Shown one piece after another: positions 1-38,194 of a stretch of 38,194 nucleotides of DNA. How positions within the stretch are numbered: position 1 is the stretch's first letter; the number at the start of each line of letters is the position of its first letter. This DNA comes from a virus. A program made the position numbers and the translations under genes. The notes beneath the pieces are model-generated. The model was given only the letters and a program-made list of their open reading frames with translations, made no database searches and was not told where the DNA came from. Where the stretch lies: the IMG/VR virus record IMGVR_UViG_3300027851_000070, positions 1 through 38,194 of that record; one strand, written 5' to 3'.

Positions 1-575
1 GCGTAGTACGGCGGAATGTTGTTCAGGTCAGGATCATGCGTGACCAGACACCGCAGATAGGAGATCCCTGGGATACGGTTCATGTTGGTGACCATGATGG
101 TATTTTCAGCCACCAGTGTCACATAGGCCGATTGTACCTGAGTCCAGGAGACGTTCGACTGAACCATTGCCCCTACCGATTCAAGCACCATTGACCGATC
201 TTCAGCAATCTGGCCGCTGTTGCCGATCTGGTGACCTTGACCGTAGGCTAGACCATAGACCTCGGTGATACTGCGCCCCTGTGTCAGTTCCTTGGGAACT
301 CGGTAGACGTAAGTCCAGTTGTCGATGCGTTCTTGTTCGACCATACCATTGATAGGTAGGAAGACTTCGACACCTGAGCAAAGGTTCATGTCGGTTAGGA
401 CACGTGCATCAATGACTTTCCGTCGAATGACTTCGTCGATACTGGCACCCGTACTGTAGTCACGGATCAGTCCATTGTTCTTTGGGTCATAACGTGTGGG
501 CGAGAATGTGTACCGCAGGACTTCTTGTGGGATCTCGAAGCGGATCCTTTCAAGAGCGATCGTCAAAAGATCCAT
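1..575 (-). CDS. Partial gene of unknown function (5' part only)
   Basis: An open frame on the minus strand starts at ATG 575 and stays open to the left edge, giving 191 N-terminal residues that begin MDLLTIALERIRFEIPQEVL. The start is supported by an AGGAG ribosome site at 581-585 (minus sense). There is no signal peptide, membrane segment or motif I recognise. The sequence mixes strand-rich stretches (VEVFLPINGM, WTYVYRVPKEL), which would suit a virion or baseplate-type protein, but that is only an impression. The C-terminus lies outside the window. Its start codon is only 11 bases from the start of the divergent endonuclease gene at 587, so its promoter must lie inside or beyond that inserted gene. 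Confidence 0.8.
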   Translation of the reverse strand, partial: MDLLTIALERIRFEIPQEVLRYTFSPTRYDPKNNGLIRDYSTGASIDEVIRRKVIDARVLTDMNLCSGVEVFLPINGMVEQERIDNWTYVYRVPKELTQGRSITEVYGLAYGQGHQIGNSGQIAEDRSMVLESVGAMVQSNVSWTQVQSAYVTLVAENTIMVTNMNRIPGISYLRCLVTHDPDLNNIPPYY

Positions 576-586
576 GGTAGGCTCCT

Positions 587-1366
587 ATGAAGATAATCGA
601 TTTAAGAGGAAGGGTCTTTGGAAGATTAACGGTCATAGCTCGTGACTATACTTCTATAAAATCACAAGCTAGATGGATTTGCAATTGTTCTTGCGGAAAC
701 ACCACCATTGTATTCGGAAATAACCTTAGAAAAGGATCTACGAGGAGATGCGGTTGTCTCTTTCTTGAATCCATTAGAGAGACTTCGAACCATGTGATAA
801 AACATGGCCGGCATTCATCCCCAGAATATCAAGCATACCACGACATGTTACAGCGATGCTATAACGATAAGGTTCGTAATTACCATCGTTACGGCGGTCG
901 TGGGATAGAAGTCTGTTTTGAATGGAGGGTTTCTTTCGAGAACTTTTTCAGGGACATGGGATTAAGACCTAGTAAGAGGTATTCCCTTGACCGCATCGAA
1001 AATGATGGTAATTACGAACCTGGTAATTGTCGATGGGCAACGAGGGAAGAACAAGATAACAATAAATCTGCAAACGTCCGATATTTCATCGATGGTGATT
1101 CACTGACTATTTCTCAAATATCGAGAAGATACAATATACCTAGGGCTCGTCTTGAATCTCGGTTAAAGCGCGGCGACGACATAGAGAAAGCCGTAACACC
1201 AGAGATTCGATACAAGCCAATGAAACAGTACTGTTCAGAGGATGGCGTTTGCAAATCCCTTAAAGAATGGGGATATGAACTCGATATTCCATATCGAAAA
1301 ATGTGGAAACTTATTCATGAAAGAGGTAAGTCTCTTGATGAGATCATCTCTTCAAAACGAGATTAG
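587..1366 (+). CDS. Free-standing HNH-type homing endonuclease
   Basis: This 259-residue protein has the architecture of phage HNH homing endonucleases. An N-terminal zinc-finger-like module (FGRLTVIARDY near residue 12, then CNCSCGN near 33 and CGC near 56) is followed by an HNH-like core around residues 130-155 (SLDRIENDGNYEPGNCRWAT, with downstream NN). Two C-terminal helix-turn-helix modules follow (about 165-200 and 215-255), which in this class bind the DNA target. The gene is visibly more AT-rich than its neighbours and uses codons such as AGA and ATA that they avoid, a sign of recent transfer. It sits between divergent genes, not inside an intron I can recognise. The ribosome site is weak (GGTAGG). 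The family call is confident; activity and target are unknown. Confidence 0.85.
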   Translation: MKIIDLRGRVFGRLTVIARDYTSIKSQARWICNCSCGNTTIVFGNNLRKGSTRRCGCLFLESIRETSNHVIKHGRHSSPEYQAYHDMLQRCYNDKVRNYHRYGGRGIEVCFEWRVSFENFFRDMGLRPSKRYSLDRIENDGNYEPGNCRWATREEQDNNKSANVRYFIDGDSLTISQISRRYNIPRARLESRLKRGDDIEKAVTPEIRYKPMKQYCSEDGVCKSLKEWGYELDIPYRKMWKLIHERGKSLDEIISSKRD

Positions 1367-1433
1367 TACACAGGATGGGCCAATAGTTTACAGCATTTCT
1401 TATGTAGTTATGCTTATCCAAAATTATTAGGGG

Positions 1434-1443
1434 GATACATTAT
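1434..1443 (+). promoter_or_regulatory. Candidate phage promoter motif GATACATTAT, copy 1
   Basis: GATACATTAT is followed after four bases by TTGA. The same 10-mer occurs intergenically at 12051 and 27427, and with one change at 22577. This copy is 34 bases upstream of the ATG at 1477 and about 240 bases upstream of phuZ. It resembles the phiKZ early (virion RNA polymerase) element that I recall as TATATTAC. The promoter role is inferred from recurrence and position. Confidence 0.5.
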
Positions 1444-1476
1444 CTCCTTGAACATACACATCGTGGAGTAACGTCC

Positions 1477-1641
1477 ATGTGGATGAGCATCCCACACAGC
1501 AACACAAATCCAAAACCCTGTAAAGAGATAGTCTACAATGGTGTTACTTACCCTAGTGTGACTGACGCCTCTAAGATACTAGGTATTCCAACCTCTACTC
1601 TTCACGGTCGGATAAAACGATCAAATGATCAACATTCCTGA
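1477..1641 (+). CDS. Orphan NUMOD1-like DNA-binding module, 54 aa
   Basis: This is a short frame with a plausible ribosome site (GGAG at about 1465) and an ATG at 1477. The product contains EIVYNGVTYPSVTDASKILG followed by IPTSTLHGRIKR. That is the NUMOD1-type helix-turn-helix pattern (short strand pair, S-x-x-x-A-A/S-x-x-L-G-I, S-T-x-x-x-R) normally found as a C-terminal module of homing endonucleases. No nuclease domain is attached. It may be the remnant of a second endonuclease, a tail split from the 587-1366 gene, or a free-standing DNA-binding peptide. A candidate promoter motif lies 33 bases upstream of the start. It precedes phuZ by 43 bases. Confidence 0.55.
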   Translation: MWMSIPHSNTNPKPCKEIVYNGVTYPSVTDASKILGIPTSTLHGRIKRSNDQHS

Positions 1642-1684
1642 TTCAAACGTAAAAACACACAAATCTCAAAGAAAGGAGAATACC

Positions 1685-2668
1685 ATGAGTAATGGTCTTA
1701 GCACTCGTCCTGTTGGTAAGGTGAGGCTGTATGCGTGCGGGGGTGGGGGCATAAACCTCGGCAAAGAATACATCGAGAAAGGCCACAGCGCTGACATTGC
1801 TGATCTGCAAGTCGCCTTCATCGATACCTCCGATTCCAACCTCGATGATCGCCTGGTCGACAACTGTTGGTTGTTCAAAGACCTCGACGGTTCCGGCAAG
1901 ATCCGCAACTCCAACGACAAGGTCATCGCCAAAGCCGTTCCGGACATCCTGCGCAAGTTTGCACCGGGTGATCTGAACATCGTGATCTTCACTGCCTCCG
2001 GTGGTACCGGTTCGGTGGTCGGACCGCTGATCCTGAAGCAACTGCTGGAAGATGGTCACAGTGCCATTGGTGTGGTCACTGGTTCGCACGAGTCCATCAA
2101 GACTGCCGAGAACACGATCGGCACCATGAAGACCCTGGACGCCATTGCTCGCATGACCGACAAACCGGTCATCATCCATTTCGGCATGAATGAAGTGGAT
2201 GTTCCGCGCAGCGAAGTCGACCTGGAAGCTCACCTGATCATCCGCGCCATGACTGTCCTGTGCTCGCGCCGTAACCATGGTCTCGACACTGCCGACATCA
2301 CCAGCTTCCTGAAGTTCAACAAGTCCACCGACGTCGGTGCTTGCCTGGCACGTCTGCACGTGGCCGGTGACATCGAAGAGTTCGAAGAAGCGGTGAAAGA
2401 TCCGATTGCTGCGGCTTACCTCAAGCGCAACCAAGACGATCCCCAGCCGTCGGTCTTCGTGCCGTACAGCTGTGACGGCTTCATGCCGCCGATCGTTCAA
2501 GCGACCACCAGCTACTTCTTCGGTATCGAAAACCGTTCGTTCGGCGAAGTCATCAAGCAGCTCGATGGCCTGAAGAAAGAGATGGACATGCAGCGCACTA
2601 CCCGTGCTCAGAACGTCTCGTTCCTCTCCGGTGACGAAGAAGTGTCTGATACCGGCCTGCTGTTCTAG
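1685..2668 (+). CDS. phuZ: PhuZ-like phage tubulin (spindle GTPase)
   Basis: This 327-residue protein belongs to the tubulin/FtsZ superfamily and is the probable PhuZ. In phiKZ-like infections PhuZ forms dynamic filaments that centre the phage nucleus and carry capsids. Visible GTPase features are a Gly-rich T1-like loop (ACGGGGINLG, residues 17-26), the tubulin signature ASGGTGS (104-110), and an FtsZ-like T7 synergy loop LDTADI (200-205) with acidic residues D201 and D204. The tail is acidic and hydrophobic (GDEEVSDTGLLF), like the tail needed for PhuZ polymer contacts. The ATG at 1685 has an AAAGGAG ribosome site 5 bases away; an in-frame ATG at 1625 lacks one. Length is close to known PhuZ proteins (a little over 300 aa). 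A strong hairpin at 2684-2709 follows the stop. Confidence 0.92.
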   Translation: MSNGLSTRPVGKVRLYACGGGGINLGKEYIEKGHSADIADLQVAFIDTSDSNLDDRLVDNCWLFKDLDGSGKIRNSNDKVIAKAVPDILRKFAPGDLNIVIFTASGGTGSVVGPLILKQLLEDGHSAIGVVTGSHESIKTAENTIGTMKTLDAIARMTDKPVIIHFGMNEVDVPRSEVDLEAHLIIRAMTVLCSRRNHGLDTADITSFLKFNKSTDVGACLARLHVAGDIEEFEEAVKDPIAAAYLKRNQDDPQPSVFVPYSCDGFMPPIVQATTSYFFGIENRSFGEVIKQLDGLKKEMDMQRTTRAQNVSFLSGDEEVSDTGLLF

Positions 2669-2683
2669 TAGCATATGCACAGG

Positions 2684-2709
2684 GACTGTGAGGGTAAAAC
2701 CTCACAGTC
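2684..2709 (+). terminator. Intrinsic terminator after phuZ
   Basis: A perfect 10-bp stem (GACTGTGAGG / CCTCACAGTC) with loop GTAAAA is followed by TTTATG. It lies 15 bases after the phuZ stop and isolates that gene from the next one. Confidence 0.75.
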
Positions 2710-2750
2710 TTTATGCCGTCACATTAGCACCTGTCGATCAAGGATAAATC

Positions 2751-3203
2751 ATGAGTCAGAAGAAATCCCCAAATGTAGTAGTAGTTTCTGCACAACGGCT
2801 CCAGGATCTGCGCGATCTCTGCCAGCCCTCGAATTTCAATACCACTGAGCAGGCACACGATGCATTGCACGATGGTATCAGCAAGTTGCTGAACGAAGAA
2901 TCCGGAATCGATATAGACATCCACCGATTGATTGTCGGGGATAAGTTCTACGTGACTGAACTACCGGACGTATGGAGTGTCGACGACATACTCTGTAAGT
3001 TTGACATTTCTGTCAGGATGTCGGAAAACACAGGGAAGGTAACCGCTGACCCTTCCCGTCATTCCGATACCATGCTTGTCTGTTCGACCTCCGACGGGCG
3101 CCAGGCCATCTTTAACCCGTCTCTTAAGGTCATGACTGATCTCAAACTCGGATCGTTCTTAACCTCTAACATCCGAACCGTCAAGCTCATCACCAAGCTC
3201 TAA
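2751..3203 (+). CDS. Protein of unknown function, 150 aa
   Basis: The start ATG at 2751 has a good ribosome site (AAGGA, 7 bases away). The product begins with a short strand (PNVVVVSAQRLQ) followed by a helical segment and a more strand-rich C-terminal half. The edge-strand pattern SDTMLVCSTSDG near residue 105 resembles the C-terminal signature of the small paralogous proteins at 4177-8274, so it may be a distant, longer member of that set. No catalytic motif, signal peptide or membrane helix is visible. CACATTAG, a weak match to the candidate promoter core, lies about 23 bases upstream. It opens a plus-strand run of closely spaced genes. Confidence 0.8.
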   Translation: MSQKKSPNVVVVSAQRLQDLRDLCQPSNFNTTEQAHDALHDGISKLLNEESGIDIDIHRLIVGDKFYVTELPDVWSVDDILCKFDISVRMSENTGKVTADPSRHSDTMLVCSTSDGRQAIFNPSLKVMTDLKLGSFLTSNIRTVKLITKL

Positions 3204-3217
3204 CCAGGAGAAACACC

Positions 3218-3922
3218 ATGCAAGAGAAAGAAGTCATCCTCGGCCGTGATGGCAAGCCGATGTACGAAGTGATCGAAAGCAAGCACCATCGCGATACCTT
3301 CCAGTTCGTACCGGTCTATGGCAGTCTGCCGTTGCTGCGTGTAGGTTTCCTGTCTCCGGTGCCACCGCGTCACCTGGGTGATCCCAAATACATCCACGAC
3401 AGCCGTCCGATCTGCTGGCCACTGTTCCATCCTTACTTCGTAGTGCGTCAGTCCGCCGATGGCAACATGTTGATGGCCTACGTGGAATCGGTCGACGACA
3501 TCAAGACCTTCTGGCCGGAAGCGACTGAAATCACTGTCTTCGAAGAAGGCGTGACCAAATACATGTTCAACGCCGACTTCCAGCCGCCATCCTGGCTGGC
3601 TGAAGTACAGTCCCCGGACTTCGTGGTCAAGCCACCTGTCATCGGTGCTTTCCGCCTGATCAACACTGAAACCGAAGAAGTCCTCTATGGTTACAGTGAT
3701 GACGTCGAGTATGCAGTGCAGCTGCAAAGTCACAAGCTCATGTACGGCGTCCATGAGGACAAAGAGTTCCAGGACAACCTGGTCAACTACGACAGCCTCA
3801 GTCCTATTATCCATCCGACCCCGACTCTGGCTGCGGCTGAGAAACTGGCCCGTGATCTTCAAGAATTCAATGAAGACAAAGGCGAACTCCCAACCACCCT
3901 CTATATCGGTGACGACGAATGA
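3218..3922 (+). CDS. Conserved-looking protein of unknown function, 234 aa
   Basis: This acidic 234-residue protein starts at ATG 3218 behind a strong CAGGAGAAACACC ribosome site, 14 bases after the previous stop. Codon use is strongly biased toward the common codons also used by phuZ and chmA, which suggests high expression. It is rich in aromatic and strand-forming segments (FQFVPVYGSLPLLRVGFL near residues 27-44) and ends in an acidic tail (LYIGDDE). No nuclease, polymerase or protease motif is visible. Its stop overlaps the next gene by four bases (ATGA), so the two are probably translationally coupled. Confidence 0.85.
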   Translation: MQEKEVILGRDGKPMYEVIESKHHRDTFQFVPVYGSLPLLRVGFLSPVPPRHLGDPKYIHDSRPICWPLFHPYFVVRQSADGNMLMAYVESVDDIKTFWPEATEITVFEEGVTKYMFNADFQPPSWLAEVQSPDFVVKPPVIGAFRLINTETEEVLYGYSDDVEYAVQLQSHKLMYGVHEDKEFQDNLVNYDSLSPIIHPTPTLAAAEKLARDLQEFNEDKGELPTTLYIGDDE

Positions 3923-4116
3923 GTCATATTTTCGAATGCGAACAGTGCCAGTGTGCCGATTCCATCTATTCAACACAGCAGACAAGTCCAGGCTACATCT
4001 GTCATCAGTGCAAGCACGGCGAATGGCATAACGAGTTCGCTCGCGAGACCTACGATTTCGATCGTCACGGCCCTGCCCTGAACAAGCCTGACCCGACTGG
4101 CGCCAGCTTCGGCTAA
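3919..4116 (+). CDS. Small zinc-ribbon protein, 65 aa
   Basis: This 65-residue protein has two Cys knuckles (CEQC at 7-10 and CHQC at 29-32) spaced as in a rubredoxin-like or zinc-ribbon fold, so one zinc ion is probably bound. The ATG overlaps the stop of the 3218-3922 gene (ATGA), implying translational coupling and perhaps a shared complex. The C-terminal half is charged and Pro/Gly-rich with no further motif. It could be a small transcription or nucleic-acid-binding accessory protein, but nothing here decides that. A strong terminator follows at 4125-4150. Confidence 0.8.
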   Translation: MSHIFECEQCQCADSIYSTQQTSPGYICHQCKHGEWHNEFARETYDFDRHGPALNKPDPTGASFG

Positions 4117-4124
4117 CCCAATAC

Positions 4125-4150
4125 AGAGAGGAGGGAAATCCCTCCTCTCT
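4125..4150 (+). terminator. Intrinsic terminator
   Basis: A perfect 11-bp stem (AGAGAGGAGGG / CCCTCCTCTCT) with loop AAAT is followed by GGCCTTATTTTTTC. It belongs to the AGAGGAGGG-type terminators that recur across the window. Confidence 0.85.
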
Positions 4151-4176
4151 GGCCTTATTTTTTCAGGTTAAAGAAA

Positions 4177-4587
4177 ATGAACCGCCCCTATTTTGTAGGG
4201 GGAGCTATGGATATCGATTTAAAGGGCCCTACGGTGCTCATATTCGACGTTTCGGACATGATCAGTACCCTAGATGGGGAGGGTGAACTCTCGCCCCTTG
4301 CATGGCAGTATATGATCGAACGCGAACTTGTCGAAAAAGGTAAGCTGACCATTGGAAGTACCGTTGTCAAAAGTCCTTACCTTGCGGAGCAGTATCGCAT
4401 TGTGAAGAGCCTTTTGGAACGCTATCCGTCTAACAACATCGTCGACCAACTTGACCCATCTATCCTTGAGTATCTGTCTCAGTATGTGGTGGAAATCATG
4501 ATGACTAATGAAGTCTTACTGGTCATCAAAAGAAAAGTCATAAGGAGCCATCCGTGCAGGACTATATCTTACCCATCAACACCGTAG
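4177..4587 (+). CDS. Small alpha/beta protein, member of a tandem paralogue array (1)
   Basis: The product is 136 residues from ATG 4177, or 126 from ATG 4207. The later start has a stronger ribosome site (AGGGGGAG), but this lies in the 3' arm of a small hairpin (CCCCTA-TTTTG-TAGGGG, 4185-4201). An N-terminal strand (GPTVLIFDVSDM) leads into amphipathic helices and a closing strand (TNEVLLVIKRK). That plan is shared, with little sequence identity, by most genes up to 8274. The last 34 bases overlap the next gene, whose ribosome site lies inside this one. Function is unknown. Confidence 0.75.
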   Translation: MNRPYFVGGAMDIDLKGPTVLIFDVSDMISTLDGEGELSPLAWQYMIERELVEKGKLTIGSTVVKSPYLAEQYRIVKSLLERYPSNNIVDQLDPSILEYLSQYVVEIMMTNEVLLVIKRKVIRSHPCRTISYPSTP

Positions 4588-5159
4588 TGGATTACGTTCA
4601 CGACATCGTTGATCAACTGCCTGTTGGCCACACATTACCTACCCGTCCACGTGAACGTAACAATCAAGTTACCGTTGCCGCGGCGGCGTTCGTGGAGAAC
4701 TACATCCGTGGTCAACTGCGTCATGTGCGTAAACGCCCTGATGCATTCAAAGAATTTCTTCATGTACTGGGTTACCCGGTCATGGAAATGCGTGCAGCCG
4801 CATTGGATGATTTCTGTGAAGGGTTGGACGATTTCTTCGTTACCCTGACTATCATCTCAGACCCAATCGTCCGACCCTTTATCGAAATGACTGGTACCCG
4901 ACTGATGTTCATTACCCATCGTCCGGGTATGGAAGAGTTGGTGATCGAATTGGGTGACGACTACATGTTGGAAAAATACCGTTTGATTCATGAACGGACT
5001 CGTCTCGTCACTCCGTCCCGCATTCGTGACATTTCGGATCTGGACGGGTTTCAAGAATACTTCGACAACACCATCGGTACAGCGTTTAGCCGAATCAACA
5101 ATCAGGCTGTTCGCGATGAAGTAAAACGCATTGCTATTGAGACCATCCGCCGACAGTGA
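4554..5159 (+). CDS. Alpha-helical protein of unknown function, 201 aa
   Basis: It starts with GTG at 4554 behind a near-perfect ribosome site (AAGGAG, 6-7 bases away), inside the end of the preceding gene. The product is mainly helical (VAAAAFVENYIRGQLRHVRK, ALDDFCEGLDDFF). An N-terminal strand (DYILPINTVVD) and an internal strand pair near residue 118 (GTRLMFITHR) resemble the array pattern of its neighbours, with an extra helical C-terminal segment of about 75 residues. No catalytic motif is visible. The overlap with both neighbours implies one polycistronic message. Confidence 0.8.
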   Translation: MQDYILPINTVVDYVHDIVDQLPVGHTLPTRPRERNNQVTVAAAAFVENYIRGQLRHVRKRPDAFKEFLHVLGYPVMEMRAAALDDFCEGLDDFFVTLTIISDPIVRPFIEMTGTRLMFITHRPGMEELVIELGDDYMLEKYRLIHERTRLVTPSRIRDISDLDGFQEYFDNTIGTAFSRINNQAVRDEVKRIAIETIRRQ

Positions 5160-5166
5160 GGTAACC

Positions 5167-5607
5167 ATGGATCCCGTGCTCGTCTCGACAGACTCGTTGG
5201 AGCAGTCCATCGAAGAAGCACTGACCCGTGAACTCGGGAGTTGCTTCAGCAATATCCCATCTGGTTTAGTAGAGCGTATGACCGACTACTATAACCTCCA
5301 CGGAGCCGAGGGGATGTTGGACGATCTTATCCAGTCCCAGCATTACGAATTGAGGGAATACTCCTCGGCAGAATTTTTCACCCGTCGATTCCTACATCTT
5401 GCAGAATCGCGAATTGATGTCAAGGAATATAGGGTGTTGTTGGAATACCGGGCCACTGAGCAGACCCTCGTTGTGAGGACTCAACGGCGGCCAAAGCAAT
5501 CCCCTGTCCTAGGACTTGCGGAAGCCTATCGTAATTCTCAAGAGCAATGGGATTATCTCCCAGAACGACTAAGACGTGCGCTCGATGATGTCACCGCTTT
5601 GTGGTGA
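5167..5607 (+). CDS. Small alpha/beta protein of the tandem array (2)
   Basis: The ATG at 5167 has GAGGTAACC in front of it; the ribosome site overlaps the previous stop. The 146-residue product begins with the array-type strand (MDPVLVSTDSLEQS) and continues with helices. It then carries the array-type strand pair (RVLLEYRATEQTLVVRTQRR, about residues 86-105) and a 40-residue charged, helical extension. A longer in-frame reading from TTG 5131 has no ribosome site and would overlap the previous gene. Function is unknown. Confidence 0.8.
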   Translation: MDPVLVSTDSLEQSIEEALTRELGSCFSNIPSGLVERMTDYYNLHGAEGMLDDLIQSQHYELREYSSAEFFTRRFLHLAESRIDVKEYRVLLEYRATEQTLVVRTQRRPKQSPVLGLAEAYRNSQEQWDYLPERLRRALDDVTALW

Positions 5608-5674
5608 TGCATACCCTGCCGTAAATCTGCATTAACCAGTTACCAAGATGGTGTTCTGGTACTGGAGGTGAAGC

Positions 5675-6193
5675 GTGTTGTCAACTGGACTACGCTCAAT
5701 CATTTTAAATCTTCCCTACGAGGTGGCTTTCGGTATGTTCGGCGGTAAGTTAGCTGATCATATCGGGGCCACCCCGCTCCTTTATGCCGCCCTAGCTTAT
5801 TTCGTGTTTGATGAGTCTTTCTTCCTGGAAGACTTAGCCGAAAACTACCCAGAGTTAGATTATGAACTATCTGAATGGTTGGAAGCATTTTACTGCGACC
5901 AATACGACCTTATTGAAGAATTAAGGAAGTACTATGCAACGCCTCTCTCGGCAGGATATCCACCGCTTCCTTGGGATCGCGCCCCTGCATCCTACCGACT
6001 CGTCAGTGTCCGATACCTGTCGTCGGATGAGTCTGTCCTCATCGCCGCGTCCGATGATGAAAGTGATCATCAACTTGGAAGCGAGTGGGGACTTCCTCAT
6101 GAACGCCAGTCGTGTACTGGCCGCTACGGGGATGACCTTAGAAGAACTTTTCGAATTTCTGGCCACAGTGGTCTCTGCCATTCGAAAAGATAG
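5675..6193 (+). CDS. Small alpha/beta protein of the tandem array (3), with out-of-family tail
   Basis: It starts at GTG 5675 behind GGAGGTGAAGC. The product has the array N-terminal strand (RSIILNLPYEVA), acidic helices, and the array closing strands (RLVSVRYLSSDESVLIAAS, about residues 107-125). Beyond residue 130 the sequence turns Arg/His/Gly-rich and unlike the family, and the DNA there is also read in another frame by the next gene. The last 40 or so residues are therefore probably read-through of a drifting end after loss of an earlier stop. Function is unknown. Confidence 0.65.
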   Translation: MLSTGLRSIILNLPYEVAFGMFGGKLADHIGATPLLYAALAYFVFDESFFLEDLAENYPELDYELSEWLEAFYCDQYDLIEELRKYYATPLSAGYPPLPWDRAPASYRLVSVRYLSSDESVLIAASDDESDHQLGSEWGLPHERQSCTGRYGDDLRRTFRISGHSGLCHSKR

Positions 6194-6515
6194 TTTTGCT
6201 CCATCGCTACTCGTCAATGGGAGGTTACCAGACCATGAAGGAGTTTCAATCAACTCGCTCGTGTCCTCCATGGCTGAGCAACTCGAGAACGGTACGGTGT
6301 CCTACACCGGAAATGAGGGCTCCTTTAAGCTTCTCTCGGTCGATCAGCTTGATGATTCCGCCCTCATCGAGGTTGTCTCAAGGGAGCCGGCAGGGCGCGG
6401 GAAAACTCCCATTAATCCTGTCCCTATCAGTCGAAACAAACGCGCTGCACGAGGTGCCATCCGAGTTACTCAGGGCGGTCGTGTCATCAGTGATAAGCGG
6501 AGTGATCTGGAATAG
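5934..6515 (+). CDS. Small alpha/beta protein of the tandem array (4), heavily overlapping
   Basis: The ATG at 5934 has AAGGAAG 5-6 bases upstream, inside the previous gene. The array-like part begins at Met41/42 (MKVIINLEASGDF, ATG 6054/6057) and ends with KLLSVDQLDDSALIEVVSRE at about residues 131-150. The first 40 residues and the basic last 40 look like sequence borrowed from neighbouring frames. Either start is possible: 5934 has the ribosome site, 6057 has the family boundary. The 260-base overlap with gene 3 and the long overlap with gene 5 are exceptional here. Function is unknown. Confidence 0.65.
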   Translation: MQRLSRQDIHRFLGIAPLHPTDSSVSDTCRRMSLSSSPRPMMKVIINLEASGDFLMNASRVLAATGMTLEELFEFLATVVSAIRKDSFAPSLLVNGRLPDHEGVSINSLVSSMAEQLENGTVSYTGNEGSFKLLSVDQLDDSALIEVVSREPAGRGKTPINPVPISRNKRAARGAIRVTQGGRVISDKRSDLE

Positions 6516-6753
6516 ACTATCTTACGAGTATGGCGAAGTCCTCTCGTATTGGATACGTAAAGACAGCAATATCAATGTGCCGAGGGATTTGCTGATGGTC
6601 AAAGTCGATGAGGTCTTTGAAGCCGTCGTGCCGATCTTTACAAACATTGCTAAGGAACTCAGCATCTTTGCGGGTGAGACTCAGTTGATCACAGATCTTC
6701 TGAGATACGACCCCGTCGATGGTTCCATTGTTGTGAGAATTTCAGATGGCTGA
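6352..6753 (+). CDS. Small alpha/beta protein of the tandem array (5), start uncertain
   Basis: The frame is open from TTG 6196, but family-like sequence starts only at KLPLILSLSVETN and ends with DLLRYDPVDGSIVVRISDG just before the stop. I place the start at ATG 6352 (133 residues). TTG 6373 and a GTG near 6451 are also possible, and none has a convincing ribosome site, so coupling to the overlapping upstream gene is likely. The middle is helical (VDEVFEAVVPIFTNIAKELS). The stop overlaps the next start. Confidence 0.6.
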   Translation: MIPPSSRLSQGSRQGAGKLPLILSLSVETNALHEVPSELLRAVVSSVISGVIWNRLSYEYGEVLSYWIRKDSNINVPRDLLMVKVDEVFEAVVPIFTNIAKELSIFAGETQLITDLLRYDPVDGSIVVRISDG

Positions 6754-7102
6754 GAAAACAATCCTTTTTGAGGGAGAGCGGATCCTGAAAATACTCCTGG
6801 CCGATTTGGGTCAGGTCATGGATCACTCCTACCACGTCGACGAACTGTTCACGTTTTATCAGGACTGGTGTCGTCGTGGTGAGACTTTCGTTGATAAGTA
6901 TGTCCATCAGATCTACCCAATAATTCCGGGTTCTACCCCGGAGGAGCAGGAAGACGCTGAGGATAATCAGACAGCATTGCGAAATGCTATGATAAACCTA
7001 TACTGCGCAATGGATCAACTCATCAAAGGTGTCGACAGGCGGCGTGTTGTTCATGCAGCCCATAGCCACGATGAGCAAGTAGTATCGATTACTCTGCGCT
7101 AA
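6746..7102 (+). CDS. Small alpha/beta protein of the tandem array (6), 118 aa
   Basis: The ATG at 6746 lies 8 bases inside the end of the preceding gene, so translation is probably coupled; the ribosome site (GTGAGA) is weak. The product has the array plan: strand KTILFEGERILK, helices with aromatic and acidic residues (YHVDELFTFYQDW), an acidic linker (STPEEQEDAEDN), a helix, and closing strands RVVHAAHSHDEQVVSITLR at the very end. There is no catalytic motif. It is one of the most compact members and so helps define the module as roughly 110-120 residues. Confidence 0.75.
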   Translation: MAEKTILFEGERILKILLADLGQVMDHSYHVDELFTFYQDWCRRGETFVDKYVHQIYPIIPGSTPEEQEDAEDNQTALRNAMINLYCAMDQLIKGVDRRRVVHAAHSHDEQVVSITLR

Positions 7103-7111
7103 GGCCTACCC

Positions 7112-7411
7112 ATGATTCTCATCAACACTTCCAACGTGTTGGCCGAGATCCTACCTGAACTCATGTTTGAGTACGACCCAGACCTTCCGTTTCAGGAGGC
7201 AGCGTTCACTCAGGCTATGATGGATCGTCTGAATGACCTGTTCATGAAGGCGTTTTACCAAAAGGTGCAGACACCTCATGTTTTTGACAGGGTGATCTTG
7301 GATCGACTCCGCACTGATAAGTTCCTACTGGAATTCTCCACGCGCCGGTGGACCACCGTCAAGGTGGTTGATACCGACGGAACGTACATCCTAATTTTCG
7401 AGGAAACGTAA
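7112..7411 (+). CDS. Small alpha/beta protein of the tandem array (7), 99 aa
   Basis: The ATG at 7112 follows TAAGGCCTACCC, 9 bases after the previous stop. At 99 residues it is the shortest array member. It opens with MILINTSNVLAEILPEL and has helical segments (FTQAMMDRLNDLFMKAFYQK). It closes with TTVKVVDTDGTYILIFEE, the clearest example of the shared C-terminal strand pair with a D-x-D/G turn. No known domain is recognised. It is separated by 4 bases from the next gene. Confidence 0.8.
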   Translation: MILINTSNVLAEILPELMFEYDPDLPFQEAAFTQAMMDRLNDLFMKAFYQKVQTPHVFDRVILDRLRTDKFLLEFSTRRWTTVKVVDTDGTYILIFEET

Positions 7412-7415
7412 CGCC

Positions 7416-7832
7416 ATGAGCATTGCGGATTACAAAGACAGCATCGTCAGATTCAACACCAAAGCTCCTGGTGTTCTGGGTGCCGCACGCGACAACGTCA
7501 AGGTAGTAGCAGTGCTCGATTACGACACTGCTGCCCTCTTGGAAGATGTACGTGCCAAGCACGCCCGTGTTCGCAACTATATTCCCAGTCTGCCTCAGGC
7601 AGCAGGTGCGTACAATTACGTTCGCATCCTGTACAGCAACGGTGAATACGAGATCCTTGGTGTCCCATGGATCGACGAGAACACCATCGAGGTCATTTCC
7701 TCTCGTAAACTGGTCATCACCATTGAGGATGTCAGTGACTCCACTGAAACTCTCGCACGACAGGCGCTTCTTCAAAATGGTATTTCGAACTTCACATTTG
7801 AGGTCGTCGGCACTACCGCGACCCCGACGTAA
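7416..7832 (+). CDS. Protein of unknown function, 138 aa
   Basis: It starts at ATG 7416 directly after the previous stop, with GAGGAAACG as ribosome site. Unlike its neighbours it is strand-rich through the middle (VKVVAVLDYD, YNYVRILYSNGEYEILGVPW, NTIEVISSRKLVITIEDV) with a helical segment near the end. A small beta-barrel or sandwich is plausible. It does not show the array N-terminal/C-terminal signature clearly. Codon use is more biased than in the array genes, suggesting higher expression. No function can be assigned. Confidence 0.8.
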   Translation: MSIADYKDSIVRFNTKAPGVLGAARDNVKVVAVLDYDTAALLEDVRAKHARVRNYIPSLPQAAGAYNYVRILYSNGEYEILGVPWIDENTIEVISSRKLVITIEDVSDSTETLARQALLQNGISNFTFEVVGTTATPT

Positions 7833-7853
7833 GCGGGAAGGGTTTTCCTTTGA

Positions 7854-7877
7854 ATCAGGTGTCGAAAACCACCTGAT
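7854..7877 (+). promoter_or_regulatory. Hairpin just upstream of a start codon
   Basis: A perfect 8-bp inverted repeat ATCAGGTG / CACCTGAT with an 8-base loop ends one base before ATG 7879. It could bridge a distant GGGAAGGG ribosome site (7835-7842) to the start, as known for T4 gene 38, or it could restrict initiation. The role is inferred from spacing. Confidence 0.5.
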
Positions 7878-7878
7878 C

Positions 7879-8274
7879 ATGGATTTTGACGACAACCTCA
7901 TGACGCAATACGGTGCGTTCCTCGATAAGCTCTACTCGATCACCGATCGATACGAGATGACCGATGAAGACTCCGCGGCACTCTTCTCCATCTGCAACTT
8001 GTCGATGATGGTTACTAACATGATCCATGAGGACATGGGAGAAACCCGTTATACAGAATCAATCATGGATGAGCTTTACTCCGAGCTTCCTAAGGATGTT
8101 GTTGATGACGTGATAGTCGAACTTTGCGATTACCACAACACTGACAACACCCGACCTAAGGTTGTTGGTGACCTGATCACCATCCTTAAGACAAAGAAAG
8201 GGATGTGTCTACAATCCGTTACCCCGATGAGAGAAGAAGACACCATGATTTTCACTTTCGTCAACCTCGAATGA
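7879..8274 (+). CDS. Small alpha/beta protein of the tandem array (8), 131 aa
   Basis: The only good start is ATG 7879, 46 bases after the previous stop, and it has no ribosome site at normal spacing. A GGGAAGGG element lies at 7835-7842, with a perfect 8-bp hairpin (7854-7877) between it and the ATG. Folding would bring the two within about 12 bases. The protein has the array plan: MDFDDNLMTQYGAFLDKLYS, acidic helices, and closing CLQSVTPMREEDTMIFTFVN, strikingly like array genes 3 and 4. An intrinsic terminator follows at 8299-8318, ending the cluster. Function is unknown. Confidence 0.75.
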   Translation: MDFDDNLMTQYGAFLDKLYSITDRYEMTDEDSAALFSICNLSMMVTNMIHEDMGETRYTESIMDELYSELPKDVVDDVIVELCDYHNTDNTRPKVVGDLITILKTKKGMCLQSVTPMREEDTMIFTFVNLE

Positions 8275-8298
8275 GGCTTAGTCAATAAAAACTAAAAG

Positions 8299-8318
8299 GG
8301 ACTCTCTTATGAGAGTCC
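8299..8318 (+). terminator. Intrinsic terminator after the small-gene array
   Basis: GGACTCTC / GAGAGTCC with loop TTAT is followed by TAATTATTTTTTC. It separates the array from the DNA polymerase gene. Confidence 0.85.
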
Positions 8319-8357
8319 TAATTATTTTTTCTTTGTCTAGAATTCAAGGTCTGATCC

Positions 8358-10655
8358 ATGGAAAATCCGTTTGTACTTCCCAAGGACCAATACGTCCGCG
8401 ATCTCGATCTGATGAAAGGCTTCTTTGCCCAAAACTCACTCTATCTTCAGCGCATGACTGGTCAGACTGAAGAGCGCGTGATGCAGTTCCTTAAGAAAGA
8501 ACTCAGTCGGGGTGGTCGTTTCCCCTTGACAGACCCGAACATGATGGTACTGCGTAAAGACAGTCCCGGTAACCGTGTTAAGGATGAGATAACTCTCCTT
8601 AATTACGTGAAGAGTGTCAGTGATACTCAGCGCATTCTGTCGCCTTCGATGGTCTGCTACGAAAACCCGAAGGTGTTGAAATCTCCGTCTGCTAAATTCG
8701 TGGAAGCGGGCATTGCCGGCCGTAAGAAATCCAAGAACGAGATGTTTGTCGCCAAGGTGAACGGCGATAAAGTCCTTGAGAAGATCAAGGATGCCGAACA
8801 GAACGCCAAGAAGATCGGGATTAACTCCCTTTCTGGGATGCACGGTTTCTCCGGCAATATTCTCTTCGTGAAATCTGGTCACTCCAGCCTGACGTCCATG
8901 TGTCGTTCAGCCACGGGCTACGGTAACGCCAACAACGAGCGTCTCTTGGCGGGTTCTCGCCATTATTCGACGCCAACGATTGCTCTGGCTAACATGCTAG
9001 CGCTGATCACCAGTCAACCGCACGACGAATTTGAAGCAGCCATGCAGAAATGCGGCTTTGAATATCCAACGGTAGAGCAGACTGCCGAATGCATCAAGCG
9101 TAGTACTGATCTTTACTGGCGTAACGCTCGTAAGTTCCAACAGATCGTGGACTTTATTGTCCGACTGAGCCCTCTGGAACGTGCGATCGTCGTCTATACC
9201 GGCGACCTTTACCATATCGCTCGGTACAACGATCAGTTTGTTCGGACATTCATGGATAAAGTGGTTAAGTACGACCCTTCCAAGGATGATCTTAAGATCG
9301 AAGACCCGTTTGCCCTGCTCACCGGTAAGTCAATTGACGACGATACCAAGATGCTGGCGACTTACCTCAACGCAGACATCACCCGCGGTGAGAACTTCGA
9401 CTCCATGAAAGAGAGTGGGATGATCGATGTCCTGGAAAAGGTGGCTAAAACAGCACTGAATGTCCAGAACGTCATGCAGGAGTACTTCACGTTCATTCGT
9501 GTATTCCTGACCCCTGTTCTTCTGTGTCCGACTGTGGCCAACATCAAAGGTATCCTGCGCCGTGTGGTACTGGCGTCCGATACCGACTCCACCATCTTCA
9601 CTACTCAGGACTGGGTGACCTGGTACACCGGTAATGACAACCGGACTAAAGAAGGTGATGGTATCTGGTACACCACGACCTACATTGCTTGCCAGTGTAT
9701 CGTGCATGTCCTGGCCAAACTCTCTGCCAACATGGGCGTGATTCAAGAAGACCTGCATCGCCTGACCATGAAAAACGAGTATGCGTTCCCGGTGTTCACA
9801 TTGACCAGCCGTGCGAAACATTACTACGCGTTCATGAGCTGTCGTGAAGGTAACGTCTTCGATGAATACGAAATGGAGATCAAAGGCGTAGCCCTGCGTT
9901 CATCCACCGTGCCACCGGCAGTCATTAAGGCCGCCAAGGCTTTGATGAAGGAAGTCATGCATCGTGCTGACCAGAACCGCCAGTTCACACTGGAGGAGTT
10001 GTATCTGATCGTCTGGCGTCACGAGCAGGATATCTACGAGTCCATCTCGCGTGGTGAGCACAAGTACCTGAAGTCAGCTCAGATTCAGGAATCGTACAAC
10101 AACATGAACAAGGACAACCCATTCCAGGATAAGACGAACTATCGTCATTATCACATGTGGGAGACCATCTTCGCTCCGAAGTACGGTCATGTTGAATCTC
10201 CACCCTTCAGCGTCATTAAGGTTCCGCTTGCGATCAATAACAAGACGGATACCCAGACGTGGTTCGCTGAGGCTGAGAAAGTCGATCCCGAGTTTGCAGA
10301 ACGTCTGAGGGACTACCATGTCAAGAGCGGTCGCGATCAGATCCCAACCCTGATGCTTCCGTTGTCCATCTTGTCGGGTATCGGCATGCCCAAAGAAGTC
10401 ATGCCGATGATTGATATCCGTCGTCTGACCTACGAGATCCTGGAATCGTTTTACATGATCCTGGAATCTCTAGGTGTGTTCCAGGTGGACAGTAACTACG
10501 TCCGCTTGATCAGTGACATCTACACCCCGAGTGAGGAGGTCAACCTGATCCCTCTTGCGACAGATGCCAACTCTGCGCTTGAGGGAGATGATGATCCTGA
10601 CTTCTTCGTCGATGATGAGGAAGAGGACGACGACTTTGGCATGAGTTGGGACTGA
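8358..10655 (+). CDS. Family-B DNA polymerase core (probable split polymerase)
   Basis: This 765-residue protein carries the palm/fingers motifs of family-B DNA polymerases. Motif B is KKIGINSLSGMHG (151-163), motif C is ASDTDS (406-411), and a downstream SRAKHYYAF (484-492) stands where the K-K-R-Y motif is expected. A degenerate motif A may be DTQRILSPSMV (89-99). The N-terminal 3'-5' exonuclease domain is absent, so proofreading, if present, must come from another gene. About 240 residues lie between motifs B and C, far more than usual. The C-terminus is extremely acidic (FFVDDEEEDDDFGMSWD), which could mimic DNA or dock partners. It probably replicates the genome inside the phage nucleus. 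The ATG at 8358 has only a weak AAGG ribosome site. Confidence 0.82.
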   Translation: MENPFVLPKDQYVRDLDLMKGFFAQNSLYLQRMTGQTEERVMQFLKKELSRGGRFPLTDPNMMVLRKDSPGNRVKDEITLLNYVKSVSDTQRILSPSMVCYENPKVLKSPSAKFVEAGIAGRKKSKNEMFVAKVNGDKVLEKIKDAEQNAKKIGINSLSGMHGFSGNILFVKSGHSSLTSMCRSATGYGNANNERLLAGSRHYSTPTIALANMLALITSQPHDEFEAAMQKCGFEYPTVEQTAECIKRSTDLYWRNARKFQQIVDFIVRLSPLERAIVVYTGDLYHIARYNDQFVRTFMDKVVKYDPSKDDLKIEDPFALLTGKSIDDDTKMLATYLNADITRGENFDSMKESGMIDVLEKVAKTALNVQNVMQEYFTFIRVFLTPVLLCPTVANIKGILRRVVLASDTDSTIFTTQDWVTWYTGNDNRTKEGDGIWYTTTYIACQCIVHVLAKLSANMGVIQEDLHRLTMKNEYAFPVFTLTSRAKHYYAFMSCREGNVFDEYEMEIKGVALRSSTVPPAVIKAAKALMKEVMHRADQNRQFTLEELYLIVWRHEQDIYESISRGEHKYLKSAQIQESYNNMNKDNPFQDKTNYRHYHMWETIFAPKYGHVESPPFSVIKVPLAINNKTDTQTWFAEAEKVDPEFAERLRDYHVKSGRDQIPTLMLPLSILSGIGMPKEVMPMIDIRRLTYEILESFYMILESLGVFQVDSNYVRLISDIYTPSEEVNLIPLATDANSALEGDDDPDFFVDDEEEDDDFGMSWD

Positions 10656-10657
10656 CA

Positions 10658-10692
10658 GCATAGAGAGGAGGGCACTGCCCTCCTCTCTATGC
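10658..10692. terminator. Bidirectional terminator between convergent genes
   Basis: A perfect 16-bp stem (GCATAGAGAGGAGGGC / GCCCTCCTCTCTATGC) with loop ACT is placed between the polymerase gene and the convergent minus-strand gene ending at 10695. It is the longest copy of the recurring ATAGAGGAGGGC terminator sequence. Confidence 0.8.
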
Positions 10693-10694
10693 CG

Positions 10695-11834
10695 TTACAG
10701 TAGGTCTCGAATGTTCTTGGTGATATATACGCCAACTGCATCCGCAATGTAGCTAGGAATCTGGTTTACCAGATACTTACCACTGTCTGCTTCAGCCAGA
10801 CTTCGTCTGATGCGGTTACGGTCTGCATCATTCTTCCGGTTGTTTCCCAGTTCATCGAACTTAAGCAACATGGCAACCACAGGAAGCCTTGCAATCATCA
10901 GTGCCCAGATTGCCTGATTGGTGTATGCAATGTCCGGCATCTTGATCGCTTGGATCAGGCTTTCATTGCCGAAGACCGGGATGTTCGAGAGAATGTCCTT
11001 ATAGAAGTAGTTCTCTCTAGTGAAACGTCCAATCAGTTCCTTCAGACCAGCCTCTAACTTCGGGTAGAAGTCAGCGGTGTAGAACGGCATGTCGCTCTCA
11101 ACCTTGGTATAGTCATCAGATCCCATCAATGCATGCATGGTATTCATTACAGCGATGTCCAAGTGACTCAGAAGAGCATTCGGAATGATAATCTGTGTCA
11201 GGAAATGCGCAGTAGGGATTGCTGTTCCTTCGGGAGCCAGCGATCTGACAGCCATTCTCCATAGCTGGTATTGGCATGCCAGCAGGGGGATGTTGATTTC
11301 AATGACTGCTACAGACCCAGGCTTGGCACCAGGTAAGTTGACAGAGCCATTCAGTTCAATGATTCCGCACCCTGCCACCGGATGTGAGAGGACACGGATA
11401 GGACTCATGTCCCGCCAGTTGAACCAAATATCCGCCATGCTGATTTCATCATCTGCAATGGCGACAAAGATTTCACTGATCCCTTTACCGTAGAAGTCGT
11501 TCTTCTCACTGACCCGTCCGTGGTGAGCAGACGTGACAAATCCCATCTGTCCAGACAGACGGTTGACAATCCGTGAAACCTGCAGGTAGTAGTCAGGAAG
11601 ATCACCCATGAATGGAATGTCCACCATCCCAAGGATCCTGGCCAGGATGTGGTCGTTCTTCAGATAACCAGGATTCAATGCCCGGTACTGTTTATAGCGG
11701 TTGACCTGAGTGGCCAACAATTCACGCTTGACATAATCCAGACCGTACATCGTGATGTTCGTCTGCTTCAAACGTGCTTCGGAATTGAATAGGTTGTACA
11801 TGGGAATGGGTTCCGATGCGATGGTAAGTCTCAA
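10695..11834 (-). CDS. Protein of unknown function, 379 aa, minus strand
   Basis: The gene runs against its neighbours. The frame opens at TTG 11834 (with AAGGAAGG about 13 bases upstream), and the first ATG is at 11801, so the product is 379 or 368 residues. It has several hydrophobic or aromatic stretches (VAVIEINIPLLACQYQLWRM; IWALMIARLPVVAMLLKF) but no clear transmembrane topology and no catalytic motif. A partly palindromic, AT-rich element (CCTAT-TGT-ATAGG, 11898-11910) lies about 65-75 bases upstream; read on the minus strand it contains ATACAATAG, 7 of 9 matches to the candidate promoter motif. The opposite orientation suggests a different expression class, possibly late or virion, but that is a guess. 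Confidence 0.82.
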   Translation of the reverse strand: MRLTIASEPIPMYNLFNSEARLKQTNITMYGLDYVKRELLATQVNRYKQYRALNPGYLKNDHILARILGMVDIPFMGDLPDYYLQVSRIVNRLSGQMGFVTSAHHGRVSEKNDFYGKGISEIFVAIADDEISMADIWFNWRDMSPIRVLSHPVAGCGIIELNGSVNLPGAKPGSVAVIEINIPLLACQYQLWRMAVRSLAPEGTAIPTAHFLTQIIIPNALLSHLDIAVMNTMHALMGSDDYTKVESDMPFYTADFYPKLEAGLKELIGRFTRENYFYKDILSNIPVFGNESLIQAIKMPDIAYTNQAIWALMIARLPVVAMLLKFDELGNNRKNDADRNRIRRSLAEADSGKYLVNQIPSYIADAVGVYITKNIRDLL

Positions 11835-11897
11835 AGAATACCACTGCCTTCCTTTATAAGGAGGGAAAGCGATCGTGTAAAAAAATACATTTAGATA

Positions 11898-11910
11898 CCT
11901 ATTGTATAGG
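11898..11910. repeat. Inverted repeat CCTAT-TGT-ATAGG
   Basis: A 5-bp palindrome with a 3-base spacer lies in the intergenic region between the divergent 11834 gene and chmA. The minus-strand reading resembles the candidate promoter motif (ATACAATAG). It may be a promoter or operator for the minus-strand gene. Confidence 0.35.
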
Positions 11911-12017
11911 AAAACAATTCCAGGTGGGTTAACAGCCTGCCATAACGGGAGGGTATTTCCTTTTCTCGGTTAAATAGGCTGTAAAAATAAACCCCTGGGA
12001 CTGATCATAGTGAGACT

Positions 12018-12033
12018 TGGAATCACGATTCCA
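12018..12033. repeat. Inverted repeat TGGAATC-AC-GATTCCA
   Basis: Perfect 7-bp arms with a 2-base spacer end 17 bases upstream of the candidate promoter motif at 12051. The position suits a protein-binding operator for chmA, but the protein is unknown. Confidence 0.45.
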
Positions 12034-12050
12034 TTCGACTTTGTCACGGT

Positions 12051-12060
12051 GATACATTAT
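12051..12060 (+). promoter_or_regulatory. Candidate phage promoter motif GATACATTAT, copy 2 (chmA)
   Basis: An exact GATACATTAT, then CAAC and GTGA, ends 76 bases upstream of the chmA ATG. Chimallin is made early in related phages, so an early virion-RNA-polymerase promoter is the favoured reading. Confidence 0.55.
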
Positions 12061-12092
12061 CAACGTGAATATCGGAGTAAGACTTCGTGTTC

Positions 12093-12105
12093 ACTAGGTC
12101 CTAGT
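12093..12105. repeat. Palindrome ACTAGG-T-CCTAGT in the chmA leader
   Basis: Perfect 6-bp arms around a single T lie 31 bases upstream of the chmA start. It is downstream of the candidate promoter and hence probably transcribed. It may be an operator or dimer-protein site; as an RNA hairpin the loop would be too small without fraying. Confidence 0.4.
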
Positions 12106-12136
12106 AAACGCAATATCCATCAAGGAGTTACCTGCA

Positions 12137-14059
12137 ATGGCAGTCAACAACGGCGACAACGAAACCATCGAAACCGGTGCTCAAGGCCAAGAGCGTCGCG
12201 AACAAGCCATCCCGCCGCGCCAAGAAGCCCGTCGTGAGCAATCCCAGCAATCCTCGCAAGTCGGTCTGATGGACCTGAACCGCTTCCTCGGCGGTCCGAT
12301 CACCCGTCGCGATTCCAGCGAAGTCCTGATCGCTGCCGTCAAAGCAGCCAAGTTTGCGCTGAGCCCCGACCGCATCGTGGCCTCCAGCGGCCAGTACGAC
12401 GTCTCCAAGATCGAAGTCCTGGGCCTGGAAGCTTCCGAGCACCAAGTCTCCATCTCCAGCGTCATCGTGGCACTGCCGGTCGAAACCAATAACGGCCTGT
12501 CCGTTCTGGTGAGCATGATCGCCCTGGCTGGTTCCATGAACGACGCCGCTCAAGTGCGCAACTTCGAGCAGAACGGACGCAGCTACCCGATCCCGGTTCT
12601 GGCTGGTGACTACATCACCGAAGGCTACCTGTCTCTGGTTGACGAGATCGTCAAGAAGAAGTTCGAGCAATCCCGTCGCTCCGTCGAGGTCGTTCGCACT
12701 GGCTGGAACATCGCTCTGCCGACCGTTCACTGGTCCGAGCCGGAGTCCACCGAAGTTCGCAACGTCATGTTCTACACCATGGCTTCGCTGACCTCGGCAT
12801 TCAACGAAATGTTCCGCAACGACGCCTACTTCAACCTGGACTGGTTCAACAAGCAGGCCACCCTGGAAATCAACATCGACGTCAGCGGTCGCGAAAGCTA
12901 CACTGCCGACGGTCAACCGCGTCGTAACGACATCGGCGTGACCGTTGCTGGTGTGCAGCGTCGCAGCGACAACCAGCACGTGACCATGCCGCTGTCCACC
13001 ATCGGTGGCCACGTGGAACTGGTGTACGTCCAGCCGGAAACCACTGGCATCTCCCGTCGCTCCATCGAGCGCGATCAGCCGATCTTCCAGCCGGTGTACG
13101 TCATCAACCGCATGGACTCCAGCAACAACGTGATCTCGCCTGAGCTGCTGCTCCTGGCCCTGGCCGGTGCTTCGGTACTGACCAAGGACGAGCGCTGGGC
13201 CCAGACCTTCCTGCCGACCGACCTGGCGCGTGGTGAAACCGACTACCGCGACACCGGTCTGCTGAACGTTCTGCGTCAGACTGGCGACAACACTCCGATC
13301 GTGTTCGACGGCCGTAGCAGCCTCGACACCGACAAGTGGGCCGACTACTTCTTCTCCCTCGTGGACGAGAAGCTGGTCTTCGCGATCGAATTGGAGGAGG
13401 GGGGTGAGAACAGCTGGATCACCGGTCTGCTCTCCGACGCTGCCAACGACAACACCCCGGACGCCGATGCCGTACGTCGCCTGTACTCGTACGCCGATCG
13501 CCTGACCATGGGTCACTTCACCCGTCGTGCCAAGGAACTGGGCGTTGAGTCCCCGCTGATGTCCAGCGGCGCTCGGTACCTGACCGGTACCTGGATCGAC
13601 GAGAACGGCAAGACCCGTGACCTGCGTGACTGGGACATGCTGCGTTGGCTCGCAGTGAACCCGAACGACAACGGCGACAGCGCACTGCGTTATCAGGACG
13701 TGGTCAACCGCACCGATCTGGATGTGGAAATCCGCATCTCCGAGCAGTACGAGCAACTCGCCGGTGCCCTGACTCCGTCGGGCCTGAAGTTCGGTCGCTA
13801 CGTCGAACTGGCGTACATCAACCCTGACTTCATCAAGGCTCTGGCCCTGGCCGTGACTGACTGCAAAGTCAACGTCGACGCGTCCAATGCCAGCTACAGC
13901 TTCGGCAACCGTCGCCTGCGTGGTAACAGCCGCGTACGTGACTTCGCCGGTGGTGACCTGTCGGGTGGCATGGCTTCCGGCCGTCGCACCATGGGTGATG
14001 GCAGCCGCGGCTACCGCGGTGGCGTGGGCAATGGCTTCGGCCATGGCGCAGGCTTCTAA
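12137..14059 (+). CDS. chmA: Probable chimallin, phage nucleus shell protein
   Basis: This 640-residue protein is the probable ChmA, which builds the single-layer protein shell of the phage nucleus. Support comes from context. It lies directly upstream of the RNA polymerase beta' N-half gene, as phiKZ gp54 precedes gp55, and its length is close to 201phi2-1 gp105 (about 630 aa). Codon use is the most biased in the window, so expression is very high, and it has its own leader and terminator. The N-terminus (residues 1-45) is Gln/Glu/Arg-rich and looks disordered. A folded core runs from about LMDLNRFLGG (48) to residue 590. The tail is Gly/Arg-rich and ends GNGFGHGAGF, unusual and perhaps an inter-subunit or partner-binding segment. 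The name rests on synteny, length and codon bias, not on a motif. Confidence 0.72.
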   Translation: MAVNNGDNETIETGAQGQERREQAIPPRQEARREQSQQSSQVGLMDLNRFLGGPITRRDSSEVLIAAVKAAKFALSPDRIVASSGQYDVSKIEVLGLEASEHQVSISSVIVALPVETNNGLSVLVSMIALAGSMNDAAQVRNFEQNGRSYPIPVLAGDYITEGYLSLVDEIVKKKFEQSRRSVEVVRTGWNIALPTVHWSEPESTEVRNVMFYTMASLTSAFNEMFRNDAYFNLDWFNKQATLEINIDVSGRESYTADGQPRRNDIGVTVAGVQRRSDNQHVTMPLSTIGGHVELVYVQPETTGISRRSIERDQPIFQPVYVINRMDSSNNVISPELLLLALAGASVLTKDERWAQTFLPTDLARGETDYRDTGLLNVLRQTGDNTPIVFDGRSSLDTDKWADYFFSLVDEKLVFAIELEEGGENSWITGLLSDAANDNTPDADAVRRLYSYADRLTMGHFTRRAKELGVESPLMSSGARYLTGTWIDENGKTRDLRDWDMLRWLAVNPNDNGDSALRYQDVVNRTDLDVEIRISEQYEQLAGALTPSGLKFGRYVELAYINPDFIKALALAVTDCKVNVDASNASYSFGNRRLRGNSRVRDFAGGDLSGGMASGRRTMGDGSRGYRGGVGNGFGHGAGF

Positions 14060-14068
14060 GCCAACCTA

Positions 14069-14101
14069 ATAGCAGGGGGAGGGTAACCTCCCCCTTGCTA
14101 T
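14069..14101 (+). terminator. Intrinsic terminator after chmA
   Basis: ATAGCAGGGGGAGG pairs with CCTCCCCC-T-TGCTAT (one bulged T) around loop GTAA, followed by GCCTTTTCTTTTC. It limits transcription from chmA into the polymerase gene. Confidence 0.8.
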
Positions 14102-14143
14102 GCCTTTTCTTTTCAACAGCCGACCATCAATACAGGATCAGCA

Positions 14144-16999
14144 ATGAAGCAACGCAAAGGCGTCTACCTTCGAGTGATTAGCTTCGACGATAAGTTCCAT
14201 CGTCTGCAGCACGAATCAATCATGATGAACGACTTCAACATCGACCTCGAGTCTGATCGTGCCAAGCTGAACAACCTGATTTATGCTTCGCTGGACGGTG
14301 ATTCCCTGAGCAGCAGTGCTTCCTGTGACTGCGGCCACATCACCGGGATGGACAATTACGGCATCCGCTGTAACGAATGTCTGTCTGTGGTCATGCCGAT
14401 CACCGAGAAGCCCATGGAATCACTGCTCTGGCTACGTGTACCTGCAGGTATCCATGCGTTCATCAACCTAACGGTGTGGCGGATTCTGTCTAAGAACCTG
14501 ACCCACTCCAACTTCAACATCCTGGAATACCTTTGTAACCCTCGTTACAAGGCTCCGAACGATCTGCCTGTAGACAAGATGCGGAAACTGGAGCGTCTGG
14601 GTATCGTGCGGGGATACAACAACTTCATCGAGAATTACGAAGCCATCATCACCGGTCTGTCCAAGGCTGGTCTGGTAGGTCCGTCGGCCTCGGCCCGTCG
14701 TCGTAAGAAGATCCTGCGTTTCTTGCAGGAGAACTTCGACCGTACGTTCTCGCAGTACCTCCCGTTCCCGACACGGTTGAGCTTCTTGAAAGAGAGTTCG
14801 AATAACCGCATCGTGGCCGACCCGAAGATGATTGAAGCTGTTAACGCGGCCCACATCCTCATCGGTATCGATAATCGCGAATCGTCGGAAAGTCAACCGC
14901 CTCTGGCACCTGCCATTAAAGAGGCCCGTATGGTCAGTGCTCTTCAGAGCTTTGACACGTACTACCGCACGTTTGAAGCGGATGTGATCTTCCGTAAACC
15001 AGGAGTGGCCCGGAAGCAGATCTACGGTACTCGCCCGTTCTGGGGGTTCCGTTCGGTCATCACGTCGCGTCAGGAACCGCATCGCCAAGATGCGTTGGAG
15101 ATGCCATGGTCGTTGAGTGTACTGTTGTTCAAAGTGCACTTGCAGAACAAGCTACTTCGTCAGGACTACACCCCTAACGAAATGCAGGCCATGATTTACG
15201 AGAATACCTTGCGCTGGCATCCTGAGTTGGATCGCCTGTTCAAGGAACTGCTCGCAGAATCTCCCAATGGCACCATCCCCACGATCTTCGGTCGCAACCC
15301 GACCCTGACCCGTGGTTCGGTGGGTTTCAATCAGATCGACGCTATCAAGGCCGATCCGACTGACAACACCATCTCGATGTCGCCGTTGAACCTCATCGAC
15401 AAAAACGCCGACTTCGACGGTAAACTAATTGCTGTCGTTAAACCCTTTTAACTGCTGGAAACCCCTGAGAGCCATCTGAACTACAACGTGACTGGAAACG
15501 GTGAGCGTGAATGTTTGAAAATCAGATGGATTGGGCAATCAGCATCCAAGACTCTAAATACTGTCGAGACGACAGGATATGAGTAAGGTTCATCGACTAT
15601 TCCGTAAGGAAGTAGACCCCAAGTGGGGAGCGCAAGCTTTAAATCGAAATGGAGGGCACTTACTCAGGTAGGTGAAGATATAGTCAGTCGTTATGGGAAA
15701 CCATAGCGTTCGATGTAAACTGGACATTTACATCGGTCGGAAGTAACGATTCCGACGAACACCACTGGCACGAAGTAAATAAGGATCGTCATGTTAAAAG
15801 AAATCCCGAATACCTGCGGGTTTCTCGCGTCTAACACAGGCGAGATATACGATCCAGCAGGTAATCTCAGAAACCAGTATATAAACGGAGATGGATACCG
15901 AACAGCCAGTGTCTTGACAGAGACGGGCTGGGTTACATTCGGCGTCCATCGCCTGGTAGCCCTGGCGTTCATTGAACCACCATGTGATCCGATGACCTTG
16001 ACGGTGAACCATAAAGACAGTGATAAGTCGAACAACGACGAGTCGAATCTTGAATGGGTTACCTCCAAGTTGAATAATGTCCATCATGCTCTCAGTAAAC
16101 CACCCACCAGACCCATGGTACTCGTGTGGAAAGATAATGGGGGTCAGAGTGTCTTGGCGGAGTCTCTTGATACGGCCGGTGCAATGGCAGGCTGCTCTGG
16201 TGAAGAAGTATGGGCGACAATCGTTAACGGTGGATCCGTTAATGGGTATCACTTCAGCCACCAACGATCTAAGGACCCATTGCCAGAACACCTCAGGAAA
16301 ACAACCATACCTCGCCGCGATCGCCTCGGCATGATTCCCGAGAGTCCTACCAAGCTTCGTGATATTCATACTGGTGAGATTACAATCTACCCGACTATGA
16401 CGGAGGCGGCCAATGCTCACGGTGTCCTCACTGGGCATCTTTCAGCAGTCGCAAGAACTCCAAGGTTGTCATTGTTTAAGGGCCGATATCAAGTGACCTA
16501 TGCTGACCGAGAGTTCCGGCATTACGACTACAAGGTACTTCTCGATGCTTCCAAGTGGGGTATCGCCAGGCCGGTTGCCGTCAGTAGAGTCAACTGGGAT
16601 GAAATCACACATTACCCTAGTGCGAGTGAGTTTATTGCTCGTAACGATCTAAGCAAGAAAGCAATCACCGTACGGTTAAAGCGCGACGGTGATCTTGGGA
16701 AGGTAAGTGAGTACGAAGGATACAGGTTTGCATATGCGGACTTGAATTTGTTAACCATTCCGACTGAAGAGTCCAGTCTTTAATCGGAAATGTGCTAGCG
16801 GTGTGATTATACGGATGCCCTTTGGGGTGAACTGCCGATCGACAATAAGAACGCCAAGGTCATGGGTCGTCTCGATCCTGTCACTGGTGTGATGGACCTC
16901 AACAAACCGTTCACAGTGTCTCGTAATACGACGTTGCCGGCGCCGTTGATCGCGTCATTGACGAATTGGATCATTGAAGGAGATCAGGTATCTTCGTGA
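14144..16999 (+). CDS. Non-virion RNA polymerase beta' N-terminal half, split by an intron (join 14144-15421, 16805-16999)
   Basis: Spliced, this encodes 490 residues matching the N-terminal half of multisubunit RNA polymerase beta'. A zinc ribbon (C61, C63, C76, C79) corresponds to the beta' N-terminal zinc site. The region RKQIYGTRPFWGFRSVI matches the segment preceding the active centre, and exon 1 ends in NADFDG (421-426). Exon 2 supplies the third catalytic Asp, giving NADFDGD, the absolutely conserved Mg-binding loop. It then continues YTDALWGELP and MDLNKPFTVSRNTTLPAP. Unspliced, the frame ends after nine more residues and would lack the third Asp. In phiKZ the equivalent is, as I recall, gp55. 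It acts with the beta C-half and beta' C-half proteins encoded further right. The ATG at 14144 follows AGGATCAGCA. Confidence 0.9.
15422..16804 (+). ncRNA. Group I self-splicing intron in the beta' gene
   Basis: This 1383-base insertion separates two in-frame exons. Group I core elements are visible in order: P (AACTGCTGGAAA, 15450), Q (CAATCAGCATCCAAG, 15536), R (GTTCATCGACTA, 15588-15599) and S (AAGATATAGTC, 15675-15685). GACTA of R pairs with TAGTC of S as P7. The internal guide GCTGTCG (15431-15437) pairs with exon end CGACGGT, giving the expected U.G pair at the 5' splice site, and TAATT (15426-15430) can form P10 with GATTA of exon 2. The HNH gene lies after P7, in the peripheral P9 region. 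Oddly, the in-frame 3' junction leaves U, not G, as last intron base; shifting both ends by one base gives a terminal G but loses U.G. Confidence 0.88.
15791..16783 (+). CDS. Intron-encoded HNH homing endonuclease
   Basis: The ATG at 15791 has TAAGGATCGTC before it. The 330-residue product starts with a NUMOD4-like segment (FLASNTGEIYD, 11-21). It continues with an HNH_3-type core: VHRLVALAFI (52-61) supplies the first His, and VNHKDSDKSNNDESNLEW (72-89) the Asn-His and downstream Asn residues. Three related C-terminal modules follow (about 105-155, 185-235, 250-315). Each resembles NUMOD1/helix-turn-helix units (for example IYPTMTEAANAHGV and HYPSASEFIARNDL) that would read the target site. 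It probably spreads the intron into intron-less copies of the beta' catalytic-loop sequence. The frame appears intact, so activity is likely. Confidence 0.88.
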   Translation: MLKEIPNTCGFLASNTGEIYDPAGNLRNQYINGDGYRTASVLTETGWVTFGVHRLVALAFIEPPCDPMTLTVNHKDSDKSNNDESNLEWVTSKLNNVHHALSKPPTRPMVLVWKDNGGQSVLAESLDTAGAMAGCSGEEVWATIVNGGSVNGYHFSHQRSKDPLPEHLRKTTIPRRDRLGMIPESPTKLRDIHTGEITIYPTMTEAANAHGVLTGHLSAVARTPRLSLFKGRYQVTYADREFRHYDYKVLLDASKWGIARPVAVSRVNWDEITHYPSASEFIARNDLSKKAITVRLKRDGDLGKVSEYEGYRFAYADLNLLTIPTEESSL

Positions 17000-17009
17000 G
17001 GAGTGAGAA

Positions 17010-17636
17010 ATGGCGGTAGCAATCTATGCGACTGACGCAGACTACAGTGTCATGCGTTACGGTGTGCCTCGGTCTGAAGATCGGGCTTCCATTCGCAGGC
17101 GGTTGGAGAGCACAGCGCGTTCCCATGGCTTGATCGGTAGCGAGATGTACGATCGAGCAGTGAAGCGGTTTGATTCGTTCAACTTCGAACGGATTGAGCG
17201 CAAGTTGGACGCCTTGAAACGTAAGGTGAGCCATCTGTTTGACACCGATGAAGTGAGAATGATGCACGACATCGGTGACTTCCAGCAGGCAGGTCCCGTT
17301 CTCCAGCGCTGGATCATGGCAAACCCTCGTGCCAAGCGACTCCATGAGAAAGACATGATCCATGGCTACAAATCGTCGGGCTATGTTCCGAATTATCCTG
17401 GCCGCTACGGTCACGATGACCCGGATTACCAGCAAGTAATGCACGGTCTGCATTACACCGATGAAGAAGGCAATGACGTCTTTACCAACTACCTGCACAT
17501 CGTCGATGATGACGGTCGTACGGAACTGACGTTTGGCGCACAGACCACCATCCGTGATTCCATCTGGGCCAACTTCGAGGCATATCTCGATGCGGGTCTG
17601 GATGATCCGTCCGACCCGGACAACGGATCGCTGTAA
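17010..17636 (+). CDS. Protein of unknown function, 208 aa
   Basis: It starts at ATG 17010, ten bases after the beta' stop, with GAGGAGTGAGAA as ribosome site, so it is in the same transcript as the polymerase subunit. The first two thirds are basic and helical (IRRRLESTARSHGL, FERIERKLDALKRKVSHL, a possible coiled coil at 55-75). The C-terminal third is acidic (GLDDPSDPDNGSL). No motif assigns a function. Its tight linkage to the polymerase gene makes an accessory transcription role possible, but only by position. A terminator follows at 17645-17665. Confidence 0.82.
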   Translation: MAVAIYATDADYSVMRYGVPRSEDRASIRRRLESTARSHGLIGSEMYDRAVKRFDSFNFERIERKLDALKRKVSHLFDTDEVRMMHDIGDFQQAGPVLQRWIMANPRAKRLHEKDMIHGYKSSGYVPNYPGRYGHDDPDYQQVMHGLHYTDEEGNDVFTNYLHIVDDDGRTELTFGAQTTIRDSIWANFEAYLDAGLDDPSDPDNGSL

Positions 17637-17644
17637 CGGAATAG

Positions 17645-17665
17645 AGGAGGGGCATTGCCCCTCCT
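17645..17665 (+). terminator. Intrinsic terminator
   Basis: AGGAGGGGC / GCCCCTCCT with loop ATT is followed by TCGTTCTATCTTTCTTTTTTC. It ends the transcript containing the beta' N-half gene. Confidence 0.85.
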
Positions 17666-17751
17666 TCGTTCTATCTTTCTTTTTTCTTTCCATGGGAGGA
17701 TGGTATGTATAATGATCCCTATACCCTCACCTCGTGTTTAGAGAGGCTGTC

Positions 17752-18171
17752 ATGGCTAAAGTAATGCCTGTCCTAGGGGCCGCTGGATTCAGTACAGATT
17801 TGACCATCAAGGCTGACGAAGCCATGGCCAACTTCTATATCTGCCAGCGCTCTCAATCGGACATGTACCGCGGGAATATTGCCAGCCTGGGCGACATCAT
17901 CGCCCGACTGGGTAACAACATTGTGGACCTTCCGCAGGAGACTCGTCGTGTCCTGGAGTCGTACTTGGGTCGTCTTTTTGACCAAGTAGACCTCACTGTA
18001 ACAGCGGTGGATAAAGGAACCAGTATTGATTTACGAATCGGTGCTATCCTACGAGACGGTAAGAAGAGCATTGACCTTCAACACGTCGTGTCATCCTCGG
18101 ATTCCAAAATTCGCAGTATCATCGACCTGCAAAACAATGGCAAGGAGATATTCCTCGCCGATTCCAACTAG
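17752..18171 (+). CDS. Protein of unknown function, 139 aa
   Basis: The ATG at 17752 has GAGAGGCTGTC in front; an upstream GTG at 17734 has no ribosome site. The product has a hydrophobic N-terminal stretch (VMPVLGAAGF), a helical middle (ASLGDIIARLGNNIVDLPQE) and a strand-rich C-terminal third (VDLTVTAVDKGTSIDLRIGAIL). It matches nothing I know. Between the preceding terminator and this start lies TATGTATAATG (about 17703), which looks like a promoter element: it contains both a TATAAT box and the TATG reported for later phiKZ promoters. Confidence 0.8.
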   Translation: MAKVMPVLGAAGFSTDLTIKADEAMANFYICQRSQSDMYRGNIASLGDIIARLGNNIVDLPQETRRVLESYLGRLFDQVDLTVTAVDKGTSIDLRIGAILRDGKKSIDLQHVVSSSDSKIRSIIDLQNNGKEIFLADSN

Positions 18172-18179
18172 GAGTAATC

Positions 18180-18992
18180 ATGACTACCGAAGTCAAAATC
18201 CGCTTCAACAACGCCCACCTGCAAGCAGGCGCCGATTCCGTGAACATGGACAGTCCGTTGGAACTGATCCTCGGTTCTGATGTCGAGGTTGAAGTCGACG
18301 GCCTGGAAACCCTGACCGCTGCCAAAGATCTGTTGCAGGGCGATACCTTCAGCTACACCAAAGATGGTGCCATCTACTCCGGCGTTGTGATCGAAGTCCT
18401 GCCAGTCGAACAAGAGCTGGATCATGAAGGTAATCAGGACAAGCGCATCGCTGCCCTGGAAACCCTGGTCGCTTCTCAGGCTTCCCGCATCGCCACTCTG
18501 GAAACCGCCCTGGTTGCTAACAATCAAGCCGTCCAGAACTTCCAGCGCAACATCGTCGAACTGACCGCCAACCACATCGAGCGTTTGTTCTCTGATCCGA
18601 TCATGATCGACACCCTGGCCAGCCGTTTCATGGTAGCCGGTGCCAATGCCCTGGCCTATAAAGCCAAGCAGTCTCGTGACCGCGCTCCGCAGTTGATCGC
18701 CATCGACAACATGATCCCGGCCTGCACCCTGCGCGCCAAGCTGACCGAAGACGGCGTCACCGTGGTCGAGCACATCGACAATGAAGGTGCCTGGATCGGC
18801 GGTGAAGAACTGCCGGAAGCCTACCGTTCGGAGCAATTCGTGAACGCTATCGGCAACCTGCTCCTGTCCCGTGAAGCCGAAGTGGATAAGTTCTACTTCA
18901 TCACCGACGACGTCACCTTCGACGATTTCCGTCAGGCTGCTCAGAAAAATGCCGCCGAGAACCTGAACGCTGTCAAAGAGCACATGCACTGA
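18180..18992 (+). CDS. Coiled-coil protein of unknown function, 270 aa
   Basis: It starts at ATG 18180 behind TAGGAGTAATC, eight bases after the previous stop. The first 80 residues are strand-rich, a small beta domain (LELILGSDVEVEVDGLETL). A heptad segment at about 85-115 (RIAALETLVASQ, RIATLETALVANNQ) should form a short parallel coiled coil and so an oligomer. The C-terminal 150 residues mix helices and strands. Codon use is highly biased toward abundant codons, so it is probably well expressed. No enzymatic motif is visible. A UUCG-loop terminator follows 14 bases after the stop. Confidence 0.83.
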   Translation: MTTEVKIRFNNAHLQAGADSVNMDSPLELILGSDVEVEVDGLETLTAAKDLLQGDTFSYTKDGAIYSGVVIEVLPVEQELDHEGNQDKRIAALETLVASQASRIATLETALVANNQAVQNFQRNIVELTANHIERLFSDPIMIDTLASRFMVAGANALAYKAKQSRDRAPQLIAIDNMIPACTLRAKLTEDGVTVVEHIDNEGAWIGGEELPEAYRSEQFVNAIGNLLLSREAEVDKFYFITDDVTFDDFRQAAQKNAAENLNAVKEHMH

Positions 18993-19005
18993 CAGTCTGT
19001 GAGTG

Positions 19006-19025
19006 AGGGAGTCTTCGGACTCCCT
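19006..19025 (+). terminator. Terminator with UUCG tetraloop
   Basis: AGGGAGTC / GACTCCCT around TTCG is followed by TATCCC with no long T run, so termination may be partial. It lies inside a longer in-frame reading of the next gene, one reason to prefer ATG 19047 as that gene's start. Confidence 0.65.
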
Positions 19026-19046
19026 TATCCCTACGAGGAATTCCCC

Positions 19047-19640
19047 ATGCAACTCGATGATGATGATTTCGCTCGTCTGAGTGCCGACAGCAGTAATGTT
19101 AAGATCACCGAACGTGACTTCATTACGCGCCTTCTCCCTCATCTTGTTCCATCAGAGGACGGGACTGATACCCGTCGCCCTGTTGACATTTATGTCGCAG
19201 TGACCGGCAATCCCATGCGGATGCTCGATGTCGTCGCCGACAACGATCAGAACAAGATCCTCTTCACCGTCCCGCCGTTGATCTCCCCAACCCCGATGAA
19301 CATCCGGGCGGCTGAGACCAACCCCAATACGGACATCTCTGAACTCTCCAGTCGTTTCGAAGCAGAGATTACCACCAGTCATCCTGGCATGGTCATCGAC
19401 AACTTCGTCAGACAGCTGGTGGCCCTCAATTTCACCCAGAACGATGCGATCTCCACGGTCTATTCGTTGATGTGGGCGCAGATCTATCGTCGCTACAACA
19501 TCCCGCTGGAGCGCTTGTTTGGTGCCCAGGCTGGCGACGTTGCTAAGGCGCTTGGTGCAGCTACCCCTCAGAAGACCGATGAGGGTAAAGGACAACTCAA
19601 CGATGACTTCAACAGCGACGAAGATTTCGACCCCGTCTAA
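19047..19640 (+). CDS. Protein of unknown function with acidic tail, 197 aa
   Basis: The start ATG 19047 has ACGAGGAATTCCCC upstream. The protein begins with an acidic cluster (MQLDDDDFARL), has a middle with mixed strands, and ends in NDDFNSDEDFDPV. The end overlaps the SbcD-like gene by 38 bases, so the two are likely translated together; a partner role in recombination or repair is possible but unproven. The acidic tip recalls those of the SSB-like and polymerase proteins in this window. No catalytic residues are recognised. Confidence 0.8.
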   Translation: MQLDDDDFARLSADSSNVKITERDFITRLLPHLVPSEDGTDTRRPVDIYVAVTGNPMRMLDVVADNDQNKILFTVPPLISPTPMNIRAAETNPNTDISELSSRFEAEITTSHPGMVIDNFVRQLVALNFTQNDAISTVYSLMWAQIYRRYNIPLERLFGAQAGDVAKALGAATPQKTDEGKGQLNDDFNSDEDFDPV

Positions 19641-20760
19641 TGTCTACATGGCATCTATCTCGGATATCCACTTGGCTCATCCGCGGACTGACACTTACCA
19701 CATCATCCAGAATCTGCGTAATGCGTTTCCTGATGATGAGGAGACTGCAAAACTTGACATCATCTTCTTTGCAGGTGACGTATTCGACCGCTTGATGAAC
19801 CTGCCTCAGGATGAGGTGGATGCCATTCAGAGTTGGATTGCGGATCTACTTCGTATCTGTTCGAAGAACGACATCATCGTCAGGGTATTGGAAGGCACCC
19901 CCAGTCACGATTGGAGACAATCCAAGCAATTCGTGAACGTCAACAATACCCTGGATGTCCCTGCTGATTTGAAATATGTTGACACCCTCAGTATCGAAAC
20001 CATCGAGAAGCTGGGTGGTCTGAGCGTACTTTACGTCCCGGACGAATGGAACGCCGACGCCAGTGTCACCTGGAAACAAGTCCTGGAACTGGCGGCTATC
20101 CACGGGATGGAGAAGATCGATGTGGCCTGTATGCACGGTTCCTTCGATTACCAGCTCCCAATCGAATCGGCAAAGAACCACAACAGTCAGAACTACATGG
20201 ACCTGATCCGTTACTTCATTGTAATCGGTCATGTCCATATTCGGACTGAACGCGGTGGTAAGATCTTGGCCCAAGGGTCCTTTGATCGTCTCTCGCATGG
20301 CGAGGAAGATGCCAAGGGCCATTATCGCGCCAAGATCACCCCGGAAGGTAAGAAGCACTGGTTCGTTGAGAACACAGGAGCTAGGATTTATAAGACCCTC
20401 GATTGTCGTAACCTGACGGTGGATCAATCACTGGAGTTGCTGGCGGAATACAGTGATTTCCCTGATAAATCCAACTTCAGACTAAAGATCAGTCGCGGAG
20501 GGGCTGTTCAGCACGGCCTGAAGGACTTGAGGAAAGCTTATCCTCAATTCCGGATTAACACCCAGATGGATGAGTTGAAGGAGCAGGAGAAGCAAGTCCT
20601 CGTCAACGATAAAGTGGCGACGATCAAGCCGATCAGCATCACTGAAACCAATATTTCTCATCTCGTCCTAGAACGCATCAAGCGTCAAGGCGGGAATGAA
20701 GATGATCCAAAGACAATCGGAATACTGGCTGTCCTAGATCGATATAAGACAGCCAATTAG
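19603..20760 (+). CDS. sbcD: SbcD/Mre11-like nuclease (metallophosphoesterase)
   Basis: This 385-residue calcineurin-type phosphoesterase resembles SbcD, Mre11 and T4 gp47, which process DNA ends together with an SMC-like ATPase. Motifs in order are SDIHLAHP (motif I, D-x-H, near residue 20), FFAGDVFDR (motif II, G-D-x-x-D-R), EGTPSHD where G-N-H-D/E is usual (motif III), MHGSFDY (motif IV), and VIGHVHIR (motif V, G-H-x-H). The N of motif III appears replaced (T-P-S-H-D), so either the metal site is adapted or activity is altered. The C-terminal 120 residues would be the capping/ATPase-binding part. ATG 19603 has AAAGGA upstream; ATG 19648 is an alternative without a ribosome site. No SbcC-like partner lies in the window. 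Confidence 0.85.
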   Translation: MTSTATKISTPSNVYMASISDIHLAHPRTDTYHIIQNLRNAFPDDEETAKLDIIFFAGDVFDRLMNLPQDEVDAIQSWIADLLRICSKNDIIVRVLEGTPSHDWRQSKQFVNVNNTLDVPADLKYVDTLSIETIEKLGGLSVLYVPDEWNADASVTWKQVLELAAIHGMEKIDVACMHGSFDYQLPIESAKNHNSQNYMDLIRYFIVIGHVHIRTERGGKILAQGSFDRLSHGEEDAKGHYRAKITPEGKKHWFVENTGARIYKTLDCRNLTVDQSLELLAEYSDFPDKSNFRLKISRGGAVQHGLKDLRKAYPQFRINTQMDELKEQEKQVLVNDKVATIKPISITETNISHLVLERIKRQGGNEDDPKTIGILAVLDRYKTAN

Positions 20761-20768
20761 GAGCCACC

Positions 20769-21638
20769 ATGGCTATTGATCCTCGAGCGTTAGAAGTGGT
20801 ATCTGCCCGCGAAATGGGACAGATCCCCATCTCCATCGGTACCAGTCTGGCGCTCGAGGGTGCTTTCGGCATCCTCGAAGACCATCCAGACCCAAACCCA
20901 GTCATTAATCGTGTCGATGTCCTGTATGTCAACCTGAGGACTCTGGTGCGTAATTTAGTCGGGGCAATCGCACCTGATGACTTGACGCACGTGTTCCCAG
21001 AAGACATGGCGCACATCTTGATCAACGAAATCGTCACGATTGAGCAAGCCATTACCTCGTTCACCAATGGGCGAGTGAAAACTAACGTATATCTTTGCAA
21101 CTACCGTGGCCTGCCAAAACGTTTTCCGTATGCGGTCCTCAAGAACGCCAACACGGATAAGCAACGCATTGCTGCGATTAGGGAAGAGAATGCTGTCATT
21201 GAGTTCCTGACAGCGATCCAACAGCGTCCGGATATCCAGATACAGGAGACAGACATCGATCTGAAACCTGATCCTCAACGTGTCCTGATGTTGAGCAGTT
21301 ACGCCGTAGATCTTCTCCAGCGTTACCGTTTTTCTTCTCTTATTCTCCTAGAATCTCACACCGGTTCGGCCAAGACGCCCGCTCTCTGGCACACAAAACT
21401 TACCGGTGGTAGGGAATTGCCAAACATCCCGTTTGATCAGTTCACCTTACAGTTCTTTGGGGACAATAACAACTTGTTCACCGGTTTTCCGATCAAGTAC
21501 CGTCGGGTGATCTTGACGATAGCTGAAAAGAACAAATGGAACGCAATGACGACTAAGGATTATATCCTCAGCTGCGTGCACAAGGCTTACGAGCCTGAGC
21601 TGGAACTGTTGGTTAAGAACCTTTACTCCAAGAACTGA
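20769..21638 (+). CDS. Protein of unknown function, 289 aa
   Basis: It starts at ATG 20769 with TTAGGAGCCACC overlapping the previous stop, so it is in the same operon as the SbcD-like nuclease. The sequence is evenly alpha/beta with helical stretches (VDVLYVNLRTLVRNLVGAIA; ILINEIVTIEQAITSF) and a basic segment (RGLPKRFPYAVLKN). No nucleotide-binding loop or metal motif is clear. By location it could take part in DNA metabolism. The following 78 bases contain an imperfect hairpin (about 21660-21680) and A/T-rich sequence before the SSB-like gene. Confidence 0.82.
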   Translation: MAIDPRALEVVSAREMGQIPISIGTSLALEGAFGILEDHPDPNPVINRVDVLYVNLRTLVRNLVGAIAPDDLTHVFPEDMAHILINEIVTIEQAITSFTNGRVKTNVYLCNYRGLPKRFPYAVLKNANTDKQRIAAIREENAVIEFLTAIQQRPDIQIQETDIDLKPDPQRVLMLSSYAVDLLQRYRFSSLILLESHTGSAKTPALWHTKLTGGRELPNIPFDQFTLQFFGDNNNLFTGFPIKYRRVILTIAEKNKWNAMTTKDYILSCVHKAYEPELELLVKNLYSKN

Positions 21639-21716
21639 AAATCAGAGTAAAAAAATAAGCCCCAATGTTATCATTTGGGACAACGATAATCCGCGCTCGC
21701 ATTAGGAGATCCCTGC

Positions 21717-22469
21717 ATGAGTGACGAACAGAACCGCAAACCGGATACGATCCTGGACGATCCGGCCCTGGCCCTCAAGGCTCGTAAACAAGATGGCATG
21801 GAAGGCGAGCCGACCCTGCGTCCCGGTTATTACGAGAACAACCCGCGCCTGATCGTGAAGACCAAGGTGCCGAACGACAAGAACAATGGTAAGATCGAGG
21901 CAGCTCTGTCCAACCGTGCGTTCTTCTCTGTAATGCGCGCCCTGGAAATGGTTGCTAACAGCAACGAACCGTGCGTCATCATGCTGGACAACAAGGGTCA
22001 TCGTTTCGTTGACAAGAAGCGTGATCCGAACCCGTCGATCATGAGTTCGATCAAGCTCGAGAAGAACAACGAGGGCGTCGTGTCCATCTGCATCAGTGCC
22101 GGTAAGCACCGTCCGCTGATCGAGTTCCCGTTCCTCGACGATACCTACCATCAGTTCCGTGATGCCAATGGTTCGATGAACGTAAAGACCGCTTCGCGCC
22201 TCTACGCGCTGGCCTGGGTCGACGTGATGCGCGAATACATGGGCAAGGTTATTGAGCGTCATTACAAGCGCCCGGCTTGGATGGATCGTAACCAGCAAGG
22301 TGGTAACTGGGGCGGTAACCGCGGTGGCCAGCAAGGCGGTGGTAACTGGGGCGGTAACCGCAGTAATCAGGGCGGTGGAAATGGCAATAACTGGAATGGT
22401 GGTGGCAGCGGCTCGGCTCAGAGCAGCGGCAACAACAACTTCAGCTTCGACGACGATGTGCCTCTATAG
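21717..22469 (+). CDS. Probable single-stranded DNA-binding protein
   Basis: This 250-residue protein has an N-terminal folded domain (about 40-180), a Gly/Asn/Gln-rich linker (about 190-240, repeats like GGNWGGNRGG) and the acidic tip FSFDDDVPL. That tripartite plan, and a tip nearly matching the bacterial SSB ending (DFDDDIPF), are the hallmarks of SSB proteins, whose tip recruits replication and repair enzymes. The core does not show an obvious standard OB-fold signature, so it may be a diverged phage type, though R/K and aromatic residues are plentiful (HRFVDKKRDPNP, AWMDR). The ATG at 21717 follows TTAGGAGATCCCTGC. Codon use suggests abundance, as expected for an SSB. A strong terminator follows. 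Confidence 0.75.
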   Translation: MSDEQNRKPDTILDDPALALKARKQDGMEGEPTLRPGYYENNPRLIVKTKVPNDKNNGKIEAALSNRAFFSVMRALEMVANSNEPCVIMLDNKGHRFVDKKRDPNPSIMSSIKLEKNNEGVVSICISAGKHRPLIEFPFLDDTYHQFRDANGSMNVKTASRLYALAWVDVMREYMGKVIERHYKRPAWMDRNQQGGNWGGNRGGQQGGGNWGGNRSNQGGGNGNNWNGGGSGSAQSSGNNNFSFDDDVPL

Positions 22470-22497
22470 GACCCAAGCAATCTCATCGTAGATGACT

Positions 22498-22530
22498 CGA
22501 CTCAGGACTCTTCTATAGAGTCCTGAGTCG
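22498..22530 (+). terminator. Intrinsic terminator after the SSB-like gene
   Basis: A perfect 14-bp stem (CGACTCAGGACTCT / AGAGTCCTGAGTCG) with loop TCTAT is followed by GACTTATCCC. The stem is strong but the T tract is poor. Confidence 0.7.
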
Positions 22531-22576
22531 GACTTATCCCCTCTTGCCGAGATATTCCGCTCCACCAATTTACCGC

Positions 22577-22586
22577 AATACATTAT
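22577..22586 (+). promoter_or_regulatory. Candidate phage promoter motif AATACATTAT, copy 3
   Basis: AATACATTAT, then ATCC and TTGA, ends 37 bases upstream of the ATG of the next gene. It shares 9 bases plus the downstream TTGA with copy 1 at 1434. Confidence 0.5.
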
Positions 22587-22623
22587 ATCCTTGACAGCAG
22601 TAACCATCAGAGGCTATACCTAG

Positions 22624-24177
22624 ATGCAAATCAACATCCATGAGAAATCTGGAAAGGGGATCACATCACTGCGCATTGACCATGCCGGTGAGACCATCTA
22701 TATCTCGGCAGGTAGCTACCATTCGGCAGCGATTGTCAACAGAGATGAAATGTTCAAGGAGACCAACGAATTCATCGCCACCCTGAGTCGTGATACTCAG
22801 GATGCACTATGGGAGATTTATAAGCAGCTGCGCGACTATTTCTCCTCCGACGATCTTCGTTCCTCGTACTTTGTACGTGGCGAGATTGAAAAGCGTGTCA
22901 TCGAGATCTACGAGTTGGTGAAATACCCTCAACTGTTCGATTGGATCGGTCGGGCTCGACTGCTGATCCCGTCTGATGTGAACGAGAAGTTCGAGGAGTT
23001 CAGTGACCGCGGTCGCAATTACCGTAACCGTACGTATATCCGTTCCGATTACCTGGAACTTCAGGCCATGACGCTGGGCCTGCGCTTCATTGTTCCGGTA
23101 TGGGGACTTTATGTCCAAACGGTAGCGGGCGTGAACGGTAACGCGTATAAGGAATCGGAAGCAGTAAAACTGCTCGAGAAAGCCGGTGTGGATAAATGGC
23201 CTCCATTCATCCGCATGTACGAGTACATCGAAGCGTCTGTGGAAAAAGAGACCACCATGACCATGGTCATGGCTGGCCTGTCGTCCGAGGAAGTACCGCG
23301 ACTGCTGATGTCGATGGCGTTGGTTCGCAAGATCTCCATCGGTCCGCTGAACACCAACTCTGATCGCGACAGTAATGTCCGCAGTCTCTTCAACTACGTG
23401 AAGTTCACCCACCTGCGCATGGACAGTCGCTTCCAGACTGTTACCGGCATTGTGACGGCCAAGCGTTCCCGTGGCATCGATAAGAACGACGAGGATAACT
23501 CGTCGGTCTGGGATGACCTCAGTCATACCTCCGAGATCACCGAAGGCGACCGTCAGCTGTTCGAAGTATACTCCCGCAACGTGGAGAACATCGTCCGCCA
23601 GACCAAGTGTGACGTCCCGATCTCTCGAGTCCAGCAATGCATCAGCATCTGTTCTCGTGACGAACTGCGACAGATCCATCTGTTCCAGAAGGCAATCATC
23701 TTCTGGGTCATCCGTGCGATCACACCCGAAGCACGCGACATCCTACTCAAGACCACCTTGTTCCGTCTGATGGGTATTACCCAGGCAGTCCTGGATCATT
23801 GGGGTTTCCATGAGTTGGCAGTCCTGGTGGCTGGTGAGTTGTTCGTCAGCGACGAGGGTGAAATGTACATGCCGAGCGAGCCTCGTAACAAGATCACCAA
23901 GCAACAGATGGAGATCTTGGACGCTCAGTATCCGTACTACCGACAAGAGACCAAGCGCCAGGAGCCTGGCAAACGCAGCAACGTCGCCGTCATTGCCATC
24001 GACACAGTAGTAGACGAGATGTCTGGCAAAGCTTGGAAAACACACGCACCTCGAGATATTGTCGAGAAGATCCCGATGCTTCATCAGTTGGGTCACTTCT
24101 ATATCTCGGGCGACATCAAGAGACAGTTGGCTGACATGATCATCCATGTCAACAATATCATCAGTGGAGGCAAGTAA
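22624..24177 (+). CDS. Candidate fifth subunit of the non-virion RNA polymerase (phiKZ gp68-like)
   Basis: This 517-residue protein shows no conserved catalytic motif. It lies between the beta' N-half gene and the beta C-half / beta' C-half pair, is about the length I recall for phiKZ gp68 (roughly 520 aa), and shares the candidate promoter motif with the beta C-half gene. On that basis it is a candidate for the extra, non-conserved RNA polymerase subunit. Features are a strand-rich N-terminal 45 residues, a long helical centre (TNEFIATLSRDTQDALWEIY, VEKETTMTMVMAGLSSEEVP), and a helical C-terminus. ATG 22624 follows AGAGGCTATACCTAG. Its stop overlaps the next start (TAATG), so the two are coupled. 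Existence is certain; the subunit call is inference. Confidence 0.7.
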   Translation: MQINIHEKSGKGITSLRIDHAGETIYISAGSYHSAAIVNRDEMFKETNEFIATLSRDTQDALWEIYKQLRDYFSSDDLRSSYFVRGEIEKRVIEIYELVKYPQLFDWIGRARLLIPSDVNEKFEEFSDRGRNYRNRTYIRSDYLELQAMTLGLRFIVPVWGLYVQTVAGVNGNAYKESEAVKLLEKAGVDKWPPFIRMYEYIEASVEKETTMTMVMAGLSSEEVPRLLMSMALVRKISIGPLNTNSDRDSNVRSLFNYVKFTHLRMDSRFQTVTGIVTAKRSRGIDKNDEDNSSVWDDLSHTSEITEGDRQLFEVYSRNVENIVRQTKCDVPISRVQQCISICSRDELRQIHLFQKAIIFWVIRAITPEARDILLKTTLFRLMGITQAVLDHWGFHELAVLVAGELFVSDEGEMYMPSEPRNKITKQQMEILDAQYPYYRQETKRQEPGKRSNVAVIAIDTVVDEMSGKAWKTHAPRDIVEKIPMLHQLGHFYISGDIKRQLADMIIHVNNIISGGK

Positions 24178-25670
24178 TGATCATCCGTGACATCGTTTTC
24201 CGTGAGCGTCCTGCTTATCAGGACATGTACATTCGTCCGTTTGGTGCTGATGCCACCGGCGATATCATCCGTCGCATGTGTCGTGACACCGAGGAGGGTA
24301 CCAATTTCTCTCCAAGTGCTCTGGCCGGTACTGCTGGCCGTATCATTCGTCCAGTGAGTCAGCACCGAGGTCGCGCTATCATTGCCAACGGTTGGGGTGA
24401 GCGCCGTTTCATGTTCATGATGCGTGTCGAAGTCCGCAAGACCCAGGGTATCTACACCATCCTGGAAATCGTGGGTTCAACCGACCATGCCGATGCGGTG
24501 AACGGTATTCGCGGGATCAAACTGCCTGAGGACATGTGCCTGTATTTCAACTCGATCACCGAGGTGGAACAGGTGTATATCCGTGCACCTGGCCAGGGGC
24601 GTGAAGGCTGGCGCACCCGTATCGGGAGTTCCAACCATCTCATCATTCCTCAGACCATGCCCGATTACTCGCGTGATCGCAGCACGGTCGGTACGGTTAC
24701 CCTGCGTCCGCACGACATCTTCCGTTCCAGCGGGCAAGACGTCATGCAGCGGGCATTCGACCGCAATGCCACCCGTGAGAACTTCGTGGATGGTCGCTTT
24801 GGCTTCGGTGACAGACAACTGAAGATGTCCAGTCGTCTCAACGATTCGTCGACTCGTTACATGAGTCGTTCTGTCTCCGCTCTGGCTACGGCTAAAGAAG
24901 GAACGGAATATGGTAGTGGTTTCGATATCGATCATGACGCTTCCAAGGTCTTGTCCGATGCTCGTTCCCAAGTCCGTGAAAAGTCGTTCAATGCCTGGGA
25001 GCCGCTGGCCATCCTGAGCCGTGATACCAACATCCTGGAGCAGGGTTTCATCACCCTCGGAGAACTCCAGACCATGAACGAGGATTATCCGTGGGATGAA
25101 GTTAAAGTCTTCTTCCTGGATAAGAACGTCCGTGATGTCAGCAACAGTACTGGTTGGGGCGGTAAGGATAACACCACGATCGCTGCGAACATCATTGCTC
25201 GCGGTCTCCCGAGCTACATGACGTTCCACCAGATCGGTGCTATCGAGTTCGAGGCCAATAACCTCGGCTACGGTGGCGAAACGGTTGTCCTGACCAGCAA
25301 TGCCATGTCTCTGTTTGGTGCAGACTACGACGAACGTGCACTTCAGTCTCTCGAACAGCGCTTGATGACTGAGCTGTTTGTTGAAATGCTTCCTGACGAG
25401 GACTGTCGCTTCGATCTGCGGGTACGTGCTGACCTCAACCTCGACATCCACATGACCATCCAGATCGGTGATGAAGAGGAAGGACACTTCACTTTCCCGA
25501 TCTTCTGTGACTCCATGGTGCCTCCGGTGATGTCCAACAATAACGATGACGTGATTGGTGTGGCAGAAACCATCACTCGAATCGTGGACAGCTTCGGTAC
25601 CACCAACAACGAATATCGTGACGAGCCAATCGGCTTGATCGATGTCAACTCCAAACGCGCCAATTTCTAA
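24177..25670 (+). CDS. Protein of unknown function, 497 aa
   Basis: Its ATG overlaps the stop of the preceding gene (TAATG), implying coupled translation. The N-terminal 170 residues are strand-rich (RRFMFMMRVEVRKTQGIYTI). A Ser/Arg-rich central segment follows (LKMSSRLNDSSTRYMSRS, about 220-240), then an alpha/beta C-terminal half with acidic stretches (VEMLPDEDCRFDLRVRADLN). No enzyme motif is recognised. Biased codon use and position among RNA polymerase genes suggest an abundant early/middle protein; a role linked to transcription or the phage nucleus is only contextual. Confidence 0.83.
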   Translation: MIIRDIVFRERPAYQDMYIRPFGADATGDIIRRMCRDTEEGTNFSPSALAGTAGRIIRPVSQHRGRAIIANGWGERRFMFMMRVEVRKTQGIYTILEIVGSTDHADAVNGIRGIKLPEDMCLYFNSITEVEQVYIRAPGQGREGWRTRIGSSNHLIIPQTMPDYSRDRSTVGTVTLRPHDIFRSSGQDVMQRAFDRNATRENFVDGRFGFGDRQLKMSSRLNDSSTRYMSRSVSALATAKEGTEYGSGFDIDHDASKVLSDARSQVREKSFNAWEPLAILSRDTNILEQGFITLGELQTMNEDYPWDEVKVFFLDKNVRDVSNSTGWGGKDNTTIAANIIARGLPSYMTFHQIGAIEFEANNLGYGGETVVLTSNAMSLFGADYDERALQSLEQRLMTELFVEMLPDEDCRFDLRVRADLNLDIHMTIQIGDEEEGHFTFPIFCDSMVPPVMSNNNDDVIGVAETITRIVDSFGTTNNEYRDEPIGLIDVNSKRANF

Positions 25671-25685
25671 AGGGGACTATCCTCC

Positions 25686-27008
25686 ATGGATCTTCAAGAG
25701 TTCAATATCCGTACGCTGAACGCCATCGGTATCGTAGATGCAGGCGGCGGCCACCTTTCGCGCCAGCACAACGACCAGCCGTTCATGATCGGTAAGAAGC
25801 GTGTAGTCTTGCCTACCACCGAGCATCTGCGTTCGGATTCCGATAACGTGATCATCTATCACCCGCTGTCCGAGAACATCACTCGCAGTGAGTCGGATAT
25901 GATCAAGGCCATGCGTGACACGATCATGTTCAAGCTGGCTGTTACTTCGGCTGGCCTGCTCAAGGAACTCGGCCGTGTGGCTGCTACCGAGAGCGAGCAC
26001 AAGCGACTGGATGCCAGCAGCTCGGCGTACCTCAAAGCCATGCGTGACATGGATGAGAAGTCCTACGACTATCTGGAAAAGATCCTGATGAAAGTCGGGC
26101 ATGAACCGGAGAAGCGTCTGATTTCCATCAGTCTGCGTAAGGGTGACAAGTCAGATGGCGTCCTGCGGTCGTGCCGTTTCAAGTTCCCTATTTTAGAGGC
26201 GCTGTTGGAAGATGACAAGGAACTGCTGGGTTCCAAGTATCCGTCCAAGAAAGTCCGGGCCAACATGATCGCCCTGTTCGAACTGGTCTTCGGTGACGAG
26301 GAAACTCGCGCTGGGTTCGACTTCGGCAGCAAGAACATGACAGCTCCGTACTTCCACTCCCTGATGATGGGCTTTGGTAAGGTGGCTGCCCACCTCAACG
26401 CTATTGTCAAGAAGCACAAGAAGCTGCTGGGCAATGAACTGGTCGAAGAACTCACCATCGACACGTCCTGGGAAGAAGGCATGGACGATCTTCCGGCTCT
26501 CCGTAAGAAAGTACCACCGCAGGAAGGCAACGAAGGTGCCATCGTCGTCAGTACCAAGAAAGAGCAGGCGAAGGTCTCCGAAAACCTGTCCGATCGCATG
26601 GCTCCTCCGACCCGTCAGTCTCGTGAAGTACCTCCAGCGTCCCGAGTCGACCGTGACGAACCTCGTCGCTCCAGTCGTCGTGACGAACCGGTTGATGTAC
26701 CGTGGGACGATGAACCGGTGACCACTGTGACCAAGAACCGCGTAGGTAAGTCGCTGGATGAGTGGCAGAACGACCAACGCAACGACAGCCGTCGTGACGA
26801 TTACGGTCGCCGTGATCGCTACGACCGTTTTGATCGTCGTGACGATCGTGGTGGTCGTAGCTACGACCTCGGTCTGGATGACGGCCGTGACGATCGCTAC
26901 AGTGACCGTAACTACCGTCGTGACGATCGTGGTCGTAGTGGCCGTGGTAATCGTGACCGCAGTGGTCGTGGATCGTTCGGTGCAGGCCACTCCCGTTCCG
27001 GTTTCTAA
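25686..27008 (+). CDS. Protein with Arg/Asp/Gly-rich disordered tail, 440 aa
   Basis: It starts at ATG 25686 after AAAGGGGACTATCCTCC. Residues 1-265 form a mostly helical domain (SESDMIKAMRDTIMFKLAVT, YDYLEKILMKVGHEPEKR). From about 285 the chain is disordered, first Pro/Arg/Glu-rich and from about 355 almost wholly R, D, G, Y, S with RRDD, RYDRF and RGRSGRG repeats, ending FGAGHSRSGF. Such tails in other proteins bind RNA or ssDNA and drive condensation, so a nucleic-acid-binding or scaffolding function fits. The ending resembles that of the chimallin candidate (GFGHGAGF). No known family is recognised. A terminator follows 18 bases after the stop. Confidence 0.82.
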   Translation: MDLQEFNIRTLNAIGIVDAGGGHLSRQHNDQPFMIGKKRVVLPTTEHLRSDSDNVIIYHPLSENITRSESDMIKAMRDTIMFKLAVTSAGLLKELGRVAATESEHKRLDASSSAYLKAMRDMDEKSYDYLEKILMKVGHEPEKRLISISLRKGDKSDGVLRSCRFKFPILEALLEDDKELLGSKYPSKKVRANMIALFELVFGDEETRAGFDFGSKNMTAPYFHSLMMGFGKVAAHLNAIVKKHKKLLGNELVEELTIDTSWEEGMDDLPALRKKVPPQEGNEGAIVVSTKKEQAKVSENLSDRMAPPTRQSREVPPASRVDRDEPRRSSRRDEPVDVPWDDEPVTTVTKNRVGKSLDEWQNDQRNDSRRDDYGRRDRYDRFDRRDDRGGRSYDLGLDDGRDDRYSDRNYRRDDRGRSGRGNRDRSGRGSFGAGHSRSGF

Positions 27009-27026
27009 GGAACGGTGAGACGGCAT

Positions 27027-27050
27027 AGAGGAGGGCAGTAGCCCTCCTCT
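27027..27050. terminator. Terminator, probably bidirectional
   Basis: AGAGGAGGGC / GCCCTCCTCT with loop AGTA is followed by TCTTTTG. It sits between the 25686-27008 gene and the convergent minus-strand gene ending at 27058. It shares the ATAGAGGAGGGC sequence with 10658. Confidence 0.8.
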
Positions 27051-27057
27051 TCTTTTG

Positions 27058-27396
27058 TCAGATTCTGCCGGGAGTTTGACGATAGAGACTCTTCAGGTTT
27101 GCTACAACGGTCTCATCGGGGATGAGCAGCTGAGAGAAATCACGCGTCATTTCCGTTATACAGTTAAACCCGTTGACTACCATGAAGATGATCAGGTCTT
27201 CAACTGAATACTCCAGTTCAATAAGGAGCGACATGAAGTTGTATTCGAACTTGTGAACGACACCGGGATCCAGCGGTGCAGCGACGCTCTTAGAAATAAG
27301 GTAGTTCTTGTGTGAGCGGATATAGCTCAAGAACTCAGGAGTGTGGTACATGGCGTTGCCAGAAGACACCATGATACCGGAGAGCAATGTGCTCAT
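27058..27396 (-). CDS. Small protein of unknown function, 112 aa, minus strand
   Basis: A minus-strand frame fills the gap between two plus-strand genes and has a ribosome site (GAGGA, 7-8 bases before ATG 27396). The product is mostly helical and hydrophobic in places (MSLLIELEYSVEDLIIFMVV) without a convincing membrane topology. It is convergent with the 25686-27008 gene across a two-way terminator and divergent from the beta C-half gene, with 84 bases between starts. No other frame in the gap is credible. Its placement suggests an independently regulated small protein. Function is unknown. Confidence 0.72.
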   Translation of the reverse strand: MSTLLSGIMVSSGNAMYHTPEFLSYIRSHKNYLISKSVAAPLDPGVVHKFEYNFMSLLIELEYSVEDLIIFMVVNGFNCITEMTRDFSQLLIPDETVVANLKSLYRQTPGRI

Positions 27397-27426
27397 TGTT
27401 AAATCCTCGTTATAAAAATCTTTAAC

Positions 27427-27436
27427 GATACATTAT
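27427..27436 (+). promoter_or_regulatory. Candidate phage promoter motif GATACATTAT, copy 4
   Basis: An exact GATACATTAT, followed by AAAG and TTAG, ends 44 bases upstream of the beta C-half ATG, in the 84-base divergent intergenic region. The minus strand here reads TTTATAATGTATC, which could serve the divergent gene. Confidence 0.55.
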
Positions 27437-27480
27437 AAAGTTAGTCATAGAATCTGGCTGACATGTAATGGGAGTAACCG

Positions 27481-29703
27481 ATGTCTGACACCAATACCTT
27501 ATCTGTGGCGGAACAGATTGCCAAGAAGTACGTTGGGATCAACCCCGATAATAACGTCGAGCTTCATCCGGAACTGATGTCCCTTTACGGCCTCAATCCG
27601 TTTATCCGACACATCTCGGCCTCCCGTGCTGCGATGTTTACTGGCAACTTGTCTCAGATGGTGGTAATCAAGGAACCCACCCGTAAATACATCAAGACTG
27701 GTTTCGAGCGCGCGTTTGCCGACACCACGTTCTCGGTGGAATTCAAAGACGACGTCAAGGTACTCGAGGTCATTCCTCGTTTCGGTGGCACTGCGGGCAT
27801 GAACCGTATTCGCCATTCTCCCCAGACCGTCGTGGTGTACGAGAACTTCAACACCGGTGAGATTGGTTGCACTGTGTTGACGGACTACAACATCACCCAC
27901 CAGCACTTCGGAACTGAGTTCAAGCGTAACCGTGATGTGATTGATCAGCTTCGTAAAGGAGCTACCTTCCGCAAGGGCACCAAGCTCGCTACTTCACCGT
28001 CTATTACTCCAGACGGTGATTACTGCTATGGTCGTGAGACCAACGTCCTGATGGCATCTGACGTGGCAGGGACTGAAGACGGTGTGAAGGTACGTAAAGG
28101 CTATATCGAGAAGCTGGCGCCGACTGGTTTCGAGAAGCGTGTCTTCGAGTTTGGTCGTGAGTACTACCCGATCAACCAGTCCCCCGACCCCAGCATCTAT
28201 AAGATGTTCCCGGACATCGGCGAGCAGGTGAACAGTACCGGTCTACTGGTGGCGCTACGCCGCTACGATCCGATCAGTGCTGTAGCCAACATGACCAATG
28301 AAGCCCTGATGAGTCCGGAGTACACCTTCGACCGTAAGCGTTTCGTTCAACATGTTGACGCCGAAGTGGTTGACATCAAGGTAGAGCGTAACACCAGCAT
28401 CAACATCCCGCCGTTGCCGGTGGGTATGGATGATCAGCTGATGAAGTACTACAATGCGGACACCGAGTTCTACCGCAAGATCCTGGATGTCTGGGTTCGC
28501 TTGCGCAAAGACTGCCATCAGCGCCGCATTGAACTGAAGCTGGAACCTGAGTTCAGTAAGCTGGTCTATGAGGCGATCGGTCGGCTGGGTCCTGATGCTG
28601 TCCGTGTCGATGGTGGTCTGTCACGTTCTTCTGACGACAACCTGAAAGTCGACAAAGTCTACCGCGGTATCAAATTGGATGCTTGGCGCGTGGAAATCAC
28701 GTTCAAGTACCTGTCCATCCCGAACAAAGGCTACAAGATCACGGACATCCATGGCGACAAGTCCGTGGTGGTTGAGGTCTGTCCCGACGAAGACATGCCA
28801 GTTGATGAGAATGGCGTGATGGCTGACATCGTCGTGGATCCTAACTCGCGTTGGAACCGGGTAACACCGGCATCCCCCATCGAAATGATGATCGGTGCAG
28901 CTGCACGTGACTTGGGTAAACGTATCCAGTCCATGTTCGGTTTCGATATGAACATCCAGTTGACCGAGGAGGAGGTCGAGGATGCTGTATATGCTGCGTC
29001 CAATGCCGAGATCCTGGACGATGCGTACAATGAGATGCTGGAGTTCTACAAAGTCGTAGTGCCTCTTCAGTATGACGCGGAGACCGATCCTGAGTACCGT
29101 AAGATGAACCCGGACTACAAGTACAGTTGCATCGCATCTGTGCTGTTCGATCATCAATACGGCCTGGATCTGTTCATGCCGACTAATAACCCGGTGCATA
29201 TGCCGGATGTCATTCAGGCTATCCATGATCGTTGGCCGCCGTTTATCACGCCTGTTCGTTTCCGTGGCCGTGATGGAAAGATGAAGGTGTCTCGTGAGCC
29301 CATGCTCATTGCGCCCTCGTACTACATCAACCTTGAGAAGACCGCAGAAGATGCATGGATGGCGGCATCGTCATCTAAGTGCAACGTCTTCGGTGCAACT
29401 GCTCGTCTGAGTAACTCTGACAAGCACAGCTCTCCAGGCCGTGGTTCGTCCAGCCGGGTAGGTGAGGCTGAATTCCGGGCTCAGGCAGCCGCTTGCGGTG
29501 GTGAATACATCGCTGAACAGAAAGACGCCAGTAACAACCCGATTGCCCACCGATTCGCACTGAACAATCTGTACACCCACCCAACTCCCACGAACGTCGA
29601 TGTCCTCATTGATCGTACCGTGGTACCGGTAGGCGGGCACAGACCGTTGGCCTACATGCGCAACATGTTCGAGTGCTCGGGTAAAGAACTGACCAACGAT
29701 TGA
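27481..29703 (+). CDS. Non-virion RNA polymerase beta C-terminal half
   Basis: This 740-residue protein matches the C-terminal half of multisubunit RNA polymerase beta. ETNVLMASDVAGTEDGVKVR (about 186-205) parallels the N-x-L-V-A...Y-E-D-A block. HGDKSVVVEVCPDEDMPVDE (424-443) parallels H-G-N-K-G-V-I...E-D-M-P-x-D-E-N-G and includes a key active-site Lys. The C-terminal VFGATARLSNS...GEAEFRAQAA parallels the clamp-binding end of beta (G-G-Q-R-F-G-E-M-E). It pairs with the beta' C-half encoded immediately downstream, in the order of phiKZ gp71-73 and gp74. The beta N-half gene is not in this window. ATG 27481 follows TGGGAGTAACCG. In phiKZ the equivalent is reported in several pieces (71-73); here it is one uninterrupted gene. 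Confidence 0.93.
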   Translation: MSDTNTLSVAEQIAKKYVGINPDNNVELHPELMSLYGLNPFIRHISASRAAMFTGNLSQMVVIKEPTRKYIKTGFERAFADTTFSVEFKDDVKVLEVIPRFGGTAGMNRIRHSPQTVVVYENFNTGEIGCTVLTDYNITHQHFGTEFKRNRDVIDQLRKGATFRKGTKLATSPSITPDGDYCYGRETNVLMASDVAGTEDGVKVRKGYIEKLAPTGFEKRVFEFGREYYPINQSPDPSIYKMFPDIGEQVNSTGLLVALRRYDPISAVANMTNEALMSPEYTFDRKRFVQHVDAEVVDIKVERNTSINIPPLPVGMDDQLMKYYNADTEFYRKILDVWVRLRKDCHQRRIELKLEPEFSKLVYEAIGRLGPDAVRVDGGLSRSSDDNLKVDKVYRGIKLDAWRVEITFKYLSIPNKGYKITDIHGDKSVVVEVCPDEDMPVDENGVMADIVVDPNSRWNRVTPASPIEMMIGAAARDLGKRIQSMFGFDMNIQLTEEEVEDAVYAASNAEILDDAYNEMLEFYKVVVPLQYDAETDPEYRKMNPDYKYSCIASVLFDHQYGLDLFMPTNNPVHMPDVIQAIHDRWPPFITPVRFRGRDGKMKVSREPMLIAPSYYINLEKTAEDAWMAASSSKCNVFGATARLSNSDKHSSPGRGSSSRVGEAEFRAQAAACGGEYIAEQKDASNNPIAHRFALNNLYTHPTPTNVDVLIDRTVVPVGGHRPLAYMRNMFECSGKELTND

Positions 29704-29715
29704 GGCGGTGCCTCG

Positions 29716-29737
29716 CAGGGGAGGTCACACTCCCCTG
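29716..29737 (+). terminator. Hairpin between beta C-half and beta' C-half genes
   Basis: CAGGGGAG / CTCCCCTG with loop GTCACA has no T run behind it. It may attenuate or process the message between the two subunit genes rather than fully terminate. Confidence 0.5.
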
Positions 29738-29755
29738 TGTCATCTAGGAGTAAGT

Positions 29756-31828
29756 ATGCGTAAGATCAAAGCACGTGAGTTCATGAATCTGGACGTTCCT
29801 CTGGAATTGCCGTTCAAGGACGAGAAACTGCTGATCGAGTTCGATGATGGTGTCCTCGAGACTACCACCCGCCGTACCGTCCTAAGTTGGTTCTGCTGGG
29901 AACTCCACCGTAAGTTCCCGTTGATCCCACTGAATGTCAGTCATCACATGGGGAATGAGTTCCCTAGTGCTGACACCGTGCCAAAGATTCTGTCGAAGAT
30001 AGTGCATGACATGCACTACGTCTACTTCCATCCTCAGTCCAATCGCAATCATGACAAGTGTTATGACCGCGAAGAAGTCTGGCGTGAAGTCAAGGACGTC
30101 TCCAACAACATCTATAACGTGCTGAGTATCTTCCTGGAAGAATGGCACGTCTCCATCAACGCGTTCCACCTGCTCGAACTGTACACCCACCCGCCGATCA
30201 AGGAAGTGCGTTCTAATATCCAGCCTAACCAGCTGTCGATCAGCCGTGCCTATGATCAGGCTACGCGGATCTTGATGAAAGACCCGAGCATCCTGAACAA
30301 CCCGATCGTCCGTGGCCTGCGTTCCAAGCAGATCAAGATGGGTCAGTTCCTGCAGATCCTCATCTGCCGTGGCTACCTGACCGATGCTGACCAGGTGATC
30401 TTCCGTAAGCCAATCATCACCGGGTTCTTCGAAGGTCTCACCCAGTTGCACGACATCATGATCGAGTCCTGCTCGGCCAAGAAAGCGCTGTTGTTCACCA
30501 AGAAGCCGCTGCGCATCGTTGAATACTTCAACCGCAAGATGCAGCTGTCGGCAACCGTAGTGGATAAACTACTGTGGGAAGACTGTGGTAGCGACCAGTA
30601 CGTGGAGTTCCGGGTGGATTCCTCGAACCTCAAGTACCTGGAAGGCTCGCTCTACCTCGACGAGGATGAAAAGCTGGTGCCAGTGCGGATTACCGACGAC
30701 CATCTGAAAGGTCAGACCATCCGCATGCGGTCTCCGATGTACTGCAAGCATCGTGGAAATGGGGCGGTCTGCCATGTCTGCTTTGGCGAACTGGCCTGGG
30801 CAATTCCACGTGAAACGTCGCTTGGTCATGTCTCGGCCACTGAACTCTGCCGTGAAGGTTCTCAGCGGACGCTGTCCGTTAAGCACCTGGACGGCAGTTC
30901 TGAGACCGAGGAAATTGTCATCGATGAGGAACACGCACCCTACATCCAAATAGCGGTGGCCGATCCGAACGACCCCGACAACATGGTCATTGACGAGAAC
31001 GCCCTGGGTGAGGAAGTTCCACAATCCACTCGTGAGAGTTCGTTGCTGAAGTTCAACCCGCGTCTGGAGAAGATGAAGGCTAAGTTGGTCTTGTCGGCAG
31101 AGCAAGACAAGAACCTGGAAAATGGCGCTAACCTGGCCGGAATGACGTCGGATACCCAGGTCGAGCGTGTGAACCTTCATCGTTTCACAGCGTTCCGGGA
31201 AGTCCAACTCACTGTCACCAACCTTCGGGGAGAGACCTACGATGTGTTTATCCCGGTGAGTCAGGGTGCACGTCACGGTTCTCTGTCTCGGATCATGCTG
31301 ACCTACATCAAGGAGAACGGCTACGCTGTCAACGAAGAAGGCAACTTCGTAGTTGATTTGGACAAGTGGGACTTTGCTGCACCAGCGTTCTCACTGCCTC
31401 GACGCCATGCCAGTACGCTGGACTTCATGGCCGCAGTGGAAGCGTTCATCCGTTCACCGTCCAAGAAGTCGGAACGTAACGGATTCAATGGCAAGATGCT
31501 GACGGGTTATGATGACCCTCAGGCGGCTTTGGTGGACTTCGCTGAGTTGGTTAACTCCCAACTCTTCGTGAACATCAAGCACCTCGAGGTGATCTTGCTG
31601 ACCCTGATGCGTCCGGCCGATGATCCGGACGATTACCGCCTTCCGCAGTACGGCGTCCCGGTGAAGTTCGAAGAGCACCGAACCCTCATGCAGTACCGTT
31701 CGATGGGTCAGTCCATGGCCTATGAGCGTCAACCTGACATGATCGAAGATCCGGATAGCTACCTGATCAAAGATCGTCCGGGTGGTCTGCTGGACCCGTT
31801 TGTGTATCCCGAAGTCATCAACCAGTAA
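29756..31828 (+). CDS. Non-virion RNA polymerase beta' C-terminal half
   Basis: ATG 29756 has TAGGAGTAAGT upstream, giving 690 residues; an earlier in-frame GTG at 29708 would run through the hairpin and has no ribosome site. The protein matches the beta' C-terminal half. GFFEGLTQLHDIMIESCSAK (223-242) and the following residues to about 262 correspond to the bridge-helix/trigger-loop start (G-L-x-x-x-E-Y-F...K-G-L-A-D-T-A). VDKLLWEDCG (269-278), CKHRGNGAVCHVC (330-342) and C277 form the second beta' zinc site. LCREGSQRTLSVKHL (364-378) replaces I-G-E-P-G-T-Q-L-T-M-R-T-F-H of the trigger-loop C-arm. In phiKZ the equivalent is gp74. It works with the beta C-half just upstream. A UUCG-loop terminator follows. 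Confidence 0.92.
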   Translation: MRKIKAREFMNLDVPLELPFKDEKLLIEFDDGVLETTTRRTVLSWFCWELHRKFPLIPLNVSHHMGNEFPSADTVPKILSKIVHDMHYVYFHPQSNRNHDKCYDREEVWREVKDVSNNIYNVLSIFLEEWHVSINAFHLLELYTHPPIKEVRSNIQPNQLSISRAYDQATRILMKDPSILNNPIVRGLRSKQIKMGQFLQILICRGYLTDADQVIFRKPIITGFFEGLTQLHDIMIESCSAKKALLFTKKPLRIVEYFNRKMQLSATVVDKLLWEDCGSDQYVEFRVDSSNLKYLEGSLYLDEDEKLVPVRITDDHLKGQTIRMRSPMYCKHRGNGAVCHVCFGELAWAIPRETSLGHVSATELCREGSQRTLSVKHLDGSSETEEIVIDEEHAPYIQIAVADPNDPDNMVIDENALGEEVPQSTRESSLLKFNPRLEKMKAKLVLSAEQDKNLENGANLAGMTSDTQVERVNLHRFTAFREVQLTVTNLRGETYDVFIPVSQGARHGSLSRIMLTYIKENGYAVNEEGNFVVDLDKWDFAAPAFSLPRRHASTLDFMAAVEAFIRSPSKKSERNGFNGKMLTGYDDPQAALVDFAELVNSQLFVNIKHLEVILLTLMRPADDPDDYRLPQYGVPVKFEEHRTLMQYRSMGQSMAYERQPDMIEDPDSYLIKDRPGGLLDPFVYPEVINQ

Positions 31829-31832
31829 ACAT

Positions 31833-31854
31833 AGAGAGGCCTTCGGGCCTCTCT
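31833..31854 (+). terminator. UUCG-loop intrinsic terminator
   Basis: AGAGAGGCC / GGCCTCTCT around TTCG is followed by TCATTAAG. It closes the beta/beta' C-half transcript. Confidence 0.75.
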
Positions 31855-31876
31855 TCATTAAGTGTCCGGAGGCTGT

Positions 31877-32167
31877 ATGTTAGGACTCAGTGAAGTGTCG
31901 TTTGTTCGAAAGGCTGGTCTGGCTGGCACTATTCTTGTCGACAAGATCTTCTCCAACCGTGGTCTGAAAATTGTTCCAGGATTGACTATTCGCCTCGATC
32001 AATCTGAAATCGAGCGCAATAATCCGGACTTCGATATCGAGATCGACACTGATAAAAACATTATCAGTTACGCACTCAAGGATAAAACCATTAATAAGCG
32101 TTCCGATGAAGTGATGCGCTTCACCGCGTATTTCGATAACGACGTTGAATGGCCAGCGATTCCCTGA
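31877..32167 (+). CDS. Small paralogue A of a tandem pair, 96 aa
   Basis: ATG 31877 has CCGGAGGCTGT in front; an upstream GTG at 31862 does not. The product is 96 residues and aligns without gaps to the protein at 32220-32510, with about 58 identical positions counted by hand. The shared core PGLTIRLD-SEIER-NPDF (about 38-56) and C-terminal RFTAYFD are near-invariant. It is probably a compact beta-rich fold. Each copy has its own ribosome site and terminator. Function is unknown. Confidence 0.85.
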   Translation: MLGLSEVSFVRKAGLAGTILVDKIFSNRGLKIVPGLTIRLDQSEIERNNPDFDIEIDTDKNIISYALKDKTINKRSDEVMRFTAYFDNDVEWPAIP

Positions 32168-32176
32168 ATCTCACTA

Positions 32177-32194
32177 GGGTGTCTCCGGACACCC
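32177..32194 (+). terminator. Intrinsic terminator between the tandem paralogues
   Basis: GGGTGTC / GACACCC with loop TCCG is followed by CATTTTATTTTG. Confidence 0.8.
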
Positions 32195-32219
32195 CATTTT
32201 ATTTTGTTTGGAGGTAATT

Positions 32220-32510
32220 ATGCTCGAATTGAATGAAGTAACAATGACCCATAAGGCTGGTCTGTCCGGAAATATCTACGTCGACAAGTTTTTCACCCTT
32301 CGTGGACTCGTTATCCAGCCAGGACTTACCATCCGTTTGGATAAGTCTGAAATCGAACGTGATAACCCTGATTTCGAAATCGAAATCAACGAGGATAAGA
32401 ACACCCTCGAGTATCAGCGCAAAGACCAGACCAGTACGGGTGGTTCCAAGAAAGATCTTCGTTTCACAGCTTACTTTGACCCTCTCGTAGTCTGGCCAGC
32501 AGTTGAGTAA
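32220..32510 (+). CDS. Small paralogue B of a tandem pair, 96 aa
   Basis: ATG 32220 follows TTGGAGGTAATT. It has the same length and fold pattern as the protein at 31877-32167 (HKAGLSGNIYVDKFF versus RKAGLAGTILVDKIF). The two differ mainly in residues 4-11 and in the loop around 66-80 (KDQTSTGGSKKD versus KDKTINKRSDEV), which may mark the surface that has diverged in function. Retention of both copies with separate terminators suggests different expression or partners. Confidence 0.85.
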   Translation: MLELNEVTMTHKAGLSGNIYVDKFFTLRGLVIQPGLTIRLDKSEIERDNPDFEIEINEDKNTLEYQRKDQTSTGGSKKDLRFTAYFDPLVVWPAVE

Positions 32511-32523
32511 TCACTGAGTCTAT

Positions 32524-32543
32524 AGGACGTCTTCGGACGTCCT
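32524..32543 (+). terminator. UUCG-loop hairpin terminator
   Basis: AGGACGTC / GACGTCCT around TTCG, with a weak T tract (TGG). It separates paralogue B from the helicase gene. Confidence 0.65.
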
Positions 32544-32626
32544 TGGACACTGACGGATCATGTTTTTAATCATTTATCTGAGAATTCCTATGTAACGAGA
32601 TGTATGCCGTCAGGTAGGGACTACTC

Positions 32627-34783
32627 ATGAAGATCGACGTTTACAGTCACTGCATTAAAGTTACGGATGTACTGCATGAGCGCGACCTACAGGCTATGCT
32701 ATCGTTTTGCAAACCTCTGATCGAGATCGGTTTCGAGAAGAAGGCTGGACGATTCATCCCCAAGAAGTTGCGCACTTTCGCTGCTGCTACCCGTGACCGT
32801 AAGGAATTCAGCTTTCATCGGAACCAGCTGAATGACCTCAAGCGCCATCTGTTTGGACAGTTGGGCTATGTTGAACGCCTTGTCCCGATTACCCACCACG
32901 TTGCCAAACTGGAGGACTATCCGGACGTTAACTTTGATGTCCGCTCCATGTTCCCGCCTCGTGAAAAGCAAGTGGGAATTATCGAGTACGTACTTGACAC
33001 CGAGAACCCTAAATGGGACCCCATCATCAAGATGGTCACTCTGCAGACGGGAGGTGGTAAAGCCCTGTCTGTAAAAACACCTGTGAGAATTCCTGGCGGG
33101 TGGAAATTGATGGGGCAGCTCAGAGTAGGTGACGAAATCATTGCTCGCGATGGGTCCGTCACCACTGTGAAAGGCTACTACCCTCAGGGCCCAAGAAAGA
33201 TGTATCGGGTTACCTTTGAGGACGGTCGCTGGGTCGATGCGGATCTCGAGCATCTGTGGCATGTTCAGACATTCTCCGGGTGGAGGACAGTGACCACGGA
33301 AATCATCATGTCGATGATGGGTCGCCGTGCTGTGGTGAGTGTCCCGCTCATCGACCCAGAGCGCGAGAATTTGAGAGAGCGTTTCGTCTCGATTGTCCGC
33401 AGTCTTGGAACAGCTAAAGACGGTACGTTTACAGTTAAGAACACCGACGCTAATAAACTGGCGTATCAGGTTCGCTCTGTGGGCGGTAAAGCCTCTGTTC
33501 GAGATATGGGTGACGGATACTCGTCTGTTACCATTGAGAAGCGTCCCAAAGAAAGAACATTAGCTATCCGATCCATCGTCCCGATGGGTGTCGAAGAAGC
33601 AGCCTGCATCGAGATTCACCACGAAGAAAAGCTTTACGTTGTGAAGGACTTCATAGTCACACACAACACATACGTGGCCCAGTACTGCATGAACCAGCTT
33701 AAGAAGCGGACAGTCATCCACTTCAAGGGCGGGTACGTCAGTCGCTGGAAGGAAGACCTCGAGAAGACCTTCAAGTTCAAACGTGGAGACTTCTTCATCG
33801 TCCGTGGTACCAAGGACATGGTGGCATTGCAGACCATGGCATTGGAGGGTACACTGCACGCACAGGTGATCATCATCACCGCCGGCACCATGCGTGAGTA
33901 TCTGAAAGCCTACGAGGAATCCAACGGGCGTCAGAAGATCTACCCGATCAATCCGATTGACTTCTATCCGAAGCTGAACATCGGTTTCCGGGTGACGGAC
34001 GAGTTGCACCAAGAGTTCCACAACAACCATCGGATCGACCTGTACACTCATTGTCCTCGGACACTGGGTCTATCGGCCACCATGAAAGCGTCTGATGCGT
34101 TCAAGAACCGGATGTACGAGATTGGTTACCCTGAGTCACAGCGACACGACGGTGGTGCTTACAACGTCTACATCGACGTGACAGCCATCATGTACCATAT
34201 GTCACCGGACATCAAACTCCGGTACCAGAGTGGACAAGGGTATTCGCACACGACGTTCGAAGAATCGATCATGCGGCATAAAGGGATCTTGAAGTCCTAC
34301 CTCAAGATGATTGACTTTGCGATCTATAAGCGCTTCGTCAGTGTTCGAGAGGAAGGACAGACAGCCCTGGTGTTCTTTGCCCGTGTGGATCTGTGTACGC
34401 TGATGACGGAACGACTTCAGAAGATGTATCCAGAGCTGAATGTGGTACGGTACGTCGGTTCTGAGAATGACTCGTATGAGGACTTCTTGGAAGCTGACAT
34501 CGCAGTGTCCACGATTGGCTCTGCTGGTACCGCAGTGGATAAACCCAACCTCCGTTGTAGCTTCATGACAACCGCCATTGATTCACGGCAGTCGAATGAG
34601 CAGGTATTGGGTCGTACACGTCCTCTGAAAGACTGGCCGGATGTCTCTCCGGAGTTCATCTACTTCACCTGCTTCGAAATCGAACAGCATATGAAGTATA
34701 TGAGAAACAAACGCGACTTCTTCGATGGAAAGGTACTGTCTCATAACGAGGTCGTATCACGTTACCATCTTGCGTTGAACTGA
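32627..34783 (+). CDS. SF2 DNA helicase (UvsW-like) carrying an intein
   Basis: The 718-residue precursor encodes a superfamily 2 helicase interrupted by a 202-residue intein; after splicing the enzyme would be 516 residues. Extein motifs are Walker A LQTGGGK|T (139-145 plus T348), motif Ia-like VIHFKGG, the DExH box DELH (458-461), motif III SAT (483-485), and motif VI NEQVLGRTRP (657-666) with arginine fingers. The size and order fit UvsW-type helicases that remodel branched DNA and help recombination-dependent replication. The intein blocks the ATP-binding loop, so the precursor should be inactive until spliced. The N-terminal 100 residues form an accessory domain. ATG 32627 has only a poor ribosome site (GTAGGGACTACTC). 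A UUCG terminator follows the stop. Confidence 0.9.
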   Translation: MKIDVYSHCIKVTDVLHERDLQAMLSFCKPLIEIGFEKKAGRFIPKKLRTFAAATRDRKEFSFHRNQLNDLKRHLFGQLGYVERLVPITHHVAKLEDYPDVNFDVRSMFPPREKQVGIIEYVLDTENPKWDPIIKMVTLQTGGGKALSVKTPVRIPGGWKLMGQLRVGDEIIARDGSVTTVKGYYPQGPRKMYRVTFEDGRWVDADLEHLWHVQTFSGWRTVTTEIIMSMMGRRAVVSVPLIDPERENLRERFVSIVRSLGTAKDGTFTVKNTDANKLAYQVRSVGGKASVRDMGDGYSSVTIEKRPKERTLAIRSIVPMGVEEAACIEIHHEEKLYVVKDFIVTHNTYVAQYCMNQLKKRTVIHFKGGYVSRWKEDLEKTFKFKRGDFFIVRGTKDMVALQTMALEGTLHAQVIIITAGTMREYLKAYEESNGRQKIYPINPIDFYPKLNIGFRVTDELHQEFHNNHRIDLYTHCPRTLGLSATMKASDAFKNRMYEIGYPESQRHDGGAYNVYIDVTAIMYHMSPDIKLRYQSGQGYSHTTFEESIMRHKGILKSYLKMIDFAIYKRFVSVREEGQTALVFFARVDLCTLMTERLQKMYPELNVVRYVGSENDSYEDFLEADIAVSTIGSAGTAVDKPNLRCSFMTTAIDSRQSNEQVLGRTRPLKDWPDVSPEFIYFTCFEIEQHMKYMRNKRDFFDGKVLSHNEVVSRYHLALN
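33062..33667 (+). mobile_element. Class 3 mini-intein in the helicase Walker A loop
   Basis: Residues 146-347 of the precursor form an intein. It starts with Ala (ALSVKTPVRIPGGWKLMGQL), not Cys or Ser, and ends VTHN before Thr348. Class 3 inteins instead use a Trp/Cys/Thr set, and all three are present: W211 in block B (LEHLWHV), C327 at the block F position (AACIEI), and Thr348 as the first extein residue. Block B, HxxW and the terminal His-Asn are intact, so it should splice. The middle (about 250-305: FVSIVRSLG, TNKLA-type, VGGKASVRD) looks like half of a decayed LAGLIDADG endonuclease, so mobility is probably lost. Confidence 0.88.
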
Positions 34784-34784
34784 G

Positions 34785-34804
34785 AGAGGGCCTTCGGGCT
34801 CTCT
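34785..34804 (+). terminator. UUCG-loop intrinsic terminator after the helicase
   Basis: AGAGGGCC / GGCTCTCT (one G.U pair) around TTCG, then TCTTATTCCC. Confidence 0.7.
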
Positions 34805-34826
34805 TCTTATTCCCTTAGGAGTGGAA

Positions 34827-34895
34827 ATGGCTATCCCTGATTATTGCGACGACCGCGCTAAGAAACACCAGACTACATCAAGGAGTAACCCATGA
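34827..34895 (+). CDS. Leader peptide, 22 aa, coupled to the next gene
   Basis: ATG 34827 has a strong ribosome site (TTAGGAGTGGAA). The 22-codon product (MAIPDYCDDRAKKHQTTSRS plus NP) ends with TGA that overlaps the ATG of the 344-residue gene (ATGA at 34892). The second gene's own AAGGAG ribosome site lies inside the leader. It is either a coupling/regulatory leader or a very small protein. Confidence 0.5.
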   Translation: MAIPDYCDDRAKKHQTTSRSNP

Positions 34896-35926
34896 ACGAA
34901 AGTAGCATGAAGAGCCTACATGCGATCATTGAAACCGGCTGTGCATCGATCTGCAATAGCAGTCAGTTCTCTGCCTACCCGCAGATGCAGTATCCGTTCT
35001 TCAATATCGCCAACACCCTCAGAGCAGGGATTCAGGAAATCATGGACCAGGAACGTGCTGAAGCTATTTTCGGCAAGGCTCCTTGGGCGAAACTCTATCA
35101 GATCCAGACCGGTAAGCGCCACGATATCCCAGAAGCCATCATCGAGAGCGTATCGCTCACGGTCAGGTCTAGTTATTATGGTGCCGTTCCTCCGTTACGT
35201 GATATCTACGACTACGCCCGTAAGTACCGCGACAATCACTACGTCACCCATTTTGAGAATTCAGGGATCACGGGTGATTTCGGCACCGTGCGGTTCAGTC
35301 AAGATCCTTTCGAGGCGCGGGTAGAGTTTCGTGACAGTGACGCGCACTTGGTCATTCCGATTGAGAAACCCGAAGGTCACGTCCACGGGCCTCTGTTCCA
35401 TGAGCCGTACCGGGTAGTTGTCAAGTCATCCTGGATGACCGATGTGATCTGGGAACCATTATTCAAACGCTTTGTAGGGGGTGAAGCCATCGACGTCATT
35501 GACAACGGCAAATTCGTGATCCACGATCAACTCTTCAAGGACGAATACAAGTTCTCCGATGAGGAATTGGACGGACATCCGGCTATACAGCTTTATAAGC
35601 TTCTCTCTAGATGTGACTATCGCCAAACCACAGAGGCTAACGGAAACGGGGTGGCTAAAGTCATGCTGAACGATGACTACCTCATTGTGTTGGCTGGTTA
35701 TCGTGAGTGGTCGAAGCGTTTCAGCGATGTCATTGGTATCGACGCGGTATACCGTCTCGGTGATGTGGTAGAAGGTGCTAATTGCCGAGATGCAACTCCA
35801 ATCCATGGGTGGGCCCGTAATCCATTGCTGGTCAGGGATATCATGGAATCGGCTGAGCATCTTGTTAAGACTGCGTTGGAAAACCATCACACCAACATGA
35901 AGGAAACCAACCCCAATGAATGGTGA
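34892..35926 (+). CDS. Protein of unknown function, 344 aa
   Basis: ATG 34892 has AAGGAGTAACCC upstream and overlaps the stop of a 22-codon leader. The product has a helical N-terminal region (1-90, INTL/AGIQEIMDQERAEAIF) followed by a mixed domain with strands (ARVEFRDSDAHLVIPIE; KVMLNDDYLIVLAG). No catalytic motif is evident. It ends overlapping the next gene by 11 bases, so the two probably form a unit. Confidence 0.83.
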   Translation: MNESSMKSLHAIIETGCASICNSSQFSAYPQMQYPFFNIANTLRAGIQEIMDQERAEAIFGKAPWAKLYQIQTGKRHDIPEAIIESVSLTVRSSYYGAVPPLRDIYDYARKYRDNHYVTHFENSGITGDFGTVRFSQDPFEARVEFRDSDAHLVIPIEKPEGHVHGPLFHEPYRVVVKSSWMTDVIWEPLFKRFVGGEAIDVIDNGKFVIHDQLFKDEYKFSDEELDGHPAIQLYKLLSRCDYRQTTEANGNGVAKVMLNDDYLIVLAGYREWSKRFSDVIGIDAVYRLGDVVEGANCRDATPIHGWARNPLLVRDIMESAEHLVKTALENHHTNMKETNPNEW

Positions 35927-36605
35927 TAATGTAATCGACCTGGCCACACGCCTGAAACACATGGAGGAGCAGTCTGAAAAGGCTGTTCCGCTACCTCAGT
36001 ACAACCTCCCGAATACAGCGTTGTTGATGGACCCAGCGCTGCAATTGGACTTGTTGATCGGTTCGGCGATTGACGAATTCATCAATTCGGTCTTCGAAGC
36101 CACGCACTTCCATCGTATGTTCACTCTTCTGAAGTACATCTTCGAGGGTGTCTGTCCGATGGCTGAAACGAAGACTGGTTTCTCCGGTCGCCAGTACCCG
36201 GTTGAGTCGGGTATTGCCAAACACTCGGTGTATTGCTGGGGAATGTCTATCGGTCGTATAAGTGTCGACGGTGATGTCTCGAAGAATTTCCGACCGTCTT
36301 ATCAGATCCAGCTGCATGTCGAGGATTTCGGTCCTGACTTCAAGATTGATGAGGGTACGATTTGTCCAGAGAGCTGGATGCAGTTTTATATCGGTGAAGA
36401 CGATATCATGACTACTCGCTTGCCACGACATTTCGTCAAGAAGATGAACAGTCTGGTCAGGATCAATGGCGGTCAAGGTCGACTTCATGGTGATGGGTAT
36501 CTTGTCGTTATCCCATACGGCGGTACCCTGGCTCTTGTAGTCAATCTGATTCTGGAAAACCCCATTCAGTTACTTCCTGCCGATCAGCGCAGCGACGCAA
36601 AATAA
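35916..36605 (+). CDS. Protein of unknown function, 229 aa
   Basis: It starts at ATG 35916 inside the end of the preceding gene, with GAAGGAAACCAACCCCA as a spaced ribosome site. The sequence is mixed alpha/beta: helices at LQLDLLIGSAIDEFINSVFE (43-62) and strands in the second half (SYQIQLHVEDFG; GDGYLVVIPYGGTLALVVNL). The overlap and parallel helix-then-strand design suggest a functional pair with the 344-residue protein. No motif points to an activity. A two-way terminator separates it from the convergent gene. Confidence 0.83.
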   Translation: MNGDNVIDLATRLKHMEEQSEKAVPLPQYNLPNTALLMDPALQLDLLIGSAIDEFINSVFEATHFHRMFTLLKYIFEGVCPMAETKTGFSGRQYPVESGIAKHSVYCWGMSIGRISVDGDVSKNFRPSYQIQLHVEDFGPDFKIDEGTICPESWMQFYIGEDDIMTTRLPRHFVKKMNSLVRINGGQGRLHGDGYLVVIPYGGTLALVVNLILENPIQLLPADQRSDAK

Positions 36606-36629
36606 GAGGAGGGCCCTAAGGCCCTCCTC
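36606..36629. terminator. Bidirectional terminator between convergent genes
   Basis: GAGGAGGGCC / GGCCCTCCTC with loop CTAA is followed by CCTCTACTTGTTTTTTTTC. On the minus strand it follows the 36661 stop. Confidence 0.85.
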
Positions 36630-36660
36630 CCTCTACTTGTTTTTTTTCTTTTGTTACAGG

Positions 36661-38194
36661 TTAATTAATCCCATAGTAGGAGAGGAGATGTTGACGGCTC
36701 TTCTCGGAGGTGATCTCCTTCAGAGTAGCAGTGAAGTCGATGGACTTAACCGCTGCCGCTTGTTTGGTCGGGTCGCAGGTGCGGATCAGCAGGGTGGTCA
36801 TGTTCTGGAAATTACGCAGACCTTTCGGAGTAATTGCCATTTGACCAACACCGGTGTACATCTGCTTCAGAGAGCAGATGTCTTTACTGTGGGTATGGAA
36901 GAACTTCAGCAGTTCGGTCCAGCCCTGGGTAAAGTCTTCGCCCTCCAACTTCACCACACGGTTGATGCAACGATCCAGGAGGGTTTGGTACGGGGCAGCC
37001 GCCTTGTCGTTGTTGGCAGCGTCCTTACGGCCCTTAGCGTAGCTTTCCAGATCGTTCAGTACGAATTGTACAGTCATGGTGACTGATTCCTCTGTGATAT
37101 TGCTGATACGTTTCTTGATGGATTCGATATCCAGAAACTGAGAGAGACCGAAGAGCATCATCGCCCTGTGGCCGAGTTCTTTTTCGTTGGTGTCAAGTCC
37201 GTGTTGGATCTGACCCCGTGCCCACGCTTTCACTTCGCGACGAGTCCAGTGTTTAACGGGACGATTATCACGATTGCGATCACGTACCCACATACCAGAC
37301 GGAAGCGCCTTTACTTCAGTCCCGTTGAGGACATAGTTCTTAGCATCCTCCTTGTACCATACCACTGGTACTTTGAACCGGACGTAGATCTCTTCCCAAG
37401 CCTGTTCTTCAGAAATGGATTCAGGGAGTTCGATCTTGCCGCGCAGCCATGCTTTGATCTCAGCATCTCGCCACGATTCGATGGGCTTCAGTGCTCGGGT
37501 AGGGTCGTTTATGTAAACGCCATCTTCCAGTGCTTTCGGTTTAGTCCGCTCTTTCAGGTAAACGAGGACATCGTCGTCCGACCAATGAGCAGGACTTGTT
37601 CCGAACTGGACCTCAATCAAACGCCGAATGCGTGGGAGTGCATCCTCGATTGAGAAGTAAGCGATGATGTTACCCAGGTAGAAGTGCCGAAGCTCATTCC
37701 ACTTCCACTGTCCGGGCTCTAACAGATCCCTCAACCGATCCTCGACCATGACACCATCTTCCAAAACAGCAGGCGTCTTACCGTGCCTGAAGTAATTTAT
37801 GATGTGGTCATTGGTCCAGTGGACATCAATGCGCTTCATTGACCGAATGTGAGCGAAAATACGTTCGTGCTCAGACTCATCGACGACCAAGTCGCCTTTG
37901 ATCCAAGCCATCCATTGCGCTTCACTGAATGGCCGACCTACCTCGATGGGCGGGATGGTCTCTTCAGGGAGTTCGCCAGTGGCCACAAAGACCCTGGCTT
38001 CTTCATCCGTCAAACGCCGAGGAACATTCATGTGAACACGCATGCTCAAGAGGATGGTCGAGTCATCAACCGTACTCTTGATATCGCCACGTGCCCACGC
38101 TTTCAGTTCATCTTCAGTCCAGGCACCTGGATGGGTCCTGTCGCGTTTTATGTCCCATACCAGCATCCTGTCTGTAAAGCCCTCTGGGAACTCG
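36661..38194 (-). CDS. Repeat protein of unknown function, partial (N-terminus beyond the window)
   Basis: The minus-strand frame is open to the right edge; residues EFPEGFTDR precede the first Met (38166). They fit the repeat pattern and there is no ribosome site at that Met, so the true start lies outside. At least four tandem units of about 64-78 residues are seen. Each contains two short helix motifs led by Trp: one like W-T-x-x-E-(L/V/I)-K-A-W-x-R-G (Met-numbered W16, W232, W307; degenerate at 80-91 and 154-165) and one like W-(S/T)-x-D-x-(V/I)-x-x-Y (W117, W195, W270). They are joined by A-L-E-D-G-V. The pattern recalls SAP/HeH-type DNA-binding helices. The last 170 residues form a separate helical domain (VTMTVQFVLNDLESYAKGRK). 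It could be a DNA- or chromatin-like binding or structural protein. Confidence 0.82.
   Translation of the reverse strand, partial: EFPEGFTDRMLVWDIKRDRTHPGAWTEDELKAWARGDIKSTVDDSTILLSMRVHMNVPRRLTDEEARVFVATGELPEETIPPIEVGRPFSEAQWMAWIKGDLVVDESEHERIFAHIRSMKRIDVHWTNDHIINYFRHGKTPAVLEDGVMVEDRLRDLLEPGQWKWNELRHFYLGNIIAYFSIEDALPRIRRLIEVQFGTSPAHWSDDDVLVYLKERTKPKALEDGVYINDPTRALKPIESWRDAEIKAWLRGKIELPESISEEQAWEEIYVRFKVPVVWYKEDAKNYVLNGTEVKALPSGMWVRDRNRDNRPVKHWTRREVKAWARGQIQHGLDTNEKELGHRAMMLFGLSQFLDIESIKKRISNITEESVTMTVQFVLNDLESYAKGRKDAANNDKAAAPYQTLLDRCINRVVKLEGEDFTQGWTELLKFFHTHSKDICSLKQMYTGVGQMAITPKGLRNFQNMTTLLIRTCDPTKQAAAVKSIDFTATLKEITSEKSRQHLLSYYGIN

Follow-up and report, generated by a model that had tools for sequence, protein, structure and literature searches.

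A tandem array of small, fast-diverging genes between phuZ and the DNA polymerase of nucleus-forming phages and its possible role as a cargo-adaptor repertoire

Between phuZ and the DNA polymerase of the phage studied here lies a run of small genes, which raises the question of whether these genes are copies of one another and what their products do for the phage. The window (the whole stretch of 38,194 nucleotides analysed) was assigned to a phiKZ-like nucleus-forming phage (Chimalliviridae) by its chimallin and PicA/Imp1 genes. Its ChmA shares 61% identity over 637 aa with a DT01 protein annotated as gp105/chimallin, and its PicA/Imp1 orthologue matches phiKZ gp69 (E 5e-38). No match to the array region was found by Megablast against phages.

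Gene content and distribution of the array

The region from 4207 to 8274 is filled by consecutive small genes that overlap or nearly touch, as the first-pass annotation had described. Ten ORFs lie between two intrinsic terminators and apparently form one transcription unit. The features are as follows.

1625-2668: phuZ, on one side of the array
4124..4151, + strand: intrinsic terminator with a 12-pair stem, marking where the array is bounded upstream
4207..4587, + strand: W1, 126 aa; N-terminal strand TVLIFDVSD; orthologues in its clade
4554..5159, + strand: W2, 201 aa; GTG start; orthologue of phiKZ gp43
5167..5607, + strand: W3, 146 aa; 52 loci carry its family
5606..5721, + strand: relic of W3b, without a start codon; about 28 C-terminal codons; overlaps the start of W4
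5675..6193, + strand: W4, 172 aa; GTG start; family in 34 loci
6057..6515, + strand: W5, 152 aa; begins within W4
6352..6753, + strand: W6, 133 aa; ATG 6352 is the likely start
6746..7102, + strand: W7, 118 aa; belongs to F2, a family multiplied in tandem
7112..7411, + strand: W8, 99 aa; strands MILINTS and TYILIFEE; family in 24 loci
7416..7832, + strand: W9, SH3DP (PF20287), 138 aa; in 82 loci
7879..8274, + strand: W10, 131 aa; closes the array; net charge -17
8298..8319, + strand: intrinsic terminator, downstream border, ahead of the DNA polymerase
8358..10655, + strand: divergent family B DNA polymerase, on the other side of the array
12137..14059, + strand: ChmA (chimallin, nuclear shell protein), by identity to DT01
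24177..25670, + strand: PicA/Imp1 orthologue (phiKZ gp69), nuclear import factor

A strong ribosome-binding site precedes ATG 4207 of W1. The strand LILSLSVE of ORF 6196-6753 had been placed immediately at the N terminus, but no ATG, GTG or TTG stands right before it, and a start at ATG 6352 puts about 20 residues ahead of it. W4 and W5 each continue for about 45 codons beyond the closing strand and there overlap the next gene; the tail of W4 encoded in the overlap was predicted to be disordered. A sequencing error behind the long W4/W5 and W5/W6 overlaps is disfavoured, since loci L025 and L004 and relatives share the layout. Relatives retain each of the ten ORFs, all of which are under purifying selection; where a pair had sufficient changes, dN/dS was about 0.05-0.43.

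The window has lost a further array gene, W3b, which lay between 5607 and 5675 and left a relic. W3b is intact (153-161 aa) in all close relatives covering the site. The local score of the relic was 77-81, against 44 and 35 for the best of 500 shuffles.

The array was found at one fixed locus in every chimallivirus examined, and its number and make-up of members differ between phages; copy number varied among relatives in the W7 family (2-4 copies) and by the loss of W3b in the window. In Asesino, which has no PhuZ (PMC11724907), the array is present and PhuZ is absent at the site. W2 is the most conserved member, with its family in 70 loci, and the W3 family follows W2 directly in all 52 loci in which it occurs. 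In phiKZ, the array at the same site between phuZ and the polymerase comprises gp43-gp48 and is ended by SH3DP (gp49). Of these, gp43 and W2 are orthologues (E 7.8e-25), whereas gp44-gp48, gp47 and gp48 included, gave no significant sequence match to the window genes, and each belongs to a separate PHROG without known function.

SH3DP and the neighbouring DNA polymerase

W9 matched PF20287 (SH3 fold domain associated with phage DNA polymerases) over residues 7-123 with 91.7 bits (Pfam curated cut-off 25; E 3.5e-26). Judged by this profile match, W9 is a polymerase-associated SH3DP protein and no paralogue of the other array genes. The other nine genes did not match PF20287 in the Pfam scan, and no match to any of them was found in the Pfam and PHROG scans. 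About eight paralogues had been proposed at this locus; in fact there are ten ORFs, and 7416-7832, which a profile search assigned to another family, has to be taken out of the count. Two genes that had gone unquoted, 4554-5159 and 5167-5607, are likely members by profile.

The position of W9 bears on what the array does. SH3DP lies beside the divergent family B polymerase, inside the array unit, in 82 of 82 loci, and the transcription unit common to the array and SH3DP points to the polymerase and not to import. The array proteins might then be replisome accessory subunits, paralogues in a heteromeric assembly with SH3DP and a family B polymerase that lacks exonuclease and clamp. The name of PF20287 itself refers to polymerase association, and the polymerase has no fused exonuclease or known clamp (PMC7824862). 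In phiKZ, plaque formation was impaired when either gp49 (SH3DP) or gp50 (polymerase) was knocked down by antisense (PMC12571901). This explanation is also favoured by AR9 and Staphylococcus S6, whose related polymerases have neither an adjoining array nor SH3DP. However, the varying number and make-up of members and the gene loss in the window would be odd for a fixed complex, and a terminator sits between the array and the polymerase. The array members also diverge far faster than SH3DP and the polymerase (27-61% identity for array proteins versus 76-81% for the polymerase). A polymerase-accessory role is the main rival to a reading of the array proteins as adaptors of the phage nucleus, and we consider it rather unlikely.

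Relationships among the array genes

The W7 family (F2) has 127 members in 68 loci and occurs in relatives in 2-4 tandem copies. Position-by-position profiles, built with no iteration, matched each other at 97.5-98.7% probability for three of the tandem positions and at 81%/67% for the fourth, while reversed controls for these pairs reached at most 2.6%. Profile drift was thereby checked, and the paralogy held. With clade-pure profiles, W7 matched positions 2-4 at 47% and the W7 of clade C at 81%, the highest reversed control being 6.5%. Recent duplications in the array were found in one search step (E 1.3e-11 and 3.4e-7), and gene duplication was seen directly in four phages. Tandem paralogy within the W7 family is proven in these relatives.

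Links among the remaining families are weaker. The W2 and W3 families matched at 53%. In another clade, where reversed controls peaked at 6.5%, W4 matched W2 at 23%, although the null for another pair elsewhere reached 27%. Through these profile matches, W2 and W3 are likely members of the array family. The profile of W1 matched F20, the first array gene of another clade, weakly (50%). A match between F8 and F16 (25%; deep families mixed over clades) was discounted, its reversed control being 27%. In profile comparisons among the window's own products, an approach suggested in the first-pass annotation, the cross-family matches were mostly no better than reversed controls (best 11% between the window's own shallow families, with controls close). 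W1, W5, W6, W8 and W10 scored near controls against F2. In a single-sequence cross-family scan at E 0.3, 10/86 array proteins gave matches, as did 7/86 reversed sequences and 1/99 control genes; the nearness of the reversed value indicates that much of this signal is composition.

The structures predicted by AlphaFold2 added evidence for W7 and W4. W7 (pLDDT 95) has strands at 4-9, 101-107 and 112-117, and the core of W4 (1-128, above 90) has strands at 6-12, 108-115 and 120-126, with helices after the first strand in both. Compared by element order, the two have the order strand-helices-strand-strand in common without sequence similarity. Foldseek placed both among small proteins from nucleus-forming phages, and about 10 of the best 50 matches listed were common to W7 and W4. 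These matches were weak (E 0.0035 to 0.1; TM-scores of 0.35-0.56 beyond the orthologue). By organism and length they were located in the arrays of other phages (Psa21, Ea35-70, PhiPA3 gp39 and SL2 gp47), and in PhiEaH1 they fell on four consecutive genes. The SL2 match of W7 is a 178-aa protein with the length of the SL2 homologue of phiKZ gp47 (prob 0.80, E 0.13). Among the PDB matches listed, the fold search gave no credible relative (best Z of 5.2 for W7, to a helical BID domain, and of 2.9 for W4), and the sequence search of the PDB yielded nothing beyond designed helical bundles, which reflect composition. No solved structure, Pfam family or PHROG family unites the array genes.

The common plan first noticed, an N-terminal strand, helices and a closing strand pair, was borne out for W7 and W4, the two proteins folded. 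Judged by sequence alone, the plan occurred in 32/82 array proteins and 19/99 other small genes of these phages (P = 0.005). This enrichment is moderate, so that the grouping stands on profiles and folds and not on the motif. Acidity, also named as a trait of the array, did not distinguish it: the median pI was 5.0 for 73 array proteins and 5.2 for 19 neighbouring genes, and pI was below 4.3 in 7% of array proteins. With extreme negative charge absent, a reading as acidic DNA mimics was rejected.

Most window genes could instead lack common ancestry, being unrelated small families with a simple alpha/beta plan in a fast-evolving operon in which only the W7 family is tandem. The cross-family matches barely above reversed controls and the weak profile links of W1, W5, W6, W8 and W10 are consistent with this. 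On the other side stand the topology and fold-search matches common to W7 and W4, the W2-W3 and W4-W2 matches, and the duplication directly visible in four phages, and we regard separate origins as unlikely. The proposal that diverged paralogues stand here in tandem is upheld for the W7 family in relatives, and for several array genes descent from a single ancestor is proven or likely. W1, W5, W6, W8 and W10 are candidate members, grouped by plan and position; a common origin of the whole set, W1-W8 and W10, is what we infer.

Possible function of the array

A cassette of small inhibitors diversified in conflict with the host (anti-defence or host takeover), as had been speculated, would fit small, tandem, fast-diverging genes of variable number, but it is quite improbable given that every chimallivirus examined has the array at a fixed place in its conserved replication-nucleus region, that W2 and W3 are kept across 70 and 52 loci, that the defence-family signal consists of single weak matches and none of weight, and that the proteins show no excess acidity and a dN/dS that on average lies far below 1.

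The other purpose suggested at first, specialisation for partners at the phage nucleus, is a good guess. The array is a lineage-wide small-protein locus of chimalliviruses and at least in part one diverged paralogous family, and we tentatively propose that its products may serve as cargo adaptors of the phage nucleus. The plan of the family is one strand, then four or five helices, then two closing strands. The array grows and shrinks through tandem duplication and deletion between the conserved W2-W3 pair and the SH3DP-polymerase pair. Every array protein would be an adaptor that binds a single nuclear protein of the phage or a small number of them, the likeliest partners being cargo that enters through the PicA/Imp1 gate. 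The rapid divergence of this repertoire may be what lets import select proteins of the phage itself.

Even PhiKZ and PhiPA3 differ in import selectivity, which depends on folded protein surfaces (PMC11087766), and Imp1 is not the sole import factor, others acting in a cargo-dependent way (PMC13282480). The Imp/PIC import factors of phiKZ, which belongs to the same phage family as the window, are cargo-dependent and species-selective. We take Imp2 and Imp4, the cargo-specific phiKZ factors of Kokontis et al. 2025, to be gp47 and gp48, both of them array genes. PicA itself is well conserved and unrelated to the array proteins. The karyopherin and adaptor repertoires of eukaryotes resemble the array in the proposed role only (diverged paralogues with one cargo each), with no common fold or sequence. 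The stronger claim, that an ungrouped superfamily specific to nucleus-forming phages has been multiplied in one operon as a cargo-adaptor repertoire and determines by its divergence the proteins admitted to each nucleus, is possible but doubtful.

These results bear on how the phage nucleus selects the folded proteins that enter it. The grouping brings together, in each phage, six to twelve 'orphan' genes as an array of common plan, a single testable family. It predicts that array copy number and divergence follow import selectivity. Families of this kind are split by sequence clustering, as seen for the phiKZ members with one PHROG each. If the adaptor reading is true, the array would be a viral analogue of the importin adaptor families, a counterpart in role and unrelated in fold, whose repertoire decides nuclear entry in each phage.

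Gene content and organization of the array region

The 38-kb viral contig is from a phiKZ-like jumbo phage, and its nearest annotated relative is Pseudomonas phage pPa_SNUABM_DT01 (81% polymerase identity). The order of the PhuZ, polymerase, chimallin, and PicA/Imp1 genes matches that of other nucleus-forming phages.

Features of the array and its surroundings
1625-2668: PhuZ, same family as annotated PhuZ
4124-4151: strong intrinsic terminator, one array border
4207-8274, + strand: array of ten ORFs, W1 to W10
8298-8319: strong intrinsic terminator, other array border
8358-10655: divergent family B DNA polymerase
12137-14059: chimallin, 61% identity to the DT01 homologue
24177-25670: import factor PicA/Imp1 (phiKZ gp69, E 5e-38)

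Relatives were found for each of the ten ORFs. Strong terminators border the array, and the sites detected inside it were weak and did not exceed what a scan of this kind would be expected to yield, indicating that W1 to W10 probably form one transcription unit. The dN/dS values of the array ORFs between close relatives were about 0.05 to 0.43, and positive selection was not apparent on average. Most array ORFs diverge fast, with 27 to 61% identity compared to 76 to 81% for the polymerase of the same relatives; the identity of W9 to relatives with 76 to 81% identical polymerases was 59 to 70%. The overlaps of at least 100 bases at W4/W5 and W5/W6 are a lineage feature, since they are shared by one compared locus (L025) and are shorter in other relatives. 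The W4 tail encoded by the overlap is predicted to be disordered.

Elsewhere in the window, a 259-aa ORF upstream of phuZ (587-1366) is similar to HNH/NUMOD homing endonucleases. A group I intron (15412-15707; RF00028, 72 bits) lies directly behind an RNA polymerase beta'-like ORF (14144-15451), and the HNH-type ORF following the intron (15791-16783) is probably its homing endonuclease. In a helicase-like ORF (32627-34783), the Walker A region (TGGGK) continues into ALSVKTPVRIPGGWKLMGQLRVGDEIIARDG, suggestive of an intein insertion within the P-loop.

Paralogy and predicted folds

The first-pass annotation described a tandem array of about eight paralogues. The array is real and the W7 family is paralogous, but W9 (7416-7832), which had been counted as a member, matches PF20287 (SH3DP, "SH3 fold domain associated with phage DNA polymerases") with an E value of 3.5e-26.

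With iterative profiles, the W7 family comprised 127 genes from 68 loci, with two to four neighboring copies in many phages. Because iteration can drift, ten FLC9-like phages were used to build a separate profile for each of the four positions. The profiles of positions 2, 3, and 4 matched one another with probabilities of 97.5 to 98.7% (E 1e-11 to 1e-16). Position 1 matched position 3 at 81% and position 4 at 67%. The reversed controls of the matching pairs gave at most 2.6%. Without profiles, directly similar neighboring genes were detected in four phages (best E 1.3e-11; Noxifer, 3.4e-7), and reversed sequences gave no similar neighbor pairs in the same comparison. With clade-pure profiles, the W7 of the window matched positions 2 to 4 at 47% and the W7 of another clade at 81% (top reversed control, 6.5%). 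W2 and W3 matched at 53% with deep families (highest null, 27%), and within another clade W4 and W2 matched at 23%. For W1, W5, W6, W8, and W10, sequence comparison gave nothing above the controls. These results indicate that the array is at least partly paralogous.

The AlphaFold2 model of W7 (mean pLDDT 95, pTM 0.87) has a strand at 4-9, helices to 92, and strands at 101-107 and 112-117. W4 (core pLDDT >90) has a strand at 6-12, five helices to 86, and strands at 108-115 and 120-126. W4 and W7 share no sequence similarity; their models suggest the same fold, in the sense that the order and spacing of the elements are alike. Among predicted viral structures, the named matches at the top of the W7 list were from nucleus-forming phages. 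Judged by organism and length, they lie in the equivalent arrays of PhiEaH1 (132, 142, 138, and 123 aa, encoded by a row of four adjacent genes between phuZ and the polymerase), Psa21 (183 aa), Ea35-70 (127 and 100 aa), PhiPA3 (gp39, 337 aa, the gp43 homologue), and SL2 (178 aa, the gp47 homologue). Proteins of this kind headed the W4 list as well, and its top 50 had about 10 entries in common with the W7 top 50. The scores were modest (E 0.0035 to 0.1 apart from the orthologue; TM 0.35 to 0.56), and nothing credible was among the matches listed for W7 and W4 against solved structures.

W7 also matched proteins of 114 and 136 aa from the Erwinia phages Ea35-70 and Desertfox (loci L094 and L101), in which no array gene has these lengths. 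Dispersed members of the fold may therefore exist elsewhere in these two genomes.

Distribution, gain, and loss of array genes

Loci were gathered with the polymerase as the anchor, giving 80 viral-contig loci in addition to annotated phages. The arrangement upstream of the polymerase was common to them: W2 and W3 come first, then a stretch of small genes that varies between loci, and finally SH3DP next to the polymerase. Relatives of W2, the orthologue of phiKZ gp43, were present in 70 loci, those of W3 in 52, those of W4 in 34, and those of W7 in 68; SH3DP adjoined the polymerase at the array end in 82 loci. The array is thus lineage-wide. It was absent, together with SH3DP, beside the polymerases of the two outgroups compared, Bacillus phage AR9 and Staphylococcus phage S6, whose polymerases are distant relatives. 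Neither phage is known to form a nucleus. The array is retained in Asesino, a phage reported without PhuZ (PMC11724907).

Between PhuZ and the array, a 65-aa zinc-ribbon-like ORF with two CxxC pairs (3919-4116) is conserved in 44 loci, in some as two copies. The public annotation of DT01 (locus L008, 9352-10395) lacks calls for W4 and W6, and in that of FLC9 (locus L011, 11814-12179) a family member on the plus strand is masked by an ORF annotated on the minus strand.

In all 17 clade relatives covering the site, a gene of 153 to 161 aa (W3b) is located between W3 and W4. The window retains about 28 of its C-terminal codons at 5606-5721, without a start codon and overlapping the W4 start. The relic aligned to intact W3b protein with scores of 77 and 81 (best of 500 shuffles, 44 and 35). 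Array genes are therefore lost as well as gained. The overlap with the W4 start may explain the survival of the relic codons.

Possible role of the array proteins

SH3DP and the conserved block are already known. The phiKZ genes gp43 to gp48 are spread over six separate PHROGs without an assigned function and have no Pfam match, and no paper grouping them was found in a search that reached few subscription journals.

The main alternative is that the array proteins work with the polymerase, as SH3DP belongs to the putative array transcription unit. SH3DP was described by Iyer et al., who suggested a polymerase subunit (PMC7824862), and antisense silencing of its phiKZ version, gp49, lowers plaque formation (PMC12571901). 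Anti-defence, one of the options raised in the first-pass annotation, is possible, but nothing found here points to it.

In nucleus-forming phages, the array is tandem, grows and shrinks, and each small protein is kept by selection. The combination of a conserved scaffold with diverging surfaces and varying copy numbers leads us to favor a role in which each paralogue would bind one partner. The cargo-dependent import factors Imp2 and Imp4 are presumably phiKZ gp47 and gp48, both of which are array genes. The most attractive partners would be proteins that need to be brought into the phage nucleus, because nuclear import is selective, reads folded surfaces, and differs between close phages (PMC11087766), and because further factors beside Imp1/PicA work in cargo-dependent combinations (PMC13282480).
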